DNA of 40,167 nucleotides from Alphaproteobacteria bacterium (GTDB lineage: Bacteria; Pseudomonadota; Alphaproteobacteria; Acetobacterales; Acetobacteraceae). Location: positions 1 through 40,167 of the forward strand of contig JAPLOI010000051.1 in NCBI GenBank assembly GCA_026400815.1. The letters run 5' to 3'. The notes below the pieces were generated by a model. The model was not told the origin of the DNA, did not search any database, and saw only the letters and a program-made list of their open reading frames with translations. Made by a program: the position numbers and the translations under genes. The stretch's first letter is position 1, and each line of letters opens with the position of its first letter. Shown here piece by piece: positions 1-40,167 of the stretch.

Positions 1-282
1 CTAGCAAGATATCTCTGATGACCTGGCACGTTGCGAGGGTTCGGCCAGCGGAATGATGATCGACTTACGGGACAATAGTTAAGAAGTGGTGCAATTGGCC
101 GCGGCCCATCAACGTCTTGGGCGAACTATCATGTATTTTTGACGATTGCATGCCACGGCGCCATGCGCCGTTGCGGGGCACGCACGGCAATGGGGCTGAA
201 ATCCATCAAACCGTTTCGTTGCCGCATAAGTGCCGCGGATGCGGCCGGGGCCTAGGCTGAGACTTCCACCGAGACTGGGGGC
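1..282. other. Left-edge intergenic stretch, no gene seen
   Basis: I see no supportable gene here. Base composition is clearly less GC-rich than in the neighbouring genes over the first 150 bases. At 155-171 there is a perfect 7-bp hairpin (ACGGCGC, loop CAT, GCGCCGT). It lies about 110 bases past the stop of the leftward glycosyltransferase gene and has no T-run on either side, so it is only a weak terminator candidate. Confidence 0.5.
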
Positions 283-1512
283 TCAGGCCTTGGCCTTGCG
301 ACGCAGCCGGGCCTTGGGGGATTCCACCGGTGCGGCCGGGGGGGCCGCGGGGGCGGGGGCCGGCAGGTCGGGGTTGAAGCGCGGCGATTCCTGCAGGATC
401 TGCTGCAGCCGTGCCAGGATGCGCAGGCCCACGGCGCGGTTGCCGTGGCTGCGCAGCACTTCCACCTGGCCGCGGCGGGCCAGGGCGGCGCCGCGGCTGG
501 GATCGTCCAGCAGCGGGCGCGCGAGGCCGACGGCGTGATCCACGCTGGGCTCGGCCCAGGACTGGCCCTGCCAGTGCGGGTAGTCGCCATCCTGCAGCGC
601 GGTCATGCCGTGCTCGACCAGGAGCGAATTGTCCTTGGTCATGAAATCGACATTGCCGGACCAGCCGGTGGCGAGTGCCAGGCGGCCGAGGGCCATCGCC
701 TCGCCGGGGCCTCGCCCGAAGCCCTCAGACCGGTGCAGCGAGACCAGGCAATCGCAGCAATTGATCAGGCTACGCACGCCCAGCGTATCCAGCGGCGTGG
801 CGATGACCTTGATCTGGGAGTTGGCGGGCAGCGAAGCGGCCCATTCCTCCGCACCGCGCTCGCCGTTCTTGGCCTTCAGCACCAGCTGGATATCCTGGTA
901 CGGCCGTTCGCCGCGCAGTCGGTCGAACATCTCCAGCACGGCGAAGGGGTTCTTGCGGCTGGCGTAGCTGGAGAGATCGAAGAAGGTGAGGAAGACGAAG
1001 GCGCTTTCGCGAATGCCGAAATGGCGGCGCGGCAGCAGCGGGCCGGGCAGTGGCTCGATCGCCTGGCCGGTATAGTGGCTGGGCAGGCCAGTGGCCTTGA
1101 GGCTGGCGGCGATGAAGTGGGACAGCGCCCAGACCTCGTCGAAACGCTTCAGCTTCTCAGCCCAGGGGGCGGGGTAGGTGGGCAGTTCCCAGGCCGGAAC
1201 GATGATGTTGTAGCCATCCTCGAAGCTGCCGCCGCGCGCCTCGATGGCGGCGATCACGGCATCGACCTCGTCGCCGTTGATGTGGAAGATGCGAATGCCG
1301 CCGGGCAGGACATCCACCTCCAGCCCTTCCAGGATCTGGGCGTGGGCGGCATCGGTGCGCTGGGCGTAGCGGAACACATCGTACACGCGCTGGTTCAGCA
1401 TCAGGGCGCGGCCGGCCATGATGTGGCTGCGCATCTGCTCGCCCATGCCGATCGGCGCCCAGGGGTGGCCGACGATGGTGACGTCCACTTCGTCGATCGT
1501 GAGGAGTGCCAT
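283..1512 (-). CDS. GT4-family glycosyltransferase
   Basis: Predicted cytoplasmic glycosyltransferase of the GT4 (group 1, GT-B fold) type, moving a sugar from a nucleotide-sugar donor to a growing glycan; donor and acceptor are unknown. The N-terminal Rossmann-like domain opens with VTIVGHPWAPIGMGEQ (residues 11-26). The C-terminal domain carries the GT4 donor-binding motif HRSEGFGRGPGEAMALG, with the two glutamates of the E-x7-E signature at about 263 and 271. The tail (about 380-409) is Ala/Pro-rich, then basic. I chose the ATG at 1512, two bases after the stop of the upstream gene; an in-frame GTG at 1524 would overlap that gene by 10 bases. Either way it is translationally coupled to the GT2-WbsX fusion gene and is the last gene of a leftward polysaccharide operon. 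Family assignment is firm; specificity is not. Confidence 0.88.
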   Translation of the reverse strand: MALLTIDEVDVTIVGHPWAPIGMGEQMRSHIMAGRALMLNQRVYDVFRYAQRTDAAHAQILEGLEVDVLPGGIRIFHINGDEVDAVIAAIEARGGSFEDGYNIIVPAWELPTYPAPWAEKLKRFDEVWALSHFIAASLKATGLPSHYTGQAIEPLPGPLLPRRHFGIRESAFVFLTFFDLSSYASRKNPFAVLEMFDRLRGERPYQDIQLVLKAKNGERGAEEWAASLPANSQIKVIATPLDTLGVRSLINCCDCLVSLHRSEGFGRGPGEAMALGRLALATGWSGNVDFMTKDNSLLVEHGMTALQDGDYPHWQGQSWAEPSVDHAVGLARPLLDDPSRGAALARRGQVEVLRSHGNRAVGLRILARLQQILQESPRFNPDLPAPAPAAPPAAPVESPKARLRRKAKA

Positions 1513-1514
1513 GA

Positions 1515-4280
1515 CTATGCCCACCGCTTTGCGGTCATGGCGTCACGCAGGGCTTCGAGCCAGCGGTGGCCGTGCGCGATGTCCGGCTCCAGGTGGGTGC
1601 CCTCGGCCCATTCGTTCCAGGCGTTGACGAACAGAAGGCGCTCGCCGCCCATGTGGAACTGGCGCACTTCCTCGATCTTCTCCTCGGCATAGACGCGGAA
1701 GGCCTCGGGGCTGGTGCCGTCGAAGCTGTGGCCGCGCAGCGGCTGGCGGGCGGTGTTGTCCCAGCTGGGGAAGATGGCGGGGTAGCGGGGATAGGGCACG
1801 CTGTCCCGCCGGAGGAAGTTCAGCACGGTTTCCGGGTAGTTGTAGCGGGTGCCGGCCCAATCGGGCTTGAACACCTCCACCGGGCTTTCCTCCTGCGCCG
1901 CACGGCCCTGGGGGGGGAATTCCACGGCGGCATCGAAGCCGAGATCGGCCGGGCGCATGCCGCGATCGACCGCTTCCATGCTCTCGACATAGACGAGATG
2001 CACGCCGGGGAAGCCGGCCTTGGCGAAGGCCTCCCGGGCCATGGCGGCAAAGGCCTTGCAGTCAGGCAGCAGCAGCGGGCGGTAGAGCAGAAACAGCGGC
2101 TTGTCGTCCACGCGGATGTAGCGCGGGTCTGCGGCCTGCTCCACGGCATCGGCGATGATCGAGGCCAGCGTGTCGTCGTCGTAGCTCTGTTCCAGCAGGA
2201 TCTCGCGCGTGCCGCCATCCCAGTGCTTGGTCCAGTTCTCGTTGGCCCAGCACAGGCACCAGTTGAAGGGGATGTCGGGGTTGGCGCGGGCCACTTCGAT
2301 CGGCTTGTGCAGCACGCGGCGGGCGCCAAAGTTGTAGTAATACACAACGAACCCATCGATGCCGTAGCGCGCGGCGAGCTCGCCCTGGGCGCGCAGGGTG
2401 TCGGGGTTGCGCAGGTCGTAGAAGCCGAGGTCGCTGGGCAGATGCGGCTGGTACTGGCCGGCATAGCTGGCGCGCGCCTTGGTGACGTTGGTCCATTCCG
2501 TGAAGCCGCGGCCCCACCAGAGGTCGTTTTCCGGCGTGGGGTGGAACTGCGGCAGGTAGAAGGCCAGCGTGCGGACCTGGTTCAGGCGCTCCAGCAGCGG
2601 GGCCCAGCGGGTGGACAGCGTCTGCTGGTTGCGGGTGATGGTGCGCAGCTTGCGGGTGATGGACTGGCGGTTGGACGAGACGCTGAGGTGGTGCAGCACC
2701 ACGGCATCGGCGATGAAGCGGATGCGGTAGCCCTTGTCGATCAGGCGCAGGCAGAGATCGGCGTCTTCGCAGTAGGCGGGCTTGAAGGCGGGGTCGAACA
2801 GGGTTTCGCCGACCAGTTCGCGGCGCACCATCAGCGCGGCGCCAGAGATATAGGGCACGTCGCGGTCGTAGCAGTAGCCGCCCTCGCGGGGGTCGGCGAA
2901 CAGGCCGACCATGCCGGCCTCGCCGTTCGGCTTCAGGATGCAGCCGGCTTCCTGCACGCGGCCATCGGGGTAGATCAGCTTGGGGCCGGCGGCGCCGATG
3001 GTCTCGTCCACATCCAGGGCCGCCACCAGCATGTCGATGGCGCCGGGCATCACCTGGGTGTCGTTGTTCAGCAGCAGCACGTATTCGCCGCGGCACTTGC
3101 CGAAGGCGGCGTTGCAGTTGCCGATGAAGCCGGCGTTCTGGTCTTCGCGCAGATAGACGAGGCCGGGAACATCGGCCAGGCGCTGGACATCGGGGTCGGT
3201 GGAGCAGTCATCCGCGATGATGATCTCGATCTCGGTCTCCGGCAGGCTCTGCTGCAGGGCGAGCAGGCATTCCACGGTAACGTCGAGCTCGTTGTAGACC
3301 GGGATCAGCAGGGAGACGCGCGGCTTCTTCGGCGCCGGGAATTCGAGGATGGCGATGTCGTCGGATGGCGTGAGGGAGCGGATGCGCGGGGCGGGGGAGA
3401 CCTCCACGCCATCCTTGCGCTGCTGGCGCATCCAGGCGACGCGGCGGCGCATGTCGGCATCGCGGGCCAGGGCGTCGGCGGCCTCGGCCGGGAAGGCGAG
3501 GCCGATTTCGGGCTGCGGGGCGCTGGATTGCGGGCTGGCGGGGCCGGGAACGATGAGGGTGAAGGCGGGTGCCTCGCGGCCCTCGATGCGGCCCTGGGTG
3601 AGGAAGTGGCGCAGCGGCAGCATGCCGGCCTCGGCCACGTCCGGGTTGCGCAGGAGGTAGGTGCGGCCGTCGAATTCGGGGCTGGCGGCGCGGCCTTCGG
3701 CGTCGCCGATCTGCACGAAGTGGCGCAGCGCGCCGTAGGGGTCGCCGGGTACGTCCTCATACTGGGCGGCGTACCAGGTGGGGTCGAACCAGGGGTTGGG
3801 GCGGTGGCGCTCCCACAGGCCGGTGGTGATGTAGTGGCGCAGCAGGGCGTTGGCCGGCGCGGCATCACCAAGGGCGGCGCGATAGGCGGCCGGGTCGAAA
3901 TAGGGGCTGGGGATGGCGAGGTCGTATTCCAGCAGATCCACCAGCAGCTCGATCTGCGGCGGGTTGCCGAGCAGGCCGGAATCCTGGGTGAGGATGTACT
4001 TGATATCGACCAGCGGGTGGGGGGAGCGATCCTCCGACACGCCGGGATCGATGAAGTGCAGCAGGGGGTCGAGCCCGGCATCCACCACATCCGGGTTGAG
4101 GTCCCGGTAGTAGTTGGCGTCGAAGTAGAAGGACAGGATGGGGCGGTCGGGGATGGGGGTGGCGAGGTAGCGCGCGATCGTGCCGATATTGGCGCGGCCG
4201 GCACCGAAGGCGCGCCGGAACAGCTCCTCGCTGACGAAAGGCGTGCACAGCGCACGATGGGTGCGCATCAGGTCGCTCAT
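1515..4280 (-). CDS. Multidomain protein: repeat region, GT2 glycosyltransferase, WbsX-like domain
   Basis: A 921-residue fusion. Residues about 51-240 hold four degenerate repeats of the form FDxxYY..NPDV...G..PL.HF...G..EGR, often found in large acetobacterial glycosyltransferases. Residues about 320-550 are a GT2 (GT-A) domain: RVSLLIPVYNE at 321-331, the IIADDCS motif at 354-360, a metal-binding NND at 405-407, and EDADLCLR at 505-512. Residues about 571-921 match the WbsX family (glycosyltransferase/GH99-like, found in O-antigen clusters): FYLPQFHPTPEND, WWGRGFTEWTNV, then the ANENWTKHWDGG and FVNAWNEWAEGTHLEPD motifs. No signal peptide or membrane segment is visible, so it is probably cytoplasmic. 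The ATG at 4280 has GGGAG just upstream. Known: both catalytic families act in polysaccharide assembly. Inferred: the fusion may add and then modify or transfer successive sugars. Exact chemistry of WbsX domains is uncertain. Confidence 0.9.
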   Translation of the reverse strand: MSDLMRTHRALCTPFVSEELFRRAFGAGRANIGTIARYLATPIPDRPILSFYFDANYYRDLNPDVVDAGLDPLLHFIDPGVSEDRSPHPLVDIKYILTQDSGLLGNPPQIELLVDLLEYDLAIPSPYFDPAAYRAALGDAAPANALLRHYITTGLWERHRPNPWFDPTWYAAQYEDVPGDPYGALRHFVQIGDAEGRAASPEFDGRTYLLRNPDVAEAGMLPLRHFLTQGRIEGREAPAFTLIVPGPASPQSSAPQPEIGLAFPAEAADALARDADMRRRVAWMRQQRKDGVEVSPAPRIRSLTPSDDIAILEFPAPKKPRVSLLIPVYNELDVTVECLLALQQSLPETEIEIIIADDCSTDPDVQRLADVPGLVYLREDQNAGFIGNCNAAFGKCRGEYVLLLNNDTQVMPGAIDMLVAALDVDETIGAAGPKLIYPDGRVQEAGCILKPNGEAGMVGLFADPREGGYCYDRDVPYISGAALMVRRELVGETLFDPAFKPAYCEDADLCLRLIDKGYRIRFIADAVVLHHLSVSSNRQSITRKLRTITRNQQTLSTRWAPLLERLNQVRTLAFYLPQFHPTPENDLWWGRGFTEWTNVTKARASYAGQYQPHLPSDLGFYDLRNPDTLRAQGELAARYGIDGFVVYYYNFGARRVLHKPIEVARANPDIPFNWCLCWANENWTKHWDGGTREILLEQSYDDDTLASIIADAVEQAADPRYIRVDDKPLFLLYRPLLLPDCKAFAAMAREAFAKAGFPGVHLVYVESMEAVDRGMRPADLGFDAAVEFPPQGRAAQEESPVEVFKPDWAGTRYNYPETVLNFLRRDSVPYPRYPAIFPSWDNTARQPLRGHSFDGTSPEAFRVYAEEKIEEVRQFHMGGERLLFVNAWNEWAEGTHLEPDIAHGHRWLEALRDAMTAKRWA

Positions 4281-4359
4281 CGGCGGCTCCCGCCCAAGAA
4301 ATCCGGCGCGGCGGGTGCCCTTCCCACGGGGCGCCCTGCCGGCGGCAGTCGGTGGTCAT

Positions 4360-4390
4360 CCGCGGGCGGCGGGGTATGGGCGGCCCGCGG
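4360..4390 (-). terminator. Hairpin just past the small repeat-protein gene
   Basis: Perfect 8-bp stem CCGCGGGC/GCCCGCGG (4360-4367 with 4383-4390) with a 15-base loop. It begins nine bases beyond the stop of the leftward 150-residue gene and ahead of the 921-residue gene. There is no T-run, so it may be an intrinsic terminator of the GC-rich kind, a processing site, or chance in GC-rich DNA. Confidence 0.35.
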
Positions 4391-4398
4391 CAGGATGG

Positions 4399-4851
4399 TC
4401 ATTCGCGCAGGACGACCATCCAGGCCTCCAGCTCGGACCGAATTTCCTCATTCGGCACGCGGCCTTCAGAGGCGCCGGAGCGGAGATAGTGCTCGGTTCC
4501 AGAGGTGACATCGCCCTTCAGCACGGCCTGGCCCACATCCTTGTAGGTGCTGGTGTAGTATGCCTCGTCCACCGGCGGGGCGGAGCCGAAGCGGCCCTCG
4601 AAATAGCCGTTTTCGATGAAATGCTTGTGAAGATCGGGGATGGCGCCGGAGGCCTGCGCGGCGGCAAGGTCCGGGTAGTTCTGCTTGTAGAACGCCTCAT
4701 TGAACGGGGCGCCGGCGACCATGGCCTGGAGGACGGTCTTCAGCAGCTTCGCATCGATGGCGATCTTCGACTTGCTGTTCAGCCGGTCGCGGTTGACGCG
4801 CAGGGCCTGCAGCAGGAGGTCGATGTGCGGAATATAGGGCGTTTGCGGCAA
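4399..4851 (-). CDS. Small protein with two glycosyltransferase-type repeats
   Basis: A 150-residue protein with no catalytic domain that I recognise. It has an N-terminal helical stretch (residues 8-48) followed by two repeats of the kind seen in the neighbouring 921-residue glycosyltransferase: FNEAFYKQNYPDL...HFIENGYFEGR (about 50-87) and DEAYYTSTYKDV...HYLRSGASEGR (about 95-131). It therefore looks like a free-standing copy of the repeat module. The start is a TTG at 4851, supported by AAGGAG eight bases upstream; there is no better ATG. It lies in the leftward polysaccharide operon, 118 bases before the GT2-WbsX fusion. A role as an interaction or scaffold partner of the glycosyltransferases is inference only. 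Confidence 0.75.
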   Translation of the reverse strand: MPQTPYIPHIDLLLQALRVNRDRLNSKSKIAIDAKLLKTVLQAMVAGAPFNEAFYKQNYPDLAAAQASGAIPDLHKHFIENGYFEGRFGSAPPVDEAYYTSTYKDVGQAVLKGDVTSGTEHYLRSGASEGRVPNEEIRSELEAWMVVLRE

Positions 4852-4995
4852 CGAGGAAGCTCCTTGCTCGGCTGGGCGTCCCCGTGCGGCGGTGGGGGCC
4901 GGGCCGCGGGCCAGGAATACCCAAGCGCGCGTCTGGCCGCAACTGCCGTGGAGTGGCTGAGCGGCACTTGATTACCAGTATCCGGTGTACGGAGT

Positions 4996-5039
4996 GTTTC
5001 CGGCAGGCGCGGAAACCTGGGGGTCAGGTTTCCGGCAGG
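4996..5039 (-). terminator. Overlapping alternative hairpins at the acetyltransferase stop codon
   Basis: CGGAAACCTG (5010-5019) pairs perfectly with CAGGTTTCCG (5025-5034) around a five-base loop, giving a 10-bp stem that includes the stop codon and last codons of the leftward acetyltransferase gene. The same central CGGAAAC (5010-5016) can instead pair with GTTTCCG at 4996-5002. The 12-base direct repeat GTTTCCGGCAGG (4996-5007 and 5028-5039) creates this choice. Most simply this is a terminator for the acetyltransferase transcript. Confidence 0.45.
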
Positions 5040-5830
5040 GCGGGCAGGCCGATGGCAGTGCGTTCGGCGGTGGTCATACCGTTGTTGGAACGACCCCAGG
5101 AGACACCCTCGCGGATCACGCGCGCTGGGGTGCCGGCCACAACGACGCGGGGCGGGACGGTGCCCTTGACCAGCGCGCGGGTGCCAACGATGGCGCCGGT
5201 GCCGATGCGCTCGGTGGCGAGCAGCATGGCATCGTGGCCGAGCCAGACATGGCGTTCGAGGACGGTCTGCACGGGGGGGCGGTTGATGCGGGTGTCGGTG
5301 CGCAGGTCGTGGATGGCGTGCATGTCGTGGTTGCGGATCCAGACGCCGTTGGAGATCAGCGCGTCGTCGCCGATGACAACGCCGACACCCTCCCCTTCGA
5401 TTTCCATCGAGATGCCAACAGCCGAGGCGCCGCGGCCCCAGAAGACGAACTGGCCGTTGGAGCGCAGGTAGATGTCCTGCATGGAGACGAATTCGTCGCC
5501 GATGTCGTTGAACAGCATCACGGTGTCGCTGCCGAGCATGCGGATGGTGGCGTAGCAATTGCCGCCCCAGGCGAGGTTGTCGAAGAAAAGCGTGTTGTCG
5601 CGGCCGCCGGACTGGACGCGGATATCGCCCAGGCGGCGGGTGGGGTCGGTAACGACAAGGGTGACGCCGCCGCCGGTGCAGTGGACACCGAGGCGCTTTG
5701 CCTCGTCGTCCGACGCATCTAGAATGGTGTAGTCACGGGCTGCGAAGCTGTCTTCGGCGATGTCCGTAACGCGCGGATCGAGGACGCCTGTCAGACGCGC
5801 CTCGGCAGTGGTGCTGATGCCTGGAATCAT
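5024..5830 (-). CDS. Left-handed beta-helix O-acetyltransferase
   Basis: Predicted acyl-CoA-dependent acetyltransferase of the hexapeptide-repeat family (CatB/WecD/NodL-like), 268 residues. The N-terminal half (about 50-130) is poorly conserved and may be a degenerate beta-helix. The C-terminal half has hexapeptide-type turns: VGVVIGDDALISNGVWI (149-165), the loop RNHDMHAI with the likely catalytic histidine (168 or 171), then VWLGHDAMLLATERIGTGAIVGTRALV, and the usual end signature VVVAGTPARVIREG (230-243). The ATG at 5830 has an AGGGG-type ribosome site 12 bases upstream. It is the first gene of the leftward polysaccharide operon, divergent from the rhamnose operon, so O-acetylation of a surface sugar is a sensible inference. 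The acceptor is unknown. Confidence 0.85.
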   Translation of the reverse strand: MIPGISTTAEARLTGVLDPRVTDIAEDSFAARDYTILDASDDEAKRLGVHCTGGGVTLVVTDPTRRLGDIRVQSGGRDNTLFFDNLAWGGNCYATIRMLGSDTVMLFNDIGDEFVSMQDIYLRSNGQFVFWGRGASAVGISMEIEGEGVGVVIGDDALISNGVWIRNHDMHAIHDLRTDTRINRPPVQTVLERHVWLGHDAMLLATERIGTGAIVGTRALVKGTVPPRVVVAGTPARVIREGVSWGRSNNGMTTAERTAIGLPALPET

Positions 5831-6112
5831 CGCCTAGATCTGCCCCTTGCCGGTTGACTGTTCCTTACCGGATGGCACCGGAAGGGATTTGTTCATCAAA
5901 GCGGCCGAATTCTAGGCCAACTACAACCATGGCTGCCCGTCGCGGGCAAGTCTGGCGGCCGCAGGGCTGTCCGGCGGCAGACAATGCGATGCGTCCATTG
6001 GCGCCATAAAAAGGTTGTGATCGGCGGGGCCGGTCGCTTGGGCACTTCACGGTTGCGGACCCGGCAAGGGGCTGGCAGTTTGCGGCCATACAGAAAGGGT
6101 TCATTATAGATC
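5831..6112. promoter_or_regulatory. Divergent promoter region between acetyltransferase and rfbB
   Basis: These 282 bases separate the leftward polysaccharide genes from the rightward rhamnose operon and must hold the promoters for both. Composition is less GC-rich than the genes (for example CCATAAAAAGG near 6003-6013). I cannot fix clear -35/-10 pairs by eye. For rfbB, AAAGGG sits about 14 bases before the ATG, a rather long spacing. No gene is supported inside. Confidence 0.5.
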
Positions 6113-7192
6113 ATGCGCCTCATGGTGACAGGCGGATGCGGATTCATTGGATCCGCTGTTGTGCGCCACGTGATCCGGACGACCGATCATTCCGTGGTGA
6201 ATGTTGACAAGATGACCTACGCGGCCTCCGAGGAGGCGATGGAGGAAGGCGCGGGCCATGCGCGGCACACGCTGGTTCGGGCGGATATCGCCGACCATGC
6301 GGCGATGCGGCAGGTGTTCGCAACGCACCAGCCCGACCTGGTGATGCATCTGGCGGCCGAGACGCATGTGGACCGGTCGATCGACGGGCCCGGGCCGTTC
6401 ATCCAGTCCAACGTGGTGGGTACCTACACCCTGCTGGATACGGCCCTGGAGTATTGGCGCGGGTTGCCGGCGGACCGCCGCGCGGCGTTCCGGTTCCACC
6501 ACATCTCCACCGACGAGGTGTTCGGCGCGCTGGGCAAGAGCGATCCGCCGTTCAACGAGGAGACGCCGTACGATCCACGCAGCCCGTATTCGGCGAGCAA
6601 GGCGGCGAGCGACCACCTGGTGCGGGCCTGGAACCACACCTATGGGCTGCCGACCATCGTGAGCAACACGGTGAACAACTATGGGCCCTGGCAGTTTCCC
6701 GAGAAGCTGATCCCGGTGATGATCCTGAACGCGCTGGAGGGCAAGCCGCTGCCGGTGTACGGCGATGGCACCAACATGCGCGACTGGCTGTATGTGGACG
6801 ACCATGCCGATGCGCTGCTGCACGTGGCGCTGAAGGGGCAGCCGGGCGCGACCTATGGGATCGGTGGGCGGCAGCCGCGCACCAACCTGGAGGTTGTGCA
6901 CGCGATCTGCGCCGCGGTGGATGCGCGGGTGCCAGACCCGGCAGGGCCGCGGGCGCGGCTGATCACCTACGTGACCGACCGGCCGGGCCATGATTTCCGC
7001 TACGAGATCGACCCCAGCCGCGCCGAGGCGGCGCTGGGCTGGAAGGCGCCGCACGATTTCGAGACCGGGCTGGGCCGCACGATCGACTGGTACCTGGCCA
7101 ACCGGGCCTGGTGGGAGAAGATCCGCGCCGCCCGTTATGCCGGGCAGCGGCTCGGTGAAGGCAAGGCGGGCCAGGCGAAAAGCGCGGCCTGA
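6113..7192 (+). CDS. rfbB: dTDP-glucose 4,6-dehydratase
   Basis: Second step of dTDP-L-rhamnose synthesis: dTDP-D-glucose to dTDP-4-keto-6-deoxy-D-glucose, using bound NAD+. It is an extended SDR of 359 residues, the normal size. The NAD-binding motif GGCGFIG is at 7-13. The dehydratase triad STDEVFG is at 132-138 (Thr133, Asp134, Glu135), and the catalytic YSASK is at 159-163. The start chosen is the ATG at 6113, giving MRLMVTGG; an ATG three codons later is possible. It is first of five same-strand genes (rfbB-A-C-D-GT2) with gaps of 4-14 bases, a typical rhamnose operon. The cytoplasmic product feeds a rhamnosyltransferase, plausibly the GT2 at the operon's end. Confidence 0.97.
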
Positions 7193-7206
7193 GGAGATTT
7201 GGGGCC

Positions 7207-8085
7207 ATGAAGGGTATTCTTCTTGCTGGCGGGTCGGGCACGCGCCTGCACCCGATGACGCTGGCGGCGAGCAAGCAGCTGCTGCCGGTGTACGACAAGC
7301 CGATGGTGTACTACCCGCTGACGGTGCTGATGCTGTCTGGCATCCGCGAGATCATGGTGATCTCCACGCCGGAGGACCTGCCGCAGTTCCGCCGCCTGCT
7401 GGGCAGCGGCGAGCGGCTGGGGGTGAAGTTCACCTATGCCGAGCAGCCGAAGCCGGAAGGGCTGGCGCAGGCCTTCCATATCGGCGCCGAGTGGCTCGGC
7501 GGCGAGCCCTGCGCGCTGGCGCTGGGCGACAACATGATCTTCGGCGAGCACCTGTCGCGCACGTTGCGCCGGGCGGCGGCGGTGCAGGATGGAGCGACGG
7601 TGTTCGCCTACCACGTGCGCGACCCCGAGCGGTACGGCGTGGTCTCGATGGACGAGGACGGCCGCGCGCTGGAAATCGTGGAGAAGCCGACGCAGCCGAA
7701 ATCCAACTGGGCGGTGATCGGGCTCTACTACTACGACAAGCGGGTGACGGAGATGGCCGCGCGGGTGAAGCCCTCCGCGCGCGGCGAGCTGGAGATCACC
7801 GATCTCAACCGCATGTACCTGGAGGAAGGCTCGCTGCAGGTCGAAAAGCTCGGCCGCGGCTGCGCGTGGCTGGATGCCGGCACGCCGGACAGCCTGCTGC
7901 AGGCAGCGACCTTCGTGCAGACCATCCAGACCCGGCAGGGCATGCTGGTGGGCTGCCCGGAGGAGGTGGCGTTCCGCATGGGCTGGATCGATGCCGCGCA
8001 GCTGCGCGAGCGGGCGCGCGCGCTGGGCAAGACCGAACTCGGCCAGGTGCTGATGGCACTGGCCGATCACGGCACGGGGGACTGA
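7207..8085 (+). CDS. rfbA: Glucose-1-phosphate thymidylyltransferase
   Basis: First step of the dTDP-L-rhamnose pathway: dTTP + glucose-1-phosphate to dTDP-glucose + pyrophosphate. The protein is 292 residues, as usual for RfbA/RmlA. The nucleotidyltransferase signature [11 protein letters not shown] lies at 8-18, followed by the conserved [17 protein letters not shown]. Later motifs [12 protein letters not shown] and ALGDNMIFG (nucleotide and metal binding), and [21 protein letters not shown] are all present. GAGGAG sits upstream of the ATG and overlaps the rfbB stop region. RfbA is commonly feedback-inhibited by dTDP-rhamnose; that is family knowledge, not visible here. Confidence 0.97.
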
Positions 8086-8091
8086 CGCGCC

Positions 8092-8649
8092 ATGCAGGTG
8101 GAACGCCTGTCCATCCCCGAGGTGATGCTGGTAACGCCGCGGCGCTTCAGCGACAGCCGTGGGTTCTTTGCCGAGACCTGGAACCGTGCGGCCTTCGCCC
8201 GCGCCGGAATCGACGTGGATTTCGTGCAGGACAACCACAGCTACTCCGCCCAGCGCGGCGTGGTGCGCGGGCTGCACTGCCAGATCGCGCCGAACGTGCA
8301 GGGCAAGCTGGTGCGCTGCCTCAAGGGCGCCATCTGGGACGTGGTGGTGGATATCCGCCGCGGTTCCCCCACCTACGGCCAGCATGCCGCGGCGGTGCTG
8401 AGTGCGGAGAATTTCACCCAGCTCTGGGTGCCCGGCGGGTTCCTGCACGGGTTCTGCACGCTGATGCCGGACACCGAGGTGGCCTACAAGGTGAACGCCC
8501 CCTACGACCGCGACGCCGAGCGCGGGGTGATCTGGAACGACCCCGACCTGGCGCTGCCCTGGCCGGTGGGGGCGGACGAGGTGAAGCTGTCCGACAAGGA
8601 TGCAGCGCTGCCGCGGCTTGCGGCGTGTGATTCCTGGTATTCGGTGTAA
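8092..8649 (+). CDS. rfbC: dTDP-4-dehydrorhamnose 3,5-epimerase
   Basis: Third step: double epimerisation of dTDP-4-keto-6-deoxy-glucose at C3 and C5 to dTDP-4-keto-L-rhamnose. It is a cupin-fold enzyme of 185 residues. Motifs include DSRGFFAETWN (21-31), FVQDNHSYSAQRGVVRGLHCQ with catalytic His62, the KLVRCLKGAIWDVVVDIRRGSPTYG strand pair, and WVPGGFLHGFCTL. Six bases separate it from rfbA, and rfbD starts four bases after it, so it is a mid-operon gene. Assignment is firm. Confidence 0.97.
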   Translation: MQVERLSIPEVMLVTPRRFSDSRGFFAETWNRAAFARAGIDVDFVQDNHSYSAQRGVVRGLHCQIAPNVQGKLVRCLKGAIWDVVVDIRRGSPTYGQHAAAVLSAENFTQLWVPGGFLHGFCTLMPDTEVAYKVNAPYDRDAERGVIWNDPDLALPWPVGADEVKLSDKDAALPRLAACDSWYSV

Positions 8650-8653
8650 TCCG

Positions 8654-9547
8654 ATGACGATCCTGGTGACGGGCGGCAGTGGGCAATTGGCGCAGGCGCT
8701 GGCAGAGGCCGCTGGTGCGCGCCCGGTGCGCGTGGTGGGCCGGCCCGATTTCGATTTCGATCGCATCACCGGCCTGCCGGCCGTGCTGGCCGCGGCCAAG
8801 CCCGCGCTGGTGATCAATGCCGCGGCCTATACCGCGGTGGATCGCGCCGAGAGCGACGCGGCGGCCGCGTGGCGGGCCAACCGCGACGGGCCGGCGGTGC
8901 TGGCCGCCTATTGCGCCGGTGCCGGCATTCCGCTGATCCATGTCTCGACTGATTTTGTGTTCGATGGCTCCAAGGGCGCGCCGTACACCGAAAACGACGC
9001 GCCCAACCCCACCAGCGTCTATGGCGCCAGCAAGCTGGCCGGCGAGCAGGCAGTGCTGGCGGCATGCCGGCAGGCGATCGTGCTGCGCACCTCCTGGGTG
9101 TATGCGGCGCGCGGGCGCAACTTCGTGCTGACCATGCTGAACCTGGCAAGCACGCGCGACCGGCTGCGCGTGGTGGCGGACCAGCGCGGCTGCCCCACGG
9201 CGGCTTCCGACCTCGCCGAGGCGATCCTGGGCATGGCCGAGGCGATCGCGCGCGAAGGCTGGCAGGACCGGTTCGGCGGCATCTTCCATGCCGCCGGCGG
9301 CGGCGAGACGACCTGGCACGGCCTGGCCAGCGCGGCGATCACGCGCGCCGCACCCTATGGCCAGAAGCAGCCCGAGGCGATCGAGGCGATCGGCAGTGCG
9401 GAATTCCCGACGCCGGTGCAGCGGCCGGCGGATTCCAGGCTGGATTGCAGCCGGCTGGAGCAGGTGTTCGGCCTGCGCCTGCCGCAATGGGAGGCGGCGC
9501 TTGACCGCACCCTGGCGCGCATCTTCGCGTCCGCATCCACGCGATAG
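8654..9547 (+). CDS. rfbD: dTDP-4-dehydrorhamnose reductase
   Basis: Last step of dTDP-L-rhamnose synthesis: NAD(P)H-dependent reduction of the 4-keto group. The protein is 297 residues from the ATG at 8654, which gives MTILVTGGSGQL. Further upstream starts would run into rfbC. Nucleotide-binding TGGSGQLAQ is at 6-14. Also visible are NAAAYTAVDRAE, STDFVFDG, the catalytic YGASKLAGE, and the RTSWVYAARGRNFVLTML segment. The gene is followed seven bases later by a GT2 glycosyltransferase. Confidence 0.96.
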   Translation: MTILVTGGSGQLAQALAEAAGARPVRVVGRPDFDFDRITGLPAVLAAAKPALVINAAAYTAVDRAESDAAAAWRANRDGPAVLAAYCAGAGIPLIHVSTDFVFDGSKGAPYTENDAPNPTSVYGASKLAGEQAVLAACRQAIVLRTSWVYAARGRNFVLTMLNLASTRDRLRVVADQRGCPTAASDLAEAILGMAEAIAREGWQDRFGGIFHAAGGGETTWHGLASAAITRAAPYGQKQPEAIEAIGSAEFPTPVQRPADSRLDCSRLEQVFGLRLPQWEAALDRTLARIFASASTR

Positions 9548-9554
9548 GCCGACC

Positions 9555-10499
9555 ATGGCGTCGCGCGCCGCGGAAGCTCGCGTCGTCATCCTGCTGGCCA
9601 GCTATAACGGCGCGGCCTTCCTGGCCGAGCAATTGGCCAGCCTGGAGGCGCAGGACCATGCCAACTGGCAGCTGGTGTGGCGCGACGACGGTTCCCGCGA
9701 CGAGAGCGTGGCGATCCTGCAGGATTTTGCCGCCCGGCAGGCGCCCGGGCGGGTGGAACAGTTGACGGTTCCAGGAACGCATGTGGGCTCCGCCGCCGGG
9801 TTCCTCGCATTGTTGCGCCACGTGGCGCCGGGGCTCCGCCCGTGGGACGTGGTGGCCTTTGCCGACCAGGACGATGTGTGGCTGCCGTTCAAGCTCTCCC
9901 GCGCCGTGCGGGCGCTGGGCGAGGCGGCGGACGAACTGCCCGCGGTCTATTGCGCACGCCAGGTGCTGGTGGATGCGAAGCTGACCCCGCTGGCGGCCTC
10001 TGCCCGGCTGGGGGTAACGCCGCGCTTCCCGGCGTCCCTGACGCAGAACCTCGCCACCGGCTGCACCATGGCGATGAACGCGGCGGCGGCGCGGCTGGTG
10101 GCAGGCAGTTGGTCCCCGGCCGGGTGCCTTCATGACTGGTGGGCCTATCTGCTGGTGACGGCGGCCGGTGGCGCGTTCCTGGCCGATGACGAGCCCGTGG
10201 TGCTGTATCGCCAGCATGGCGGCAACGCGGTGGGGGCGCAGCGAAGCTTTGCGCGGCGGGCCTGGGCAGCGTTGCGGCGCGGCCCGCGGGCGTTCATGGA
10301 TCTGCTGCGGGAGAACGTGGCCGCGCTGGACGCCCAGCGGCACCTGCTGACACCGGAAGCCCGGATGCAGCTGGACCTGATCCAGCAGGGGCTGCGCGGC
10401 GGGCCGTGGCAGCGGCTTGTGGCGCTGCACCGGTGCGGGCTGCGGCGGCAGGGGTGGGCGGAACAGCTGGTGTTCCGGGTGTGGTTCATGTTCGGGTAA
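9555..10499 (+). CDS. GT2 glycosyltransferase, possible rhamnosyltransferase
   Basis: A 314-residue GT2 (GT-A fold) glycosyltransferase. The N-terminus RVVILLASYNGAAFL starts the nucleotide-binding fold, WRDDGSRDES (42-51) is the first acidic motif, and FADQDDVW (102-109) holds the DxD metal site. A later CLHDWW plus VLYRQHGGNAVG match proteins annotated as rhamnosyltransferases or RfbG-like. It is the last gene of the rhamnose operon, seven bases after rfbD, so dTDP-L-rhamnose is the likely donor; this is context-based. Its stop is followed at once by an AT-rich hairpin repeat, and the next gene converges. Confidence 0.88.
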   Translation: MASRAAEARVVILLASYNGAAFLAEQLASLEAQDHANWQLVWRDDGSRDESVAILQDFAARQAPGRVEQLTVPGTHVGSAAGFLALLRHVAPGLRPWDVVAFADQDDVWLPFKLSRAVRALGEAADELPAVYCARQVLVDAKLTPLAASARLGVTPRFPASLTQNLATGCTMAMNAAAARLVAGSWSPAGCLHDWWAYLLVTAAGGAFLADDEPVVLYRQHGGNAVGAQRSFARRAWAALRRGPRAFMDLLRENVAALDAQRHLLTPEARMQLDLIQQGLRGGPWQRLVALHRCGLRRQGWAEQLVFRVWFMFG

Positions 10500-10500
10500 A

Positions 10501-10630
10501 GCAAGGAAGCGGTTCTTTTTTGAAAAAAAGAACCAAAAAACTTTTATCACTGATCGGCGAAAAAAAATCCTCGCATCCAGTAAAAAAGTCTTTTTGCTTC
10601 TTTTTCTTCAGAAAAAGAAGATTCTTTCTT
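10501..10630. repeat. Dispersed two-arm hairpin repeat, copy 1
   Basis: An AT-rich element filling the gap between two convergent genes, in very GC-rich surroundings. Left arm: an 11-bp perfect stem GGTTCTTTTTT/AAAAAAGAACC with a two-base loop (10511-10534), then AAAAAACTTTT. Right arm: a 10-bp stem CTTCTTTTTC/GAAAAAGAAG with loop TTCA (10597-10620), preceded by AAAAAAGTCTTTTTG. The two arms are diverged inverted copies of one design. The core (about 10546-10580) has no strong hairpin here. Same family as the elements at 16.3, 19.3 and 38.6 kb. It could act as a bidirectional terminator. Confidence 0.9.
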
Positions 10631-11938
10631 TCACCCTTCTTCCTGGTCTTCCAGCATGAACTGGTCCGCCTCCTCGTCGTAGCCGAACAGCTCGGCGTAG
10701 CGGCCCCAGCCGATCACGGCGCGCAGCGTGGCTTCGGCGTAGTCCGGCGACATGTGGTCTTCCAGTTCGTCGCGGAAGCGCAGCGCGGGCACGCGGTGGT
10801 TCCAGCGTTCGTCCAGCGTGCGGCGAATGGTGGCGGCGAGGCGGACATGGCTGCGCAGGGCCTCGGCGAAGAGCAGCTTGCGCGGCTCGGTATCGGCATC
10901 GACGAAGCTGCGGCCGGCTTCCAGCAGGTGCAAATCGCCTTCGGCCAGCTCGGCCAGGCGCAGCAGGGCCAGCGCCTCGCCGAGGGGCAGCAGGTCGTCC
11001 ACCTCCAGCTGCAGCGCGCTGGCCAGGGCCGGCAGGTCGGCGCGGCCGCGATAGGGCGGCGCGGCGAGGGTTTCCAGCAGGCCGGCCATGAGGTTGGTGC
11101 TGACGGGATGGAGCGGCGTGGCCAGGCCGGTTTCGTCGGCCGGGATGGTGCGGCTGGGTGCGGGTGCGGGGGCGCGCCGCGTGAGCATGCCGTAGATGTC
11201 GTCCACGATGTGGCCAAAGGCGGGGTCGTGGCGGTTGCGGGGATGCGGCAGGGTGACGCGCAACTCGTGCTCAACGCGGCCGGGGTTGGAGGCGAAAACC
11301 AGGATGCGGTCGCACATCAGCACCGCTTCCTCAATGCCGTGGGTGACCATGAGCAGGGCGCGGGCGGGAAGGCGGCCTTCGGACCAGAGGTCGATGAGGT
11401 CGGTACGCAGGGTTTCGGCGGTGAGCACGTCGAGCGCGCTGAACGGCTCGTCCATGAGCAGCAGGTCGGGATGGACGACAAGGGCGCGGGCGAGGCCGAC
11501 GCGCTGGCGCATGCCGCCGGACAGCTCCTTGGGGTAGGCACCCTCGAACCCGCCAAGGCCGATGAGGGCGATCGCCTCCTCGGCGCGGCGCTCACGCTCC
11601 GCGCGCGGAACGCCCTGGGCTTCCAGGCCGAGTTCCACGTTCTCCTGCACGGTCAGCCAGGGAAACAGGGCGAAGCTCTGGAACACCATGGCGATGCCCT
11701 CGGCAGGGCCGGCGATCGGGGCACCGCGCCAGCGAACCTCGCCCTGGGTGGGAACCAGCAGGCCGGCGACGATGCGCAGCAGGGTGGATTTGCCGGAGCC
11801 GGAGCGGCCGAGCAGGCCGACGATCTCGCCGGCCCGGAGCGTGAGGTTCACGTCGTCGAGCACCACAAGGTCGGCGGCGCTGTCCTTGTGGTAGGCCTGC
11901 CTGCAGCCGCGCACCTCGAGCAGGATGTCGTGATCCAT
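10631..11938 (-). CDS. ABC transporter ATPase with AAA-associated C-terminal domain
   Basis: ATP-binding subunit of a nitrate/sulfonate/bicarbonate (taurine-type) importer, 435 residues. Residues about 1-260 are the ATPase: Walker A GRSGSGKS (44-51), Q-loop FQSFALFPW, signature LSGGMRQRVGLARAL, Walker B LLLMDEPFSALD, and switch histidine in MVTHGIEEA. A linker (about 275-300) leads to a C-terminal domain (about 305-425) of the AAA-associated type that accompanies this ATPase subgroup; its role may be regulatory. The ATG at 11938 lies 14 bases after the permease stop, so the two are one operon. No substrate-binding protein is nearby, so the substrate cannot be named. Confidence 0.9.
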   Translation of the reverse strand: MDHDILLEVRGCRQAYHKDSAADLVVLDDVNLTLRAGEIVGLLGRSGSGKSTLLRIVAGLLVPTQGEVRWRGAPIAGPAEGIAMVFQSFALFPWLTVQENVELGLEAQGVPRAERERRAEEAIALIGLGGFEGAYPKELSGGMRQRVGLARALVVHPDLLLMDEPFSALDVLTAETLRTDLIDLWSEGRLPARALLMVTHGIEEAVLMCDRILVFASNPGRVEHELRVTLPHPRNRHDPAFGHIVDDIYGMLTRRAPAPAPSRTIPADETGLATPLHPVSTNLMAGLLETLAAPPYRGRADLPALASALQLEVDDLLPLGEALALLRLAELAEGDLHLLEAGRSFVDADTEPRKLLFAEALRSHVRLAATIRRTLDERWNHRVPALRFRDELEDHMSPDYAEATLRAVIGWGRYAELFGYDEEADQFMLEDQEEG

Positions 11939-11951
11939 GGCGTGGCTCCGG

Positions 11952-13709
11952 TCAGAAGGTGGCGCGGCGGGCGGCGAAGGCGGCCAGGGGGCGCCAGAGC
12001 AGCCGGTTGATGACGACGACGAACACGACCATGACGGCAACGCCCAGCGCGATGCGCGGAAAGTCCCCGGCCTCCGTGGCCTGGGCGATGTAGGCGCCGA
12101 GGCCCGAGGCAACGAGCTTCGTATCGCCCCAGGCGGCAACCTCGGCCACGATCGCGGCGTTCCAGGCGCCGCCGGAGGCGGTGATGGCGCCGGTGACATA
12201 GGCAGGCAGGATGGCCGGCCACATCACGCGGCGCCACCACAGCCAGCCGGAAAGGCGCAGCGTGCTGGCCGCCTCGGCAAGGTCGCCGGGCAGCGCGGCG
12301 CTGGCGGCGATCACGTTGAACAGGATGTACCACTGCGTGCCGAGCACCATCAACGGGCTGAGCCAGATCTCGGGCGAAAGGCCGAAATGGACGATACCGA
12401 CCACGAAGGGCGGAAACAGCAGGTTGGCCGGGAAGGCGGCGAGGAACTGGATGACCGGCTGGGCAAGCCGGGTGAGAGCAGGGCGCCGGCCGAGCCAGGC
12501 GCCCACCGGCAGCCAGACGATGGAGGCAAGGCCAATCATCGCCGCGACCCGCAGCAGGGTGAAGAGAGCGAGCAGCAGCACCTCCCCGAGCTCCCCCCAG
12601 GAGACGGCCGCGGCGACATAGTCGGCAAGGCGCCAGAAGGCGAGGCCGGCCAGGGCGGCAACGGCAAGGCCGAAGGCGAGGTCGCCGGCGCGGCCCATGG
12701 CGATGCGGCTCCGGCCCTGGCGTGGCAGGCCCAGGCGAAAGCGAAGGCCCAGGGGCAAGGCCGGCAGGCGGAGGCGCAGCGAGCCGATGGCGGCAAGCCC
12801 GGTGCCAAGCGCTTCGGCGGCGCGGCGCAGCACGCGGGTGCGGCGCAGGAGGGCGAGCACCCATGGGTCGGGCGCATTTGCACCGGCAGTGGTTTCGAAG
12901 CGGAACTTTCCAGACCAGGCTACAAGCGGGCGAAAGAGCAGCTGGTCGTACGCGAGGATCACGAGGCCCATGGCAAGCACGGCAAGCCCGATGGCGCCGA
13001 GGTCGCGCTGTTCGAGCGCGAGGGCAACGTAGCTGCCGATGCCAGGCAGGCGCCACGTGGCGTCGCCCAGGGTGATCGCCTCGCTCGCCACCACGAAGAA
13101 CCAGCCGCCAGACATGGAAAGGACCATGTTCCACACCAGCCCCGGCATGGCGAAGGGTACCTCCAGTCGCCAGAAGCGCTGCCAGGCGGTGAGGCGGTAG
13201 GCGCGGGTGGCCTCCACCAGGTCCTGCGGCAGGGTGGTGAGGGACTGGTACATGGCAAAGGCCATGTTCCAGGCCTGGCTGGTGAAGATTGCGAAAATGG
13301 CGGCCAGCTCCAGGCCCAGTACCTGGCCGGGAAAGAGGCCCATGAAGAAGGCGATGGTGAAAGAGAGGAACCCCAGGATCGGGACGGATTGCAGGATATC
13401 GAGCAAGGGCACGAGCACGGCACCGGCGCGCCGGCTCTTCGCGGCCAGGGTGGCGAAGGCGAAGGTGAACAGCAGCGAGGCTGCCATGGCGGCGAGCATG
13501 CGCATGACGGTACGCAGGGCATAGTAGGGAAGATCGGCCGCGGCGAGGGTGAGGCGCGTCGCCTCCGGCGCATCGATCGGGGCAAGCGTGCCGGCGGCGC
13601 CGTGGCCGAAGGCGGCGAGCGCGCCGAGGACGAAGAGCAGGGCGGCAAGGTCCCATTGGTTGGGCAGGCGGCGCGTGCGTCTGGCGGGGGCGGAGGCAGG
13701 GAGGAACAT
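11952..13709 (-). CDS. ABC transporter permease, two permease domains in one chain
   Basis: Inner-membrane component of the same importer. The 585-residue chain contains two complete binding-protein-dependent permease domains, separated by a basic linker (about 285-340). Each half has an EAA-type loop that docks on the ATPase: EATRAYRLTAWQRFWRLEVP in the first, EAASTLRLSGWLWWRRVMWP in the second. Several hydrophobic segments flank each loop. Usually two such domains are supplied by a homodimer; here the dimer is fused. The start ATG at 13709 lacks an obvious ribosome site. Coupled to the ATPase gene downstream. Confidence 0.9.
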   Translation of the reverse strand: MFLPASAPARRTRRLPNQWDLAALLFVLGALAAFGHGAAGTLAPIDAPEATRLTLAAADLPYYALRTVMRMLAAMAASLLFTFAFATLAAKSRRAGAVLVPLLDILQSVPILGFLSFTIAFFMGLFPGQVLGLELAAIFAIFTSQAWNMAFAMYQSLTTLPQDLVEATRAYRLTAWQRFWRLEVPFAMPGLVWNMVLSMSGGWFFVVASEAITLGDATWRLPGIGSYVALALEQRDLGAIGLAVLAMGLVILAYDQLLFRPLVAWSGKFRFETTAGANAPDPWVLALLRRTRVLRRAAEALGTGLAAIGSLRLRLPALPLGLRFRLGLPRQGRSRIAMGRAGDLAFGLAVAALAGLAFWRLADYVAAAVSWGELGEVLLLALFTLLRVAAMIGLASIVWLPVGAWLGRRPALTRLAQPVIQFLAAFPANLLFPPFVVGIVHFGLSPEIWLSPLMVLGTQWYILFNVIAASAALPGDLAEAASTLRLSGWLWWRRVMWPAILPAYVTGAITASGGAWNAAIVAEVAAWGDTKLVASGLGAYIAQATEAGDFPRIALGVAVMVVFVVVINRLLWRPLAAFAARRATF

Positions 13710-13895
13710 GGCGCACGACCGGGCCGGTTGCTTGGCGCGTCGCTACCCGAACGCGCCGCGCTTGTCATGCGCGGTCGCCTGCCGCAACGGCATGGCGGGC
13801 CCGCGTGGGTGGGGTGCCGCGTGCGCGCCCCCTGGCGGACGGGGCCGGGCTGGCCCACATTGCCGCCAACGCCACGAGGCAAGGGAGCGCAGGCA
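13710..13895. other. Divergent intergenic region, promoters not resolved
   Basis: Spacer between the leftward transporter operon and the rightward nitroreductase gene. It is uniformly GC-rich, and I see no convincing promoter hexamers, hairpin or gene. AAGGGAGCG near the right end is the ribosome site of the nitroreductase. Confidence 0.4.
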
Positions 13896-14363
13896 ATGAG
13901 CGATTGGAAGCTGGCACCGCAGATGCCGCAATGGATGGTGGACCACGTGAACCGCTACCTCTCCAGCGGGGGTACGGATGGGCACATGTACACGATCAAG
14001 CTGCCCAACCTGCCGGAGATGGCAGTGCCTTCGCTGCTGCTGGTAACGAAGGGCCGCAAGAGCGGCGAGCCGTTCATCTTCCCGCTATTCTACGGCGACA
14101 CGGCCACGGGCGGGTACATCATCGTCGCCTCCAAGGGCGGCGCGCCGGACCATCCCGGCTGGTACAAGAACCTGCTGGTGCACCCAGAGGCAGAGATCCA
14201 GGTGGGCACGAAGAAGTTGCGCGTGCGCGCCCGCACCGTGACCGGGCCGGAGCGCGCGGGGCTGTGGGAAACGGCGCTGAAGTTCTGGCCGCCCTATGCC
14301 GACTACCAGAAGAAGGCCGTGGATCGGGAGATCCCGGTTGTGGTGCTGGACCCGATCGTCTAG
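13896..14363 (+). CDS. Deazaflavin-dependent nitroreductase family protein
   Basis: A 155-residue protein of the Ddn-like 'nitroreductase family deazaflavin-dependent oxidoreductase' group, a split beta-barrel related to flavin-binding proteins. Typical segments are LLLVTKGRKSGEPFIFPLFY (about 49-68), GGYIIVASKGGAPDHPGWYKNL, HPEAEIQVGTKKLRVRARTV and YADYQKK. Relatives in mycobacteria use F420H2; many proteobacterial members may bind another flavin or have no known cofactor, so an F420 role is not safe here. The ATG at 13896 has GGGAG upstream. It stands alone between the transporter and the PEP-CTERM gene. Confidence 0.85.
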   Translation: MSDWKLAPQMPQWMVDHVNRYLSSGGTDGHMYTIKLPNLPEMAVPSLLLVTKGRKSGEPFIFPLFYGDTATGGYIIVASKGGAPDHPGWYKNLLVHPEAEIQVGTKKLRVRARTVTGPERAGLWETALKFWPPYADYQKKAVDREIPVVVLDPIV

Positions 14364-14393
14364 GGCCGAAGTGTCGGGATTCTTTGCATCATT

Positions 14394-14417
14394 TGTATGC
14401 AGGGTGCATTGCATACA
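14394..14417. promoter_or_regulatory. Nested palindrome upstream of the PEP-CTERM gene
   Basis: TGTATGC (14394-14400) and GCATACA (14411-14417) form a perfect inverted repeat with a 10-base spacer. Within it, ATGCA (14397-14401) and TGCAT (14405-14409) form a second inverted repeat around GGG. The centre lies about 70 bases upstream of the transcription start predicted from the -24/-12 elements, within range of an activator site for a sigma-54 promoter. Confidence 0.5.
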
Positions 14418-14450
14418 TGGAACATGTTGATTTCTTGAAGGCCAACGTAT

Positions 14451-14466
14451 TGGCTTGATACTTGCT
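14451..14466 (+). promoter_or_regulatory. Sigma-54 (-24/-12) promoter for the PEP-CTERM gene
   Basis: TGGCTTGATACTTGCT has TGGC and TTGC separated by seven bases, exactly the spacing of the sigma-54 consensus TGGCAC-N5-TTGC, with the invariant GG and GC in place. Predicted start of transcription is about 14477, leaving a leader of roughly 36 bases that contains the GGAGG ribosome site. Known: sigma-54 control with the PrsK/PrsR pair has been reported for PEP-CTERM genes in other proteobacteria. Confidence 0.65.
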
Positions 14467-14512
14467 TGAGTGCCTCCGGGGAAAAGCACCCTTTCACTGG
14501 AGGCATTCTTTC

Positions 14513-15433
14513 ATGATCAAACATCGAAACATTCGCATCTCTTCTGCGCCCGGCCTGGCGGCCATCGGGCTGGCAGCGGGGCTGGCGCTGGCGCCACTGC
14601 CGGCGGCGGCGCTGACCATCACCACCGTGACCACGGGCGATGCCGCGGCCCAACTGATCCCGCCGCTTCTGGCGCCCGGCTCCGGCATCACGGTCGTGCC
14701 GGGCACCTCAACCTACCAGGGCAGCCTCGCCGCGGGGCAGTCCGGCACCTATACCGGGTTCAACCTGGTTCCCGGCTCCGGCAGCGGGCCAACTCTGTCC
14801 CTGCCCAACGGCATCGTGCTCACCTCCGGCACCGCCAACCTGCCGCTGACCAACACGGTGAACCAGTTCAACCCGGTCTTCCCTGGCACCGGCAGCAACG
14901 CGCTGCTGTCCACCCTGACCGGCAACAGCACCAACGGCGCCAACGCGCTCGGCTTCAGCTTCACCGTGGCCTCGGGCAATTCGGTGCAGGCACAGTTCGT
15001 CTTCGGCACCGATGAGTTCTCGACCCAGTCGGTGACGGACATCTTCGGCTTCTTCATCGATGGCGTGAACTACGCCAAGTTCCCCGGCGGCGAGCTGATC
15101 TCCAACACGGCGGGCAACCCGACCAACTTCATCGCGAACCCGGTTGGAACCAGCCCCTACGGCATCGAATACAATGGGCTGACGCAGGTCTTCACCGTCA
15201 CCGGCCTGCTCGACCCCACGCTTTCGACGCATACGATCGTGATCGCAGTGGCCGATACCGGCGATTCCATCTTCGATAGCGGGGTCTTCATCGGCGGGCT
15301 CACCACAAGCACGGTCACGGATGGCGGCGGCATCGGAACGACGGATGTGCCGGAGCCGGCAACGCTTTCGGTGCTGGGTCTGGGGCTGCTCGGCCTGGGC
15401 ATCGCCCGCCGGCGGCGGCAGCGCGCGCGCTGA
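14513..15433 (+). CDS. PEP-CTERM protein with choice-of-anchor L domain
   Basis: A secreted or surface protein of 306 residues. It has an N-terminal signal peptide (basic MIKHRNIR, hydrophobic core, likely cut near PAAA-LT around 34). A choice-of-anchor L domain follows (about 36-265): GVTVV-like ITVVPGTSTYQGS, GIVLTSGTANL, and the core QAQFVFGTDEFSTQSVTDIFGFFIDGVNYA. The C-terminus is a PEP-CTERM sorting signal: VPEPATLSVLGLGLLGLGI, then RRRRQRAR. Such proteins are handled by an exosortase, usually in bacteria that make exopolysaccharide; no exosortase is in this window. The ATG at 14513 has GGAGG nine bases upstream. The gene appears monocistronic: its own sigma-54-like promoter before it and a strong hairpin directly after it. 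Confidence 0.9.
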   Translation: MIKHRNIRISSAPGLAAIGLAAGLALAPLPAAALTITTVTTGDAAAQLIPPLLAPGSGITVVPGTSTYQGSLAAGQSGTYTGFNLVPGSGSGPTLSLPNGIVLTSGTANLPLTNTVNQFNPVFPGTGSNALLSTLTGNSTNGANALGFSFTVASGNSVQAQFVFGTDEFSTQSVTDIFGFFIDGVNYAKFPGGELISNTAGNPTNFIANPVGTSPYGIEYNGLTQVFTVTGLLDPTLSTHTIVIAVADTGDSIFDSGVFIGGLTTSTVTDGGGIGTTDVPEPATLSVLGLGLLGLGIARRRRQRAR

Positions 15434-15442
15434 GCGAGCAAC

Positions 15443-15466
15443 GGGGCGGGCCTGCGCGCCCGCCCC
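15443..15466 (+). terminator. GC-rich hairpin after the PEP-CTERM gene
   Basis: Perfect 9-bp stem GGGGCGGGC/GCCCGCCCC (15443-15451 with 15458-15466) around a six-base loop, starting nine bases after the stop codon. No U-tract follows, but position and strength fit a transcription terminator. Confidence 0.6.
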
Positions 15467-15562
15467 TAGCCACTCGCCGGGGTTGCTGTACGATATCGCC
15501 ATGCCGGCGCGTGCCGGCCGATCGAACGGGCAGCAAGCCCCCGAGGGAGGCATCGAGACCGA

Positions 15563-16312
15563 ATGAACGCCATCAAGACTTCCATCAAGGCCGGCAAGAC
15601 CGTGGTCGGCACGGCCGGTGCGCCGAATGTCGATGTTGCCCTGCTGGGCGATGCCGGCTTCGATTTCCTGCTGTTCGACACACAGCATTCCCCCTGGGAG
15701 CTGAAGCAGCTCGGCGCGCCGATCGCGGCGATGAAGGGCAAGAAGGCCGCACCGCTGGTGCGCACCAGCTCCAACATCCCCGAGCAGATCTGCTTCGCGC
15801 TGGATGCCGGCGCCCGCGGCATCATCGTGCCGATGGTCAACACCCGCGCCGAAGCCGAAGCGATGGTGCGCGCCTGCCGCTACTACCCGGCCGGCAACCG
15901 CAGCAACGCCGGCGAGCGCGGCGAATGGGGCAGCTTCGGCAGCTACCGCGAATACATGGACACGGTGAACGACGAACTCGTCATCGTGCCGATGATCGAA
16001 ACCAAGCAGGCGCTGGAAAACCTGGACGCCATCGCCTCCGTCCCCGGCGTGGACGTGCTGCTGATCGGCCCCTCCGACCTGTCGATCGAGCTGGACGTGC
16101 CGCTGGACTATAGCTGCGACACCTACCTGCGCGCGCTGGACAAGATCGCCGGCACCGCGGCAAAGCACGGCATCGCGGCCGGCATGTACTTCATCCCGCC
16201 GGGCATGGACCCGAACTTCTTCGTGGACCGCGGCTTCAAGTTCTTCACCGTCCCGTGGGGGCCCTGGGCGACGGCGGGCATTCAGAGCGCGCTGTCTGGG
16301 ATCAAGCGGTAA
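15563..16312 (+). CDS. HpcH/HpaI family aldolase
   Basis: Class II (divalent metal-dependent) pyruvate aldolase of the HpcH/HpaI family, 249 residues. Members cleave 4-hydroxy-2-oxo acids into pyruvate and an aldehyde. Motifs: FDTQHSPWE with the catalytic His42, PLVRTSSN with substrate-binding Arg67, GARGIIVPMVNTRAEAE, metal ligands Glu146 (MIETKQALEN) and Asp172 (IGPSDLS). The ATG at 15563 is preceded by GGGAGG about 14 bases upstream. It may act with the converging SDR and the monooxygenases nearby in one catabolic route, but this is only proximity. A hairpin repeat follows the stop directly. Confidence 0.9.
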   Translation: MNAIKTSIKAGKTVVGTAGAPNVDVALLGDAGFDFLLFDTQHSPWELKQLGAPIAAMKGKKAAPLVRTSSNIPEQICFALDAGARGIIVPMVNTRAEAEAMVRACRYYPAGNRSNAGERGEWGSFGSYREYMDTVNDELVIVPMIETKQALENLDAIASVPGVDVLLIGPSDLSIELDVPLDYSCDTYLRALDKIAGTAAKHGIAAGMYFIPPGMDPNFFVDRGFKFFTVPWGPWATAGIQSALSGIKR

Positions 16313-16316
16313 GGAA

Positions 16317-16445
16317 GGAAGCGGTTCTTTTTTGAAAAAAAGAACCAAAAAACTTTTCTGACTTTGTGCCCCGGCCTTCGATCGAAGGCCGGGGCACAAA
16401 TGGAAAAAGTCTTTTTGCTTCTTTTTCTTCAGAAAAAGAAGACTT
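16317..16445. repeat. Dispersed two-arm hairpin repeat, copy 2, with perfect core palindrome
   Basis: Fills the gap between a rightward aldolase and a leftward SDR gene. Left arm at 16323-16346 is identical to copy 1. Right arm at 16418-16441 is also identical. The core differs completely: a perfect 19-bp palindrome with no loop, TTTGTGCCCCGGCCTTCGA and its complement, at 16363-16400. In RNA this would be a very stable hairpin for either strand, so termination of both convergent genes is plausible. Confidence 0.92.
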
Positions 16446-16452
16446 CCTTGCT

Positions 16453-17196
16453 TTACTGAGCCAGCCACCCTCCATCGATGACCAGTTCAGAGCCGGTCAC
16501 GAACGAAGATTCATCGGAGGCCAGGTAGAGCACGCCATAGGCCACATCCATCGGCACGCCGATCCGGCGCAGCGGGGTCTGCGCCACGGCCAGGGCGCGG
16601 GAATTGGCGTTGGTGCCGTTCAGCATCGGCGGCAGGTAGCCGGGATGCACCGTGTTCACCCGGATGCCCTGGGGCCCGTAGCGCACCGCCGCCGCCTTGG
16701 AATAGATCCGCACCGCGCCCTTGGAGGCGTGGTAGCCCGGGTGGCCGCCATCGCTGCCGACAAAGCCATTGATCGACGAGATGTTGATGATGGAGCCGCC
16801 GCCGGTCTTCATCATCTCGTTCGCGGCCAGCTTGGTGCCGAGGAACACCGAGGTCTGGTTCACCGCGATCAGCTTGTTCCAGCCCTCGATGGCATCGGGG
16901 TCGCCCACCGCACTGCCGGAGATGCCGGCATTGTTCACCAGCACGTCGATCCGCCCATAGGCAGCCAGGGTGGCGGCGATCAGCGCCTCCCACTCCGCCT
17001 CCTGCGAGACGTCGATGCGGTGGAACATCGCGGTCCCGCCATCGGCGCGGATGGAGTCGACCACGGCATCGCCGAGATCGGGCAGGATGTCGGCCACCAC
17101 CACCTTCGCGCCTTCGCGCGCAAACAGGCGCGATTCCGCCTCGCCCATGCCGTGCGCGCCGCCCGTGACGATCGCCACCTTGCCCTGAAGCCGCAT
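16453..17196 (-). CDS. SDR-family oxidoreductase
   Basis: Classical short-chain dehydrogenase/reductase of 247 residues, probably oxidising a secondary alcohol or reducing a ketone with NAD(P)H. Cofactor motif TGGAHGMG (11-18) and an acidic residue after the second strand (VVVAD, Asp36) favour NAD(H). NNAG is at 88-91, the catalytic serine in INISS (about 140), and YHASK gives Tyr155/Lys159. The end VIDGGWLAQ is typical. Best general resemblance is to cyclohexanol/3-oxoacyl reductase-like SDRs. It converges with the aldolase and diverges from the flavin monooxygenase. Together with the Baeyer-Villiger enzyme, an alcohol-ketone-ester route is conceivable. Confidence 0.92.
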   Translation of the reverse strand: MRLQGKVAIVTGGAHGMGEAESRLFAREGAKVVVADILPDLGDAVVDSIRADGGTAMFHRIDVSQEAEWEALIAATLAAYGRIDVLVNNAGISGSAVGDPDAIEGWNKLIAVNQTSVFLGTKLAANEMMKTGGGSIINISSINGFVGSDGGHPGYHASKGAVRIYSKAAAVRYGPQGIRVNTVHPGYLPPMLNGTNANSRALAVAQTPLRRIGVPMDVAYGVLYLASDESSFVTGSELVIDGGWLAQ

Positions 17197-17359
17197 GATC
17201 GTTTCCCCCTTTTGGTTGGTGTTGGCGGCAGCTTAGGCACCGGGCGCCCAGGGGGGCAACGACGCGCTCAGCGCGTGGCATCAACCACGCACCGCTTGGC
17301 GGGCGGGTCCAGATGCGGGACACTGTCACAAACGCCGCCACGTGCGAGGGAAACATCCG

Positions 17360-19156
17360 ATGGACCGTTTCGACCAGGCCTTCGCCGAGTTCCAGGCCAC
17401 CGCCCGGCACCGTGCCGCGGCGGAGGATTGGCTCGCCGCCTTCGAGGCCGCTTTGGCCGCGCGCGATGCGGCGGGGATCGCAGCGCTGTTCCACCCCGAG
17501 GCGCAATGGCGCGACATCCTGGCCTTCACCTGGCATTTCACCCCCACCGAGGGCCGTGACGCAGTAGCCGCACGGCTGGTCGCGGCGCAGGGCGAAATCC
17601 AGGCGCACGGCTTCCACCTGCCGCCAGATCGGCGGGCGCCGAAGGCGGCCACGCGGCTGGGCATCGAAAGCACGGAGGCGATCTTCGGGTTCAAGACCGC
17701 GCATGGCCGCGGCGCCGGGCTGCTGCGGCTGGCGCCGGGCGAAGGCGGGATGCAGGCCTGGCACATCTCCACCACGCTGGAGGCGCTGGAGGGTTGGGAG
17801 GAGCAGATCGGCGACAACCGGCCGACCGGCGCCGCCTATTCACGCAACTTCGGCGGCGACAACTGGGCCGATGTGCGCCGCAAGGCCGCGGCCTATGAGG
17901 ATCGTGACCCTACGGTGCTGGTGATCGGCGGCGCGCAGGCCGGCCTGGCGGTGGCGGCGCGGCTGAACCAGCAGGGCGTGGATACGCTGGTGGTGGAGAA
18001 GTGGCCGCGCATCGGCGACAGCTGGCGGCGGCGCTACCACTCCCTGGCGCTGCACAACTCCACCCACATCAACCACCTGCCCTACATGCCGTTCCCGCCG
18101 ACCTGGCCGAAATACATTCCCAAGGACATGCTGGGGAACTGGTTCGAGTTCTACGCCGATGCCATGGAGATCAACTGCTGGACCAACACCGAGTTCACCG
18201 GTGGCAGCTGGGATGAAGCGGCGCAGTGCTGGACCGCGACGGTGCGCCGGGCCGACGGCACCGAGCGGGTGCTGCGCCCGCGCCACCTGGTGTTCGCCAA
18301 CGGCGCCAGCGCCTATCCGCTGATCCCCGAGGTCGCGGGGCTCCCGGATTTTCAGGGCGACGTGATCCATTCCGAAGGCTTCGACAGCGGCGCGGCCTGG
18401 GCGGGCAAGCGGGCGCTGATCATCGGCACCGGCAGCAGCGCCAACGACATCGCGCTGGACCTGCACAGCCACGGCGTTCACACCACGCTGGTGCAGCGCG
18501 GCTCCACCACCGTGGTTTCGATCAACCCCAGCGCGCGGCTGAACGAGGCGGTGTGGAACGAGGCCGGCGCGCTGGAGGATGCCGACCAGGTGGCATCAGC
18601 CGCCACGCCGCCGCTTGTGATGAAGGGCTACAAGGCCGTGGTGAAGCGGATGGTGGAGCTGGACCGCGAGATGATCGACGGCCTGAAATCCATCGGCTTC
18701 AAGCACGACATGGGCGAGGACGATACCGGCCACCAGGTGAAGTATTACACCCGCGGCGGCGGATACAATCTGGATGCCGGTAGCTCCGCGCTGATGATCA
18801 AGGGCGAGATCGGGCTGCTGCAATTCGACCGGATCGAACGCTTCGTGGCCGAAGGAGCGCGGCTGAAGGACGGCAGCATCGTGCCGGCGGACCTGATCGT
18901 GCTGTCGACCGGCTACTACCCCCAGGTGGAACTGGTGCGGCGCGCGCTGGGCGAGGCCATGGTGGAACGCATCGGCCCGGTCTGGGGCTTCGGCCCCGAT
19001 GGCGAGCTGAGCAACATGTACAAACGCACGCCGCAGCAAGGCGCATGGTTCATCGCCGGTGGGCTGGCGCCGTGCCGCATCTACTCGAAATACCTGGCGC
19101 TGCAGATCAAGGCGATGGAGCTGGGCAAGCTGGGACCTTTGTCGCCCGTAAGGTAA
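17360..19156 (+). CDS. Flavin-containing monooxygenase with N-terminal NTF2/SnoaL-like domain
   Basis: A 598-residue two-domain protein. Residues about 1-160 resemble an NTF2/SnoaL-like cone fold (RHRAAAEDWLAAFEAALAARD...ALFHPEAQWRDILAFTW). Residues about 184-598 are a class B flavin monooxygenase: FAD-binding VLVIGGAQAGLA (186-197), the FMO fingerprint FQGDVIHSEGF (331-341), and NADPH-binding IIGTGSSAND (354-363). The SLALHNSTHINHLPYMPFP stretch is typical of the YUCCA-like branch. It probably oxygenates a small organic substrate with NADPH and O2. The ATG at 17360 has GAGGGA upstream; an in-frame GTG at 17342 is possible. Similar NTF2-FMO fusions are known in proteobacteria and fungi, without a firm physiological role that I can cite. 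Confidence 0.9.
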   Translation: MDRFDQAFAEFQATARHRAAAEDWLAAFEAALAARDAAGIAALFHPEAQWRDILAFTWHFTPTEGRDAVAARLVAAQGEIQAHGFHLPPDRRAPKAATRLGIESTEAIFGFKTAHGRGAGLLRLAPGEGGMQAWHISTTLEALEGWEEQIGDNRPTGAAYSRNFGGDNWADVRRKAAAYEDRDPTVLVIGGAQAGLAVAARLNQQGVDTLVVEKWPRIGDSWRRRYHSLALHNSTHINHLPYMPFPPTWPKYIPKDMLGNWFEFYADAMEINCWTNTEFTGGSWDEAAQCWTATVRRADGTERVLRPRHLVFANGASAYPLIPEVAGLPDFQGDVIHSEGFDSGAAWAGKRALIIGTGSSANDIALDLHSHGVHTTLVQRGSTTVVSINPSARLNEAVWNEAGALEDADQVASAATPPLVMKGYKAVVKRMVELDREMIDGLKSIGFKHDMGEDDTGHQVKYYTRGGGYNLDAGSSALMIKGEIGLLQFDRIERFVAEGARLKDGSIVPADLIVLSTGYYPQVELVRRALGEAMVERIGPVWGFGPDGELSNMYKRTPQQGAWFIAGGLAPCRIYSKYLALQIKAMELGKLGPLSPVR

Positions 19157-19189
19157 TACCACCCCCCGCATCTACCGCCCCGTCACTCC

Positions 19190-19220
19190 CTCGTCATTGC
19201 GAGCGCAGCGAAGCAATCCA
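19190..19220. repeat. Short interspersed repeat of the 'CERSEAIQ' type
   Basis: TCGTCATTGCGAGCG followed by CAGCGAAGCAATCC matches a short palindromic repeat seen in many unrelated bacterial genomes, whose spurious translation reads RHCERSEAIQ. The arms ATTGC/GCAAT and the GAGCG/CGAAG region give an imperfect hairpin. It lies 33 bases past the monooxygenase stop. Confidence 0.75.
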
Positions 19221-19270
19221 GTTCTTTTCCCTCCGCCGTAAAAGCAATGATTGATTGTGTCGGCAGGTGT

Positions 19271-19402
19271 AAGGCAAGCGGTTCTTTTTTGAAAAAAAGA
19301 ACCAAAAAACTTTTATGACCTTGCATGGGTGCTGGGTAACCGGCACCCATGCAAGGTTATGAAGTCTTTTTTGCTTCTTTTTTCTTCAGAAAAAAGAAGC
19401 CT
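19271..19402. repeat. Dispersed two-arm hairpin repeat, copy 3
   Basis: Left arm at 19280-19303 is identical to copies 1 and 2. The right-arm hairpin at 19374-19399 has an 11-bp stem, one base pair longer than in copies 1 and 2: both strands of the stem gained one base, so pairing is kept. The core is a new 15-bp hairpin, ACCTTGCATGGGTGC (19318-19332) with its complement at 19343-19357. Here the flanking genes are both rightward, so the element is not limited to convergent gaps. Confidence 0.9.
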
Positions 19403-19512
19403 CTTCCCTGCCCAAACCAGCGACGCCCCAGCCGCCCGTCAAGCACATAATTTCACATCAACGAAGACAATTTTCTGGTCCATCGGTCTATCCTGTGCTG
19501 AAATTCCCGGTG

Positions 19513-19872
19513 ATGACCCATCAACCCGCCGCACCGAGCGAAGCAGATGCACCGCGCCCCTGGGCGCGGGCGATTCTGCACGCCCGGATTCCGCTGCCGT
19601 TGAAGCTCCTCCTGCTGGCCCTGCTCGCCGCATTCTCCGTTGCGGCCTCCGCGCGCCAAAGCCTGCGCCGCCCGCAGAAGGACTGGCTCGTCTCCCTCAC
19701 CACCGACACCACCGAAGACTCCGACTGGGACCCCTATGTCCTGCGGCGGTTTTTGCGCCGGCGCGCCCGCCTCGGCTGGCTGATGCGCTGCGACCGGGCG
19801 GAGGGCATGGCCCTGTCCGGCCACCGCGCGCCGGTACTCCGCCCCACCCAGGCCGCCCGCGCGCCGCCATAG
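19513..19872 (+). CDS. Small hypothetical protein with one membrane segment
   Basis: Possible 119-residue protein that I do not recognise. It has a polar, Pro/Ala-rich N-terminus, one hydrophobic helix (LPLKLLLLALLAAFSVAAS, about residues 28-46), then a soluble Arg-rich region with an acidic patch (TTDTTEDSDWDPY). A single-pass inner-membrane protein or signal-anchored protein is likely if it is real. No convincing ribosome site precedes the ATG at 19513; a GTG at 19495 would add six residues. The reading frame on the other strand looks less protein-like. Coding status is uncertain. Confidence 0.4.
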   Translation: MTHQPAAPSEADAPRPWARAILHARIPLPLKLLLLALLAAFSVAASARQSLRRPQKDWLVSLTTDTTEDSDWDPYVLRRFLRRRARLGWLMRCDRAEGMALSGHRAPVLRPTQAARAPP

Positions 19873-19948
19873 CCGTCAGGCGTCCAAAATCACCCCGAAT
19901 CCGTCGCGAAAACCCCGCGTCCCGCGGCGATCGGTCGTGGCCGAAGCC

Positions 19949-21595
19949 CTACTCGGCCGCCGCCCTGGCTTCCGCCCCGGTGATGCTGAAGCCGCGATAG
20001 TTGTCCGCCACCACCTCGTCGCAGATCTTGCGATAGGTGCCGACACCGGCAACGTAGGGCAGGATCACGCGCGGCTTGCCGGGGATGTTGGCGCCCATGT
20101 ACCAGCTATTGGCGAGCGGAAACAACGTGCGGTCGGCGGCTTCCGCCACGTGCTGCACCCAGTTCTGCTCCGCCTGGCCGGTGGCTTCGATGCAGTCGCC
20201 CTGGCGGCTGCCGATGGCGGTCAGGCAATCGCTGATCCATTCCACGTGCTGCTCGATCGAGACGATCATGTTGGAGAGCACAGAGGGGCTGCCGGGGCCG
20301 GTGATCATGAACAAATTGGGGAAGCCCGCGGTCATCAGGCCGAGATAGGTCAGCGGCCCGGCCTCCCATTTCTGCTTCAGCGTCTCGCCGTCGCGCCCCT
20401 GGATGTCGATGCGGGTCAGCGTGCCGGTCATGGCATCGAAGCCGGTGGCAAACACGATGGCATCCACCTCGTGCTCCACCCCATGGGCCACCACGCCCTT
20501 TGCGATGATGCGCTCGATGGGGGCGTTGCGGATATCCACCAGCGTCACGTTGGGGCGGTTATAGGTCTCGAAATAGGCGGTATCGATGCAGATGCGCTTG
20601 GTGCCGATCGGGTAGCTGGTGGGCAGCAGCGCCTCGGCACTGGCGGGGTCGCGCACCATCTGGCGGATCTTGCTGCGCACGAAATCGGCGACGTGGTCGT
20701 TGGCTTCCTTCACGGTGAGCAGGTCGGTGAAGGAGGTCATCAGCGCGGCGCCGCCGAGCTTCCACCGTTCCTCGAACACGCGGGTGCGTTCCTCGGCGGA
20801 AACCTCCAGCGCCGAGCGTTCGGCGGGGGCGCCGACGACGCCCTTCATCGTCCAGCGCTGGGCGGCGCGGCGGGCGGGGTAGTCGCTCTTCCAATCCTGC
20901 TCGTACTCGGCGGGCATCGCCGCATTGCGCGAGGGCAGGGAGAAATTGGGCGTGCGCTGGAAGATGGCGAGGTGGGCGGCCTGCTTCGCGATCTCAGGTA
21001 TGGACTGGATGGCCGAGGAGCCGGTGCCGATGACGGCCACGCGCTTGCCGGTGAAGTCCACGCCCTCATGCGGCCAATGGCCGGTGTGGTAGGTGGCGCC
21101 GCGGAAGCCTTCGAGGCCGGGGAAATCCGGCAGCTGGGTGGTGGAGAGGCAGCCCGTGGCCATGACGCAGTAGCGGGCGGAGACTTCGTCCCCCTGGTCG
21201 GTGCGGACGGTCCAGCGACGGGTGGTTTCGTTGAAGTGCGCTTCGGTCACGCGGGTGGAGAAGCGGATGTCGCGCCGCAGGTCGAGCTTCTCGGCCACGA
21301 AGCGGGCGTAGCGCAGGATGTCCGGCTGGGCGGAATACAGCTCCGGCCAGTGCCATTCCTGCTGGATCTCGTTGGAGAAGCCGTAGGAATACTGTACGCT
21401 TTCCACGTCGCAGCGGGCGCCGGGGTAGCGGTTCCAGTACCAGGTGCCGCCAACATCCTCGCCGGCTTCGAAGGCGATGGCCGAAAGCCCCTGGTTGCGC
21501 AGGCGGTGCAGCATGTAGAGCCCGGCGAAGCCCGCGCCGACCACCACAACGTCTGTCGCATGCGGCACGGTGCCGCGCTCTGCTGCCTGGGACAT
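19949..21595 (-). CDS. Baeyer-Villiger-type flavin monooxygenase
   Basis: A 548-residue class B monooxygenase of the cyclohexanone/phenylacetone monooxygenase type, which inserts oxygen next to a ketone to give an ester or lactone using FAD, NADPH and O2. The FAD site GAGFAG is at 20-25. EDVGGTWYWNRYPGARCDVES is the conserved stretch after it. The Baeyer-Villiger fingerprint FRGATYHTGHW is at 164-174, and the NADPH site GTGSSA at 190-195. FATGFDAMTGTL is the second conserved ATG motif. The ATG at 21595 has GGAGG five bases upstream. It diverges from the AlgI-type gene. The true ketone substrate cannot be read from sequence. Confidence 0.93.
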   Translation of the reverse strand: MSQAAERGTVPHATDVVVVGAGFAGLYMLHRLRNQGLSAIAFEAGEDVGGTWYWNRYPGARCDVESVQYSYGFSNEIQQEWHWPELYSAQPDILRYARFVAEKLDLRRDIRFSTRVTEAHFNETTRRWTVRTDQGDEVSARYCVMATGCLSTTQLPDFPGLEGFRGATYHTGHWPHEGVDFTGKRVAVIGTGSSAIQSIPEIAKQAAHLAIFQRTPNFSLPSRNAAMPAEYEQDWKSDYPARRAAQRWTMKGVVGAPAERSALEVSAEERTRVFEERWKLGGAALMTSFTDLLTVKEANDHVADFVRSKIRQMVRDPASAEALLPTSYPIGTKRICIDTAYFETYNRPNVTLVDIRNAPIERIIAKGVVAHGVEHEVDAIVFATGFDAMTGTLTRIDIQGRDGETLKQKWEAGPLTYLGLMTAGFPNLFMITGPGSPSVLSNMIVSIEQHVEWISDCLTAIGSRQGDCIEATGQAEQNWVQHVAEAADRTLFPLANSWYMGANIPGKPRVILPYVAGVGTYRKICDEVVADNYRGFSITGAEARAAAE

Positions 21596-21762
21596 GCTTC
21601 CTCCGCTGGTGCCATCGGCACTGCCTGTTGGTGGAAGCAGGCCACAGGCGCTGCGGCCGGTCAACGGCGGCGCGGCGTCCGGTATACAGGCCCGCAGCGC
21701 TGGTCTATGGCCTCAGGGGTGGCGATCGTTGCGCCCCCCGGCAGGCATGGCTCACGATACCG

Positions 21763-23172
21763 ATGGTTTTCAGCTCGATCACCTTCCTGTTCTACTTCCT
21801 GCCGGTGGTGCTGCTGCTTTACTTCGTGTTGCCGTGGCGCAATGCGGTGCTGCTCCTGGCCAGCCTGGCCTTCTATGCCTGGGGCGACCTGGCCCACCTG
21901 CCGATCCTTCTGGTGTACATCGTGGTGAACTGGGCGGCCGGCCTGGCCATGGCCGATCCGCGCCGCACGGGCATGGTGGCGGTGCTGGGCATCGCGGCCA
22001 ATCTCGGCCTGCTGCTGGTGTTCAAGTATGCCGGGTTCCTGGTGGCGCAGGTAAATGTGCTGGGCGCGCTGCCGGCCCTGCCGGTGCCACAGATCGCGCT
22101 GCCGCTGGGGATTTCGTTCTTCACCTTCCAGGGCATCTCCTACCTGATCGACATCTGGCGCGGCGACGTGAAGCCGCAGCGCAGCCTGGTGGCGTTCGGC
22201 ATGTACAAGGCGATGTTCCCGCAACTCATCGCCGGCCCCATCGTGCGCTACCGCATGATCGCGGGTCGCATCGCAGGGCGGCGAACCTCGATGCTGCGGT
22301 TCCGCATGGGCCTGCAGGTGTTCATCCTGGGCCTGGCGCAGAAGGTGTTGATCGCAGACACCGTGGCGCTGCCGGCGGACCGCATCTTCGCGCTCCCGGC
22401 CGGCGAGCTGACCCTGTCCACCTCATGGCTGGGGGCAGCCTGCTACACGATCCAGATCCTGTTCGACTTCGCCGGCTATTCCAACATGGCGATCGGGCTG
22501 GCGCACATGCTGGGCTTCCGGTTCCCCGCCAACTTCAACCGGCCCTACATCGCCCAGTCGGTCACCGAATTCTGGCGGCGCTGGCACATGAGCCTGTCCG
22601 GCTGGTTCCGCGACTATCTGTACATCCCGCTGGGCGGCAACCGCGGCTCGGCGGCGGCCACCTTCCGCAATCTGCTGCTGGTGTTCGTGCTGTGCGGGTT
22701 CTGGCATGGCGCGAGCTGGACCTTCCTGGCCTGGGGCCTGTGGCATGGCGCATTGCTGATCGCCGAGCGGGCCGGGCTGGGTGCCGCCGTGGCACGGCTA
22801 TGGCGCCCGCTGCGGCACGGCTACCTGGTGCTGATGGTGGTGCTGGGCTGGGTATTGTTCCGCGCCGACAGCCTGGCGCAGGCCGGGCATTTTTATGCGG
22901 CGATGGCCGGATTTGGCGGGGGCGACGGCCTGGATGCCCCAGCAGCCGCCTTCCTGGACAACCGCGTGGCGGCGGCGTTGCTGGCCGGCGCGGTGCTGTC
23001 CGCCTGCGCGATGCCGAAGGGGCGGGGCTGGGTGGTGCGCCCGGGCGGTGGCATGGCGTGGCAGGCCGGGCGCGATGCTGCCATGTATGCCGGGTTCCTC
23101 GCCTTGTTCCTGCTGGCCGTGACGGTGGTGAGCGGAACGACGTACAGCCCCTTCATCTACTACCGGTTCTGA
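21763..23172 (+). CDS. MBOAT-family O-acyltransferase (AlgI-like)
   Basis: An integral inner-membrane acyltransferase of 469 residues that carries acetyl groups across the membrane for polysaccharide O-acetylation. Many hydrophobic segments run through the chain. The MBOAT signature FWRRWHMSLSGWFRDYLYIPLGGNR (from 270) contains one key histidine (275), and CGFWHGASWTF has the second, His315. FTFQGISYLID and YFDFAGYS-like FDFAGYSNMAIG are typical of AlgI. The start ATG at 21763 gives MVFSSITFLFYFLP, the usual N-terminus. The gene is 10 bases before an AlgJ-like gene, so they form a pair. No alginate synthesis genes are here; the polymer acetylated is probably another exopolysaccharide. Confidence 0.93.
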   Translation: MVFSSITFLFYFLPVVLLLYFVLPWRNAVLLLASLAFYAWGDLAHLPILLVYIVVNWAAGLAMADPRRTGMVAVLGIAANLGLLLVFKYAGFLVAQVNVLGALPALPVPQIALPLGISFFTFQGISYLIDIWRGDVKPQRSLVAFGMYKAMFPQLIAGPIVRYRMIAGRIAGRRTSMLRFRMGLQVFILGLAQKVLIADTVALPADRIFALPAGELTLSTSWLGAACYTIQILFDFAGYSNMAIGLAHMLGFRFPANFNRPYIAQSVTEFWRRWHMSLSGWFRDYLYIPLGGNRGSAAATFRNLLLVFVLCGFWHGASWTFLAWGLWHGALLIAERAGLGAAVARLWRPLRHGYLVLMVVLGWVLFRADSLAQAGHFYAAMAGFGGGDGLDAPAAAFLDNRVAAALLAGAVLSACAMPKGRGWVVRPGGGMAWQAGRDAAMYAGFLALFLLAVTVVSGTTYSPFIYYRF

Positions 23173-23182
23173 GGGCAGGGCG

Positions 23183-24397
23183 ATGGAGAAACCGCTGGCC
23201 GCCCCCACCCGCCGGTTGCTGCAGCGCCTGTTCGTTCTTGCCGCGCTTGTGATCCTGGCAGCCCCTGCGGTGATGCAGTTCGCAATCCGCAGCGAGCCGC
23301 GGCGGGGCGAGAACCGCGCGCCGGCCGCCTTCCCGGCCGCGCCGGCCACGCTTGCCGCCCTGCCGGCCTGGACGGCGGGGGTGGATGCCTGGTTGCGGGA
23401 CCATTTCGGCCTGCGCAAGCGCTATCTGGATGCGCTGGACCAGATCCACTATCGGGTCTTCGGCAGCTTCAGTTCGCCGCAGAACCTGATGGGCCGCGAA
23501 GGCCGGATCTTCCTGGCGTCGCATGCGGCCGGGGAGGCCTATCGCAACAGCCTGATCCGCACCTCCTGCGGCGGGTTGGTTTCGGCGGCACGCCGCCAGG
23601 AGATCGCGCGATCCCTCGCCACGGTGCTGGAACGCAGTGATGCCGCCAGCCCGGCCCAGCATCTGGTTGTGCTGGTGCCCAGCGCGTCGGCGCTCTACCC
23701 CTCGCAACTGCCGGCGTGGCTGGAGCGCCAGTGCCGGGCCGCCTCGCCCCTGCTGGAGGGGATCGTCGCCGCGTTGCCCGATCCCCTGCGGGCCCGCGTG
23801 GTGAACCTGCATCCGCTGCTGGCCGCGCTTGATCCCGCAACCCCGGCGATCCCGCGCCAGAACTTCCACTGGGCCGGGATCGGCCCGCTGCGCAGTGCGG
23901 CATGGATCGCCGAGACGAAGCTGGAACGCCACGCCGCCTTCCCGATGCCAACACGCGTGGTGCGCGAGCGCTCCGACATCACCGGCTTCTTTCCCGGGGT
24001 TCGTATTGCGGGTGATGTGACCGTGGCGAATGCGTCCGAGGCCGGGGTGGTCGCCTGCATCGGCCCTCCCTGCTTCGAGGCCGCTTTGGGGGCCGACGTG
24101 GCACGGTTGCTGGAGGACCTGCGCCGCTACGAGGGGCCAGGCCAGGAGGGCCGTTTGCTGATGCTGACCGACAGCTTCGGGGCTTTTGTCGCCGAGGGGT
24201 TCACACCCTACTTCCGGGAGGTGGTGCAGGTGTCGCTGAACAACCTGCCGCAGCTTTCAGGCGAACAGCGTGCCCGCTTGCGTCGCGCGCTCATGCAGGA
24301 ATACCGGCCGGATGTGACGCTGTTCCTGGTGCACGACTACGCGGCCACCTATGCCTGGGACATCATGCTGCGGGACCTGCTGCCGCTGCAGCCGTAG
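23183..24397 (+). CDS. AlgJ/AlgX-like acetyltransferase partner with altered catalytic motif
   Basis: A 404-residue periplasmic SGNH-type protein anchored by an N-terminal helix (about 14-35). Known AlgJ-like proteins take acetyl groups from the MBOAT partner and transfer them to the polymer. Family marks: DAWLRDHFGLRKRYLDAL (68-85), the GKDGWLF-like GREGRIFLA (104-112), and the nucleophile region MLTDSFGAF, with Ser331. The DxH motif expected upstream of HW (as in DTHW/DHHW) reads N227-F-H229-W here, so the aspartate of the usual Ser-His-Asp triad appears replaced by asparagine. It is coupled to the AlgI-like gene. Whether it is fully active is therefore open. Confidence 0.82.
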   Translation: MEKPLAAPTRRLLQRLFVLAALVILAAPAVMQFAIRSEPRRGENRAPAAFPAAPATLAALPAWTAGVDAWLRDHFGLRKRYLDALDQIHYRVFGSFSSPQNLMGREGRIFLASHAAGEAYRNSLIRTSCGGLVSAARRQEIARSLATVLERSDAASPAQHLVVLVPSASALYPSQLPAWLERQCRAASPLLEGIVAALPDPLRARVVNLHPLLAALDPATPAIPRQNFHWAGIGPLRSAAWIAETKLERHAAFPMPTRVVRERSDITGFFPGVRIAGDVTVANASEAGVVACIGPPCFEAALGADVARLLEDLRRYEGPGQEGRLLMLTDSFGAFVAEGFTPYFREVVQVSLNNLPQLSGEQRARLRRALMQEYRPDVTLFLVHDYAATYAWDIMLRDLLPLQP

Positions 24398-24625
24398 CGG
24401 CCCCTATCCGAACAGCAGGAACCCGCCGGCCCGCAAATCGCTGCATTTTGCAGCAGAAACCAATCGACAATCGCAAAACTGTCACCCTATTCTCGTTTCA
24501 GATCCTGCAGCTTGACGATAGATGGCACGAGAATGCCGCGCAGGACCGGGGTAGAGGCACTTCAGGCGGCCCGCATCAGGCGTTGGCGTGTCGACGCGCA
24601 TTCAGCGCAAGGGGAAGGGTGGCTC
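24398..24625. promoter_or_regulatory. Promoter region of the phosphonate/ABC operon
   Basis: The 228 bases before the seven-gene operon. A 6-bp hairpin GCTGCA-TTT-TGCAGC (24440-24454) follows the AlgJ-like gene and may be its terminator. CTGTCAC at 24479-24485 matches a Pho-box half-site; the positions 11 bases on either side match only 3-4 of 7 bases, so PhoB control is a guess. AAGGGGAAGG near 24609-24618 is the ribosome site for the binding-protein gene. Confidence 0.35.
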
Positions 24626-26689
24626 ATGACCGAACGAACGATGGCCCGCGTGATGATTGCGGGCCTGGCATATGTCCTGGCGGCTGGCACCGCCTTCGCG
24701 CAAGGGGCCTGCCCCGCCGCGACCGTGGCCAACAGCGGTGGCCTGCGCGGGGCGTTCCCGCAGCAATTCGAGCTTTCCGAGTTCGAAAAGGCCGCCAACT
24801 GCAAGCTGGTCTTCAAGGCCAACCCCGAGATCGAGCAGCTCAATGCCCGCATCGCCGGCAACGGCGCGCTACCGCCGCTGGCCGAGCGCCTGCCGGCCGA
24901 GCCGCTGGTGGTGATGCCGTATGAGTCGGTCGGCCGCTACGGCGGCACCTTCGTCGGCCTGTCGGAAGCGCCGGAGGCCGGCACATCCGACCTGCTGTCG
25001 TTCCGGCATGTGAGCCTGGTGCGCTATTCCGACGACCTGGCCACCATCGTGCCGAACGTGGCCAAGGGCTGGGAGTGGAACAAGGATTTCACCGAGCTCA
25101 CCTTCTTCCTGCGCCGCGGGCACAAATGGTCCGACGGTGCCCCGTTCACCGCGGCCGACATCAAGTTCTGGCACGACGACCTGATGTTCGACGAGGCCAT
25201 CACCAAGAAGCCGAAGGACTATGTGCTGGTCGGCGGCAAGCCGATGACGGTGGAGGTGATCGACCCGCTGACGGTGAAGTTCAAGCTGCCGGCGCCCAAG
25301 CCCGGCCTGCTGGCCTTCTTCGCGTCGCACTATTCGCAGCCGTTCCAGCCGGTGCACTTCATCGGGCGCTTCCACCCGAAGCATAACCGGGATGCCGACA
25401 CGCTGGCCAAGTCGCTCGGCTTCGAGAACGGCTACGCGGCAGTGGCAGCCTATTACGCCAACTCCGACTGGAAGGACGTGCCGACGCCGATGCTCTCCCA
25501 CCCCGAGAAGGTGGCGAAACTGCCGAAGGCGACGGCGCCGACCCTGGAATCCTTCATCACCATCACCGAAACGGCGGATGGCCGGCGCTACGTGGCCAAC
25601 CCGTATTTCCACATGGTCGATACGGCCGGCAACCAGCTGCCCTATATCAGCCGGTTCAGCGAGGACTACGTGAAGGAGAACGAGGTGCGCCTGCTGAAGG
25701 CGATCAACGCCGAGTTCGACTACAAGAGCCAGTCGGTGCAGCTGCCGGCGGCCCCCATGCTGCTGGAGCACCGCCAGAAGGGCGACTACAGCGTGGACCT
25801 GCGGCCCACCATCTCCATGCCAACCTTTGGCTTCAACGTGACCTCGGCCGATCCGGAAAAGCGCAAGCTGTTCTCCGACCTGCGCTTCCGCCAGGCGATG
25901 TCGGTGGCGATCAACCGGGCCGAGATCAACGAGGTCGCCTTCTTCGGCCTGGGCGAGCCGCGCCAGTACACCGCGTTCAGCCCGCTGCCGCCCTTCGTGC
26001 CAGCGGCGCTGCAGGGCCACCTGATCCAGTATGACCCCGCCATGGCGCGCCGCCTGCTGGACGAGATCGGCATGCGCGACCGCGACAATGACGGCGCGCG
26101 CGAGCTGCCGAACGGCGCGCGGTTCACGCTGAACATCCAGTTCGCCACGCAGGGCATGCCCGCCCAGGTGGCCGAGCTGGTGGCGCAGCAGTGGAGTGCG
26201 GTGGGCGTTCGCACCACGATCAAGGAGATCACGCCGGATGAGCTGCGCTCCGCCCAGTCCGCCAACCAGCTGGACGTGGTGCCGTGGCTGAAGGGCCAGC
26301 CGCTGGCGCTGATCCAGGGCAATGCCGAGCTGTTCATGCCGCCGTTCGAGAACTACTTCGGCGGGCGCATCGGCATGCTGTGGGCCGAGTACGTGGAATC
26401 CAACGGCGCCAAGGGTGAGAAGCCGCCGGCCTACGTGGAGCAGATGATGGCCGACATCACCGCCTTCCAGTCCGCTGCCCCTGGCAGCAAGGACGCCAAC
26501 GATCTCGGCGCCCGCCTGGCCAAGACCATGACCGAGAGCCTGCTGTGGATCGGCACGGTGCAGGCGCCGGCGCCAGTGTATCACCGCAACCGGGTGAAGA
26601 ACTTCCCGGAGTTCAAGACCTGGTCGGCCGACTACTACCGCACCTACCCCTACCGGCCGCAGCAGTGGTTCCTGTCGGACGGGAAGTAA
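24626..26689 (+). CDS. Peptide/nickel-type ABC transporter substrate-binding protein
   Basis: Periplasmic solute-binding protein (SBP family 5, DppA/OppA-like), 687 residues, longer than classical members at about 530. Signal peptide MTERTMARVMIAGLAYVLAAGTAFA-Q, with cleavage expected after AFA. An N-terminal extension with two cysteines (about 25-90) precedes the family core. Core motifs: PNVAKGWEWNKDFTELTFFLRRGHKWSDGAPFTAADIKF and FSDLRFRQAMSVAINRAEIN. The start ATG at 24626 gives this signal peptide, with GGGGAAGG upstream. It is first in an operon with two permeases, two ATPases, a FAD oxidoreductase and PhnX. By context the ligand may be an aminophosphonate or a phosphonate-containing peptide; the family alone would suggest a peptide or similar small molecule. 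Confidence 0.9.
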   Translation: MTERTMARVMIAGLAYVLAAGTAFAQGACPAATVANSGGLRGAFPQQFELSEFEKAANCKLVFKANPEIEQLNARIAGNGALPPLAERLPAEPLVVMPYESVGRYGGTFVGLSEAPEAGTSDLLSFRHVSLVRYSDDLATIVPNVAKGWEWNKDFTELTFFLRRGHKWSDGAPFTAADIKFWHDDLMFDEAITKKPKDYVLVGGKPMTVEVIDPLTVKFKLPAPKPGLLAFFASHYSQPFQPVHFIGRFHPKHNRDADTLAKSLGFENGYAAVAAYYANSDWKDVPTPMLSHPEKVAKLPKATAPTLESFITITETADGRRYVANPYFHMVDTAGNQLPYISRFSEDYVKENEVRLLKAINAEFDYKSQSVQLPAAPMLLEHRQKGDYSVDLRPTISMPTFGFNVTSADPEKRKLFSDLRFRQAMSVAINRAEINEVAFFGLGEPRQYTAFSPLPPFVPAALQGHLIQYDPAMARRLLDEIGMRDRDNDGARELPNGARFTLNIQFATQGMPAQVAELVAQQWSAVGVRTTIKEITPDELRSAQSANQLDVVPWLKGQPLALIQGNAELFMPPFENYFGGRIGMLWAEYVESNGAKGEKPPAYVEQMMADITAFQSAAPGSKDANDLGARLAKTMTESLLWIGTVQAPAPVYHRNRVKNFPEFKTWSADYYRTYPYRPQQWFLSDGK

Positions 26690-26765
26690 CCGCCATCCGC
26701 GCCAGCCCGGCCATCCGCCCCAAGGCGGGTGACCGGGAGGCGCGGACGGAGGCCCGCCTCATCCC

Positions 26766-27776
26766 ATGATCCTGTTCCTGCGCTTCGCCGTGATGCGCGC
26801 CGCCATGGCGCTGATCACCCTGCTGACCGTCTCCTTCATCGTGTTCTCGTTGATGGCGCTGGTGCCGGCGAACTGCGCCGAGCGCTACCTGGCCTATAAG
26901 ACCACCCAGGGCGAGCAGATCACCATCGCCGACATCCGCGCCGAGGAGCGGCGGCTGGGGCTCGACAAGCCCTACGTGGAACGCTGGGTGCGCTGGGTCG
27001 GCAATGTGTTCATGGAAGGGGATTTCGGCGAATCCTGCATCCTGCGCGTGCGGGTGAGCCAGCTGGTGGGCGACAAGTTCCTGCTGAGCCTGGGCATCTG
27101 CGCGGCGGCGCTGATCTTCGCCTATGCCATTGCGCTGCCGGTGGGCATCTTCTCCGCCACCGCCTCCAGCCCGGTGCTGAACAACGTGCTGCGGCTGGTG
27201 TCCTATCTCGGCCTGGCGCTGCCGAACTTCCTGCTGGCGCTGATGATCATGTTGTTTTCCACGATCGTGTTCGGCGATTCCATGACCGGCCTGTTCTCCC
27301 GCGAGATGCGCGATGCGCCGTGGAGCTGGGACAAGGCGATGGATTTCCTGTCGCGCGCCTGGCTGCCGGTGTTCATCCTCGGCTGGTCCGCCACCGCATT
27401 CGCCATGCAATCGGTGCGCGCCCTGGTGTCGGACGAGTACGGCAAGCTGTACGTTATGGCGGCGCGGGCGCGGGGCGTGCACGGGGCGGCGCTGCTATGG
27501 CGCTATCCCGCGCGGCATGCGCTGGGGCCGATCATCAACTCGCTGGGCTTCGACCTCAACCGCGTGTTCAACCAGCTGCCGATCGTGGCGGTGATCCTGG
27601 TGCTGACGGAATCCGGTGCGTTGCTGCTGGAGGCGCTGGCGCGTTCGAACGACCAGCAGCTGGCCGGCGCCATCATCTTCCTGCTCACCGGCTCCATCGT
27701 GGCGCTGAACTTCCTCACCGATATCCTGCTCGCACTGGCCGATCCGCGCGTGCGCCGCAGCGTGATGGGGGGCTAG
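26766..27776 (+). CDS. ABC transporter permease, DppB-like
   Basis: Inner-membrane permease of 336 residues, family of DppB/OppB. It opens with a membrane helix (MALITLLTVSFIVFSLMALVPAN). A periplasmic loop contains ERRLGLDKPYVERWVRWVGNVFMEGDFGES, the usual 'G-D-F/L-G-S' element of DppB proteins. The membrane core has a docking loop region DEYGKLYVMAARARGVHGAALLWRYPARHALGPIIN. It starts 76 bases after the binding-protein gene and precedes the second permease by three bases. It presumably pairs with that permease to form the channel. Confidence 0.92.
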   Translation: MILFLRFAVMRAAMALITLLTVSFIVFSLMALVPANCAERYLAYKTTQGEQITIADIRAEERRLGLDKPYVERWVRWVGNVFMEGDFGESCILRVRVSQLVGDKFLLSLGICAAALIFAYAIALPVGIFSATASSPVLNNVLRLVSYLGLALPNFLLALMIMLFSTIVFGDSMTGLFSREMRDAPWSWDKAMDFLSRAWLPVFILGWSATAFAMQSVRALVSDEYGKLYVMAARARGVHGAALLWRYPARHALGPIINSLGFDLNRVFNQLPIVAVILVLTESGALLLEALARSNDQQLAGAIIFLLTGSIVALNFLTDILLALADPRVRRSVMGG

Positions 27777-27779
27777 GGC

Positions 27780-28958
27780 ATGGCGAGCGCCAGCGCGGCC
27801 CCGGATCGCAAATCCCGCGAGGCCTATTTCACCGCCAGCCAGGGCGAGCTGATCTGGGCGCGCTTCCGCCGCAACCGCGCCGCCATGGTGGCAGGCGCCG
27901 TGCTGGCCTTCATGGTGCTGGTGGGGCTGTTCGCGCCGTTCCTCTCCCCGTACGACCCCACCATCAACGGCCGCAACCGCGACTACATGAATGGCGCGCC
28001 GCAGATCCCGCGCTTCTGCGACCATAATGGCTGCTCCGCGCGGCCCTTCCTCTACACGCTGGAGCGCACCCGCTCGATCCAGACCAATTTCCGCTGGGTC
28101 ACCACGGTGAACATGGAGAAGCGGCGCTACGTGCAGTTCTTCGTGCAGGGCTGGGAATACCGGCTGCTGTCGCTGGATTTCGAGATCCCTGGCACAGAGC
28201 TGCGGGTGAACATCCCGGGCATTCCGTTCACCACCCATCTGTTCGGCGTGGACCAGGGCTCGATCCATTTGTTCGGCACCGACAGCGCCGGCAAGGACAT
28301 CTTCTCGCGCACGCTGCATGCGATCTGGACCTCGCTGGCGGTGGGCACGATCGGGGTGCTGATCGGCTTCGTGCTGGCGCTGGTGATCGGCGGCATCTCC
28401 GGCTATCGCGGCGGCTGGATCGACAGCGCGCTGCAGATGGCAACCGACGCGGTGCGCACCATCCCGGCGATTCCGCTGTTCATGGCGCTGGCCGCCTTCA
28501 TGCCGGCGGAATGGTCGCCGGAGCGGCGCTTCTTTTTCATCGCCACCATCCTGGGCCTGATCAGCTGGCCCACCTTGGCGCGCCGCGTACGCACCCACCT
28601 GCTGACGGAGCGCAACCAGGAATATGTGCTGGCGGCGCAACTGTGCGGGGCGAGTGGCGGGCATGTGGTCCGGCGCCATCTGCTGCCCAGCTTCACCAGC
28701 TACATCATCGTCGATCTCGTGATCTCGTTCCCCTACATGGTGCTGTCTGAAACCGCGTTGAGCTTCATCGGGCTGGGGCTGAAGGATCCGGTGAACTCGC
28801 TGGGCGTGATGCTGCAGAACGTGACGAGTGCGGACGTGCTGCTGAACTACCAGTGGTATTTCATCCCGGTGATCTTCTTCGTGGTGCTGGTGCTCGCCTT
28901 CGTGTTCGTGGGCGACGGGCTGCGCGACGCCGCGGACCCCTATTCGGACCACCGCTGA
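27780..28958 (+). CDS. ABC transporter permease, DppC-like
   Basis: Second inner-membrane permease, 392 residues, DppC/OppC-like. The N-terminus has RFRRNRAAMVAGAVLAFMVLVGLFAPFLSPYDP, the family's standard first helix and exit motif. An unusually long periplasmic insert (about 70-165) follows before HLFGTDSAGKDIFSRTLHAIWTSLAVG, the canonical DppC motif. The docking loop is AAQLCGASGGHVVRRHLLPSF. The insert makes it longer than classic DppC (about 300 residues), as in YejE-like proteins. Its stop overlaps the start of the first ATPase by one base (TGATG). Confidence 0.92.
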   Translation: MASASAAPDRKSREAYFTASQGELIWARFRRNRAAMVAGAVLAFMVLVGLFAPFLSPYDPTINGRNRDYMNGAPQIPRFCDHNGCSARPFLYTLERTRSIQTNFRWVTTVNMEKRRYVQFFVQGWEYRLLSLDFEIPGTELRVNIPGIPFTTHLFGVDQGSIHLFGTDSAGKDIFSRTLHAIWTSLAVGTIGVLIGFVLALVIGGISGYRGGWIDSALQMATDAVRTIPAIPLFMALAAFMPAEWSPERRFFFIATILGLISWPTLARRVRTHLLTERNQEYVLAAQLCGASGGHVVRRHLLPSFTSYIIVDLVISFPYMVLSETALSFIGLGLKDPVNSLGVMLQNVTSADVLLNYQWYFIPVIFFVVLVLAFVFVGDGLRDAADPYSDHR

Positions 28959-29971
28959 TGGCCCCCCCGCTTCCAGAGACGCCACTGCTCTCCGTGCAGG
29001 ATTTGTCCATCCGCTTCCGCACCGATGAGGGGCTGATCACGGCGGTGGACAACGTCTCGTTCGACATCGCGCCCGGCGAGGTGCTGGGGCTGGTGGGCGA
29101 AAGCGGCTCCGGCAAGTCCGTCACCGCCAAGGCGCTGATGCGGCTCAACCCCGGCAACACCGTCTATGCGCCGGAAAGCCGGATCGTGCTGCACGACGAG
29201 GGGCGGGCGATCGACGTGCTGGCGTTGAAGCGCGCGCGCGACATGATGGTGGTGCGCGGCGGGCGCGTTTCGATGATCTTCCAGGAGCCGATGGCCAGCT
29301 TCGCCCCGGCGCTGACCATCGGCCAACAGATGGTGGAGCAGTTGCTGCTGCACACCGACATGACGAAGCGCCAGGCGCGCACGCATGCCATCGACATGCT
29401 GGCGCGGGTGGGCATCTCCGACCCCGCGGCGCGGATCGACCAATACGCTTTTGAGTTCTCCGGCGGCATGCGCCAGCGCGCCATGATCGCCATGGCGCTG
29501 TCCACACGCCCGCGCCTGCTGATCGCGGACGAACCGACCACGGCGCTGGACGTGACGATCCAGGCCCAGGTGCTGGATTTGATGCGCGGGCTGGTGGCCG
29601 AATACGGCATGGCGATCCTGTTCATCACCCACGATCTCGGCGTGATCGCGCAGATGGCCGACCGGGTGGCGGTGATGTACCTCGGCCGCGTGGCCGAAAC
29701 CGGCGCGGTGCGCCAGGTGATCCGCACGCCCGTCCACCCCTACACCGCGGACCTGCTGAACGCGCTGCCCAACGTGAACGACCCCGACGCGCCGCTGACG
29801 CCGGTGGCCGGTGACATCCCGAGCCCGCTGGACCGCCCCACGGGCTGCGTGTTCCATACGCGCTGCCCGCGGATGATCCCCGGCACCTGCGATGCCGCCG
29901 TGCCCTCGGCGCACGTGGTGGCGCCGGGCCACATGGCCGCCTGCTTCGCGCTGGCGGGTGTGCCGGCATGA
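28958..29971 (+). CDS. ABC transporter ATPase, DppD-like
   Basis: First ATP-binding subunit, 337 residues from the ATG at 28958. Walker A GESGSGKS, Q-loop FQEPMASFAP, signature FSGGMRQRAMIAMAL, Walker B LLIADEPTTALD and H-loop FITHDLGV are complete. The C-terminal oligopeptide/dipeptide domain follows (TPVHPYTADLLNALPNV), including the cysteine pattern GCVFHTRCPRMIPGTC, which in this family can hold an iron-sulfur cluster. Translational coupling to the permease before it and an ATGA overlap with the ATPase after it. Confidence 0.93.
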   Translation: MAPPLPETPLLSVQDLSIRFRTDEGLITAVDNVSFDIAPGEVLGLVGESGSGKSVTAKALMRLNPGNTVYAPESRIVLHDEGRAIDVLALKRARDMMVVRGGRVSMIFQEPMASFAPALTIGQQMVEQLLLHTDMTKRQARTHAIDMLARVGISDPAARIDQYAFEFSGGMRQRAMIAMALSTRPRLLIADEPTTALDVTIQAQVLDLMRGLVAEYGMAILFITHDLGVIAQMADRVAVMYLGRVAETGAVRQVIRTPVHPYTADLLNALPNVNDPDAPLTPVAGDIPSPLDRPTGCVFHTRCPRMIPGTCDAAVPSAHVVAPGHMAACFALAGVPA

Positions 29972-31008
29972 GCACCGCCCCGCACCCGATCCATGTCTCG
30001 CTCGATGGGCTGTCGGTGCACTACGCACTCGGCCGCACGCTGTTCGGCACGCCGCCCACGGTGCGGGCCGTTGATGGCGTATCGCTCGACATTCCGCGCA
30101 ATTCCTTCTTCGGCCTGGTCGGCGAAAGCGGGTCCGGCAAGACCACGCTGGGCCGCGCCATCCTGCGCGCCGCCCCGGTCTCCGCCGGCCGCATCACCTA
30201 CCGCGACGCGGAGGTGGAGGTGGATGTTGGCGCGCTGGACAAGGCCGGGCTGCGCGACTACCGCACCCGCGCCCAGCTGATCTTCCAGGACCCCTACGCG
30301 GCCCTCAGCCCGCGCATGACGGTGCGCGACATCATCGCCGAGCCGCTGGAGGTGATGAAGATCACGAAGTCGCGCGAGGAAACCGACGAGCGGGTGCGCG
30401 ACATCGCCGCGCGCTGCCGGCTGAACCTGGAGCATCTGCGCCGCTTCCCGCACGCGTTTTCTGGCGGGCAGCGCCAGCGCATTTCCATCGCCCGTGCGCT
30501 CGCCGCCCGGCCGCGCTTCGTGGTGGCCGATGAGAGCGTGGCGGCGCTGGACGTTTCGATCCAGGCCGACATCCTGAACCTGCTGAAGACGCTGCGCGAG
30601 GAACTCGGCCTCACCATCCTGTTCATCAGCCACGATCTGAGCGTGGTGGCGCATGTGTGCGACATGGTGGCGGTGATGTATCTCGGCGCCATCGTGGAGG
30701 TAGGCCCCTCGCGCCGGCTCTTCGCCCAGCCGCGCCACCCCTATACCGGCGCGCTGTTCTCGGCGATCCCGTCGCTGGACCCGGATGACCGCGGCCGGGC
30801 GCAGCGGCTGGAAGGCGAGATCCCCAGCCCCGCCAACGTGCCGCCCGGCTGCCGCTTCCACACACGCTGCCCCTTCGTGCAGGATCGCTGCCGCAGCGAG
30901 GTGCCGGCCTGGCGCGAAGTGGCGCCGCAGCAGCACGTGGCCTGCCATTTCAGCGAGGAACTGGCACCCCGCCTGACCCGCACCCGCCAACCGGACCCCG
31001 CCGCATGA
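29968..31008 (+). CDS. ABC transporter ATPase, DppF-like
   Basis: Second ATP-binding subunit, 346 residues, heterodimer partner of the previous one. Walker A GESGSGKT, FQDPYAALSPRMTV, signature FSGGQRQRISIARAL, Walker B VVADESVAALD, FISHDLSVV. The Walker B reads DES rather than the usual DEP, a common tolerated change; the catalytic glutamate is kept. The C-terminal domain has GCRFHTRCPFVQDRC. It overlaps both neighbours by four bases (ATGA), binding transport to the catabolic genes that follow in the same transcript. Confidence 0.93.
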   Translation: MSTAPHPIHVSLDGLSVHYALGRTLFGTPPTVRAVDGVSLDIPRNSFFGLVGESGSGKTTLGRAILRAAPVSAGRITYRDAEVEVDVGALDKAGLRDYRTRAQLIFQDPYAALSPRMTVRDIIAEPLEVMKITKSREETDERVRDIAARCRLNLEHLRRFPHAFSGGQRQRISIARALAARPRFVVADESVAALDVSIQADILNLLKTLREELGLTILFISHDLSVVAHVCDMVAVMYLGAIVEVGPSRRLFAQPRHPYTGALFSAIPSLDPDDRGRAQRLEGEIPSPANVPPGCRFHTRCPFVQDRCRSEVPAWREVAPQQHVACHFSEELAPRLTRTRQPDPAA

Positions 31009-32150
31009 CCGACACACCCTTTGATATCGCCATTGTCGGCGCCGGCATCGTCGGCCTCGGCCACGCCCTGGCGGCGCTGCGCCATGGGCTGCGCGTGGCG
31101 GTGATCGACCGGGAGGCGCGGGCCGCCGGGGCCTCGGTGCGCAATTTCGGCTTCGTCACGGTCACCGGCCAGCAGGAAGGGATCACCTGGCGCCGGGCGC
31201 GGAGGGCGCGGGATGTGTGGGCGGAGGTGGCGCCACAGGCCGGCATCGCCGTGCACCAGCGCGGGCTGCTGATGGTGGCGCGCCGGGCGGAGGCGATGGT
31301 GGTGCTGGAGGATTTCGCCGCCGGCCCGATGGGGGCTGGCTGCCGGCTGATGGGCGCGCAAGGCCTGCGCGCGGAGGCGCCGATGCTGGCGCCGGGGCTG
31401 CTGGGGGCGCTGCACTCGTCGCACGAATTGCGCGTGGAGAGCCGCGATGCCATCCCGCGCCTCACGGCTTGGCTCGCCGGGCAGGGCGTGGCCTTCCTGC
31501 CGCGCACCGCGGTGCGGGGGGTGGAGCAGGGGGCGGTGCATCATGCCGCCGGCACCGTGCGCGCCCGCCATGTGGTGGTGTGCCCGGGGCCGGATCTTGT
31601 CACGCTCTATCCCGAGGTGATGGCAAGGCGCGGCATCACGCTGTGCAAGCTGCACATGCTGCGCCTGGCTGATCCCGGTGTGCGCTTCCCCGCGCCGCTG
31701 ATGAGCGATCTCGGCCTGGTGCGCTATCTCGGCTACCAGGGCCCGCGCCTGCCGGCGCTGCGGGTGCGGCTGGAGGCGGAGCAAGCGGCGCATCTGGCGG
31801 ACGGCATCCATTTGATCGCCGTGCAGCACGAGGATGGCTCGCTGGTGGTGGGCGACAGCCATCACTACGACCCCACGCCCGATCCGTTCCAGCCGCGCGC
31901 GGTGGATGACCGCATGCTGGAGGAATACACCGCCGTCACCGGCCTCGCCGCGCCGGAGGTGATCGAGCGCTGGATCGGCATCTATCCCTCCGGGCCCGAC
32001 ACGGCATTCACGGAGGCGGTGGCCGAGGGCGTGCGGCTGGTGATGGTCACCTCCGGCACCGGCGCCAGCACGGCGTTCGCGATTGGCGAGGAGACCATCG
32101 CCGACCTGCTCGGCGCGCCGGCGCCTTCCCATGCGATGGAGGCAGCGTGA
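31005..32150 (+). CDS. FAD-dependent oxidoreductase of phosphonate loci (TIGR03364-like)
   Basis: A 381-residue DAO-fold flavoenzyme. FAD-binding VGAGIVGLGHALAALRHGLRVAVIDRE (11-37) and the following ASVRNFGFVTVTGQQ match a subgroup repeatedly found beside phosphonatase genes. The C-terminal MVTSGTGASTAFAIGEE is the second FAD contact. Known: flavoenzymes from such loci have been reported to oxidise 2-aminoethylphosphonate or its N-methyl derivatives to phosphonoacetaldehyde. Inferred: this enzyme makes phosphonoacetaldehyde for the PhnX gene directly after it, standing in for the PhnW transaminase, which is absent here. It overlaps the ATPase before it by four bases and PhnX by one. Confidence 0.85.
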   Translation: MTDTPFDIAIVGAGIVGLGHALAALRHGLRVAVIDREARAAGASVRNFGFVTVTGQQEGITWRRARRARDVWAEVAPQAGIAVHQRGLLMVARRAEAMVVLEDFAAGPMGAGCRLMGAQGLRAEAPMLAPGLLGALHSSHELRVESRDAIPRLTAWLAGQGVAFLPRTAVRGVEQGAVHHAAGTVRARHVVVCPGPDLVTLYPEVMARRGITLCKLHMLRLADPGVRFPAPLMSDLGLVRYLGYQGPRLPALRVRLEAEQAAHLADGIHLIAVQHEDGSLVVGDSHHYDPTPDPFQPRAVDDRMLEEYTAVTGLAAPEVIERWIGIYPSGPDTAFTEAVAEGVRLVMVTSGTGASTAFAIGEETIADLLGAPAPSHAMEAA

Positions 32151-32968
32151 TGCTCAAGGCCCTGGTTCTGGATTGGGCCGGCACCGTGGTGGACCACGGC
32201 AGCCGCGCGCCGATGGGTGCCTTCGTGCGCGCCTTCGCCCATTTCGGCGTGACGGTGAGCATCGCCGATGCACGCGGGCCCATGGGCATGGCCAAGCGCG
32301 ACCACATCGCCACCCTGATGGCCCTGCCGCATGTCGCTGCCGCCTGGCAGGAAGCCCAGGGCAGCGCGCCCGACGAGGCGGCGATCGACAAGCTGCTGGC
32401 GGTGTTCGAGCCGATGAACATCGCCGCCATCCGCGACCATGCCGATATCATCCCCGGCGCGCTGGAAGCCATCGCCTGGGCGCGGGCGCGCGGCATGAAG
32501 ATCGGCTCCACCACCGGCTACACCCGCCCGATCATGGCGGAGCTGATGCCGCTGGCCGCCGCCGCCGGCTACGCGCCGGATCACGTGGTGTGCGCCGGCG
32601 ATCTGGCGGAGGGGCGGCCGGGGCCGCTGATGATGTGGCACGCGATGTCCGCGCTGGGCATCTGGCCCGCGCATACCGTGGTGAAGGTGGACGATACGCC
32701 GCCCGGCATCGGGGAGGGCGTGAATGCCGGCACCTGGACCATCGGCCTCGCGCTGACCGGCAATATCTGCGGCCTGTCTGCCGCCGAGCTGGCGGTGCTG
32801 CCGGAGGCGGAACGCGCGCCGGTGCGGGCGCGGGCGGAGGCGGAGATGCGCGCGGCGGGGGCGGACATGGTGATCGACAGCATCGCCGACCTGCCGAAGG
32901 CCCTGGAGGCAATCGAGGTGCTGCTGGCGCGCGGCGAACGGCCGGGGGGCTCGTACCAAGCCTCGTAG
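32150..32968 (+). CDS. phnX: Phosphonoacetaldehyde hydrolase (phosphonatase)
   Basis: HAD-superfamily C-P hydrolase turning phosphonoacetaldehyde into acetaldehyde and phosphate. From the ATG at 32150 it has 272 residues. Motif I is DWAGTVVDHGS (nucleophile Asp8). ARGPMGMAKRDH places the Schiff-base lysine at Lys49, the hallmark of true phosphonatases. Motif II is STTGYTRPIM, motif III falls in EGRPGPLMM, and motif IV is VKVDDTPPGIGEGVNAGTWTIG. A GTG one codon earlier (32147) is also possible. It is last in the seven-gene operon and is followed by a GC-rich three-hairpin element. Confidence 0.93.
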   Translation: MLKALVLDWAGTVVDHGSRAPMGAFVRAFAHFGVTVSIADARGPMGMAKRDHIATLMALPHVAAAWQEAQGSAPDEAAIDKLLAVFEPMNIAAIRDHADIIPGALEAIAWARARGMKIGSTTGYTRPIMAELMPLAAAAGYAPDHVVCAGDLAEGRPGPLMMWHAMSALGIWPAHTVVKVDDTPPGIGEGVNAGTWTIGLALTGNICGLSAAELAVLPEAERAPVRARAEAEMRAAGADMVIDSIADLPKALEAIEVLLARGERPGGSYQAS

Positions 32969-32989
32969 GCTCTGACCGATAGAACCGCA

Positions 32990-33090
32990 GGAAGGCCAGG
33001 GCTCTGCCCTGGACCCGCAAAGGGCCGGCGGCCCTTTGATCCCAGTAATTTGAAAGGATGAGGTCCAGGGGCAAAGCCCCTGGCCTTGCC
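32990..33090. repeat. GC-rich three-hairpin element between convergent genes
   Basis: Left hairpin CCAGGGC-TCT-GCCCTGG (32996-33012), core hairpin AAAGGGCC-GGC-GGCCCTTT (33019-33037), right hairpin CCAGGGGC-AAA-GCCCCTGG (33065-33083). The outer arms are near-identical inverted copies of each other (AGGCCAGGG... against ...CCCTGGCCTT). Sequence is unrelated to the AT-rich repeats, but the layout is the same. It lies between PhnX and the leftward hydrolase gene and is likely a bidirectional terminator or REP-like repeat. Confidence 0.85.
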
Positions 33091-33113
33091 TTTCTTCCTC
33101 CGCCGATCCGCCG

Positions 33114-34373
33114 CTACCGGTTGCGGCTGGTGATGTCGGCCAGCACGGGCAGCAGGTAGCTGGCGAACACGGCTGGGTTTTCGGCGAAGGGGAAGTGGCC
33201 GATTCCGTGCATGGGGATGAACTGGGCGCCGGGGATTTTGGCCGCCGTCGCCTCGCTCATCTCCATGGTGCAGGAGTAGTCGTATTCGCCGGTCATCAGG
33301 AACAGCGGGCATTTCGTGGTGTCAATGCCGGCGACGCGGCTGCGGGCGTCCCATTCGCCGGAGTAGAAGTGGATGTCGCCGAAGAACACGCCGGGCCCGC
33401 CCTGGCTGTAGTGCCACAGCACCTCGGCGGCGCATTCGGCGGGTGCATCGGGCGCCATCAGCCCGTGGATCCATTCCGGCACGAACAATGCCTGGTTCAC
33501 CTGCGGGTGGAACGCCCAGGGGGTTTGGCGGCCCTGGATGTTGTCCGTTGCTTCGCAGGCGATGATGGCGCGGAAGGCCTCGGGGTGGCGGTGGGCGAGT
33601 TCCAGGCAGATCTCGCCGGACATGGAGGCGCCAAGCACGATGGGGCGCTTGAGGCCGGCGGCGGCCACGAAGCCCATGATGGTTTCCACGTAGCGATCCG
33701 TGGTCATGCGCCAGGAGCCCGGCAGCGCGCCATCGGGCGGCATGGAACGGCCGTGCCAAGGGAGGTCGAAGGGCACCAGGCGATGGGTGCGGGTGATGCG
33801 TTCATCGGCCATCAGGCGGTGGAACTGGCGGCCGTCGCTGCCGGCGGTGTGCAGGCAGAGGATGTCCTGACCCTCGCCTGCCCATTCATGGAAGATGTCG
33901 TGGCGCTGGCCGGCGATCTGCACCGGCACGGTGCCGCCCTGCGGCAGGGCGCGCGGGGTGGCCACGGGGGGCCGCAGGCTGTTGGGGGCCGGCAGGGCGT
34001 TTCCGAGGGCGAGCCACTTGCCCAGCTCCAGCACGCGGCGCACCAGGTGGCAGTTCTGGGCGAAGGTGAGCATGTCCCCTTCCAGCGTCGCCTCCGGCAC
34101 GCGGGCGAGCATGGCCAGGATCACGTGGTGGTGGCGCGGCGGCATGGGCTGCAGGAACTTCGCCCACACCGAAGCGGGGGCAGCGAAGGTGAAGGCGGGG
34201 GTGCCCGGGGTGGCGCTACGGCCCTCGCGGAAGCCGAAGCGGGCTTCGTGGGTGTCGCAGCGTATGGCGAAATCCACCGCCCAGGGGCCGGCCAGCGTTG
34301 CCAGCACCGCATCGCCGGCGCACGCCGCCTGCCAGCGCGCCACGAACCCGTTCCAGTCATCCAGCGGCCACAT
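33114..34373 (-). CDS. Alpha/beta hydrolase with N-terminal SCP2-like domain
   Basis: A 419-residue protein. Residues about 1-125 look like an SCP2/sterol-carrier-type domain (WAVDFAIRCDTHEARFGFREG, EATLEGDMLTFAQNCHLVRRVLELGKW); this part is a tentative call. Residues about 150-419 are an alpha/beta hydrolase: oxyanion region LHTAGSDGRQFH, PFDLPWHGRS, nucleophile elbow GASMSG with Ser250, acid Asp365 in MTGEYDYS, and His393 in GIGHFPF. No signal peptide, so probably cytoplasmic. Its ATG (34373) follows the permease stop by two bases, so it is the last gene of the second transporter operon and may cleave the imported compound. Confidence 0.87.
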   Translation of the reverse strand: MWPLDDWNGFVARWQAACAGDAVLATLAGPWAVDFAIRCDTHEARFGFREGRSATPGTPAFTFAAPASVWAKFLQPMPPRHHHVILAMLARVPEATLEGDMLTFAQNCHLVRRVLELGKWLALGNALPAPNSLRPPVATPRALPQGGTVPVQIAGQRHDIFHEWAGEGQDILCLHTAGSDGRQFHRLMADERITRTHRLVPFDLPWHGRSMPPDGALPGSWRMTTDRYVETIMGFVAAAGLKRPIVLGASMSGEICLELAHRHPEAFRAIIACEATDNIQGRQTPWAFHPQVNQALFVPEWIHGLMAPDAPAECAAEVLWHYSQGGPGVFFGDIHFYSGEWDARSRVAGIDTTKCPLFLMTGEYDYSCTMEMSEATAAKIPGAQFIPMHGIGHFPFAENPAVFASYLLPVLADITSRNR

Positions 34374-34375
34374 GG

Positions 34376-35206
34376 TTATCGCACCGTGTTGCGCATGCGC
34401 GGATCGAGCGCATCGCGCAGCCCGTCGCCCAGCAGGTTGAGCCCCAGCACGATCATTGCGATCGCCACGCCGGGGGAAAGCGCGATCCACGGCGCCTCGA
34501 TCATCGTATCGCGCCCGTCGGCGATGATGGCGCCGAGCGAGGGCCGCGGCGGCGGCGGGCCGACGCCCACGAAGCTCAGCACCGCCTCGGCCAGGATTGC
34601 CACGGCGAAGATGTAGGTTTGCTGCACCATCAGCGGCGCCATGGTGGCCGGGATGATGTGGCGGCGCAGGATGCGCCCGGTCTTGGCCCCCACCGCGCGG
34701 GCGGCCTCCACATAGTCCTGCGCGCGCGCCACCAGCACGGCGCCGCGCATCACGCGCGCGGTGCGCGGGGAATAGGCCACCGTGAGCGCCACCACCGCGG
34801 TCATCTCGGAAGGCCCCAGCGTCACGGCCAGCGCGATGGCCAGCAGGATGCCGGGGAAGGCCATCAGCCCATCCATCACCCGCATCAGCCAGGCATCCGC
34901 CTTGGGCCACCAGCCGGCGACCAGCCCCACCACCCCGCCGATCAGGCCGGAGGCGATCACCACCATCAGCCCGATGCGCAGCGAAACCCGCGCGCCGTGC
35001 AGGATGCGGCTGAGCACGTCGCGCCCGAAGCGGTCCGTGCCCAGCAGGTAGATGTCGTTGGGTTCGCCCAGGCGGTAGCGGAAATTGTTCTTCACCGGGT
35101 CGAACGGCGCCAGGACATCGGCGAACACGGCGCAGAACGCCACGGCGCCGACCAGCACCAGGCCGATCGCAAAGGACCGGCGCTTCAGGATGGCGGGCAT
35201 CTTCAT
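34376..35206 (-). CDS. ABC transporter permease, DppC-like (second system)
   Basis: A 276-residue inner-membrane permease of normal DppC size. It shows the first helix RRSFAIGLVLVGAVAFCAVFADVLAPFDPVKNNFRYRLGEPN, then YLLGTDRFGRDVLSRILHGARVSLRIG, and the docking loop AARAVGAKTGRILRRHIIPATMAP. The C-terminus GLNLLGDGLRDALDPRMRN is typical. The start overlaps the preceding permease stop by four bases. It belongs with the binding protein and DppB-like permease upstream; no ATPase is encoded in this operon. Confidence 0.92.
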   Translation of the reverse strand: MKMPAILKRRSFAIGLVLVGAVAFCAVFADVLAPFDPVKNNFRYRLGEPNDIYLLGTDRFGRDVLSRILHGARVSLRIGLMVVIASGLIGGVVGLVAGWWPKADAWLMRVMDGLMAFPGILLAIALAVTLGPSEMTAVVALTVAYSPRTARVMRGAVLVARAQDYVEAARAVGAKTGRILRRHIIPATMAPLMVQQTYIFAVAILAEAVLSFVGVGPPPPRPSLGAIIADGRDTMIEAPWIALSPGVAIAMIVLGLNLLGDGLRDALDPRMRNTVR

Positions 35207-36150
35207 CGGGCTTCCCGCAGCCTGGGATCAACCCACAGATAGAGCAGGTCCACGATCAGGTTCACCGCCACGAACACGAAGGCGGTCAGCAGCAGCCCGC
35301 CCTGGATCACCGGCCAATCGCGCCGCAGCACCGCGCCGATCACCAGGCGCCCCACGCCGGGCAGCGAGAACACCTGCTCGATCACCAGCGCGCCGCCCAG
35401 CGCGATGCCGAAGGAAATGCCCGCCACCGTCAGGATCGGCACCGCGGCGGCCGACAGCACGTGGCGCGCGAACACCCGCGGCTCCGCCAGCCCCTTGGCG
35501 CGCGCGGTGCGGATGAAGTCGCTGTTGGAAACCTCCAGCGCGGCGGAACGCGTCATGCGGGCCAGCGGCCCCATCTGGTTCAGCGCCAGCACGCCGGCCG
35601 GCATGGCGATGGAGCGCAGCCAGCCCACGGGGTCGTCGCTGAACGGAATCCAGCCGCCGCTGGGCAGCCACTGCAGCTTCACCGCCAGCACCCAGATCAG
35701 CAGCAGGCCGAGCCAGAAATCCGGCAGCGAGAGCCCCATCAGCGCCCCGCCCATGGCCGCCTGGTCCTGCCATTGATGCGCCTTGGCCGCCGCCAGCAGC
35801 CCCAGTGGAATGCCCACCAGGGCGGCCATCAGCAGCGCAATCCCGGCGAGCGAGAGCGTAACCGGCAGCCGCTCCAGGATCGCCGAGCCGACCGACTGGT
35901 TGAGCAGGATGGATTTGCCCAAATCGCCCTGCAGCAGCCCGCCATACCAGTGCAGCATCCGCTCCAGCGGGGGCTGGTTGAGCCCCAGCTGGGCACGGAT
36001 CTGCTCCACCTCCACCCGGTTGGCGGAAGGCCCGGCCATCTCGGCGGCGATATCCCCGGGCACCAGCAGCGTCAGCCCGAAGCTGATCAGGGAGACCACG
36101 AACAGCACCGGCACGGCCGCCAACAGGCGGACGACGATCAGTCTCAGCAC
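35203..36150 (-). CDS. ABC transporter permease, DppB-like (second system)
   Basis: A 315-residue inner-membrane permease. N-terminal helix LLAAVPVLFVVSLISFGLTLLVPGD is followed by QIRAQLGLNQPPLERMLHWYGGLLQGDLGKSI, the standard DppB periplasmic motif. The docking loop is FIRTARAKGLAEPRVFARHVLSAAAVPILT, and IEQVFSLPGVGRLVIGAVLRRDWPVIQG is the family's late signature. It starts 27 bases after the binding-protein gene stop and overlaps the next permease by four bases. Confidence 0.93.
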   Translation of the reverse strand: MLRLIVVRLLAAVPVLFVVSLISFGLTLLVPGDIAAEMAGPSANRVEVEQIRAQLGLNQPPLERMLHWYGGLLQGDLGKSILLNQSVGSAILERLPVTLSLAGIALLMAALVGIPLGLLAAAKAHQWQDQAAMGGALMGLSLPDFWLGLLLIWVLAVKLQWLPSGGWIPFSDDPVGWLRSIAMPAGVLALNQMGPLARMTRSAALEVSNSDFIRTARAKGLAEPRVFARHVLSAAAVPILTVAGISFGIALGGALVIEQVFSLPGVGRLVIGAVLRRDWPVIQGGLLLTAFVFVAVNLIVDLLYLWVDPRLREAR

Positions 36151-36177
36151 ATCACTTGGCCTGGCAGGTCAGGGCGA

Positions 36178-37725
36178 TCAGGCGAACCACACATCCCACA
36201 TGCGCGGAATGCGATACGGTGCGAAGTTCACCACATTGGCCCGCGTGGCCTGGATCCAGCCGGAATCGCCGATCTTGAGCGACAGCGCCTGGTCGTACAT
36301 GCGGTCCTGGAACTGCTTCACGGCCGCCACGCGGTCTTCCAGCTTCAGGCTGGTGGTCAGCTTCTTCTGCGCATCCTCGATCACCGGATCGGGCTTCATC
36401 ATCGCGGCGGACTGGCCGGCGAAGAAGCCCACCACGCCATAGGGGCCCTCATACGGCTCGATCCCCATCAGCAGCGGCCACATGCACCAGCCCTCCGGCT
36501 TGGTGCGCGCGGTGAAGATGGTGGGCCAATCCGTCACGGTCAGCTTCACGTTCACGCCCACGGCGCGCAGCTGCTCGCTCACCACCGTGGCGGTATCGAT
36601 ATGCGGGCGGTTGGTGTTGTCGGCCATCATGGCGAATTCCTCGCCCTTGTAGCCGGCATCGCGCAGCAGGGCGCGGGCCTGGGCCTGGTCCTGCTTCAGG
36701 AACTTCTCCAGCCCCGCCACGCCAGGATAATGCTGCGTGCCCGGATGCTGCCAGGAAGGCTGCATGCGATACAGGCCAGAGGTGGAGATCGCCATGATCT
36801 CCTCCAGGTCGAGTGCTGCCTGGATGGCGCGGCGGAAGGACAGGTTCTGCGTCTGCCCCCAGGCGGTGTTGATGATGAGCGTCTGGTACGCCCAGGGCAT
36901 CATCGTGTAGCTCTTGATGTTGCGGTCGCTCTCAAGCCGCTTGGCCACGGGCGCATCGAGCGCCTCGATCACGTGCAGCTCGCCCGTTTGCAGGCCGGCG
37001 GTGCGGGCGCCGCCTTCCGGCATGAAGCGGATGCGAACGCTATCCAGGTACGCGGTCTTCTTGCCGGCGAACCCGTCGCGCTCCTTGTAGTTCATGTTCT
37101 GCGAGTACTTGTCGAAGCGGTGCAGCATGATGTGGCTGTCGCTGCGGTACTCGCCCATGGTGAACGGCCCGGTGCCGATCCGCCCGCCCTCGCCGGCCGG
37201 CTTGGCGCATTCCTCTTCCGGCATGATCGCGCAGGGCGCGCGCGGGGAGGACAGGTTCTCGATGAAGCCCGGGAACACGTTCTTCAGCTTCACCGTCACG
37301 GTCTTGCTGTCCGGCGTTTCGATCGCATCCACCGGGGCCATGAAGAACTTGCTCATGCCCACCCGCGCATAGCGCTCCAGGCTGGCCTTCACGTCGGCGG
37401 AGGTCATCACCTTGCCGTTGTGGAAGTTCACGCCGCTGCGCAGGGTGAACTTGTAGGAGAGGCCGTCGGCGGACATGTCCACGCCCTCTGCCAGGTCCGG
37501 CACCGGGTTGGCCTTCTCGTCGCGGGCAAACAGCGTCTCATGCACGTGCAAGCTGATGTTGCGCGTGGCGGCGGCCGAGGAGGTCTGCGCATCGATGGTG
37601 GGCGGGGGGGCGGATTGCGCCATCACCGCGTCGCCACCCTTCTTCTGCGCATAGGCGGGCAGCGGCAAGGAGGCGGCTGCGGTACCTGCCAGCAAACCCG
37701 CATTGAAGCTGCGCCGACGCATCAT
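36178..37725 (-). CDS. ABC transporter substrate-binding protein with Tat-type signal (second system)
   Basis: SBP family 5 protein of 515 residues from the ATG at 37725. This start gives MMRRRSFNAGLLAGTAAASLP...AYA-Q, a twin-arginine-like signal (RRRSFNAG) with cleavage after AYA, and an ideal GGGGGA ribosome site seven bases upstream. The frame stays open to 37809, but that would bury the signal. Core motifs: PDLAEGVDMSADGLSYKFTLRSGVNFHNGKVMTSADVKASLERY and LSFRRAIQAALDLEEIM. Ligand unknown. Export in folded form would be unusual for this family but occurs in alphaproteobacteria. It heads the operon that continues into two permeases and a hydrolase. Confidence 0.9.
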   Translation of the reverse strand: MMRRRSFNAGLLAGTAAASLPLPAYAQKKGGDAVMAQSAPPPTIDAQTSSAAATRNISLHVHETLFARDEKANPVPDLAEGVDMSADGLSYKFTLRSGVNFHNGKVMTSADVKASLERYARVGMSKFFMAPVDAIETPDSKTVTVKLKNVFPGFIENLSSPRAPCAIMPEEECAKPAGEGGRIGTGPFTMGEYRSDSHIMLHRFDKYSQNMNYKERDGFAGKKTAYLDSVRIRFMPEGGARTAGLQTGELHVIEALDAPVAKRLESDRNIKSYTMMPWAYQTLIINTAWGQTQNLSFRRAIQAALDLEEIMAISTSGLYRMQPSWQHPGTQHYPGVAGLEKFLKQDQAQARALLRDAGYKGEEFAMMADNTNRPHIDTATVVSEQLRAVGVNVKLTVTDWPTIFTARTKPEGWCMWPLLMGIEPYEGPYGVVGFFAGQSAAMMKPDPVIEDAQKKLTTSLKLEDRVAAVKQFQDRMYDQALSLKIGDSGWIQATRANVVNFAPYRIPRMWDVWFA

Positions 37726-37747
37726 CGGTGTATCCCCCTGTTCAGCC

Positions 37748-37753
37748 ATTATA
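37748..37753 (-). promoter_or_regulatory. Candidate -10 box for the second transporter operon
   Basis: On the minus strand a perfect TATAAT stands 22 bases before the ATG of the binding-protein gene, rare in such GC-rich DNA. A good -35 hexamer at 17 bases spacing is not visible (CTGAAG lies 19 bases away), so the assignment is moderate. The divergent aldolase gene on the other side shares the same CAGGGGG ribosome site. Confidence 0.4.
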
Positions 37754-37838
37754 AGACCTGATGCTTGACCGGCTTCAGGGCGCTTGGCAAGAACCTTGTG
37801 TCGCGCCACGATATCGCGAACATCACAGGGGGTTCCCG

Positions 37839-38612
37839 ATGTCCGCTATCGTGAAGTCGCTCTCCTCCACCGCCGCCGAGGAAGCCGAATGGGCGCTGCG
37901 GGTGGACATGGCCGCCGTGTTCCGCGTCTCCGCCCGGCTGGGCTGGAACGAGCAGATCGGCAACCACAACTCCATCATGCTGCCGCAGCGCAGCCCCGGG
38001 GACGCGCCCACCTTCCTCATCAACCCGCGCGGCTACCGGTTCGAGGAGCTTACCGCGAGTTCCCTGATCGTCTGCGACCTCGACGGCCGCGTGCTGCGCG
38101 GCACCGGCGAACTGCGCAAGGTGGCCTTCTTCATCCATGCCCGCATCCACGTGCAGAACCCCGCCGCCACCTGCGTGCTGCACGTGCACCCGCAATACCT
38201 CACGGCGCTCTCGCTGATCGCGGAGCCGGAAGTGACCGTCTCCCACTTCAACGACCTGCTGCTGGCCGACCGCATGGCCTTCGACCTCGATGCCCGCGCC
38301 GGTGCCGGCTCCACCGAGGAAGGCGACCGCCTGGCCGCCAAGCTGGGCGACAAATCCATCCTGATCATGGGCAGCCATGGCGTGACCGTGGTCGGCCCCG
38401 ATATCGCCAGCGCCTTCGACGAACTGCACCAGGCCGAGCGCACGATGATGTACCACATGACCGCGCTCAACACCGGAAGGAAGCTCGTGCAACTGCCAGA
38501 CAGCTCCCGCCGCCGCTACAACGGGCCTTGGGGGGACAAGGTGGATGCTCGCATGCACCTGGATTCGTGGCGGCGTATTCTCGACCGGGAAGGAAGCGAT
38601 TACGCAAGTTAA
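37839..38612 (+). CDS. Class II aldolase/adducin family protein, copy 1
   Basis: A 257-residue metal-dependent class II aldolase-fold protein (fuculose-phosphate aldolase/adducin head group). Likely metal ligands are His115 and His117 in LHVHPQY and a later histidine in MGSHGV; HARIH (100-104) is also conserved. Members cleave or decarboxylate sugar phosphates or hydroxy acids; some act as decarboxylases in aromatic catabolism, so substrate is open. The ATG at 37839 follows CAGGGGG. It diverges from the second transporter's binding-protein gene by 113 bases and is followed by a closely similar paralogue. A transporter-linked catabolic role is inference. Confidence 0.9.
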   Translation: MSAIVKSLSSTAAEEAEWALRVDMAAVFRVSARLGWNEQIGNHNSIMLPQRSPGDAPTFLINPRGYRFEELTASSLIVCDLDGRVLRGTGELRKVAFFIHARIHVQNPAATCVLHVHPQYLTALSLIAEPEVTVSHFNDLLLADRMAFDLDARAGAGSTEEGDRLAAKLGDKSILIMGSHGVTVVGPDIASAFDELHQAERTMMYHMTALNTGRKLVQLPDSSRRRYNGPWGDKVDARMHLDSWRRILDREGSDYAS

Positions 38613-38725
38613 GAGTCTTCTTCTTCTGAAGAAAAAGAAGCAAAAAGACTTTTCCGACTTTGCGTCGAGGCTAAACTAATAAAAGTTTTTTGGTTCTTTT
38701 TTTCAAAAAAGAACTTCTTTCTTCA
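38613..38725. repeat. Dispersed two-arm hairpin repeat, copy 4, inverted
   Basis: Same family as copies 1-3 but in opposite orientation, between two tandem rightward aldolase genes. The CTTC-type arm is at 38617-38640 (10-bp stem with one mismatch), followed by CAAAAAGACTTTT. The GGTTC-type arm is at 38693-38714, with a 10-bp stem. The core (38654-38680) has only a weak 4-bp hairpin CGAC/GTCG. The element begins right at the stop codon and ends about 13 bases before the next ATG. Confidence 0.9.
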
Positions 38726-38738
38726 AGGAGCCACCCAA

Positions 38739-39500
38739 ATGTCCGCAGTCGTCAAAAACCTCACCAACAGCGAGGCCGAAGCCGAGGAGTGGCGCCTGCG
38801 CTGCGACATGGCCGCGGTATTCCGCGTTTCCGCCCGGCTGGGCTGGAACGAGCAGATCGGCAACCACAACTCGCTGATGCTGCCGGGCAAGGAGCCGCAG
38901 TTCCTGATCAACCCGCGCGGCATGCGCTTCGAGGAACTCACCGCCAGCTCGCTGATCGTGTGCGACCTGGATGGCAAGGTGCTGCGCGGCACCGGCGAGC
39001 TGCGCAAGGTGGCGTTCCACATCCACGCCCGCATCCATTTGCTGAACCCTGCCGCCACCTGCGTGATGCATGTTCACCCGCAGTATCTCACGGCGATTTC
39101 CATGCTCGCCAACCCGCAGCTGATCCTGGCGCACCACAACTCGCTGATGCTGAACGACCGCGTGGTGTACGACATGGAGGGCGACGAGCCCGTGGGCCAC
39201 AACGAGGAAGGCGACCGCATCGCCCGCCTGCTGGGCGACAAATCCATCATGGTGATGGCCAGCCACGGGGTCACGGTGGTGGGCGCCACGGTGGAGGAAG
39301 CGTTCGACGAGCTGCACAGCGCCGAGCGCACCACGATGTACCAGCTCACCGCCATGTCCTCCGGCCAGCCGCTGCGCCGCCTGCCGGAAAAGCTGCGCCG
39401 CGGCTACACCGGCCCCTGGGGCAAGAAGGTGGATGCCCGCATGCACCTGGATTCCTGGCGCCGCATCCTGGACAAGGAAGGCGACGACTACGCGACTTGA
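38739..39500 (+). CDS. Class II aldolase/adducin family protein, copy 2
   Basis: A 253-residue paralogue of the preceding gene, alike along its whole length. Nearly identical blocks include FRVSARLGWNEQIGNHNS, FEELTASSLIVCDLDG, VLRGTGELRKVAF and KVDARMHLDSWRRIL. The metal-binding HVHPQY and the later ASHGV are kept. It lacks the short Pro/Gly insert of copy 1 near residue 50 and differs most around 125-160, the likely substrate-facing region. Ribosome site AAGGAG precedes the ATG at 38739. Origin by tandem duplication is clear; either different substrates or a heteromer is possible. Confidence 0.9.
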   Translation: MSAVVKNLTNSEAEAEEWRLRCDMAAVFRVSARLGWNEQIGNHNSLMLPGKEPQFLINPRGMRFEELTASSLIVCDLDGKVLRGTGELRKVAFHIHARIHLLNPAATCVMHVHPQYLTAISMLANPQLILAHHNSLMLNDRVVYDMEGDEPVGHNEEGDRIARLLGDKSIMVMASHGVTVVGATVEEAFDELHSAERTTMYQLTAMSSGQPLRRLPEKLRRGYTGPWGKKVDARMHLDSWRRILDKEGDDYAT

Positions 39501-39510
39501 GTTTCAGCTT

Positions 39511-39753
39511 TCAGCGACGGGTGTCCTGCCAGCCTAACCCCTGGCAGGCATCACATAGCCGGCCAGAAAGTTGGCGTTGTCCGACGCATACGTCGCATGG
39601 CATCCAATCGGACGGTGCGAGTCGACTTTCCCAGACGCCGAATTGCTCTTTATTACATTTATGTACCTGATTGATCAGTGATGCATGCATGCTGAATGCT
39701 CCACACTTGATACATCTAGCAACGGGACGGGTCTTCTCGTCGGGAACGCGCAA
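39511..39753 (-). CDS. Small zinc-ribbon-like protein
   Basis: An 80-residue protein with cysteine pairs typical of zinc binding: CIKCGAF followed by His and Cys (VHKC), then CDVCVGQRQLSGRLCDACQGLGW, a CxxCxG...CxxCxG pattern like half of a DnaJ central domain. Start is a TTG at 39753, strongly supported by GAGGAGGT seven bases upstream. No catalytic domain. It converges with the second aldolase gene, 10 bases apart. Base composition is less GC-rich than that of its neighbours, and it lies next to a transposase remnant, so it may be part of accessory DNA. Function unknown. Confidence 0.7.
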   Translation of the reverse strand: MRVPDEKTRPVARCIKCGAFSMHASLINQVHKCNKEQFGVWESRLAPSDWMPCDVCVGQRQLSGRLCDACQGLGWQDTRR

Positions 39754-40044
39754 GCTCAGACCTCCTCAGCGATGAGAGATGTCAATACCGATGTCGGCCG
39801 ATTCCAAGCGACTGTTTGAACTTGGTCGAGGCAAGCTAAAGCGGGGTGATTTGCACCTGAACTGGTGACAGCAGCCCAATAAGGCACCTAAAATAGGTCA
39901 GGCTGGGAAGCCTGGCTGGAGACGTCGTAACCGCCTCCAGCCAAGCCCGCCTATCTGGCTAGCGCCAGCCAATATCCACCAAGAGGTGGAAACCGGCGAG
40001 ACGCCACCGGATTGACACCCGCATCATTCTAGAGCAGAATCCTA
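39754..40044. other. Hairpin-dense intergenic stretch beside an IS end
   Basis: No confident gene. A 29-codon frame (39779-39868, plus strand) starts with an ATG but lacks a good ribosome site. From 39886 on there is a run of short perfect hairpins: ACCTA/TAGGT (39886-39898), CAGGCT-GGGA-AGCCTG (39899-39914), TGGCTGGAG/CTCCAGCCA (39913-39943), CTGGC-TAGC-GCCAG (39955-39968) and TCCACC-AAGA-GGTGGA just after 39974. The IS630 end probably lies near the CTAG at 40029-40032. Confidence 0.45.
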
Positions 40045-40167
40045 TCAATCTGGCTCATAGCCTGTCGCCGTGAAATAGTTGGCGCATTCCTGTGGCGTGA
40101 AGGCGTCCAAGGCATCGCGGATCGCGTCCCATAGCTCGCTGATGCTGCGTGCGGCGGCCTTTCGGAG
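40045..40167 (-). CDS. IS630-family transposase, C-terminal end (partial)
   Basis: Reading leftward from the window edge, the last 40 codons before the TGA at 40045-40047 encode LRKAAARSISELWDAI, then a stretch ending with FTPQECANYFTATGYEPD. This is the characteristic C-terminus of IS630-family transposases (DDE type, TA target). The rest lies beyond the window, so I cannot say whether the copy is intact. Such elements end within a few dozen bases of the stop; AGAGCAGAATCC next to the TA at 40030-40031 is a candidate terminal repeat, not confirmed. Confidence 0.85.
   Translation of the reverse strand, partial: LRKAAARSISELWDAIRDALDAFTPQECANYFTATGYEPD

Follow-up and report, generated by a model that had tools for sequence, protein, structure and literature searches.

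The locus described here raises the question of why a complete ABC importer of the peptide-transport type should share an operon with genes that release phosphate from a phosphonate, and what such an importer might carry. It lies in a stretch of 40,167 nt from an Alphaproteobacteria bacterium (Acetobacteraceae), in the following called the window. ORF checks and searches with family profiles found all seven reading frames on one strand between positions 24626 and 32968 (Table 1), and their families match the predicted set of a binding protein, two permeases, two ATPases, an FAD-dependent oxidoreductase and PhnX. The tight packing of the original prediction was likewise confirmed when gaps and overlaps were recomputed, with five of the six junctions overlapping or at most 3 nt apart. 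The gene for the solute-binding protein (SBP) is separated from permease B by 76 nt, a gap of 3 nt follows between B and C, and the last four junctions overlap by 4 nt each, or by 1 nt with the ATG starts (D at 28958, PhnX at 32150). A scan of the region for promoters and terminators stayed at chance level.

Table 1 Features of the importer–phosphonatase operon and its flanks in the window.
Feature	Position	Strand	Evidence and remarks
Pho-box-like site, weak, CTGTCACCCTATTCTCGT	24479..24496	+	4 mismatches to the consensus as we take it
SBP, large family-5 solute-binding protein, 687 aa	24626..26689	+	PF00496, 181.3 bits; AF2 model
Permease B, OppB/DppB type, 336 aa	26766..27776	+	PF00528, 68.8 bits; PF19300, 35.8
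Permease C, OppC/DppC type, 392 aa	27780..28958	+	PF00528, 89.8; PF12911 (OppC_N), 57.4
ATPase D, OppD/DppD type; ATG 28958 shares 1 nt with the stop of C	28958..29971	+	PF00005 and PF08352
ATPase F, OppF/DppF type	29968..31008	+	PF00005 and PF08352
FAD-dependent oxidoreductase, TIGR03364/PbfD type	31005..32150	+	TIGR03364, 394.3 bits (cut-off 285.1)
PhnX, phosphonoacetaldehyde hydrolase; start GTG 32147 or ATG 32150	32147..32968	+	TIGR01422, 334.6 (cut-off 220)
Possible terminator hairpin 3′ of PhnX	33065..33083	+	4 such sites in the region, chance mean 3.2

The last two genes encode the catabolic pair. PhnX belongs to the phosphonatases by its TIGR01422 score, and an identity as the "PhnX-like" family TIGR03351 was rejected (88.1 bits, cut-off 218.9). 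It can be aligned with PDB 3iru across 263 residues and keeps the LDWAGT and PMG..K motifs; the nucleophilic Asp and the Schiff-base Lys of PhnX are presumably Asp12 and Lys53 in B. cereus numbering. The flavoenzyme is a member of TIGR03364, the family under which A. baumannii PbfD1 is annotated, and, according to the available sections of the same study, PbfD oxidises N-methyl-aminoethylphosphonate (N-methyl-AEP) and AEP, so that an FAD enzyme with PhnX and without PhnW is published chemistry (PMC10590968). PhnW is indeed absent from the operon, but not from the genome: a copy on another contig (G000:C7:63788-64861) passes two curated PhnW cut-offs (NF010006, 434.4 against 296; TIGR03301, 397.8 against 360.8) and falls just below that of TIGR02326 (395.8 bits against 400.8). 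The absence of C-P lyase was rejected as well, with PhnJ located at C31, and the genome further encodes AepX-like and PhnD-like binding proteins.

A general co-occurrence of the FAD-PhnX pair with this importer was rejected, as none of 17 other TIGR03364 genes over the cut-off had the importer in the surroundings fetched. Of the loci examined, the window and L057 alone have the pair beside the importer; in L057, an 83% relative, the pair is upstream of the importer, so that the gene order differs and the linkage is kept. In two other genomes (L224, L225), FAD enzyme, PhnX and a member of the phosphonate monoester hydrolase (PMH) family, discussed below, form one gene run. The genes upstream in L224, considered as a possible sugar importer, turned out to encode glycosyltransferases, a methyltransferase and a PF13557 protein.

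By Pfam, the importer consists of an SBP of family 5, two OppB/C permeases and two oligo_HPY ATPases, and is thus a member of the Opp/Dpp class. All five transport proteins scored below the curated cut-offs of the listed peptide, nickel and glutathione importer families; in the case of the ATPases, this comparison with equivalogs took in the top 25 of 186 families. The SBP reached 40.9 for DppA (cut-off 1005) and 99.7 for Opp4A (cut-off 650). PF00496 was its sole Pfam match, and neither PF12974 nor TIGR03261, representing the PhnD and PhnS/AepX types, was among its profile matches. In a Foldseek search with the AF2 model (pLDDT 89.2), the highest TM-score was obtained for the pectin/galacturonate binder 7veu (TMq 0.80), followed by raffinose binders, and the lowest E-value among solved structures for 5ipw, deposited as oligopeptide-binding OppA (TMq 0.59). 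Judged by TM-score, the modelled SBP is nearest to sugar and uronate binders.

To characterize the importer clade, we used the best 80 of 529 confirmed loci (59–98% identity) and called neighbours by tblastn with score thresholds that we set. At least 19 kb was available for 47 of the 80; many others lie on short contigs, so that missing neighbours are partly contig ends. As controls served 20 loci of a sister SBP clade with ~30% identity, obtained from 22 by omitting G224, G025 and G228 (short contigs) and adding G123. The original prediction named a clade occurring mostly without PhnX as evidence against itself, and this is what we found: PhnX is near the importer in just six of these best 80 of 529 loci, so that this counter-evidence, taken literally, applies. 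The wider claim of the prediction, that a Dpp/Opp-class importer belongs with phosphonate catabolism, is supported. A PhnX, PhnW, PhnA, PhnY or PbfA gene was detected nearby in 21 of the best 80 loci, and a PMH-family gene, the commonest non-transporter neighbour, in 39, two of which (L077, L087) carry the arylsulfatase-type His explained below. Together, a PMH-family and/or AEP/HAEP-catabolic gene accompanies 45 of the best 80 loci and 0 of the 20 sister-clade loci (Fisher, 1.2e-6, a P value that overstates independence because the loci are related). Read from gene neighbourhoods, the clade is associated broadly with genes for phosphonates and phosphonate esters, beyond PhnX.

Representative neighbours scored above the curated cut-offs for PhnW, PhnY, PhnA, PbfA and PhnX, and PhnW over its cut-off is encoded in 39 of 47 genomes with the transporter versus 61 of 337 genomes of the class. 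On the tree, we counted 19 changes for phn and 23 for PMH genes, with absences at contig ends counted as absences. The calculation of PMH proximity took 27/38; a strict count gives 26/38, L087 being the difference. In the close relatives with long flanks L059-L061 and L063 (Nisaea, Kiloniellales, Rhodovibrionaceae), the importer has no phn gene and no PMH in its vicinity. The clade occurs mostly in marine-named lineages. A Na/Pi cotransporter-family gene lies near seven loci, and a GDPD-family gene near L050, a relative at 47% identity.

The neighbouring "sulfatase" is of the PMH type, with 653 bits to 4upk. As a published diagnostic rule separating PMHs from arylsulfatases we used the position flanking the nucleophile, where Asp or Thr instead of His indicates a PMH. 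Among 42 PMH-family neighbours, 39 have Asp, two have His (L077, L087) and one, a fragment (L064), has a gap; these 42 are the cluster members with the Cys motif, including five from more distant loci (L049, L051-L054), three without the motif having been dropped. In most neighbours, the likely start lies ~50 residues before the Cys, a stretch in which a signal peptide would hardly fit, and by these predicted starts the PMH-family neighbours seem to lack signal peptides. The window operon itself contains no PMH. Homologues are located at C17 and C47 of the same genome, the best of them (C17, L135/L139), of the PehA type, on another contig next to a different peptide-type transporter. To our knowledge, the natural substrate of PMHs is unsettled. 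The available text on these enzymes describes hydrolysis of phosphonate monoesters and phosphodiesters alike (PMC5649143).

Regulation by phosphate was approached through sites upstream of the importer genes. We scored them against CTGTCAT-N4-CTGTCAT, which we take to be the Pho-box consensus. Sites with at most three mismatches occur in 19 of 78 upstream regions of the clade (best 80 of 529 loci), whereas none was present in 20 controls or in 80 internal stretches. The window site, shared with L055 and L056, is weak, its level of four mismatches being reached by one of the 20 controls too. Its zero-mismatch match to a second pattern is no evidence, because that pattern was fitted to the window's own site.

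The importer probably admits phosphorus bound in phosphonate conjugates by a route not recognised before, because the pump is joined to enzymes that release phosphate from AEP and its relatives repeatedly lie beside genes for cutting phosphonate esters or breaking phosphonates. The sequences show the gene identities, the operon layout and the clade-wide association, while we infer the substrate, the direction of transport, the role of the unlinked PMH and the phosphate regulation. We consider it evenly balanced whether the operon serves to take up O-esterified AEP and to release its phosphate. The phosphonate ester that the SBP binds and the products of the five transport genes bring into the cytoplasm would most likely be AEP or N-methyl-AEP linked to a sugar or to glycerol and derived from phosphonoglycans or phosphonolipids. 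There a PMH would cut the ester; many relatives have such a gene close to the transporter genes, and here the PehA-type enzyme may serve. The (N-methyl-)AEP set free would be oxidised by the PbfD-type flavoenzyme to phosphonoacetaldehyde, which PhnX would split into acetaldehyde and phosphate. Against this reading stand the missing PMH of the window operon, the long-flanked close relatives with no phn or PMH gene beside the importer, the 17 importer-free surroundings of TIGR03364 genes, the genomes of L083 and L132 with importer and PMH but no PhnW or PhnX over the cut-off, the E-value to 5ipw, the two neighbours with the arylsulfatase-type His and the weak Pho box of the window. Among the bulkier substrates first envisaged, a conjugate fits best, given the PMH neighbours and the TM-scores to glycan binders, whereas no pointer to a phosphonopeptide was found. 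For the clade as a whole our proposal is more tentative: it may form an undescribed, phosphate-regulated ABC importer family that takes up AEP, N-methyl-AEP or HAEP as intact phosphonate esters, linked to glycans or to glycerol, and feeds cytoplasmic PMHs, this being their physiological role, with the window lineage having wired the importer to the PhnW-free PbfD-PhnX branch.

An importer for small free aminophosphonates (AEP, N-methyl-AEP, HAEP), for which the Opp/Dpp scaffold was recruited and the PMH is an independent member of a phosphorus-scavenging island, would agree with FAD-PhnX, PhnWX and PhnWAY working on free forms of AEP, as the sections at hand describe (PMC10590968), and with six of the best 80 of 529 loci having phn/pbf genes and no PMH-family gene in reach. 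We think it unlikely, considering the size of the SBP, its model nearest to sugar binders by TM-score, the prevalence of PMH neighbours and the AepX-like and PhnD-like proteins that the genome already possesses. Transport of phosphodiesters, such as glycerophosphodiesters or phospho-sugars, with phosphonate genes clustering there only as shared phosphate-starvation genes, is in our estimate rather improbable. PMHs split phosphodiesters too (PMC5649143, available text), L083 and L132 combine importer and PMH in genomes without PhnW or PhnX over the cut-off, and the Pho-box-like sites and the GDPD and Na/Pi cotransporter genes would suit it; yet the window importer is translationally joined to FAD-PhnX, useful only for aminophosphonates, and PhnW is frequent in the transporter genomes.

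A true oligopeptide or phosphonopeptide importer, joined to PhnX by happenstance, could explain the PF00496/OppBCDF architecture and the E-value to 5ipw, but is very improbable in view of the top TM-scores to sugar binders, the phosphonate/PMH association and the lack of a peptidase among the commonest annotated neighbour clusters of the clade. Chance or lineage-specific juxtaposition, to which the 17 importer-free TIGR03364 loci and the restriction of the linkage to the window and L057 might point, deserves hardly any credence, as it is disfavoured by the neighbour enrichment, the survival of the linkage through the gene-order change in L057 and the scattered links of the clade to other phn sets.

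Compared with known systems, the new part is the transporter. As in the window, PbfD and PhnX families stand side by side in a cluster without phnW (PMC10590968), a paper whose main text has "transporter" only in the reference list and mentions neither oligopeptide nor dipeptide. In the accessible part of a report on Achromobacter phosphonatase operons, a TIGR03364-type HpnW likewise lies beside PhnX, but PhnW is present and the importer is PhnSTU instead of an Opp/Dpp one (PMC11203657). PhnCDE, PhnSTUV, AepXVW, AepSTU and AepP have a link to the uptake or catabolism of AEP, and those of the ABC type use a binding protein; in the consulted excerpts they represent other transporter families, in contrast to the family-5 SBP and OppBCDF with two ATPases of the window (PMC10574752, PMC8316502). 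The importer shares its ABC class with the peptide importers Opp, Dpp, Gsi and Yej and with the glycan binders SPH1118, MelB and chitin-oligomer SBPs, and differs from Opp/Dpp in its scores and its gene partners. The literature search yielded no description of such an operon, no importer assigned to surface-phosphonate esters and no link of PMHs to this clade. Hydrolysis of polysaccharide phosphonate esters of the APase/PEH type has been postulated, in the text available without such an importer (PMC5649143), and partial texts of two further sources state that bacterial phosphonate biosynthesis is mostly devoted to cell-surface decoration (PMC6697681) and that N-methyl-AEP is found on glycans (PMC6994554). 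The neighbours of the clade belong with the PMHs of PDB 2vqr, 2w8s and 4upk by sequence and diagnostic residue. The clade is a concrete candidate for joining the uptake of surface phosphonate esters to PMH function; if this is true, cytoplasmic PMHs would gain a physiological role through imported phosphonate esters.

The seven genes of the operon share one direction, and the original prediction of an importer, a FAD flavoenzyme and PhnX in this order was borne out, with families and junctions as stated. The gene for the solute-binding protein (SBP) is separated by 76 nt from permease B, a 3 nt gap follows, and the final four junctions are overlaps. The active-site motifs of PhnX, whose residues presumably hold the catalytic roles, are preserved in an alignment to PDB 3iru. 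The gene pair just upstream resembles genes for polysaccharide O-acetylation, its putative role. No ATPase gene was found among the ORFs inspected in the second peptide-type set, which might use the ATPases of the operon under study.

Coordinates of the operon, its flanking regions and further loci (SBP, solute-binding protein; PMH, phosphonate monoester hydrolase)
Location	Coordinates	Strand	Feature	Bits (cut-off)
Window	24626-32968	plus	Operon: 1, family-5 SBP; 2-3, OppB- and OppC-type permeases; 4-5, two oligo_HPY ATPases; 6, TIGR03364 flavoenzyme; 7, PhnX	gene 6, 394.3 (285.1); gene 7, 334.6 (220)
Window	21628-24397		Upstream of operon: DltB/MBOAT-like gene (TIGR04091) below cut-off; partner gene without NCBIfam match	160.5 (375)
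Window	33114-37755	minus	Second peptide-type set, convergent to operon: SBP (PF00496), permease B, permease-C-like ORF, alpha/beta hydrolase	
L045, window genome (G000:C7, contig end)	9365-16937		DHDPS-family gene, Dpp-type importer SBP-B-C-D-F, PhnW ~150 nt past it	
L139, window genome (G000:C17)	9092-17763		PehA-type PMH ~2 kb from another transporter of the peptide type (SBP, D, F, B, C)	
L057, 83% relative	10001-12061		SBP gene with in-frame stop at its codon 87 in the assembly	
L077, importer locus	8897-10627		PMH-family neighbour, arylsulfatase-type His, not Asp	
L087, importer locus	16395-18101		PMH-family neighbour, arylsulfatase-type His, not Asp	
L224, no importer	5477-9725		FAD-PhnX-PMH run	
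L225, no importer	1275-5534		FAD-PhnX-PMH run	

Relatives of the SBP in 289 genomes of the class showed identities of 70, 56, 47 and 41-42%. The five transport genes kept their order in the loci extracted for seven relatives, and neither PhnX nor the FAD gene lay in these stretches. From a scan of named genomes we took the best 80 of 529 loci (SBP identity 59-98%) and called neighbours by tblastn with thresholds set by ourselves. The expected co-occurrence of this SBP subfamily with PhnX was not general, with PhnX near 6 of these best 80. PhnW was found in 15/80, PhnY in 13/80, PhnA in 10/80, PbfA in 15/80 and a PMH-family gene in 39/80 of the same best 80 of 529. Among the 47 of them spanning at least 19 kb, 16 had phn/pbf genes, 27 PMH and 31 either. 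Neither kind occurred around 20 control loci of a sister SBP clade with ~30% identity (Fisher: either kind, 45 of the best 80 of 529 versus 0/20, 1.2e-6; at least one phn/pbf gene, 21/80 versus 0/20, 0.006). Representative neighbours exceeded curated cut-offs (PbfA 672.5 vs 525, PhnY 755.9 vs 635.65, PhnA 493.6 vs 407.55, PhnW 469.4 vs 400.8), as did six PhnX proteins (276.6-319.5 vs 220). One LysR regulator nearby was closest to the aminoethylphosphonate (AEP)-associated TIGR03339, under its cut-off (279.1 vs 341.1).

At genome level, PhnW over cut-off was present in 39/47 importer genomes versus 61/337 class genomes (p 1.5e-18, a statistic that ignores kinship and habitat). Five of the eight importer genomes without it had PhnX over cut-off, including both Nisaea genomes; in one of these (G107), FAD and PhnX are adjacent on a contig other than the importer's (L211). 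Neither PhnW nor PhnX exceeded its cut-off in three of the 47 (genomes of L061, L083 and L132). A PMH-family protein (E<=1e-60) was encoded in 38/47, and for 26 of the 38 its gene fell inside the importer's 10 kb flanks.

The PMH-family gene, whose product matches PMHs of solved structure (653 bits to 4upk), was the most frequent non-transporter partner among the best 80 of 529 loci, and most members carry the formylglycine Cys motif. According to PMC5488252, a diagnostic residue is His in arylsulfatases and Asp/Thr in PMHs; here it was Asp in 39/42, His in 2/42 and a gap in 1/42. Because likely start codons lie only ~50 residues ahead of the Cys in most members, a signal peptide has little room. 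We take this PMH to be cytoplasmic; therefore, its substrate would need whole import.

ARRANGEMENTS heads our listing of gene arrangements around the importer. FAD-PhnX lies downstream of the importer in the window and upstream in L057, where both frames are open beside the interrupted SBP gene, either a MAG error or a pseudogene. PhnW-PhnX precedes the importer in L067, L076 and L117 and, with PbfA, in L074 and L095; PhnW-PhnA-PhnY does so in L101 and, with PbfA, in L108. A divergent LysR/PhnW-PhnA-PhnY set, with PMH immediately before the SBP, occurs in L097, L107, L120, L123, L126-L128 and L131, accompanied by PbfA in all except L123. A quick SBP tree of the best 80 of 529 required at least 19 changes for the phn trait and 23 for PMH; truncated contigs and kinship among loci inflate or blur these counts.

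PhnW, absent from the operon as originally noted, is encoded in the window genome on a different contig. It adjoins another Dpp-type importer (L045), a second peptide-type importer beside an AEP gene. This genome also encodes C-P lyase PhnJ, PF12974 phosphonate-binding-family proteins, an AepX-like protein slightly below cut-off (371.1 vs 392.75) and a single PhnX above cut-off. Its PMH (827 bits to 2vqr) is not linked to the operon under study.

TIGR03364 exceeded its cut-off in 18/337 class genomes, the window genome counted. PhnX lay within 13 of the 17 other extracted stretches, the importer in 0/17. The PMH of L224 matches solved structures of its family; in L224 and L225, two genomes of one family group, an enoyl-CoA hydratase-family gene follows the run.

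The AF2 model of the SBP (39-row alignment, pLDDT 89.2) had its top Foldseek TM-score with 7veu, the pectin/galacturonate binder SPH1118 (TMq 0.80). Other SPH1118 forms aside, MelB (raffinose, melibiose, galactinol) followed with 0.67-0.68, chitin-oligomer binders reached ~0.6 and DppA (1dpp) 0.57; the lowest E-value belonged to 5ipw, deposited as OppA (0.59). Pho-box-like sites with at most 3 mismatches lay upstream of the SBP in 19/78 loci, 18 of 19 on the coding strand, versus 0/20 control upstreams and 0/80 internal stretches; the window site has 4 mismatches.

N-methyl-AEP and AEP occur on glycans (PMC6994554), cell surfaces are decorated with AEP (PMC6697681), and marine polysaccharides contain phosphonate esters, for which APase/PEH-type hydrolysis was postulated (PMC5649143). 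We favour the prediction that the importer would bring in O-esterified AEP, PMH would split the ester in the cytoplasm, the FAD enzyme would oxidise the product to phosphonoacetaldehyde and PhnX would cleave the latter, yielding phosphate. Free aminophosphonates and phosphodiesters are both live rivals as the imported substrate.

In the open-access literature searched, we found no Opp/Dpp-type importer linked to PhnX, PhnW or PMH, and the main text of the review PMC10574752 has no word starting with "peptide". A PbfD-type FAD enzyme paired with PhnX in clusters lacking PhnW is already known (PMC10590968). PMC11203657 describes for Achromobacter a TIGR03364-type HpnW beside PhnX, together with PhnW and a PhnSTU importer. 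The system described here is predicted to employ a phosphonate importer from a different ABC class, which probably serves conjugates.
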